A program made the position numbers and the translations under genes. From the IMG/VR virus record IMGVR_UViG_3300042303_000319, positions 1 through 22,796 of that record: a stretch of DNA of 22,796 nucleotides. One strand, written 5' to 3'. Of this stretch, positions 1 to 22,796 are shown piece after piece. The notes under the pieces are model-generated. The model searched no databases. It was not told the origin of the DNA and saw only the letters and a program-made list of their open reading frames with translations. Position 1 is the stretch's first letter. Each line of letters opens with the position of its first letter. This stretch comes from a virus.

Positions 1-105
1 TATTCCGCCGATTTGATATCTCCGCGCCTGCGCCCACAGGCTCACTTGCATAAGCGCGACAGCCAGTTCCTCCTCCAGTGCCTCAATGCGTTCATCATCA
101 CTCAC
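1..105 (-). CDS. small hypothetical protein, 5' part only
   Basis: The reading frame opens with a GTG and runs off the left edge of the window (35 residues visible, beginning MSDDERIEALEEEL). The GTG overlaps the TGA stop of the upstream cistron in a GTGA, and that gene's last codons supply an AAGGAGG SD sequence 8 bases before it. The first residues MSDD and the segment IEALEEE resemble the starts of other small proteins in this array (MSDDIFDR, RRIKALEAG), so it probably belongs to the same duplicated family. The length is too small for the usual ORF cut-offs and no function can be assigned. Confidence 0.6.
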   Translation of the reverse strand, partial: MSDDERIEALEEELAVALMQVSLWAQARRYQIGGI

Positions 106-131
106 TGGTCAGCCTCCTTGAGCAGAGCGCG
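102..131 (-). repeat. gene-junction module, copy 1
   Basis: Read on the minus strand this segment encodes the C-terminus RALLKEADQ of one cistron, carries AAGGAGG as the SD of the next, and ends in the GTGA stop-start overlap. The core (plus strand TCACTGGTCAGCCTCCTT) recurs exactly at 460, 663, 1097 and 1312. Confidence 0.9.
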
Positions 132-296
132 CAGCGCGAGAAGCAGTTGGTCTAGGTCAACGGCGTTGGGCCTTTGAAACTCGACGTATGCGATGGCGTC
201 GCTTACCCCGGCCTCCAGCGCCTTGATCCTGCGGCGTTGCTCTTTAATAAGAGCATTCCGTCGATCCAGCGCCCGGTCAAAAATATCATCACTCAT
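102..296 (-). CDS. small hypothetical protein with coiled-coil-like core, array cistron
   Basis: A 64-residue protein, MSDDIFDRALD...LLKEADQ, rich in R, K, E and L and probably largely helical. The motif EQRRRIKALEAG matches EQDRRIKALEGL of the protein encoded at 1097-1315, and the similarity is also visible in the DNA (212-243 versus 1234-1264), so the two are paralogues. It starts with ATG, unlike most cistrons of the array, overlapping the TGA of an upstream mini-frame. Its upstream junction is degenerate and lacks a clean AAGGAGG, having only TTTGGAG. It ends in the shared KEADQ tail that doubles as the next gene's SD. Function unknown. Confidence 0.65.
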   Translation of the reverse strand: MSDDIFDRALDRRNALIKEQRRRIKALEAGVSDAIAYVEFQRPNAVDLDQLLLALRALLKEADQ

Positions 297-312
297 TGGT
301 TAGGCTCCAAAG
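293..312 (-). repeat. gene-junction module, degenerate copy
   Basis: The minus strand reads TTTGGAGCCTAACCAATGAG, a decayed version of the AAGGAGGCTGACCAGTGAG junction. It keeps the CCA-(A/G)TGAG end and a GGAG. The next cistron uses ATG here instead of GTG. Confidence 0.6.
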
Positions 313-343
313 CGTTGAAGGGTGAAGGACAGGGCAGCCTCAC
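293..343 (-). CDS. possible 16-residue mini-cistron (or remnant)
   Basis: A GTG-initiated frame encoding 16 residues (MRLPCPSPFNALEPNQ) fills the space between the small membrane protein and the 64-residue protein. Its end (EPNQ, then TGA overlapping ATG) parallels the KEADQ-TGA junctions. Its GTG lies in CTGACCAGTGAGG, which repeats the 3' half of the junction module but lacks the AAGGAGG half. It may be the scar of a deleted cassette or a translational-coupling leader rather than a functional protein. Confidence 0.25.
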   Translation of the reverse strand: MRLPCPSPFNALEPNQ

Positions 344-346
344 TGG

Positions 347-463
347 TCAGTCACCGGTCATGTATCCGATCCACCGACCTATCATCCACACCATGAAAAC
401 AAAGACCATGACGACGATGGCGTAGAGGGCAAAGATTTCGTAACTATTCAGGTGTTCACTCAC
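347..463 (-). CDS. 38-residue single-span membrane protein
   Basis: A short GTG-initiated frame (MSEHLNSYEIFALYAIVVMV...) encodes 38 residues. Residues 10 to 28 (IFALYAIVVMVFVFMVWMI) are an uninterrupted hydrophobic stretch long enough to cross a membrane, followed by GRW and a polar tail. The GTG overlaps the TGA of the upstream cistron in a GTGA and is preceded by AAGGAGG at normal spacing, so translation is well supported despite the length. Small one-span proteins are common in phage early operons, but the sequence gives no specific function. It is the only array member with an obvious membrane segment. Confidence 0.65.
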   Translation of the reverse strand: MSEHLNSYEIFALYAIVVMVFVFMVWMIGRWIGYMTGD

Positions 464-480
464 TGGTCAGCCTCCTTGAG
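460..480 (-). repeat. gene-junction module, copy 2
   Basis: Exact copy of the 18-base core TCACTGGTCAGCCTCCTT plus GAG. On the minus strand it encodes LKEADQ-stop and carries the AAGGAGG and GTGAGTGA start of the 38-residue membrane protein. Confidence 0.9.
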
Positions 481-666
481 CCGGTCATACTCGGCCAGTT
501 CTTCGGCCAACTCGTCACGCACACTGACCATGCCGGCATACACGACACTATGCCCAAGCTCGCTAACCCCCGGTGGGACCTTCGCTAGATCAAATCTGGC
601 GAGTGCGGATTCAAACTCCGCCAGCCTCTGACGTGTGACTTCGTATTGCCTGCGCGACTTAATCAC
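460..666 (-). CDS. small helical protein resembling the N-terminal segment of some XRE-type regulators
   Basis: A 68-residue protein, MIKSRRQYEVTRQRLAEFESAL...DELAEELAEYDRLKEADQ, with a GTG start overlapping the previous TGA and AAGGAGG just upstream. The pattern RQYEVTRQRLAEFESAL followed by a second helix ELAEELAEYDRL resembles the coiled-coil segment that precedes the helix-turn-helix domain in some phage and antitoxin-type XRE regulators (ERQYRITKAQ... LAEYE.L). No DNA-binding domain is present here, so it would be the segment alone. The resemblance is recalled rather than searched; the function (possibly a dimerisation or modulator peptide) is inference. Confidence 0.6.
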   Translation of the reverse strand: MIKSRRQYEVTRQRLAEFESALARFDLAKVPPGVSELGHSVVYAGMVSVRDELAEELAEYDRLKEADQ

Positions 667-690
667 TGGTCAGCCTCCTTAAGCAGGGCC
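663..690 (-). repeat. gene-junction module, copy 3
   Basis: Carries the same core, TCACTGGTCAGCCTCCTT, with TAA in place of TGA after it; the minus strand still encodes LLKEADQ. It provides AAGGAGG and the GTG (664-666) for the 68-residue cistron. Confidence 0.9.
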
Positions 691-1100
691 TCGGCTTCGG
701 CGTATGTGGCGCACAGCGTGACGATGTATTCCTCGTCATCGTCTCGGGCCTCGCGCTCTTCGTCAGTGAAGACTTTGACCACTGCCCAAACAGACGGGCA
801 GGGGCGAGAAGTGTTTATCTCAAGGATCGACGTTCCCTCGGGAGGCGGTTTAAGCGCGCTGAATACAGCGTAGTCAACAGCCTCCTCCGCTGATAGGAAG
901 GACTGCGCTTCGTCGTTGGCGCGGTCGTCGTAAAACCACTGAGGTTCGTCGGCCTTCGCCAAAGCCTCCTCCAGCGCATCATGACTGGCCAGAAGCAGGG
1001 CGAGGTCGGCGCACTTTATCAGGGAGCCGACGCTCTCCACCGCCAGACTGGCATCAAGTTGTTTCTTGAGCCGCTCTTTGGCTTCTTGAACCTCACTCAC
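663..1100 (-). CDS. hypothetical acidic protein, largest member of the small-cistron array
   Basis: A 145-residue protein with a GTG start (MSEVQEAKERLKKQL) and the common C-terminus EALLKEADQ. Residues 1 to 55 look helical (KERLKKQLDASLAVESVGSLIKCADLALLLASHDALEEALAKAD). The C-terminal half (SVWAVVKVFTDEEREARDDDEEYIVTLCATYAEAEALLKEAD) is strand-helix in character and very acidic. It could be a fusion of an array-type helical segment with an unrelated domain. No family is recognised. Translation is coupled to the upstream gene through GTGA and a junction-encoded SD. Confidence 0.6.
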   Translation of the reverse strand: MSEVQEAKERLKKQLDASLAVESVGSLIKCADLALLLASHDALEEALAKADEPQWFYDDRANDEAQSFLSAEEAVDYAVFSALKPPPEGTSILEINTSRPCPSVWAVVKVFTDEEREARDDDEEYIVTLCATYAEAEALLKEADQ

Positions 1101-1126
1101 TGGTCAGCCTCCTTGAGCAGAGCGCG
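1097..1126 (-). repeat. gene-junction module, copy 4
   Basis: Matches copy 1 over about 30 bases (core plus GAGCAGAGCGCG). It encodes ARALLKEADQ-stop and supplies the SD and GTG of the 145-residue cistron. Confidence 0.9.
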
Positions 1127-1315
1127 GGCCTTTTTGACGGGCTCCATGTCGCGTTCGATGCGGCGGGGGAGGTCATTGGCGGAGCGCGCCTGAATCTCCT
1201 CCTCCAAGTCGTCGGCGCACTCCCTCAGCAGCCCCTCCAGCGCCTTAATCCTGCGGTCTTGCTCGGCGATCCGGGCGGCGTAGTTCTCTAGCCCCTTCTG
1301 CATCCAAAAGCTCAC
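1097..1315 (-). CDS. small hypothetical protein, paralogue of the 102-296 product
   Basis: A 72-residue protein beginning MSFWMQKGLENYAARIAEQDRRIKALEGLL and ending KKARALLKEADQ. The segment AEQDRRIKALEG is shared with the protein at 102-296 at both protein and DNA level. The first 45 residues are likely a continuous amphipathic helix or coiled coil. The start is a GTG in a GTGA overlap, with AAGGAGG encoded by the end of the preceding gene. Function unknown; within the array it supports growth by cassette duplication. Confidence 0.6.
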   Translation of the reverse strand: MSFWMQKGLENYAARIAEQDRRIKALEGLLRECADDLEEEIQARSANDLPRRIERDMEPVKKARALLKEADQ

Positions 1316-1341
1316 TGGTCAGCCTCCTTAAACAGAGCGCG
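1312..1341 (-). repeat. gene-junction module, copy 5
   Basis: Core TCACTGGTCAGCCTCCTT followed by AAACAGAGCGCG. On the minus strand it encodes ALFKEADQ-stop with AAGGAGG and GTGAG. A weaker seventh junction at about 1568-1590 (CGGAGGCTGCTCGTGA) looks like an older relative. Confidence 0.9.
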
Positions 1342-1575
1342 AATGTTCGCAATGGTTTCGCACAGGCCGCATGCGCTGGGGCCATCGTCGCCCAGATGGG
1401 ACCCGTTGTGGCCGTCTTTTTCGACCTCGTAAATCAGGACGCCCAGAGACAGCCGCAGGTTCCCAATCCGTTCAGCGGATGCGGCCTGACCGGCGCGGTA
1501 GGCCGTCGCCAGTTGCACGGCGGGAATGTCGCTTTGCTCCCTCACCCATTGCAGGGCCTCGTCGAGTTCAGTCAC
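1312..1575 (-). CDS. hypothetical protein, first cistron of the junction-linked array
   Basis: An 87-residue protein, MTELDEALQWVREQSDIPAVQLATAYRAGQ..., ending NIRALFKEADQ. The start is a GTG that overlaps the end of the upstream gene by 8 bases, with GGAGG a few bases before it. The N-terminus is helical. The middle contains HNGSHLGDDGPSACGLC, with two cysteines in a CxxC arrangement (CGLC) and several histidines. This could hint at a small metal-binding knuckle, but that is weak. No family is recognised. Confidence 0.6.
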   Translation of the reverse strand: MTELDEALQWVREQSDIPAVQLATAYRAGQAASAERIGNLRLSLGVLIYEVEKDGHNGSHLGDDGPSACGLCETIANIRALFKEADQ

Positions 1576-1963
1576 GAGCAGCCTCCGATCCGTTGAGGAC
1601 GTAGTGGAGGAGGTAATCGGCCAAACCCACCACGCCGTCGTCCCAAAGCCCTTGCGGGTCCGCCGCCACCGCCAGCTTCAGGCACTCCAGACGGAGGTTG
1701 ATGAGGTCGGGTTCAGACGGCAGCGCCTCGCTCGACCTTTTCGGCCAGCTATCCCACGGCGCAAACGGCTCCTCGGGCTCCGGGGGCTTGGCGGGGGTGA
1801 TGATGCGGTAGTGGGTGATGCAGGGGTCCGACCAGCGAAAGCGGCGGGCAGGCCTTGGGGGCGACCAGTCGATTATGCTTGCGCCGTGCTTGATCCGCAC
1901 CTCCACCACCGTCTCCGGGTCTACCGGGCAGGTGTCGGTTGTGTGTTCGATCCAGTCGGTCAC
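1568..1963 (-). CDS. hypothetical protein sharing an N-terminal module with the DUF3310 protein
   Basis: A 131-residue protein. Residues 1 to 55 (MTDWIEH..P-DPETVVEVRIKHG...ITHYRII) align with the first 60 residues of the adjacent upstream gene's product (MTEWIKW..P-PGTMVEVRYRNG...IVAYRFL). A proline-rich linker (PAKPPEPEEP) follows, then a helical C-terminal region (INLRLECLKLAVAADP...ADYLLHYVLNG). The start is a GTG overlapping the previous TGA (GTGA). The shared module, two tryptophan-containing strands ending in YR, is common in small phage proteins, but I know of no established function. Confidence 0.65.
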   Translation of the reverse strand: MTDWIEHTTDTCPVDPETVVEVRIKHGASIIDWSPPRPARRFRWSDPCITHYRIITPAKPPEPEEPFAPWDSWPKRSSEALPSEPDLINLRLECLKLAVAADPQGLWDDGVVGLADYLLHYVLNGSEAARD

Positions 1964-2361
1964 CGCTTTCCCTCCGCTTTCCCCGCCATCGCCCAGCGCA
2001 GGTAGTCCTCAGCCTTGATGAGGGACAGGTCACCGCCCTTGTGCTTCTCGCGCCAGACGTACTTCAGCACGTTGCCCTTGCAGTAGCCGCGCCACTCCTC
2101 GTCGGTCAGCGCAGCGCGGATCGCGTCGATGCACTCGATGTCGCCCTGACGGTAGTGTTCGTTGGTGGATGGGCCCCGCCCGAGGAAGCGGTAGGCGACG
2201 ATGTCAGCTGCGGAGTTTGCCCGCCCCGGAGAGGGGACATGCCCCCAATGCAGGCGAGCCGCATCAGTACCCTCCACATCTCCGTTGCGGTACCTCACCT
2301 CGACCATCGTGCCGGGAGGCACGGGGCGTTCGCCCCCATCCCACTTGATCCACTCGGTCAT
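1960..2361 (-). CDS. DUF3310 protein (T7 gp1.7-related) with extra N-terminal module
   Basis: A 133-residue protein. Residues about 75 to 130 (NEHYRQGDIECIDAIRAALTDEEWRGYCKGNVLKYVWREKHKGG...AEDYLRW) match the DUF3310 pattern: HY..G.iE.id.i, an F/Y-C-.GN..KY..R..KK.G segment, then D..KA..YL. The same family includes T7 gp1.7, a nucleotide kinase, so a role in nucleotide metabolism is possible; the conserved residues alone do not prove kinase activity. Residues 1 to 60 are the WI...VEVRY...YR module shared with the next gene downstream. The ATG overlaps the upstream TGA by one base (TGATG). Its neighbour is MazG-like, which fits a nucleotide-pool cluster. Confidence 0.75.
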   Translation of the reverse strand: MTEWIKWDGGERPVPPGTMVEVRYRNGDVEGTDAARLHWGHVPSPGRANSAADIVAYRFLGRGPSTNEHYRQGDIECIDAIRAALTDEEWRGYCKGNVLKYVWREKHKGGDLSLIKAEDYLRWAMAGKAEGKR

Positions 2362-2762
2362 CAGTACGACTTGCCTCCATCCTTCACGCGGTTCTCCAGC
2401 TTGTGGTCCGCACGGGTTGCGTTGTAGGCCAGCTTGTCAGCGACGGCCTGTCCCAGCGGCAGGCCCAGCCCGCCAGCCAGATCGAAGATGCGGATGATCG
2501 CGTCACCAAGCTCCACCGTCAGCGACGTGTACTGCGGCAGGTGATCGTCCATCCGGTTCTTGCGGTGACCCTCCATCGCCTCGGCCACCTCGGACACGAT
2601 GAGCATGAGGGCCTCGCCCACGTTGCGCTCCTTGCGCCCGCCAGTCGCGGGGTCGGTCCACCACCCAGACTTCATGGCCCTTTCGTGGCACAGCGCCACG
2701 CCGTATTCGATGAAGGAGGACAGCACCTGCTGCTCCATATCCATGTCTTCACTGTGGGTCAT
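2361..2762 (-). CDS. MazG-like nucleotide pyrophosphohydrolase
   Basis: A 133-residue protein from the start MTHSEDMD at 2762, chosen because its ATG overlaps the upstream stop as ATGA and has GAGGAAGG before it. A longer frame begins 17 codons earlier, inside the upstream gene. The MazG-type all-alpha NTP-PPase signature is visible: NVGEALMLIVSEVAEAMEG (ExxE helix), HRKNRMDDH, then TVELGDAIIRIFDLAG (ExxD helix), which bind Mg2+ and the nucleotide triphosphate. The tail AVADKLAYNATRADHK is also typical. The family hydrolyses (d)NTPs to monophosphate and pyrophosphate. Phage copies are thought to tune nucleotide pools or dampen alarmone signalling; which applies here is not visible. Confidence 0.85.
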   Translation of the reverse strand: MTHSEDMDMEQQVLSSFIEYGVALCHERAMKSGWWTDPATGGRKERNVGEALMLIVSEVAEAMEGHRKNRMDDHLPQYTSLTVELGDAIIRIFDLAGGLGLPLGQAVADKLAYNATRADHKLENRVKDGGKSY

Positions 2763-3091
2763 GCCGAGTACACCTTCCTCTCGATGCGGAGGCTTGCCAT
2801 CTTGCTCCTCCATGTTTCGAACGCGACCTCAAGGGCCTTCATCTCCACTCGCGCCGCAGCAAGCTGGCCCTTCGCGGTGCCGTGCTTGATGCGAGCCTCG
2901 TAGACCTTGTCGCTGAGATCAGCAGACCTCTGCTGCGCCACCGCCGACTTCTGACCAGCGGCCTCGGCCACGACCATCTCCCGCGCAACGATGCGCTTGA
3001 TGTCAGCCTCGGTAGCAATCACCTGCCGCTCGAGACCCCCGATCACCGAGGCCATGTCTCGAATGTCCTGCGCGAACCGTTCTTCGTCCAT
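2759..3091 (-). CDS. coiled-coil hypothetical protein
   Basis: About 110 residues, predominantly helical: MDEERFAQDIRDMASVIGGL...AGQLAAARVEMKALEVAFETWRSKMASL, with long runs of A, E, K, R and L in heptad-like spacing. Two ATGs six bases apart are possible. I prefer the second (3091), because AGAGGA sits 6 bases before it but only 1 base before the first (3097). It lies just after the primase-helicase and overlaps the MazG start by ATGA. Similar short coiled-coil proteins with a conserved W/ARSxM end occur next to phage replication genes, but I cannot name a function. Confidence 0.6.
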   Translation of the reverse strand: MDEERFAQDIRDMASVIGGLERQVIATEADIKRIVAREMVVAEAAGQKSAVAQQRSADLSDKVYEARIKHGTAKGQLAAARVEMKALEVAFETWRSKMASLRIERKVYSA

Positions 3092-3101
3092 GCCCATTCC
3101 T

Positions 3102-4922
3102 CTATCCAGTCACCGATACATAGTCACTGTTCGCCACCGGCGCAAGGTAGCTGACATAGCGATGCGTCTTTGAATATGCGTCGTCCACAAATTGCATGGA
3201 CGGCCCGTTCCAGTGCAGGCCAACGCGCCCTTCCCACTCGCCGTTCCGCTGCTTCGAGCAGGTGAGGTACGAGTCGGGCTCCGTCTTCAGGGAGTCGGGC
3301 GGCTCACCCTCGAAGCGAGCCTCGGTCATCCGCTGCTCCTTGCTCTTGTTCCGCCAGATCGTGAGGACGGTGTCGGCGAGGTCGGTGATCGAGCCACTGC
3401 CCTTCACGTCCATCTTGCCGGTCGGCGTGTCTTCGCTCTCGCCCTTCCGGCTGTGCGTGACGAGGAAGACGATGGCACCGCTGACGTTCTTGAAGTCGCA
3501 CAGCGCCTCCATGAAAGCCTTCTGCCCGTTGTAGTCGTCGTCCCCGATCCCGCACTTGCTCATGTTGTCGATCACGAACACGTCGATGCCGTACCTGCGG
3601 CGGGCGTAGTCGAAGACCTCGAGCATGCGCGTGGTCTTGGCCGTGCCCACGAGGTCAAAGAGCCAGAGCTTCCCGGCGTACCAGTCGATGACGGCGTTGG
3701 CGTACGGCTCGGTCATGTCGCCCACGCCACCGGCCTGCCTCGTCAGGCGCGAGAGCAGTCGACGTGCTGGCATCTCCATCGAGGCGATGCACACACGCAG
3801 GTCAGAGGCCATCGCGTCGAGGGAAAGCTGGCCCGCAAGCTGCGACTTCCCGTGACCGTTGATGCCGTTGAGGATGATCAGTTCCGCATCGCGGAAGCGG
3901 AGCCTGCGCTCGAGTGCGCGGAAGCGGGACGCGAAGCCAGCCGTCTCCGCATCGTCGGAGAACATCTCCTTGATGATCGCCTCGCGGTACTCCACCGCAG
4001 ATCGCAGTTCGTCAGGGTCCTGCGCCTTGGCCGTGGCGCGGATGTCGTCAATCGAGACGCCAGCCAGCAGACACTCGTTCATGTCCTTCTTCGGCATCGT
4101 GACGAACAGACAGCGATGCGTGCCCAGACGGTCGGCGATCTCCTTGGCTGCAGCCTGACCCTCGTCGTCCATGTCGAGCGCGAGGTAGATGGTCTGGAAG
4201 CGGTCGAGGTTGTCGTACTCGTTCTCGATCCACTGCTGCTTCGCACCACCGCCACCGCCGAAGGGAACGCTGAGTGCGGACACGCCCATCTCGTACGCCG
4301 ACATTGCGTCGATCTCGCCCTCGGTGATCCACACCTCTCGGGCCGATGGGCTCACCGCCTGCCACCCGAACAGCGACGGCATCTGGTTGGCGCTCGTCGG
4401 GCGCTGGTCCTTCTTGTCGCTGATCGACCGGTACTTGATCATCTTCGGCTCGCCAGTGGGCGAGATGAAGGGGAACACCACACGGTCAGCATCGGCACCA
4501 ACGCGGAACGCATTGACCGTCACATCCGACAGTCCTCGAGCGGACAGCCACTCCATCACCGGGCCCTGCGCCTTGGTCAGGGACTTCGGTCGTGCGGGCG
4601 GCTCGTAGGTTTTCTTCGGGGCCACGAACGTCGGGCGCTCGACACCGAGCCACGACCTCGCCTCATCCAGCGCAGTCGAGAGGGGGACGCCGCGCACCGC
4701 AGCCCAGAGGTCGATCAGGTCACCGCCCACCTCGCCGCTGGCGAAGTCTCCCCACACGCCGATCTTCGCGCCGCTCATGTGAACGCGCAGCGACTGGCCC
4801 TTGCTGCCATCCGTTCCGCCGACACAGTACTCAGACCCGGCGACCACACCGGCTGGCAGCAGGTGCCGCAGCGTGGCGAGGATCGATCCGTTCAGCCTCG
4901 CACTCACCTCATGGATTTGCAT
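3102..4922 (-). CDS. bifunctional DNA primase-helicase (T7 gp4/Twinkle-like)
   Basis: A 606-residue protein. An N-terminal segment (residues 1 to 90) resembles a primase zinc-binding domain (SLRVHMSGAKIGVWGDFASGEVGGDLIDLW) but lacks the paired cysteines that normally hold zinc. A Toprim domain follows: ITEGEIDAM with Glu201, then ALDMDDEGQ with Asp250 and Asp252 as the metal-binding DxD. The DnaB/RecA-type helicase domain has the Walker A NGINGHGKSQL with Lys359, IASMEMP (motif 1a-like), VFVIDNMSKC (Walker B-like), and FLVTHSRKG followed by GSGSITDLADTVLTIWRNK. It would unwind the fork and probably prime lagging-strand synthesis. It overlaps the upstream initiator gene by 14 bases. No phage DNA polymerase is visible in the window. 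Confidence 0.9.
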   Translation of the reverse strand: MQIHEVSARLNGSILATLRHLLPAGVVAGSEYCVGGTDGSKGQSLRVHMSGAKIGVWGDFASGEVGGDLIDLWAAVRGVPLSTALDEARSWLGVERPTFVAPKKTYEPPARPKSLTKAQGPVMEWLSARGLSDVTVNAFRVGADADRVVFPFISPTGEPKMIKYRSISDKKDQRPTSANQMPSLFGWQAVSPSAREVWITEGEIDAMSAYEMGVSALSVPFGGGGGAKQQWIENEYDNLDRFQTIYLALDMDDEGQAAAKEIADRLGTHRCLFVTMPKKDMNECLLAGVSIDDIRATAKAQDPDELRSAVEYREAIIKEMFSDDAETAGFASRFRALERRLRFRDAELIILNGINGHGKSQLAGQLSLDAMASDLRVCIASMEMPARRLLSRLTRQAGGVGDMTEPYANAVIDWYAGKLWLFDLVGTAKTTRMLEVFDYARRRYGIDVFVIDNMSKCGIGDDDYNGQKAFMEALCDFKNVSGAIVFLVTHSRKGESEDTPTGKMDVKGSGSITDLADTVLTIWRNKSKEQRMTEARFEGEPPDSLKTEPDSYLTCSKQRNGEWEGRVGLHWNGPSMQFVDDAYSKTHRYVSYLAPVANSDYVSVTG

Positions 4923-5742
4923 TTTCGAGTTCCTTCTTCACCGCCCAGTACTGCGGCATGAGTTCGTCACGCATGTGCGGGGCGCTCTCGATGGTTCCAC
5001 GGAGGCGGAACAGTTCGGCCTCCAGTTCCTTCCTGCGTTCATGCCCGATCACGGGCTTGCGCTTCGGGTCACCCTGCGGGGTGAAGATGCCCCGCCACCC
5101 ACGCTCGATGCAGTGAGAGATCACAGCGCCTGCATCCCATCCAGCTTCGACAGCGAGGGTGATGCGACGGATGCTCTCGCGCTGGGTAGAGACCGCCATC
5201 GGTTTGCGGTCCCGCTCCTTGCGGTACTCGACCCACCGAAGCCAGTCAGCCTCGGCCAGAAAATCCGGAAGCACTATCTCTTCCTTCTTTTCTTTTTCCT
5301 TCTTTCCTTCTTTCTTTCTTTCTTGTGTGTCCCGACTGCTTCCCTGTTCCTGTCCCGTCTGCTTCTCGTCAGCCTTCTCGTCTGCTTCGCGATCAAGCTG
5401 ATATTTGTCGTAATTACAGATGGTTAGGGTTCGTCCGCCGTTATCGGATGCTTCCTCAATCATGTCCCACTCGCATAGGCGCTTGAGGTACCGCTCAACG
5501 CGGCCCTTCTCCCACCTCCAAGCGGACTGCAGGGCCCGCAGCGAGGTGTGAAGCTGACCCCTGCGAACTGTGACGGCACGACCATTCGCGTCACTGCGAA
5601 GGGTGTCCCTCCACGCAGCATGCTCGATCAGCCAGAGCCATGCTCCGTACTCATCAAGCTCGCGCTTCGGGTATGAGGAAAAGAACTCGCACTCGCGAGC
5701 CTTGCGATGGACGACAAACCAGCCGCCGTGATCGGTGTTCAT
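4909..5742 (-). CDS. replication initiator-like protein (lambda O type) carrying a candidate origin
   Basis: A 277-residue protein. Residues 1 to 115 look like a winged-helix replication-protein domain (GWFVVHRKAREC..., GAWLWLIEHAAWRDT, RGQLHTSLRALQSAWRW, GRVERYLKRLCEWDMIE, RTLTICNYDKYQ). A charged linker (about 116 to 156) follows. The C-terminal domain (DWLRWVEYRKERDRKPMAVSTQRESIRRI...AISHCIERGWRGIFTPQ) is typical of phage O/DnaD-like proteins. The start ATG at 5742 has GAGGT at good spacing. It is the first gene of the leftward operon, directly upstream of the helicase it is expected to load or cooperate with. The linker DNA carries out-of-frame iterons and a purine tract, the layout of lambda ori inside O. 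Confidence 0.75.
   Translation of the reverse strand: MNTDHGGWFVVHRKARECEFFSSYPKRELDEYGAWLWLIEHAAWRDTLRSDANGRAVTVRRGQLHTSLRALQSAWRWEKGRVERYLKRLCEWDMIEEASDNGGRTLTICNYDKYQLDREADEKADEKQTGQEQGSSRDTQERKKEGKKEKEKKEEIVLPDFLAEADWLRWVEYRKERDRKPMAVSTQRESIRRITLAVEAGWDAGAVISHCIERGWRGIFTPQGDPKRKPVIGHERRKELEAELFRLRGTIESAPHMRDELMPQYWAVKKELENANP
5274..5326. other. polypurine/polypyrimidine tract, candidate origin-melting element
   Basis: About 50 bases that are almost pure pyrimidine on the plus strand (runs of TTCTTTCC) and much richer in A:T than the surroundings. The minus strand encodes the lysine/glutamate linker KKEGKKEKEKKEE of the initiator gene. Such a tract could melt easily or form triplex DNA. 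It directly abuts the iteron-like repeats. Confidence 0.5.
5328..5388. repeat. iteron-like direct repeats, candidate replication origin
   Basis: Three copies of CGWCTGCTTC (plus strand) start at 5333, 5356 and 5379, exactly 23 bases apart. The first two extend to 15 bases, TGTCCCGWCTGCTTC (5328-5342, 5351-5365). A weaker copy, CGTCAGCCTTC, starts at 5367. Because 23 is not a multiple of 3, the copies lie in different reading frames of the initiator gene, so the repeat is conserved as DNA rather than as peptide. Spacing near two helical turns is usual for initiator iterons. Confidence 0.6.
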
Positions 5743-5886
5743 TTCTACCTCGTCGTTCGGCCCGCGCCTCCAAAGCGAGGACCAGTTCGCGCTCTAAAAA
5801 ACCGTGGCGGTCATGCAAGAAATCCGACGAGGAGTTTGCATAGAGCGCATGACGTTTCGGGAGCTACCCTAGCCACGGCGATCCGA

Positions 5887-5915
5887 GACATAAGCCACCG
5901 CTTCGATCCACGCAA
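5887..5915 (-). promoter_or_regulatory. possible leftward promoter
   Basis: The minus strand reads TTGCGT (5910-5915), a 17-base spacer, then TATGTC (5887-5892). It lies about 145 bases before the initiator gene. Only the most conserved positions match a sigma70 promoter, and it overlaps the inverted repeat at 5896-5922, as an operator-controlled promoter might. Confidence 0.25.
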
Positions 5916-5932
5916 GCGGGTGACGGCCAGAT

Positions 5933-5970
5933 TTTTCCTCGACGCGCATCAGCGTAGCAACTGAGGAAAA
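5933..5970. promoter_or_regulatory. inverted repeat, candidate operator
   Basis: TTTTCCTC (5933-5940) is mirrored by GAGGAAAA (5963-5970), with half-site centres 30 bases apart, close to three helical turns. An inner ACGC/GCGT pair lies between them. The long separation and lack of a T-tract fit a protein-binding site better than a terminator. Confidence 0.4.
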
Positions 5971-6021
5971 TATGAGCCGCGCATAAATCATCTCGTCCAC
6001 AAAGATATGAAGCGGTGAAGG

Positions 6022-6049
6022 TTGACCACGGCGAACGCATCGCTATGTT
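6022..6049 (+). promoter_or_regulatory. possible rightward early promoter
   Basis: TTGACC (6022-6027), a 16-base spacer and TATGTT (6044-6049) resemble sigma70 -35 and -10 boxes. They sit about 45 bases upstream of the annealing-protein start codon. The AAGCGGTG copy at 6010-6017 lies just upstream of the -35 box. Confidence 0.35.
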
Positions 6050-6092
6050 GTCCACTTCACGGCGACAAACGGTCATGGATTGCGGAGCGCAA

Positions 6093-6734
6093 ATGACATC
6101 GACGGCAGCGACTATCTGGAAGACCCTGTCCTCCATCAACGTCAACGATCACATCGAGAAGAAGCAGGGCTTCAGCTATCTCAGTTGGGCGTGGGCGTGG
6201 GGTGTGCTGATGGAGCATTACCCCGAGAGCGAGTTCGAGTTCCTGAAAAGCACCGACAGCGGCAGCGAGGCGTTCGCGTCTCCTGACGGCACGTTCGAGG
6301 TGCGCTGCCGCCTTTCGGTGGTGGCGGACGGCAAGATCGTTGAGCGCGAGATGTGGCTCCCGGTGATGGACCACAAGAACAACGCCATCAAGAACCCGAA
6401 CTCCCGCGACGTGAACGACGCGAAGATGCGGTGCCTCGTGAAGGCGATGGCCCTGTTCGGTCTGGGCCACTACATCTACGCGGGCGAAGACCTGCCGGAT
6501 GCGTCGAAGGCTGCGCCGAAAACGGACGCAGCGCCGAAGCCCGAGGCTGCACCGCAGGCCCCGGATGCCCAGCGAGACCACCTGCTCAGAGACATCCATC
6601 TTGCGCCCGACATCGACGCGCTGAAGGCTGCGTTCGCCAAGGCTGCGCGGTACGCCAAGAACCGTGGTGAGACTGAACTGCTCGACGCCTTTACGCTGGC
6701 GAAGGACATCCGCAAGGGGGCGCTCGGGCAATGA
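6093..6734 (+). CDS. single-strand annealing protein, DUF1071/Sak-like recombinase
   Basis: A 213-residue protein from the ATG at 6093, chosen because GGAG lies 6 bases upstream and the conserved domain begins there; the frame stays open upstream to 6015. The core TIWKTLSSINVNDHIEKKQG, FSYLSWAWAWGVLMEHYPES, EMWLPVMDH...NPNSRDVNDAKMRCLVKAMALFGLGHYIYAGEDLP matches the DUF1071 family of phage annealing proteins. These coat ssDNA left by an exonuclease and anneal complementary strands. An Ala/Pro-rich linker (about residues 145 to 175) leads to a helical C-terminal segment. The stop overlaps the exonuclease start (ATGATG), coupling the two proteins as in other phage recombination pairs. Confidence 0.88.
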   Translation: MTSTAATIWKTLSSINVNDHIEKKQGFSYLSWAWAWGVLMEHYPESEFEFLKSTDSGSEAFASPDGTFEVRCRLSVVADGKIVEREMWLPVMDHKNNAIKNPNSRDVNDAKMRCLVKAMALFGLGHYIYAGEDLPDASKAAPKTDAAPKPEAAPQAPDAQRDHLLRDIHLAPDIDALKAAFAKAARYAKNRGETELLDAFTLAKDIRKGALGQ

Positions 6735-7639
6735 TGCACGAACAGGGAACTGAAGGCTGGCTCGCACAGCGGGTCGGCAAGATCACCGGCTCTCGCGTCG
6801 GCGCGATCCTCGGCATGAACCCATACTCCTCGGAGCAGGACGTTCTGCGCGAGATGGTGCGTGAGGCTTTGGGTGCGGAGCGCGAGTTCAAGGGCAACGC
6901 CGCCACTGATCACGGCACCCGCCTCGAGCCCGTTGCCATCGAGTGGTACGAGTCTACGTCTGGCATGTCGGTCGAAAGCACCGGCTTTGTCTGCCACGAC
7001 GAGATCGACTGGCTGGGCGCATCGCCCGATGGCCTGCTCGGTCTCGATGGCGGCATCGAGGTGAAGTGCCCGTACTGGGCGAAGGAGCCCTACAGCATCG
7101 AGAGCAAGCCCTACTACTGGGCCCAGATGCAGACGGTCATGGAGGTCTGCGACCTCGAGTACATGATCTTCATCTGCTTCATCTCCCCGACGAGCAATCG
7201 CGTGGAGCGCGTCGAGCGAGACCGTGAATGGTTTCACAGCGTGGCGATGCCGAAGCTGGAAAAGTTCCACAAGAAGTTCACCGACAGCATGGCCGGTGAT
7301 CACTCTGCCTTCCTCTCGGTTCCCGCCGTCCACGTCGACGACGATGAGACCAAGCGGATGGCCGAGCTTCTGTTCGAGTCGATCCTCCTCAAGGAAAAGC
7401 TCGAGCCCATCGAGGCCGAGATTTCGGCACTGAAGAAGAAGATGGGTGAGGCGCACGGTTCGTTCGCCTCCACCTACTTCGACCTGAAGCGGGTCCAGAA
7501 GAAGGGCTCTGTCGATAACAAGCGCCTCTACGCCGATGTCGGTGTGGAGAAGCTCCTCATGCAGATGGGGAAATCCCTTGACGACTACCGGGGTGAACCG
7601 GTGGTCAGCTACAGCATCATCAGCAAAGGAGACGTGTGA
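6731..7639 (+). CDS. YqaJ-family exonuclease (lambda Exo-like)
   Basis: A 302-residue protein with the PD-(D/E)XK nuclease layout: ITGSRVGAILGMNPYSS, HGTRLEPVAIEWYE, WLGASPDGLLG (Asp100), GIEVKCPYW (Glu110, Lys112) and YYWAQMQTVMEVC. These are the catalytic metal-binding residues and the conserved QxQ-type segment of YqaJ recombinases. It would resect dsDNA 5' to 3', leaving ssDNA for the annealing protein encoded immediately upstream. A helical C-terminal extension (residues about 205 to 300) includes a coiled-coil-like KEKLEPIEAEISALKKKMGE. Two ATGs are adjacent at the start; 6731 overlaps the previous stop. Confidence 0.9.
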   Translation: MMHEQGTEGWLAQRVGKITGSRVGAILGMNPYSSEQDVLREMVREALGAEREFKGNAATDHGTRLEPVAIEWYESTSGMSVESTGFVCHDEIDWLGASPDGLLGLDGGIEVKCPYWAKEPYSIESKPYYWAQMQTVMEVCDLEYMIFICFISPTSNRVERVERDREWFHSVAMPKLEKFHKKFTDSMAGDHSAFLSVPAVHVDDDETKRMAELLFESILLKEKLEPIEAEISALKKKMGEAHGSFASTYFDLKRVQKKGSVDNKRLYADVGVEKLLMQMGKSLDDYRGEPVVSYSIISKGDV

Positions 7640-7827
7640 TGCCCCGCCCGAAGAAAGAACACCAGACCCGCCTCATCCAGACGACCGTCGATGAAGGCAT
7701 GTACCGCGCCCTTTGCGAGCAGGCGCTGTACGAGGATCGTCCGCTCGCTTCCGTCATTCGACAGGCGCTGTCGATGTACTTCGCCCACATCAACCGGAGT
7801 CGCGCCCGGTCCTCGGAACTGGTCTAG
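7639..7827 (+). CDS. ribbon-helix-helix (CopG/Arc-like) DNA-binding protein
   Basis: A 62-residue protein, MPRPKKEHQTRLIQTTVDEGMYRALCEQALYEDRPLASVIRQAL.... The basic arm, a short strand (TRLIQTTVD) and two helices separated by a turn (MYRALCEQALYE / PLASVIRQALSMYF) are the usual ribbon-helix-helix arrangement of dimeric regulators that bind DNA with the paired strands. The ATG at 7639 overlaps the exonuclease TGA (TGATG) and follows AAAGGAG. A GTG one codon earlier is also possible. It is the only likely transcription factor in the window, so it may act on the divergent control region. This is inference. Confidence 0.65.
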   Translation: MPRPKKEHQTRLIQTTVDEGMYRALCEQALYEDRPLASVIRQALSMYFAHINRSRARSSELV

Positions 7828-7838
7828 GAGATCGCCCA

Positions 7839-8129
7839 ATGGCGTACGAACAGAAGCCCAACACCTTCACCCTCTTCCGCGACAGCGACGAGACCGTCGC
7901 CAAGCGCCGCGAGTTCTACAAGGAGAAGGGGTGGGAGGGTGACCCTCCGATCTACTCCGGTCGCCTCGTCCTCGAGGACGGCACCGAACTGAACATCGAG
8001 GCTCGCGTCATCGACGGCCAGAAGGGCAAGTTCTTCGCTGGTCGCGTGTGGAAGAAGAAGGACGCGGCCCCGGCCCAGTCCAACTCGCGGTCCAACAACA
8101 TCGACCTCGACGACGAGATTCCGTTCTAG
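7839..8129 (+). CDS. small SSB-like protein with acidic DDEIPF tail
   Basis: A 96-residue protein. The N-terminal part (residues 8 to 72: NTFTLFRDSDETVAKRRE..., IYSGRLVLEDGTELNIEARVIDG, GKFFAGRVWKKKD) is rich in alternating beta-like residues with aromatic positions, as in a reduced OB-fold. A flexible QSNSRSNN linker leads to LDDEIPF. That terminus closely matches the D-D-D-I-P-F tip by which bacterial SSB recruits RecO, PriA, exonuclease I and other partners. It is shorter than classical SSB (about 170 residues) and I do not recognise the core family with certainty. AGGAG lies 8 bases before the ATG. The position beside the recombinase pair supports an ssDNA-binding role. Confidence 0.6.
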   Translation: MAYEQKPNTFTLFRDSDETVAKRREFYKEKGWEGDPPIYSGRLVLEDGTELNIEARVIDGQKGKFFAGRVWKKKDAAPAQSNSRSNNIDLDDEIPF

Positions 8130-8135
8130 GTGGCG

Positions 8136-8157
8136 GCGGGGGGCTTCGGCCCCCTGC
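8136..8157 (+). terminator. strong GC hairpin with TTCG tetraloop (attenuator/terminator candidate)
   Basis: GCGGGGGGC - TTCG - GCCCCCTGC forms a 9-bp stem with one G-T wobble, capped by an exceptionally stable UUCG loop. It starts 7 bases after the SSB-like stop codon. Only TTT follows, so termination may be partial, leaving reduced transcription of the CsrA-like gene and integrase, or the hairpin may protect mRNA ends. Confidence 0.5.
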
Positions 8158-8179
8158 TTTCCAAAGGGAAAGAGAGAGC

Positions 8180-8524
8180 ATGCTGAGTATCGTCCGAAAG
8201 GCAGACGAGGCTTTCTACGGAGGCTTCGACATCACCACGGACCCGGAGGACACCTACGACCACGTCGTCACTCTGGTGCGCGTGGTGGACAACCTCCGTG
8301 AGCGTTACGCGATCTTCGAGATCGAGGACGCGGATGGTGAGGTGGACCGTGTCCGCCTCGATGCCGACAACACCTCCGTCAAGTTCGGCCCTGCCGAGAT
8401 GCACCTCGTTGGGGTGCATGTCTATGGCATCTCCGGTGGTCGGGATCACCTCGGTGTCCGCATCGCCATTGATGCGCCGCAGGAGTACCGGATCGTGCGT
8501 GACGACGCGAAGAGGAAAGTCTGA
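8180..8524 (+). CDS. CsrA/RsmA-like RNA-binding protein with a large internal insertion
   Basis: A 114-residue protein. Its N-terminus MLSIVRKADEAFYGGFDIT lines up with CsrA (MLILTRRVGETLMIGDEVT), keeping Leu2, Arg6, a basic residue 7, Glu10 and Gly15. Its C-terminal part VGVHVYGISGG...GVRIAIDAPQEYRIVRDD lines up with CsrA strands 3 to 5 and helix start (VTVTVLGVKGN.QVRIGVNAPKEVSVHREE), keeping VRI (93-95), AP (99-100), Glu102 and Arg107. The latter corresponds to the key RNA-contacting Arg44. About 55 acidic residues (roughly 20 to 75) are inserted between strands 2 and 3; normal CsrA has about 61 residues in total. CsrA dimers bind GGA motifs, often over SD sequences. The ATG follows a purine-rich AAAGGGAAAGAGAG. 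The family call rests on visual alignment. Confidence 0.7.
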   Translation: MLSIVRKADEAFYGGFDITTDPEDTYDHVVTLVRVVDNLRERYAIFEIEDADGEVDRVRLDADNTSVKFGPAEMHLVGVHVYGISGGRDHLGVRIAIDAPQEYRIVRDDAKRKV

Positions 8525-8736
8525 TGTGGGTCGGCAAGAAGCTGGTGCCGTACGGCATCGCCGAGATGGCCGACGTCATCACTCTCCGCAAGCGGTACCC
8601 CACGGTCCACCGCCTGCGTAAGAGCGACCGGTCCATCGAGTGCGTGAAGGACAAGAACGGTGAGTACCTGTGGGTGGTCGGCAACGACATCCTCCCCGAG
8701 AGCAAGATGAAGGCTCTGGCAAGCGAACTGGTATAG
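8524..8736 (+). CDS. small basic hypothetical protein upstream of integrase
   Basis: A 70-residue protein, MWVGKKLVPYGIAEMADVITLRKRYPTVHRLRKSD...GEYLWVVGNDILPESKM.... The ATG overlaps the preceding TGA by one base. A helix with basic residues (DVITLRKRYPTVHRLRKSDRS) followed by a hairpin-like VKDKNGEYLWVVG could be a small winged or other DNA-binding fold. Its place immediately before the integrase is where excisionase (Xis) or integrase-control genes often lie. That role is inference from position and charge only; no family is recognised. Confidence 0.55.
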   Translation: MWVGKKLVPYGIAEMADVITLRKRYPTVHRLRKSDRSIECVKDKNGEYLWVVGNDILPESKMKALASELV

Positions 8737-8749
8737 TCGCCCTGCTGGA

Positions 8750-8765
8750 GCCTCCGACTGGAGGC
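8750..8765 (+). promoter_or_regulatory. hairpin sequestering the integrase ribosome-binding site
   Basis: GCCTCC (8750-8755) pairs perfectly with GGAGGC (8760-8765) around a 4-base GACT loop. GGAGG is the integrase SD, 4 to 8 bases before the ATG at 8769, so the folded form hides it. This would keep integrase translation low unless ribosomes or a factor open the stem. Confidence 0.55.
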
Positions 8766-8768
8766 ATT

Positions 8769-9599
8769 ATGGAAAAGACGTGGAACGACGCTGCAGAGCG
8801 GTGGCTGAAGTCGAGGGCTGGACACCGGTGGCAGAAGCAGGAGGAGGGGTACGTCACCCGCCTCACGCACTACCTCGACGGCAAGCCCCTGAAGGAAATC
8901 ACCAAGGGGGTGGTGGCTGACATTCGGGACGGGCTGCTGGAACACAGGCAAGCCCCGACCGTAAACCGTCACCTGACGGTTCTCCGCGCCATCCTCAACA
9001 GGGCGAAGGACGACTGGGACTGGGTCGACACTGTCCCCAAGATCAGGAAGGTGGAAGAGGGTCAGCCTCGCGAGCGGTACCTCGAGAAGGACGAGGCTCG
9101 GAAGCTGATCCAGTGCTGCCCTCCCCATCTGCGGGACAAGGTGATCCTCGCCCTGTCCACCGGCCTGCGGGACCGCAACATCCGAGAGCTTCGGTGGGAC
9201 GAGGTGGACCTGCCCAACCGGCAGATCACCATCCCCGGCACGAAGATGAAGAGCGGGAAGACGACCACCATCCCCATCAATGAGGTTGCGTGGGAGCTTC
9301 TGAGGAAGCGCAGGAAGTCGACGAGCCGACACCCGGAGTGGGTCTTCGCCTATGGTGGCAAGCCCGTCCACAGGTCAGGCACACGCGCCTTCCGCAAGGC
9401 CCTGAAGCGGGCCGGGATCGAGGACTTCAGGTGGCATGACCTGCGGCACACATGGGCGTCTTGGCATGTTCAGGCCGGGACCCACACTGCAGCCGTGCGC
9501 GAGCTTGGTGGATGGTCGGACGACCGGATGGTCAAGCGGTACGCCCATCTGTCCACGAAGCACCTGCGTAAACAGGCAGAAAACATCGGTGGCCTGTAA
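8769..9599 (+). CDS. int: tyrosine-family site-specific integrase
   Basis: A 276-residue protein. Residues 1 to 85 form the core-binding SAM-like domain (WNDAAERWLKS..., LKEITKGVVADIRDGLLEH, TVNRHLTVLRAILNRA). The catalytic domain has Arg134 (LSTGLRDRNIRELRW), the beta-hairpin lysine region (KMKSGKTTTIPI), His223-x-x-Arg226 (WHDLRHTWASW), Trp at the H/W position (ELGGWSDDRMVKRY) and nucleophile Tyr258. It lacks a long arm-binding N-terminus, being compact for a phage integrase. It would recombine attP with the host tRNA-Gly gene; the attP core starts only about 50 bases past its stop. The start at 8769 follows the GGAGG held in a hairpin. Confidence 0.92.
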   Translation: MEKTWNDAAERWLKSRAGHRWQKQEEGYVTRLTHYLDGKPLKEITKGVVADIRDGLLEHRQAPTVNRHLTVLRAILNRAKDDWDWVDTVPKIRKVEEGQPRERYLEKDEARKLIQCCPPHLRDKVILALSTGLRDRNIRELRWDEVDLPNRQITIPGTKMKSGKTTTIPINEVAWELLRKRRKSTSRHPEWVFAYGGKPVHRSGTRAFRKALKRAGIEDFRWHDLRHTWASWHVQAGTHTAAVRELGGWSDDRMVKRYAHLSTKHLRKQAENIGGL

Positions 9600-9647
9600 A
9601 GCACCACCGATTAATTCGCCGTTTAGGTTTGTCTCGTAAGTGACTGA

Positions 9648-9697
9648 TGGAGCGGGTGAAGGGACTTGAACCCTCGACCTCGACCTTGGCAAGGTCG
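9648..9697 (-). other. attP: phage attachment site attP, tRNA-Gly(GCC) 3' half
   Basis: Read on the minus strand, this is the 3' half of a tRNA-Gly. It has an anticodon stem-loop CGACC-TTGCCAA-GGTCG (9681-9697, anticodon GCC at 9688-9690), a variable loop, a T arm GAGGG-TTCAAGT-CCCTT, an acceptor strand CACCCGC, a discriminator T and an encoded CCA ending at 9648. The 5' half (acceptor and D arm) is absent. Phages that integrate into tRNA genes carry exactly such a segment, which restores the gene's 3' end after recombination. It lies next to the integrase and is oriented towards it. Confidence 0.85.
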
Positions 9698-9808
9698 TTG
9701 GCTCCAGCACCGCAATAAACCCAAGGAACTCAAGGGGTTGCGTTCTGGTCCTCAACCGCAACATCATGAGCGCGATTAAGTGTAGCATTTTGATGTTCTG
9801 ATAGGGAT

Positions 9809-9841
9809 GGGGAGGCGGGCCTTTCGCGCACCCGCCTCCCC
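9809..9841. terminator. 11-bp perfect GC hairpin between convergent operons
   Basis: GGGGAGGCGGG (9809-9819) and CCCGCCTCCCC (9831-9841) are perfect complements around an 11-base loop. There is no T-tract on either side, so it may not act as a classical intrinsic terminator. Its place 67 bases beyond the end of the late operon and in front of attP suggests a transcript barrier or 3'-end stabiliser. Confidence 0.5.
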
Positions 9842-9907
9842 TGACGGTGGCCTAGGGAGGGCTCGATCCACCGAGGTCCAAGATGTAGGATCGAACCCGC
9901 TTCCTGT

Positions 9908-12900
9908 CTAGCCCCCACGCTTCGCGTCGGCGACCATCTGGTTCACCTCCATCATGAGGGTCAGCATCTCCTCATCGAGGAGGTCGCGTTCCTCCTGCGT
10001 CTCGGCTGCCTTCTTCGCCTTGCGGAGAGATTTGATCTCGCTCTCGTACTTGGCGACGTCCGAGTACAGGAACGCCTCGGGGTTCTTCTCGAGGTACGGG
10101 GTGGTGTCCTTGCCGTCCTCGTCGCGCCCCTCGATCTCCCGCTCGTGGCGGTTCATCTGGGTCACGTTCTCGTAGTACCGGCTGGTCACCGAGAAGGACT
10201 CATTCGCGTTGCCGATCATCCGGCCCACGACCGGAATCTTGTAGGACGGAACCTCTTCGCTGGTGACGATGGAGCGCCCGACAGAGGTGACCTTCATGAT
10301 CTCCCGGCCCACGCCGCCCGTCGCCTGCCCGATGAGGTAGTCGATGGCGTCCCCCGTGGGGCTCACAGCACCCGGCGTGTAGCCCGATCCACCCGTCAGA
10401 CGGTCGATGGCGAAGGAGAGAGCGGCACCCACGGGGCTGACACCGGCGCGATTGCGGTCGGGCCCCGGCGTGGGGTCGAGGTTGTTCATATTGGCTTGGT
10501 AAATCTGCCGACCGGCGAAGTCCCGGTTCTCGGACAGCGCAGCCAGAGGATCAACCACGGTTGGCGTGACCACCTGCAGTAGGGAACCGCCAGACCCGAT
10601 GGGGTTGAAGGCGTCCATGATCACACCGGCCATGCCGATCACGTCCTTCTGGATCGGGTCGTCATTGCCGAACGCCTCGATGGCGCGTCGGGAGAATGCG
10701 GGGATCGCGTGATAGCCCAGCGGCATGGGGAAGGCGAAGTACCTGCCGCCACCCAGAGGGATGATCACGTTGCGGTCCTTGACCCACTCGGGGATGTCGT
10801 CATCAAGCCCGGCCAGCCCGAGCATCACAGCCTGCGCCACGCCCAGCAGAAGGCCACCAGCGACGATCTTGCGACCGGCGGGACCGGTGATGGTCTGGGC
10901 CATTCGAGCCGTGCCCTGAACGCTCGCATTGAAGAAGGCGTACAGCGCACCGACCTCGGCACCGACAGCGCCTCGACGGTTGAAGTTGACGGTCAGGTTC
11001 TTGGCGACCGAAGCGGCCTTGGCGTTGCTGAGGCCAGCATCCTTCGCCGCCTTGTACGCGGCCAGACGGACGCCGTTCTCGACGGTCTCGTTGAAGTCCG
11101 AGAGCCAGTCGAACGCAGCGCCAGCCGTCTTCATCGTGGCCGTCAGCGGGCCCTTGGAAAGCTCGCGCTCGATAGCCTTGGAGCGATCCTCAGCGTTGGC
11201 GAACAGGTCACGGAAGCCGGTCTTGCCGCCCTCGCGCTCGAACTCCTCGGCAAGAGTTTCCCACTGGCCCTGCGCGGTGCCGCCCCTGCGACCCTGCCGC
11301 AGTTCGCGGTAGATGCCAGCCATCGCGGGGAAGCTGTCGCGGAGAACCTGCGCCTCCTTGCCTACAATCGGGGTGCTGCTGAGGTTCAGCGCCGCACCCT
11401 GCAGGTCTCGCATGAGGTTGTAGAGGCCGAAGGCGGGGTTGTACTGGGTGTTGATGGCCGCGAAGTAGCGGGTCACCTTCGCCACACCCGACAGCATCTT
11501 CATCATCTCGATGTTGCCCGCGCCCTTGAGGGCCTCGACCATCCGCTTGGCCTGCGGGTTGCGGGGATTGAAGATGATGAAGCGATCCTCGCCGTTGATG
11601 CGGGTCGCCATGACGTTGTCCGCCATGCTGAACAGGCGGTTCGGGCGGTGGATCACCTCACCCGTGGACTGGTCGATGTAGCGTTCCTGCGGCGGCGCGA
11701 AGACAGCCTCGGCATCCATCGGATCGATGCCAAAGTCGACCAGTTTCCGGACGGACTCTGCCTTGTTCGAGCCCTTGGGATCGACCACGAACCAGAAGGA
11801 GTCGTTCGGGTTCTCGAGAGCCAGACCGATGAGGGCGTTGCCCACGCGGTTGCGCTCAGAGCGGGAGATCGCCCGCTCACGCTGCTGCGCGATGTTGGAC
11901 AGGACGTTGACCACGTTCCGGTCGGAGCCCATCGCACGGCGGGAAGAGCCACCACGCACCGACATCCCGGCACCAGCCGACATCTCCTCGTCCTCGAAGC
12001 CCTCGCGGAACAGGGGGACGTAGTTCTGGTAGGCGCGGTTCCAGTTGTTGATGGTGTCCTGCGTGTCCAGACCACCGGCGACAATGAGGCGCTGGGTCTC
12101 CTGCACCATGCCGTCAACGCGGGCGGCAAGCTGCTCAAGCTGGCGGCGGCGCAGGGGCGCAAGGCCGTTGAGGTAGCTGGTCGCATCCGCATCGGTCATG
12201 CCAGAGCCAGCGTTCATCGCCGGATTGATCTTCCGGATTTGAGCGTTGCGCTCCACGGCATGGCGGGCATGCAGGAACTTGTCGAGGTCCGCCAGCTTGA
12301 TGCCCTTCTGGGACATCTCCTGCAGCAGGGGGTTCAGTTCCCGGTTCAGGAAGTTCTTGCTGAGGCTGGTGGCGCGGCCAGAGGAAAGCTCCTCAGCCAT
12401 GTAGGCGTCGGACCTCTCGTTGATGGTGCGGCCAGCCTTCTGGATGTCCTGCTGCACCCGCTTGGTGTCGATGTAGCGGTCCTGCAGCTTGTAGATGATG
12501 TCGTCCATCGTCTGGGCACGAGGCGACGTATCGACCTGCTGACCGCCGAAGTTGAGGTTGTTGTCGTTGAACCTCGGCGCGGAGCGCAGCGGGATGGAGG
12601 ACGGGGGAGCGACGGTTCGGCGGGAGTACCTCGCCGTCATCTCCCCGCGCTCGTCGATGTCCATGCGAGCGGAGCCGCCATTACGGACAATGAACTCAGC
12701 CTGACCGGCGCGATCAGTTACCCAGATCACGTCGTCGAGAGGGACATCAGCTTCCTTGATCAGCTTGCTGCGCTCACTGTTCCGGCTGTCCAGAAAAGCC
12801 CTGCGCTCGGCCTGCTCGGTCTGGGCGTTGACAAGCTCGCTGCGGAGATCGCTGACCGGGACGCTGGTGATAAACTCCTCGTCGCCAGTCGGCTCGCCCT

Positions 12901-15900
12901 CCTCGAACGACTCCTCGTAGATGTCGAACGAAGGCTCTTCAAAGCCCTCGCCGTAGACAAGCTGGGACACCATCTGGGTGACCCGCTTCTTGGAGACAAC
13001 GTATCGCCGTTTGCCAGAAACAATCGTGCCGGTCTGCTCTTCACGGTTAAAGCCAGACATGTCGATCTTGTCGTCGCCGGTATGCTCTTCGACAACGGTG
13101 GCAAGGATTTGGTACGGCAGAATCTTCCTGCGGGTACCGTTCACGGTCAGGAAGTACTCGTCGTAGGGCTGGGGCACCTCTCCCATGACCAGCTTGCGCT
13201 GGGGCTCTGGGTTCAGGGCCCACCGCTGTCCAGTGCCGGGCACCCTGATCTCGCCATCCTTGTTGAACTGCTCAACGAGGCTGTCGATTTCGGCGTCGGA
13301 GATGACGCGGATGGGCTTGCGGAGGCCAGCATAGTACTTCGAGAAGCTGGGGTCGGAACTCCACGACAGCACATTGCGCCTCGAGGTGTCCCCCCGAGAC
13401 ATTTCGGTCACGCCATCCTCGGGGGTTTCGACCGGGAACTGTACCCTGTACAGCTTCACCCTGTCCCCAAAGCGAGAACGCATCTTCTCCCTGATCGGAG
13501 CGAATGCCTCTTCAAGCTGCTGACGGATCAGACCTCCCCTCGCGGTGGGCTCGTCACTGAATGCGTCCTCAAGGGGGCGAGCCACCATGAAGCCAACGGC
13601 ATCCATTTCGTTGGTGACGATGTCGACCTTGCCGGGAGCGTGGCCGACAAACTGGGTGACGGCATCCGCCGCCTCTATCGGCAGAGACCTGTCGGCGGCA
13701 TCAAGGTCAGACTTCAGTTCATCAACGTACGGGCGCTTCGTGCGGCGGGAGAACTGCTCATCGCCAGCCGCCTCATCGACCACCCACTGGGGCAGCTTGC
13801 CGATCTTCTGCTCGGCGAAGACGGTGTCTTCGGTCTTGGCGGTGCGGTTGGCTTCGCCGTACGGCCCGTAGTTCAGCCAGCTATTCTGGCCCCGCGTCTC
13901 GGCGGTGGCGGCGTTGCGAGCGAGCGGCGAGTACATTGCCACATGCTGACGCCAAGCATTCTCTTCGCCGTCAGCGCGGAAACCGACACCCTCCTTCGCG
14001 TGGCCGAAGAAGTCATGGACAATGCGGAAGATGTCATTGATGCGGGCCTCTTGCCCGCTGATGACCTCGCCCGCCATAGCGAGCAGGGGGTTTTCGGCCT
14101 CATCTTCAGGTGTGATCCCGGTTTGTCCGTACCCACTGTCGGTCGGAAAGACCCACATGTGGTTGTTCTGCACGATGTCTTCGATGGCGAGCCGGGGAGA
14201 TGCCTCGTAGGGGTTGTCACCGGTGATGAAGTCGACCTCAAGGCCGACGACATCCTTGATGACGCGCCACTGCTCTAGGGTCTCCTGCGCCATCGCCTCG
14301 TACGAAGCCCGCACCTCGGGATCGGACGGGTCGTGAGGCATGGCCTCGTACGCCGCAGCAATCCGCTGGGCGCGTTCGACATCAACCTTGGCGTAGGTGC
14401 GAGGCGGGTCGTAAGGCAGGCCAGCCTGACGCATGTACTCGGCTGCAGCCTCTCGCGCATCGAGGTAGGGGCCAGCCTGAATGACCTGCCCCGTTGCCGG
14501 AACCTTTACTTTGCGGGGGAGGCCTTGTAGCGGCGCGGCATCTGGTGCTTGTAGAAGCCCAGCGCCTCCTCGAAGTCCTCGTCCGTCTCGAAGTCCTCCC
14601 GCTTGGGACGCTTCGGCAGGGAGGGAGCGGCGGGAGAACTGGGCTCCTCGCCCAGCATCCTCGCCACGAGCGCCTTCCGCTCCTCCTCGGGCATCGGCTT
14701 GACCTTGGAAAGCTCCCCGGCTGACATCTGCGGTGCCCAGCCCGGCTCTTCCTCGATTGTCGGAAATCTCGGCATTTTTGCTCCTCTTTTCTGCAATATC
14801 CCTGAACGCTGTATCATAGGAAACATTCAGGTTGGCTTCAAGGCTTCCCGATGAGAGAAGGCTATAAATATCCTTCTCGGGATACCAGACGATAGCCTGA
14901 ACGTCGGCAACCGTGAGGTCGTAACCGGCGCGGCTGAGTTGCCTAAGCGCGGAGTTAATAACGGATCGAATCCAAGCCCGCTGCGACCCGCCAGTCGGGG
15001 CGTCGTTTGGCTTCCTTTGGGCGGCGAGGCGGGCTGCGGCATACGCCCATCGCGGCTTTAGCCCCTGCTCCCCAATCTCTTTGGAGGACAGGCCAGATGC
15101 GCGAAGCTCTTTGAAGGTACGTTCCCACTCACGCATAAGGTCGGCGGCAACGTCTACAAGCTCCTCATCCGTGGCCGTCTCAATGCGCTCTCGATAGCCA
15201 GAGGGAACCCCTGCGGTTGGGTCGTTGATCCCAGACGCAGCGGCGCGAAGAGCATTGGCTTGCGCGGCAAGGGCGGCGTCGTTTCCAACGAGCGTTCCGG
15301 TCATGCGGCCCCAGAGGCGCATGAACCAGAGGTCGATGGTCACCGGCGAGAAGTTGCCGTTGAGGTTCTGGTAGAAGCCGTTGCCGATCTTGGGCCCAAA
15401 GATCGCAGAGCCATAAACCCTCTCGGATGCAAGCTCGCCGGTAATCTTGAATGGAGGCTTTGCCAGCCCATGTTTTACGCCAATCTCACGCCCGTAGGCG
15501 TTGAGTTCTTTGACCGTAAAGCCCTTTGACAGGAACTCTCTCAGCCTCGAGACATCCCCACCGAACACATCCTGCAGCATGTAGTTGGCAAGGTCGAGGT
15601 TCGACGAAATTGACGGAGCCTTTGTTCCGTACTGGCGGCTTGAATCAAACTTCCCGGTGTTCAGGAAGGCCTCGACCTGCTCCACGGTGTAGGTAGCGTT
15701 GTCGCGGACCTTAATGTTCTGCGAAGTGATGGAGAGGGCCAGCGTGAAGATCGTTCTGGCATCCTCGGTTGAGCGAATGCCGCGACTGTTCGACAGGCGC
15801 ATGGCCTCCTGCTCAGAGACCAGCATCGGAAAGATTCCGCCAGCCTCGACCACCGCCGTCTCAAGCGCCTCGGTGTACCAGTCGAACGCAGACCGTTCGC

Positions 15901-18900
15901 CGGTCTCCATCTCTTTTAGGATCGCTGCTTCGGCTTCAGCCGCAATCATTTGCGACAGGTAGCGGTCGGTCTGCTCCGAGGGTCCGGTGATGCGGTCCAC
16001 CCCGAACCGCTTTTGCAGAGCCTTGCGAGATCGCTCATTCAGGAACTGGGCCGCAGCCTTGACATCCATGCGGCGGGGGGTCTGGGGCGCTGCGATCTTC
16101 CCGTCATCGTAAAGGAACGGGATGATCGACGTGTCGACCGGCGGCATCTTGATCTTCCGTTGACCGATCTTCGGGCGCTCGAACGACTTGCGGCGGGAGA
16201 ACTGCTCGCCGCCCATCAGTTCGCCGTCACGACCAAGGTTGCCCTCAGAGGCGTCGGAGAAAAGCTGCGCCGTGGACGTGAAGCCCATGCCACGGATGGC
16301 GTTGCCGATGGCCTCGAAGACGTCGGTGAAGAACGACAGGGCCTTGTCGAACTGGACGGCAAGACCCTTGCGCTGCAGGCCGAAACGCTGGGCGTCGTGC
16401 AGGTACCCGAAGACGTAGGCCTGAAGCTCGGTGATCGTGTTCGGGTCAGAGCCATAGCCAGACCACGTCTGGTCCCCGAACTCAGTCGTCATCACGTCCC
16501 AGTAGGTGCGGCCATCGGGGTACTTCACCGCCTTCAGGGCGCGGCGCAGGCTGGGGTGGATGTCCTGCACCGTCATGCCGTCCTTGAAGGACCGGTTCAG
16601 GGCGGCGAAGGTCTGGGGGTCGTAGGATCGCAGCAGGCGCTGGATGACGTGGAAAGCCTCGTGGGCACCGGTCTGCATTGCAGCACCAGCCCAGTCCGGA
16701 TTGAGGGAAAGCTCGATGATCCCCTTCATCCCATCGCGGCTGACGTCGTAGGCGCGGAACTGGCCCTGCGCCTGCACACCGTCCTTGTCGGTCATCGTGG
16801 GCACGAAGGCCACGTCGATCCCGGTCTTGCCCTTCAGGACGCTCGAGACGGCGTCAGCGGCCACGAATGCGGCCAGCACCTGCCGGTTGTTGTAGCTGCC
16901 GTCCTTCAGCAGGCTGCGAATGCGATTGGCCGCAATGCGCCCAGCCTGACCCTTGCCGGTCAGACGCTCGAGGGCGGTCTTGATTTCGGTAGCAGCTTCC
17001 TCTTCCGTCATCGCTACGGAGGGGGCGGGCTCAGACTTCTGCTTGGCTGAACGGCGGGAGAAATAGCTCTCGTCCTCGGACCTGACCTCATCGGCAATCT
17101 CTTCGCCGACTACATCGCGCTGTTCGTCGACTGCCTCCTCAAGGGCAGACTGGGCCTCTTCAAACTTGAAGTCTCGCTCTGCATCGGCGATGCGCTCGTT
17201 CATGTTCTCGAGGCCGTCATCGCTGATGAGCCCGCGCTTAAGCATGGACTTCGCGAGCTTGCGGACCTCGGTCGTGTTCTCGGCGTCGTAGATTTCGTCG
17301 CGAGCGTCGTCGAACCGCTGGTTGTGTTCGACCATCCTCGGATGCTCTTCAACGTCGAGCATCTCGTCCTCAACCATAGGCTCTTCAGCCTTGGGCTCTT
17401 CGGCCTTTGGCTCTTCAGCCTTTGGCGTTTCAGCCCTCGCCTCGGGAGCCTTAGCTCGAGGGGCGCGTTCGATTTCCCCCGGAGGCGCAGTCTTGCTGTC
17501 ACGCACGGTGGCTTCACCGGCGCGGTCAACGGAGATGGGCTGGCCCTCGTCCACACCCGGCTGGTACTCGACCGCACCACGCTTCTCGGCGGTGACGCGG
17601 GGCTTCTCCTCGGCGGCGCGAGGCAGGTTCTTCTGGGGCTGCTCCTCGGTCTGGTCCGTGACGCGGCGCTGCTCGGTCTGACCCACTCGGCCCTGACCAC
17701 CAGACTGCGGCGCGTTGGGGGTGACCTGCACATCGCTCGGGGGCATGCGCTCGGTTGGCGTGATGACCGGCTGGATGTCGGTGCCGGGTTGAGGAACGGG
17801 CGTGACCTGCTTGGTCGAGGCGCGGTCGATGGAGTTGCGCGGGCCCTCCATCTCGGTGCCCACCCCGGTGGGAACGCGGCGCTGACGGGATGCAGTGTCC
17901 TGTGTCTGGCGCGGAGAACCACGGACCACGCGAGACATCAGGGCCTCGACAGGGACCTCCTCGGACACGATCACCGGACGGCCAGCAACGATCTCATCGG
18001 ATTCGTACTGGACGCGGGCATAGCCGGGGCGCTCAGAGGCGACGATGCTTGCCGGTGCGCCGGGGTTGGTCGGATGGTTGTCGGCGAGGAAGACTTGATC
18101 CTCGGGCTCGGGAGCGCCGGGACGGAGGTCTTCGCGCTGGGTCTGGTTCGCCGTTGCTTGGTCGTACCTGCGCTGACGGGCCTCGCTCATTCGGAAGGCC
18201 TGCTCTGCCTCCCGCTCGCGCTGCGCCTCCTCGGTCTTCTGCTCCTGCGTCATGAGGACGCTGCCATCGCCGCCACGCTCGGGGCGAGCAAAGATGGTGC
18301 CGACATCCTCCTTGGGGGAGAACATCTGCAGGGCGGCGCGAATGTCCTTGGGCTGGGCGTTGCCTTGGTCGGAAAGCTCCTTCAGGCGGGCCAGAGCCGG
18401 GTTCGCATCGGCCACCTCGGTGGGGATGGATTCCATGCGGGCCGACAGAGCGGTGCGGACCTCAGACGCCTTGGTCTTGCCATCGGCCAGAGGGGACAGG
18501 GTGGAGACCACATCCGCCGCCGTGCGCTGGGCGGTGGCCTCGTTCATGACGCGAGCAACCTGCTCCAGCTTGGTGTCCTCAGACACGTTCTGGTCGAGGA
18601 CGCGGGCGATCCTTGGGTCGCTGCGGTTGGCCTCAGCGAAGCGCATAACGTCGCTGCCCTTCATGGACAGGCCGTCGACGCTGAAGGTGCGGTCGTAGTT
18701 GGCGGGAGCCGGGAGCGCGGGAGGAGCCTCGGGCGCAGTCGGCCCGGCCCTCACCGTGTCGAGGGCTTCACCAAGGCGACCGTAGTCGGTGCGGATGTCA
18801 GTCTCGGGCACATTGGGTGCGCTGGACAGGGCACCAGCACCAGCACCGATGGGGCCAGCGCCAATCGCACCAAGGGCGGCAGAGCTACCGACGCCCTCGG

Positions 18901-19981
18901 TAAGGCTGGCACCCTTGTCGATGGAGCGAACGCCGACGTTCTGGATGAGACGACCGCCGCCCTCCTCGATCATCTCGCTTCCGGTTTCACCCAGCGCGGT
19001 AGCGCCAGCGCGAGCCAGTCGGTTCTTGCCGACAGACGAACCGGCCAGAGCCTTTTCTGCAGTGGGGAAGTACTTCTGCGTGATGACGGACAGGGCCGTT
19101 GCGGCAAGGCCCACCCGCTGGGAAATCTCACCGGCCCGCTGCTGCTTGGCCTCCTCCGGGGAAGCGCCAGCCTCCACCATCTGGGTGAACTTCTCGTCCA
19201 TCTCCCAGATGCCAGAGGTATCGGCCATTAGCCGGTCGTAGGTTTCGTTGGCAACGCTTCCGCCCTGCATGAGGCTGGCCGTCCCAACGGCACCACGCGC
19301 AGCAGCCTTCTCCGCAGCGGCCCTCACGACAGCCTCGGATGCACCCTTCTTGACCCCGCTCTTGATGGCACCCTTTGCCAGCCCCCTGCCAACGGCGGCG
19401 GGGCCAATGAGGTTCGGAATCTGAGAGATGATGAGGTCGGCGGTCAGCGCACCGTCAGAGCCGTACTGGCGCAGCGTCTCGAGGAACTCGTCGCCCATGC
19501 CGTTCTGCGCGGCTTCAGCGATGCGCTCTTCAGCAATCTTGCGGCGCTGCTTCAGCCCCTCGGAGGTGAGGTTGCTATCCAGCCATTCCTGAATGGCGCT
19601 GTCCGCCCGCGACAGGGGGTTGTCGAACTCTTGCGTAGTCAGACCGACGAGGTTGCCGCCGAAGCCGATGGTGGCGGCGCTTAGTCCGCGACCGGCAGAA
19701 GAGACGGTGTCCCGCACCGGCGCGGTGGGGGCGAAGTCCTGCCCCGTCTTCTCGACCTGTGCGATCCGGTTTTCGGTGTTGACCCGCTGACGGTCGAGGC
19801 GTCGGGCCTCTTCCATCCGGTACTGGGCGTCGAGGCCAGTGGGGTCAATGCGTACGTTGGAGAGCTTACTCTCTACGTCAGAGAGTTGGCTGCGAAGGCC
19901 ACTGAGAAGACCGCCCGATTGTTTCTTTTGCTTCGGCTGAAAAGCGCCGCTGGCAATGTAGTCAAACGGGTCGTCAGCCAT
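9908..19981 (-). CDS. giant multidomain internal virion (ejection) polyprotein
   Basis: 3,357 residues, nearly half the window. Residues 150-400 are Ala/Gly-rich and membrane-like; 600-960 is a Pro/Glu-rich linker. Residues 975-1260 hold a zincin-type metallopeptidase (HEAFH at 1107-1111, possible third ligand Glu1185 in TELQAYVFG). Residues 1262-1781 form a conserved phage-type domain (FGPKIGNGFYQN, VTIDLWFMRLWGR, WYPEKD). Residues 1783-2076 hold another (IFRIVHDFFGHAKEG, His1989/Asp1990/His1994). Residues 2078-2450 could be an ADP-ribosyltransferase (Arg2179, S2206-W-S-S, Q2427-A-E2429). About 2780-3055 matches LPD38 of large polyvalent proteins (NPAFGLYNLMRDLQGA, FNETVENGVRLAAYK, NLTVNFNRRG) with a hydrophobic stretch near 3040. 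F/Y-S-R-R recurs at 974, 1261, 1782, 2077 and 2452. Such proteins are packaged and ejected with phage DNA. ATG 19981 follows GAGG. Confidence 0.85.
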   Translation of the reverse strand: MADDPFDYIASGAFQPKQKKQSGGLLSGLRSQLSDVESKLSNVRIDPTGLDAQYRMEEARRLDRQRVNTENRIAQVEKTGQDFAPTAPVRDTVSSAGRGLSAATIGFGGNLVGLTTQEFDNPLSRADSAIQEWLDSNLTSEGLKQRRKIAEERIAEAAQNGMGDEFLETLRQYGSDGALTADLIISQIPNLIGPAAVGRGLAKGAIKSGVKKGASEAVVRAAAEKAAARGAVGTASLMQGGSVANETYDRLMADTSGIWEMDEKFTQMVEAGASPEEAKQQRAGEISQRVGLAATALSVITQKYFPTAEKALAGSSVGKNRLARAGATALGETGSEMIEEGGGRLIQNVGVRSIDKGASLTEGVGSSAALGAIGAGPIGAGAGALSSAPNVPETDIRTDYGRLGEALDTVRAGPTAPEAPPALPAPANYDRTFSVDGLSMKGSDVMRFAEANRSDPRIARVLDQNVSEDTKLEQVARVMNEATAQRTAADVVSTLSPLADGKTKASEVRTALSARMESIPTEVADANPALARLKELSDQGNAQPKDIRAALQMFSPKEDVGTIFARPERGGDGSVLMTQEQKTEEAQREREAEQAFRMSEARQRRYDQATANQTQREDLRPGAPEPEDQVFLADNHPTNPGAPASIVASERPGYARVQYESDEIVAGRPVIVSEEVPVEALMSRVVRGSPRQTQDTASRQRRVPTGVGTEMEGPRNSIDRASTKQVTPVPQPGTDIQPVITPTERMPPSDVQVTPNAPQSGGQGRVGQTEQRRVTDQTEEQPQKNLPRAAEEKPRVTAEKRGAVEYQPGVDEGQPISVDRAGEATVRDSKTAPPGEIERAPRAKAPEARAETPKAEEPKAEEPKAEEPMVEDEMLDVEEHPRMVEHNQRFDDARDEIYDAENTTEVRKLAKSMLKRGLISDDGLENMNERIADAERDFKFEEAQSALEEAVDEQRDVVGEEIADEVRSEDESYFSRRSAKQKSEPAPSVAMTEEEAATEIKTALERLTGKGQAGRIAANRIRSLLKDGSYNNRQVLAAFVAADAVSSVLKGKTGIDVAFVPTMTDKDGVQAQGQFRAYDVSRDGMKGIIELSLNPDWAGAAMQTGAHEAFHVIQRLLRSYDPQTFAALNRSFKDGMTVQDIHPSLRRALKAVKYPDGRTYWDVMTTEFGDQTWSGYGSDPNTITELQAYVFGYLHDAQRFGLQRKGLAVQFDKALSFFTDVFEAIGNAIRGMGFTSTAQLFSDASEGNLGRDGELMGGEQFSRRKSFERPKIGQRKIKMPPVDTSIIPFLYDDGKIAAPQTPRRMDVKAAAQFLNERSRKALQKRFGVDRITGPSEQTDRYLSQMIAAEAEAAILKEMETGERSAFDWYTEALETAVVEAGGIFPMLVSEQEAMRLSNSRGIRSTEDARTIFTLALSITSQNIKVRDNATYTVEQVEAFLNTGKFDSSRQYGTKAPSISSNLDLANYMLQDVFGGDVSRLREFLSKGFTVKELNAYGREIGVKHGLAKPPFKITGELASERVYGSAIFGPKIGNGFYQNLNGNFSPVTIDLWFMRLWGRMTGTLVGNDAALAAQANALRAAASGINDPTAGVPSGYRERIETATDEELVDVAADLMREWERTFKELRASGLSSKEIGEQGLKPRWAYAAARLAAQRKPNDAPTGGSQRAWIRSVINSALRQLSRAGYDLTVADVQAIVWYPEKDIYSLLSSGSLEANLNVSYDTAFRDIAEKRSKNAEISDNRGRAGLGTADVSRGAFQGQADARGGAEGARGEDAGRGAQFSRRSLPAEASQAGGLRDGRGLRGGAGLLQAPDAAPLQGLPRKVKVPATGQVIQAGPYLDAREAAAEYMRQAGLPYDPPRTYAKVDVERAQRIAAAYEAMPHDPSDPEVRASYEAMAQETLEQWRVIKDVVGLEVDFITGDNPYEASPRLAIEDIVQNNHMWVFPTDSGYGQTGITPEDEAENPLLAMAGEVISGQEARINDIFRIVHDFFGHAKEGVGFRADGEENAWRQHVAMYSPLARNAATAETRGQNSWLNYGPYGEANRTAKTEDTVFAEQKIGKLPQWVVDEAAGDEQFSRRTKRPYVDELKSDLDAADRSLPIEAADAVTQFVGHAPGKVDIVTNEMDAVGFMVARPLEDAFSDEPTARGGLIRQQLEEAFAPIREKMRSRFGDRVKLYRVQFPVETPEDGVTEMSRGDTSRRNVLSWSSDPSFSKYYAGLRKPIRVISDAEIDSLVEQFNKDGEIRVPGTGQRWALNPEPQRKLVMGEVPQPYDEYFLTVNGTRRKILPYQILATVVEEHTGDDKIDMSGFNREEQTGTIVSGKRRYVVSKKRVTQMVSQLVYGEGFEEPSFDIYEESFEEGEPTGDEEFITSVPVSDLRSELVNAQTEQAERRAFLDSRNSERSKLIKEADVPLDDVIWVTDRAGQAEFIVRNGGSARMDIDERGEMTARYSRRTVAPPSSIPLRSAPRFNDNNLNFGGQQVDTSPRAQTMDDIIYKLQDRYIDTKRVQQDIQKAGRTINERSDAYMAEELSSGRATSLSKNFLNRELNPLLQEMSQKGIKLADLDKFLHARHAVERNAQIRKINPAMNAGSGMTDADATSYLNGLAPLRRRQLEQLAARVDGMVQETQRLIVAGGLDTQDTINNWNRAYQNYVPLFREGFEDEEMSAGAGMSVRGGSSRRAMGSDRNVVNVLSNIAQQRERAISRSERNRVGNALIGLALENPNDSFWFVVDPKGSNKAESVRKLVDFGIDPMDAEAVFAPPQERYIDQSTGEVIHRPNRLFSMADNVMATRINGEDRFIIFNPRNPQAKRMVEALKGAGNIEMMKMLSGVAKVTRYFAAINTQYNPAFGLYNLMRDLQGAALNLSSTPIVGKEAQVLRDSFPAMAGIYRELRQGRRGGTAQGQWETLAEEFEREGGKTGFRDLFANAEDRSKAIERELSKGPLTATMKTAGAAFDWLSDFNETVENGVRLAAYKAAKDAGLSNAKAASVAKNLTVNFNRRGAVGAEVGALYAFFNASVQGTARMAQTITGPAGRKIVAGGLLLGVAQAVMLGLAGLDDDIPEWVKDRNVIIPLGGGRYFAFPMPLGYHAIPAFSRRAIEAFGNDDPIQKDVIGMAGVIMDAFNPIGSGGSLLQVVTPTVVDPLAALSENRDFAGRQIYQANMNNLDPTPGPDRNRAGVSPVGAALSFAIDRLTGGSGYTPGAVSPTGDAIDYLIGQATGGVGREIMKVTSVGRSIVTSEEVPSYKIPVVGRMIGNANESFSVTSRYYENVTQMNRHEREIEGRDEDGKDTTPYLEKNPEAFLYSDVAKYESEIKSLRKAKKAAETQEERDLLDEEMLTLMMEVNQMVADAKRGG
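17379..17438 (-). repeat. 15-bp tandem repeats encoding KAEEP units
   Basis: Units GGCTCTTCAGCCTTG, GGCTCTTCGGCCTTT and GGCTCTTCAGCCTTT at 17379, 17394 and 17409, plus a diverged fourth at 17424. They encode KAEEP-type repeats in the linker around residue 850 of the giant protein, before its metallopeptidase domain. Confidence 0.8.
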
Positions 19982-19990
19982 CTCAGCCTC

Positions 19991-20044
19991 GATAGTCTAG
20001 AGCCAGTCCTCCTTATTTCAGTCCGTTGGGCTCTGGATACTATC
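19991..20044 (-). promoter_or_regulatory. long imperfect inverted repeat upstream of the giant gene
   Basis: GATAGTCTAGAGCC (19991-20004) is mirrored by GGCTCTGGATACTATC (20029-20044) with a 2-base bulge, in the 67-base gap before the giant gene. In the minus-strand RNA the 24-base loop exposes a perfect AAGGAGG that is not followed by a start codon. The working SD (GAGG) lies beyond the hairpin. Candidate ribosome standby, processing or attenuation site. Confidence 0.5.
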
Positions 20045-20048
20045 AGGG

Positions 20049-21422
20049 CTACCTGATGGAAAGGATATTCTTGCCCTTCGGGCTTGTGGTCACCGCGTAG
20101 TACGCATTGATGTACTCCGTCCAAGTAGACGGCATCTTGTTGCCGGGCAGGACGCCACTGTTCTTCAGGCGAGCAAGGGTGCCGTTCTGCTCCCACGCCC
20201 GCATCTGCTGAATGACGACCCCGCTTCGCTGCGCGGCCTCTTCGTCGGAGATGTTGGGGGCGTACCGCTTGATCGTATTGAGCCCGACATTGGCGCTGCG
20301 GTAAGAACCCATTTTGTTGCCGGTAATGCCAAGGTAGTTCATGGCCTGCGATGCAACGACGCTGTCTCGGTTCTGCTCAAGCTCCGTGGCCTTGGCTTCG
20401 AAGGCTCGCTTCTCTGAGGGATTCGAGGCTTTAGAGGCGGCGGTTCGGAAGGATTCGATCTTGTCGTCAACCGATTCCTGCGCCGCTCCGATCAGCTTCT
20501 TGTACCCCTCGGGGTTGACCGACTGATAGAAGGCCAGCGCGGACTGCGTAGCCTTGGGGTTGTTGCGGAAGGCTGCGGCAGCGCCGCCTGCGATGTCGAC
20601 CTTGGCGAACAGCTTGTCGGCGGGAAGCACTTCCTGCCAGACCTGAATGTTCCCGTTCCTGTCAAACGCGGAGTACTTGACCGCCACGCCACCCTTGGCG
20701 GGGGCGAACGATGCAACGTCGGCAGTGCCTGCGTTGAGCCCACGGGCATTGGCAGACCTCGCCGCCTCCGGTCGCAGGAAGTTCTGCACAGACGCTACCG
20801 CGCCACGGTCCTGCGTCCACGAGAAATCGCCGCGACTGGTCCTGCCAAGAACCTCCCGCGTCCTTTCGGCTGCGGCAACGAGGCCGGTAAACTGCAGCAG
20901 GGGGGCTTCGAGCCGGGTCCCATATTGCCGAATGTCGCCTCCATTGAGCAGGACCGAAAGGGCCTTGTGCGTCTCCTGATTGTCGCGGAGATCGTTGAGG
21001 GTCATCTGCGCTATGTCGCCTTGGATTCTGGCGTTTCGCGCAAGGACACCCGTGTAGCCAGCGGACGCCCGTGAGCTTGCGGTGGCTGCTTGGCTCTGCT
21101 CAACGTCGGCCTTGTACCTCTGCGGCTTCCACTCATTGTCGATCTTGAGCCCTTCATTCTGAAGGGTGCCGGTCTCGAGTTGTAGATCAAGAGCCTTCTC
21201 TCGCCGGGGGCGCAGGGTCATTTCGTACGTCGCAGCTTCCTGCCGCGTCTTGTATTCCCCTGCGGCCCTTTCCTCGGCGCTGAGGGCCAGCTTTTCGGTC
21301 AGGTCGTCGCGTCGGTTCTGGCGCTTGATCTGCTCATTCAGGCGAGCCTCATCCCGGTACGAGCGAGCTACGCTCAGACCCGTCTGCATTGCGCTCAGAA
21401 AGGATTCGCCGAAGTCAGCCAT
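20049..21422 (-). CDS. internal virion protein, ejection apparatus candidate
   Basis: 457 residues. Residues 1 to 125 are a long helical, Arg/Glu/Ala-rich region (SFLSAMQTGLSVARSYRDEARLNEQIKRQNRRDDLTEKL... typical of internal core proteins). The middle (about 180 to 275) has beta-like segments (GVAVKYSAFDRNGNIQVWQEVLPADKL). The C-terminal part is helical again (FEAKATELEQNRDSVVASQAMNYLGITG), ending TWTEYINAYYAVTTSPKGKNI. There is no signal peptide. Its place between two Ala-rich core proteins and the giant protein parallels T7 gp15 before gp16, so a role in the DNA-ejection channel is inferred from synteny; no named family is seen. Confidence 0.65.
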   Translation of the reverse strand: MADFGESFLSAMQTGLSVARSYRDEARLNEQIKRQNRRDDLTEKLALSAEERAAGEYKTRQEAATYEMTLRPRREKALDLQLETGTLQNEGLKIDNEWKPQRYKADVEQSQAATASSRASAGYTGVLARNARIQGDIAQMTLNDLRDNQETHKALSVLLNGGDIRQYGTRLEAPLLQFTGLVAAAERTREVLGRTSRGDFSWTQDRGAVASVQNFLRPEAARSANARGLNAGTADVASFAPAKGGVAVKYSAFDRNGNIQVWQEVLPADKLFAKVDIAGGAAAAFRNNPKATQSALAFYQSVNPEGYKKLIGAAQESVDDKIESFRTAASKASNPSEKRAFEAKATELEQNRDSVVASQAMNYLGITGNKMGSYRSANVGLNTIKRYAPNISDEEAAQRSGVVIQQMRAWEQNGTLARLKNSGVLPGNKMPSTWTEYINAYYAVTTSPKGKNILSIR

Positions 21423-21431
21423 TGCGGGCCC

Positions 21432-22046
21432 CTAGAAGATGTCGAAGATGCTGTCCAGCAGCAGGGCCACGCCAGCACCGATGAGAAGCGGGGTCGCCAC
21501 CGCGCCGATGGTTCCGAGGGCGGCGGTCATTCCGGTGGCCGCAGTGCTTCCGGCAGCAGCCGTACCAGCAGCGGCGGTCCCCGCAGTACCGGCGGCAGCA
21601 GTGCCCGCCGCAGCCGTGCCTCCAGCAGCAGCCGTGCCACCAGCGGCGTTCAGCCCCATCGCAGCAGCATTCAGCGTGGCGGGGGTGTTGACCAGTTGAG
21701 CCCCAGTCCCGAGTGCAGCCATCGGCTCTGCGCCCATGACCACGGCTTGGCTGGCGGTTGCACCGGGGGCCGCAAGGGTGGGAACGCTGACGAGGCTGGC
21801 CTCAGCCGCCTTCATCGCAGCAGCCTTCTCAGCCGCAGCCGCAGCAGCTTTGCTCGCCACATTATTGACGCCGATGGACGCACCGATGCCAGCGCCCGCA
21901 CTGACCGTGCCCTGACGCTCGGCTGCGCGGGCCTGCTTCAGTTGGCGGTTGAACTGGTTCCGCTGCTGCTCGAGGGTCGAGACAGCGCCGAAGCCAGCCC
22001 TCGCTTGATCAAACGTGCTACGGCCAAGGCCGATCAGACCCGTCAT
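21432..22046 (-). CDS. Ala/Gly-rich internal virion protein with C-terminal membrane helix
   Basis: 204 residues. The first 60 are helical (FDQARAGFGAVSTLEQQRNQFNRQLKQARAAERQ is characteristic of small internal virion proteins). A run of alanines follows, then a low-complexity block of G-T-A-A-A repeats (about residues 133 to 170), and a hydrophobic end (LGTIGAVATPLLIGAGVALLLDSIFDIF) that could insert in a membrane. Such small proteins resemble T7 gp14, which forms a channel on ejection. The ATG overlaps the stop of the upstream gene (ATGA). Function by synteny and composition only. Confidence 0.65.
   Translation of the reverse strand: MTGLIGLGRSTFDQARAGFGAVSTLEQQRNQFNRQLKQARAAERQGTVSAGAGIGASIGVNNVASKAAAAAAEKAAAMKAAEASLVSVPTLAAPGATASQAVVMGAEPMAALGTGAQLVNTPATLNAAAMGLNAAGGTAAAGGTAAAGTAAAGTAGTAAAGTAAAGSTAATGMTAALGTIGAVATPLLIGAGVALLLDSIFDIF
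21533..21649 (-). repeat. low-complexity GCN/GGN tract encoding (G)TAAAG repeats
   Basis: Irregular tandem repeats of GGCACTGCTGCCGCC-like units encode GGTAAAGGTAAAGTAAAG... within the small Ala-rich virion protein. Units vary at third codon positions, so they are not recent slippage copies. Confidence 0.7.
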
Positions 22047-22633
22047 CCGCCAGTCCCCCTCGCCCCACCAGCCCCAGCCAGAAGACCCATCGCACGGTCC
22101 TCATCCGCCAGCTTGGCTTGGTTCAGACCACCGACCATCGCGCCTGCCAGATCGACGGTGTTTGTCACGCCCATCTTCGAGCCCAGACCATAGCGGGCCT
22201 GCGACCGCTCCTGCTGGCCTTGGAAGTTCGTCGCGGCGTTGTTGATGCTCTGCTGGGTGCGGGCGAGATCGAACGGCAGGTCCGCCGTATTCCGCCCCTT
22301 CAGCAGGCCGACCGCCATGTCCTCGATGGGCTGGAACCTGCGCTCGTAGTCAGCGTACTGCGCTCGAGTGACCGCAGCGTTCAGGTTCTGGGCACCCTTC
22401 TTCTTGTCCGTCAGATACACAGACGGGTCGATGGCCGAGTAAGAGTTGCCGCCATCGAATCGCGTGGGCGCAGCGTAGAGCCCGCCGGGAGAGGGCGCGG
22501 GCGCGGCAGCGGTGGGGGCCGGATCGAACGCGAAGTCGGCGTAGCTTCCGCTGAAGCCGGTGCCCGAGCGGAAGGCCGCGATGTCCCCGCCCGAGAACTT
22601 CCCCGCCAGTTGATTGACGTAGTTGTCAGACAT
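22043..22633 (-). CDS. internal virion protein
   Basis: 196 residues. The N-terminus (MSDNYVNQLAGKFSGGDIAAFRSG) leads into a Pro/Ala/Gly-rich linker (DPAPTAAAPAPSPGG) and then a helical domain (AVTRAQYADYERRFQPIEDMAVGLL, DLARTQQSINNAATNFQGQQERSQARYGLGSKMG, DLAGAMVGGLNQAKLADEDRAMGLLAG). The QxxRxxxRYGL segment followed by short helices is typical of podovirus internal core proteins encoded after the tail-tube genes. ATG at 22633 overlaps the upstream TGA by one base. The 3' end overlaps the next gene (ATGA). Assigned by composition and order. Confidence 0.65.
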   Translation of the reverse strand: MSDNYVNQLAGKFSGGDIAAFRSGTGFSGSYADFAFDPAPTAAAPAPSPGGLYAAPTRFDGGNSYSAIDPSVYLTDKKKGAQNLNAAVTRAQYADYERRFQPIEDMAVGLLKGRNTADLPFDLARTQQSINNAATNFQGQQERSQARYGLGSKMGVTNTVDLAGAMVGGLNQAKLADEDRAMGLLAGAGGARGTGG

Positions 22634-22796
22634 CAGCCACCACCCATTGCAGACTGAGACTGCAGCTTTTGGTCCACGAACGGAGCCCCCATCAGGCCAG
22701 CCGCCGTTCCAGCCAGAGCGCGGTTGCTCGAGGCCCTCTTGAAGCTCGCCTCAATGTTGGCCGCAGCGTTCTTGTTGGCGGTGTCGGCCAGAGAGC
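22633..22796 (-). CDS. internal virion protein, C-terminal part only
   Basis: An open frame enters from the right edge and ends in TGA at 22633-22635, leaving 53 residues (SLADTANKNAAANIEASFKRASSNRAL...QSAMGGG). The helical start with ANKNAAANIEASFKRASSNRALAGTAAG resembles the end of the 196-residue protein downstream (helices then an Ala/Gly-rich tail), so the two may be paralogues. One-base overlap TGATG with the next gene. The rest lies outside the window. Confidence 0.6.
   Translation of the reverse strand, partial: SLADTANKNAAANIEASFKRASSNRALAGTAAGLMGAPFVDQKLQSQSAMGGG

Follow-up and report, generated by a model that had tools for sequence, protein, structure and literature searches.

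We have identified an 18-nt module that joins small phage cistrons into arrays. It is dispersed over several phage lineages and sharply conserved over its 18 nt, the gene content between copies varies, and homology between relatives breaks at it. From these patterns we infer translational coupling, a mechanism of recombination and a benefit to the phages: the module is probably a translation-coupling linker that also provides the homology at which phage annealing recombinases exchange cassettes.

The window analysed here comprises 22,796 nt (positions 1 to 22,796 of the IMG/VR virus record IMGVR_UViG_3300042303_000319), and its array is described in Table 1. An exact search for the 18-mer TCACTGGTCAGCCTCCTT returned the five copies reported in the initial annotation, with 0 expected in shuffled sequence, and beyond these no copy with up to three mismatches. 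As had also been claimed, all five read AAG GAG GCT GAC CAG TGA on the minus strand (KEADQ followed by a stop), contain AAGGAGG, and end in a GTGA overlap at which the next ORF starts. The decayed copy noted at 293 was confirmed, with five mismatches. The possible copy at 1568 was not: the ungapped placement at 1572–1589 has 10 mismatches and shares only GGAGGCTG..C.GTGA with the module. A half copy that had not been listed is found at 340–357, and the 16-codon ORF between it and the decayed copy looks like the remnant of a cistron whose KEADQ tail has decayed. The count of copies stops on the left at base 1 of the window, which is also the first base of the record. The encoded proteins had been described as sharing only the KEADQ tail. 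The tail does recur, but cistrons of the pool also have in common heads (MTEPDEALLWARE, MSDDERIKALE, TDWIEHDGGPQPVADDVWV) and internal segments (YRAGQAASAERIKALEE). A structure predicted for the most frequent cassette family had a mean pLDDT of 75 and yielded no informative structural match.

Table 1. Junction modules, array cistrons and neighbouring genes in the window.
Feature	Position	Strand	Remarks
Exact junction module	102..119	-	Ends 102-296; supplies SD and GTG start for the cistron running off base 1
Decayed module	293..310	-	5 mismatches; ATG start of 102-296
Half module	340..357	-	Exact over last 11 nt, 4 mismatches in all; at end of 347-463
Exact junction module	460..477	-	
Exact junction module	663..680	-	
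Exact junction module	1097..1114	-	34-nt exact run in common with copy at 102
Exact junction module	1312..1329	-	
Degenerate junction GGAGGCTGCTCGTGA	1572..1589	-	Identical in relative G005; not a clear copy
Cistron MSDDERIEALEEEL..	1..105	-	Cut by contig end; relatives in G006 and L112
Cistron MSDDIFDRALDRRN..RALLKEADQ, 64 aa	102..296	-	Relatives in G011 and G021 have different genes upstream
Vestigial 16-codon cistron VRLPCPSPFNALEPNQ-stop, ending LEPNQ-stop	293..343	-	Flanked by two decayed modules
Hydrophobic cistron, 38 aa, probably membrane (from its sequence)	347..463	-	
Cistron MIKSRRQYEV..RLKEADQ, 68 aa	460..666	-	Counterpart in lineage B phage G009 is about 0.89 identical
Cistron MSEVQEAKERLKK..EALLKEADQ, 145 aa	663..1100	-	Relatives in G021 and L128
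Cistron MSFWMQKGLENY..ALLKEADQ, 72 aa	1097..1315	-	In G005, same gene before, different gene after
Cistron MTELDEALQWVRE..ALFKEADQ, 87 aa	1312..1575	-	First of the array
Upstream neighbour of array TDWIEHTTDTCPV.., 131 aa	1568..1963	-	
DUF3310 protein, 133 aa	1960..2361	-	Same operon as array
MazG-like pyrophosphatase	2361..2762	-	Same operon as array
DNA primase/helicase	3102..4922	-	Same operon as array
DnaD-like helicase loader	4909..5742	-	First minus-strand gene of operon
Sak-like single-strand annealing protein	6093..6734	+	Candidate agent of cassette exchange
RecE-like exonuclease, Sak partner	6731..7639	+	

Judged by codons and reading frames, conservation acts on the DNA and not on the peptide. 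When synonymous forms were searched, only the observed one repeated within contigs; its alanine codon, GCT, makes up 16% of Ala codons. A functional C-terminal tag, such as a degron or an interaction motif, would account for a tail that is identical in most copies, but the codons are fixed as well as the residues, some copies have E, Q, A, G, R or N in place of K, the G014 module is read in frame 2 by its upstream gene (..ERRLTSE-stop), and the unrelated module of another contig, L092, is likewise read in two frames. We give a KEADQ tag next to no credence, as fixed codons, variable K and alternative frame largely refute it.

The exact 18-mer occurs in 22 viral stretches (21 records), many with 2–4 copies, and on two MAG contigs; its carriers represent about six or more phage backbones that are unrelated to one another. 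Among 761 junctions in a census it ranks first with 38 copies in 34 gene contexts, the next having 5; most copies are -4 overlaps between genes. For 31 copies the flanks are non-homologous on both sides, and information falls off where the 18 bases end. Tandem duplication, with paralogues retaining only their tails, might be suspected from the common heads and internal segments of several families, but it would have to explain why 27 families, many with no similarity at all, lie downstream of the same 18-mer, why conservation ends at its edges, and why the same cassettes occur in unrelated backbones; we disfavour it as highly improbable. Nor is the module an assembly artefact, being shorter than a read, and the array of G006 recurs with 99% identical DNA in a record of another metagenome (G019). 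In eight of the nine phages checked, the array's G+C content (0.53–0.64) is shifted away from the genomic value (0.44–0.69).

Arrays of this kind are uncommon, since only one of 53 contigs in a random sample had a junction shared twice in unlike contexts. A control in which junctions were dealt randomly among contigs was set aside because the pool contains orthologous contigs. A search of a genome collection gave nine matches, two of which are arrays (L126, L128), and the remaining seven single copies look like chance. Among GenBank phages, the window had no near DNA match and three cassette proteins had no match; a distant DNA search with the operon matched mainly the MazG-like gene. Caulobacter phage RW, a terminase relative of lineage A (60.5%), has neither module nor cassettes.

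In the mechanism we propose, the 18-mer AAGGAGGCTGACCAGTGA would serve as a portable junction that ends one cistron and starts the next. The upstream cistron ends in it, with its final codons and stop, and it further contains a perfect Shine-Dalgarno (SD) sequence and, 7 nt on, a start codon, which is GTG or sometimes ATG. Because the start overlaps the stop and the SD lies within the module, each cistron's translation should depend on that of the cistron before it, as judged from the architecture. The module also closes the upstream frames: frames 1 and 3 by TGA, and frame 2 when GTGAGTGA follows. Being self-contained in this way, it should allow a cistron bounded by modules to be placed beside another and still be translated. 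The arrays would thus be exchangeable, with one pool of small accessory cistrons common to phages of several lineages. Phage recombinases would most likely bring about exchange by homologous annealing at the module, where exact identity extends over 18–34 nt, and selection would then favour products in which coupled translation is intact.

Annealing proteins are encoded in lineages A–D and in some other records, including Sak and RecE in the window. The types found are Sak (window, G005), Erf, RecT, Sak4 and Gp2.5-like, with exonuclease; in several records, many of them fragments, the models used found no annealing protein. Exact runs of at least 23 nt are present in 327 of 2196 non-homologous module pairs, and the pairing minima given for recombinases are 23–27 bp for Red-beta and 31–34 bp for RecA (PMC3945230). 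Many exact runs are only 18–22 nt long, under the minimum quoted for Red-beta.

The cassette system with a portable coupling junction that the initial annotation had proposed is supported by comparison of relatives, in which modules are kept while the cistrons between them differ and homology breaks there; relatives with the same cistrons in the same order, and junctions no more conserved than the gene bodies, were not what we found. Even where backbones are 92–93% identical (G009/G010, G011/G021), the cistrons between modules are not the same. Whole cistrons have their neighbours swapped on both sides, as seen for 460–666 between the window and G009 and for c96 among G010, G011, G021 and L072. 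Thirty-two pairs of copies (one pair being the two ends of a single contig) show homology on one side only, extending 78–599 nt and stopping 0–7 nt from the module, and any flanking homology of module pairs is one-sided in 95 of 101 cases. Left ends of HSPs coincide with the module start in 93 of 637 cases (7.8 expected; maximum 32 in 500 permutations) and right ends with the module in 33 (7.6 expected; maximum 32 in 500 permutations).

These breaks could also arise if the module were kept solely as an element for translation or coupling, with illegitimate recombination anywhere and survival of those joints that preserve the element. Consistent with such selection, one-sided homology is also frequent (71%) at other gene junctions in the same phages, which lack a shared module, most homology ends within arrays fall away from modules, and pairing of the module with the anti-SD beats that of most random spacers, although it is only mildly unusual (6.7% are as strong). 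On the other hand, SD function does not call for one identical 7-nt spacer across unrelated genes, the sequences used in other phage pools are quite different, and many homology blocks end precisely at the module edge. We regard selection without targeting as unlikely, though as a serious alternative to a linker that is also a substrate for annealing. The module is in any case one hotspot among several, and intragenic segments are likewise common to different arrays. Among neighbour-swapped homologues picked without the motif, 52 of 169 retain at least 12 of the 14 nt that precede the start, compared with 24 of 302 controls; exchange thus often proceeds without the module, or the module decays.

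The controls unexpectedly revealed modules of the same architecture and unrelated sequence in other phages. L092 has seven copies of its own module, and recurrent stop-SD-start junctions of the GAGGACGAAAAATGA type lie between non-homologous genes in early regions of isolated Lacticaseibacillus phages (phiAT3, R9.1, LJ, BH1, Lrm1, C3.1, R23.9 and Lb338-1), with one-sided homology and precise gain or loss of cassettes. The latter differ from the present module in sequence, in their ATG starts and in being less uniform; the literature searched held no published description of them. Such counterparts bear on the idea that the module serves in binding or processing, as an RNA or protein site (e.g. 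for a translational regulator) that spread with the genes. An invariant spacer and a position ahead of starts would suit a site of this kind, which the authors describing the start-associated sequences (SAS) of mycobacteriophages leave open (PMC3203893). However, no symmetry, inverted repeat, stem-loop or promoter is evident in the 18-mer by inspection, and since sequence-unrelated modules have the same role in other phages, no single ligand fits all; we judge a binding site improbable. One possibility, which we advance tentatively and rate at somewhat below even, is that stop-SD-start linkers are a general and repeatedly evolved phage device, with linkers specific to each pool (KEADQ here, RSVEP in L092, EDEK in Lacticaseibacillus). 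If so, the linkers, as substrates of annealing recombinases, would organise accessory regions as arrays whose mini-genes are coupled in translation and can be exchanged. They also offer a route to small accessory phage gene families that are usually annotated as unrelated hypothetical ORFs.

Several known systems resemble the array. The ninR region of lambda is a chain of small non-essential genes with ATGA overlaps, mosaic among relatives (Kroger and Hobom 1982, cited in PMC8022706), and small genes with NTGA overlaps and an SD in the preceding gene are likewise found here. The lambda nin junctions examined differ in having no shared 18-mer, and the array cistrons matched no nin family in Pfam and PHROG. 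PeSLs of T4-like phages are repeated expression elements at gene borders, said to mediate modular shuffling (cited in PMC4503421), but they are promoter-terminator stem-loops and concern transcription, whereas the module would concern translation. The SAS of cluster K mycobacteriophages, with which the module had been compared, are repeated asymmetric 13-mers with an SD core that directly precede start codons; the genes involved are unrelated and belong to the genome's non-structural half (PMC3203893). The comparison is apt for position and SD content, as the module too carries an SD a few nt before starts of different gene families. It fails for sequence (GGGATAGGAGCCC against AAGGAGGCTGACCAGTGA) and for location: SAS mostly precede genes more than 50 bp apart, mostly with ATG starts and half with inverted repeats, while most module copies lie at -4 overlaps, inside the preceding gene; the section describing SAS does not tie them to cassette exchange (PMC3203893).

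Mosaic junctions of phages also provide a precedent, in short boundary sequences that are conserved where unrelated genes are joined and to which recombination is thought to be targeted in the homologous-recombination model of mosaicism (as summarised in PMC3233612). The module likewise borders unrelated genes, in the 31 copies with non-homologous flanks, and homology between relatives breaks there. Whether mosaic joints reflect targeting to boundary sequences or random joints followed by selection is an open question (PMC3233612), which the recurrence of one linker, its many edge breakpoints and its counterpart in isolated Lacticaseibacillus phages make testable at the bench. Unlike boundary sequences, the module is coding, combines stop, SD and start in 18 nt, and is present in up to five copies per array in several phage lineages.

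The small open reading frames at the start of the window, a 22,796-base IMG/VR contig beginning at base 1, are joined by an 18-nucleotide module, AAGGAGGCTGACCAGTGA (see table). All five copies claimed in the initial annotation are exact, and each has the layout described there, with KEADQ* in the frame of the upstream gene, AAGGAGG, and a TGA overlapping a GTG start. Of two further, decayed copies that had been suggested, the one at 293 is borne out and no clear copy is seen at 1568. The former and a half copy flank a 16-codon remnant with the C-terminus LEPNQ*. A minus-strand gene run opens with genes for a helicase loader and a primase/helicase and has the array at its distal end. Because the plus strand encodes an integrase close to tRNA-Gly, along with Sak and a RecE-like exonuclease, the phage is probably temperate. 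The integrase gene and the tRNA gene it adjoins form a candidate attachment site. A very long ORF on the same contig has PHROG matches, all function-unknown and strong over the last 860 residues only.

Coordinates and records of the features discussed
Feature	Record and position	Strand	Basis or remark
Small-ORF chain	window 1-1590	minus	
Exact copies of the module (n=5)	window 102, 460, 663, 1097, 1312 (plus-strand coordinates)		
Decayed copy	window 293-310
Half copy	window 340-357
68-aa cistron	window 460-666
Tyrosine integrase	window 8769-9724		adjoins opposite-strand tRNA-Gly(gcc)
ORF of 3357 aa	window 9908-19981
Exact copies of the 22-mer GGAGCGTCGAGCCGTGAGTGAG (n=7)	L092 4810-8163	minus	flanks unlike
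Repeated junction CGGAGCAGCCCGCAATGA (SSPQ*)	L086 7594-8028	plus	two exact copies, one with two mismatches
Recurrent EDEK*/EVTDDE* stop-SD-start junctions	L251-L258 (Lacticaseibacillus phages phiAT3, R9.1, LJ, BH1, Lrm1, C3.1, Lb338-1, R23.9)
Commonest cassette family (TDWIEHDGGPQPVADDVWV..)	L147 17503-17805 and relatives		A1 alignment
Large terminase, lineage A	G006 contig 47527-50043 (L140)
DNA polymerase region	G006 contig 7521-10670 (L138)
Backbone A	G006, G011, G014, G015, G019, G021 and others		full-length records ~61-84 kb
Backbone B	G009, G010, L112, L119
Backbone C	G001, G003, G012, G016
Backbone D	window, G005		94.8% identity over 7.9 kb
Outside A-D, set apart	G007, G008, G013, G017

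A scan of viral contigs found the exact 18-mer in 22 stretches, many of them multi-copy, and complete records hold extra copies with one or two mismatches. The records were sorted by backbone through gene calls and pairwise DNA comparison; backbone A is related to Caulobacter phage RW (terminase). G+C ranges from 0.44 to 0.69 among module-bearing genomes and is shifted in the array towards an intermediate value (e.g., 0.585 and 0.566 in genomes of 0.444 and 0.656, respectively) in 8 of 9 phages checked, the exception being G005, where the measured stretch also took in non-array genes. Arrays also occur in two MAG contigs, one a 62.9-kb contig of an Aestuariivirga bin matching lineage A. The lineage A large terminase has an apparent intein at residues ~48-407, and alignment to its Caulobacter phage homologues starts only at residue 408. 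In the G006 contig, the DNA polymerase region is interrupted by an ORF that by eye resembles a GIY-YIG-type endonuclease.

The module joins different genes. An unbiased census covered 761 close gene junctions, and the 18-mer heads it: its 38 copies occur in 34 gene contexts and are followed by genes of 27 families, while the runner-up, AAGGAGACTGCACGATGA (KETAR), has 5 contexts. Among 31 copies mutually non-homologous on both flanks, similarity drops where the 18 nt end; these copies were motif-selected, which by construction accounts for the height within the motif but not for the drop beyond it. When arrays are aligned locally with each other at the DNA level, 93 of 637 left alignment ends lie at the module start (7.8 in permutations). 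Homology of 78-599 nt ends 0-7 nt beyond the module in 32 pairs, one of these being the opposite ends of one contig. In G009 the 68-aa cistron recurs (0.89 identity) with other genes on either side of it, and the upstream neighbour of another cassette, c96, differs among four phages. The initial proposal of a cassette system withstands its own test: array content is unlike in G009/G010 and G011/G021 despite shared backbones 92-93% identical. The commonest cassette family has highly variable residues (~21-38) between conserved blocks.

The module is conserved at the level of DNA. In a scan with AAGGAGGCNGAYCARTGA for synonymous forms that keep the SD (at least 100 stretches), the GCT-GAC-CAG form occurs at least 38 times in at least 21 contigs, and every other form, among the matches listed, appears a single time in any one contig, for the most part in genes that are orthologous or unrelated. 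Of the alanine codons in module-bearing records, 16% are GCT. The upstream gene in G014 uses frame 2 across the module (..ERRLTSE*).

The module is a preferred and not an exclusive joint, since the majority of alignment ends within arrays lie away from modules, an intragenic segment (GGCCGCATCCGCCGAG, QAASAERIK) is common to six contexts, and one-sided homology is also frequent at other junctions of the same phages (71%, against 94% for modules). Moreover, without motif selection, at least 12 of the 14 nt that precede the start are kept in 52/169 neighbour-swapped homologue pairs versus 24/302 controls.

The architecture of the module (perfect SD, 7-nt spacer, stop/start overlap) suggests that it would couple translation of adjoining cistrons. 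Copies whose flanks are unrelated match exactly over at least 23 nt in 327 of 2196 pairs and over at least 31 nt in 44; in the window, the copy at 1097 has 34 nt in common with that at 102. According to minima cited by De Paepe and colleagues (PMC3945230), Red-beta needs 23-27 bp for pairing and RecA 31-34 bp. Annealing proteins, which may act on the module, were detected in lineages A (Gp2.5-like, with a DUF2800 exonuclease), B (Sak4), C (Erf in most, RecT in G003) and D (Sak), and in G007 (Erf).

Repeated junctions occur in other phages. In L092, an 85,805-base contig, copies of GGAGCGTCGAGCCGTGAGTGAG within 3.4 kb join unrelated small ORFs and are read by the upstream genes in two frames (RSVEP* or GASSRE*); this 22-mer was found in no other viral contig. 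Contig L063, which matches isolated Lacticaseibacillus phages, has GAGGACGAAAAATGA-type junctions, as does L031; the presence or absence of one cistron is delimited precisely by two junctions, and identities outside are 0.96 and 0.95. Such junctions occur in eight GenBank phages, including the large herellevirus Lb338-1; they are of the EDEK*/EVTDDE* type, and cassettes are gained and lost there. A further repeated junction was seen in contig L086. The baseline comprised 75 unrelated contigs and 53 chosen by an arbitrary 15-mer; only 1 of the latter shared a junction twice, and the device is therefore not universal.

The closest parallels are the conserved boundary sequences invoked by the homologous-recombination model of phage mosaicism, the start-associated sequences of cluster K mycobacteriophages, the PeSLs of T4-like phages (cited in PMC4503421) and the lambda nin gene chain, which is similar in its overlaps but has no shared 18-mer. 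In the descriptions compared, none of these four unites the features of the module system: a stop-SD-start linker that is itself coding, a high number of copies in each array, and occurrence in several lineages.
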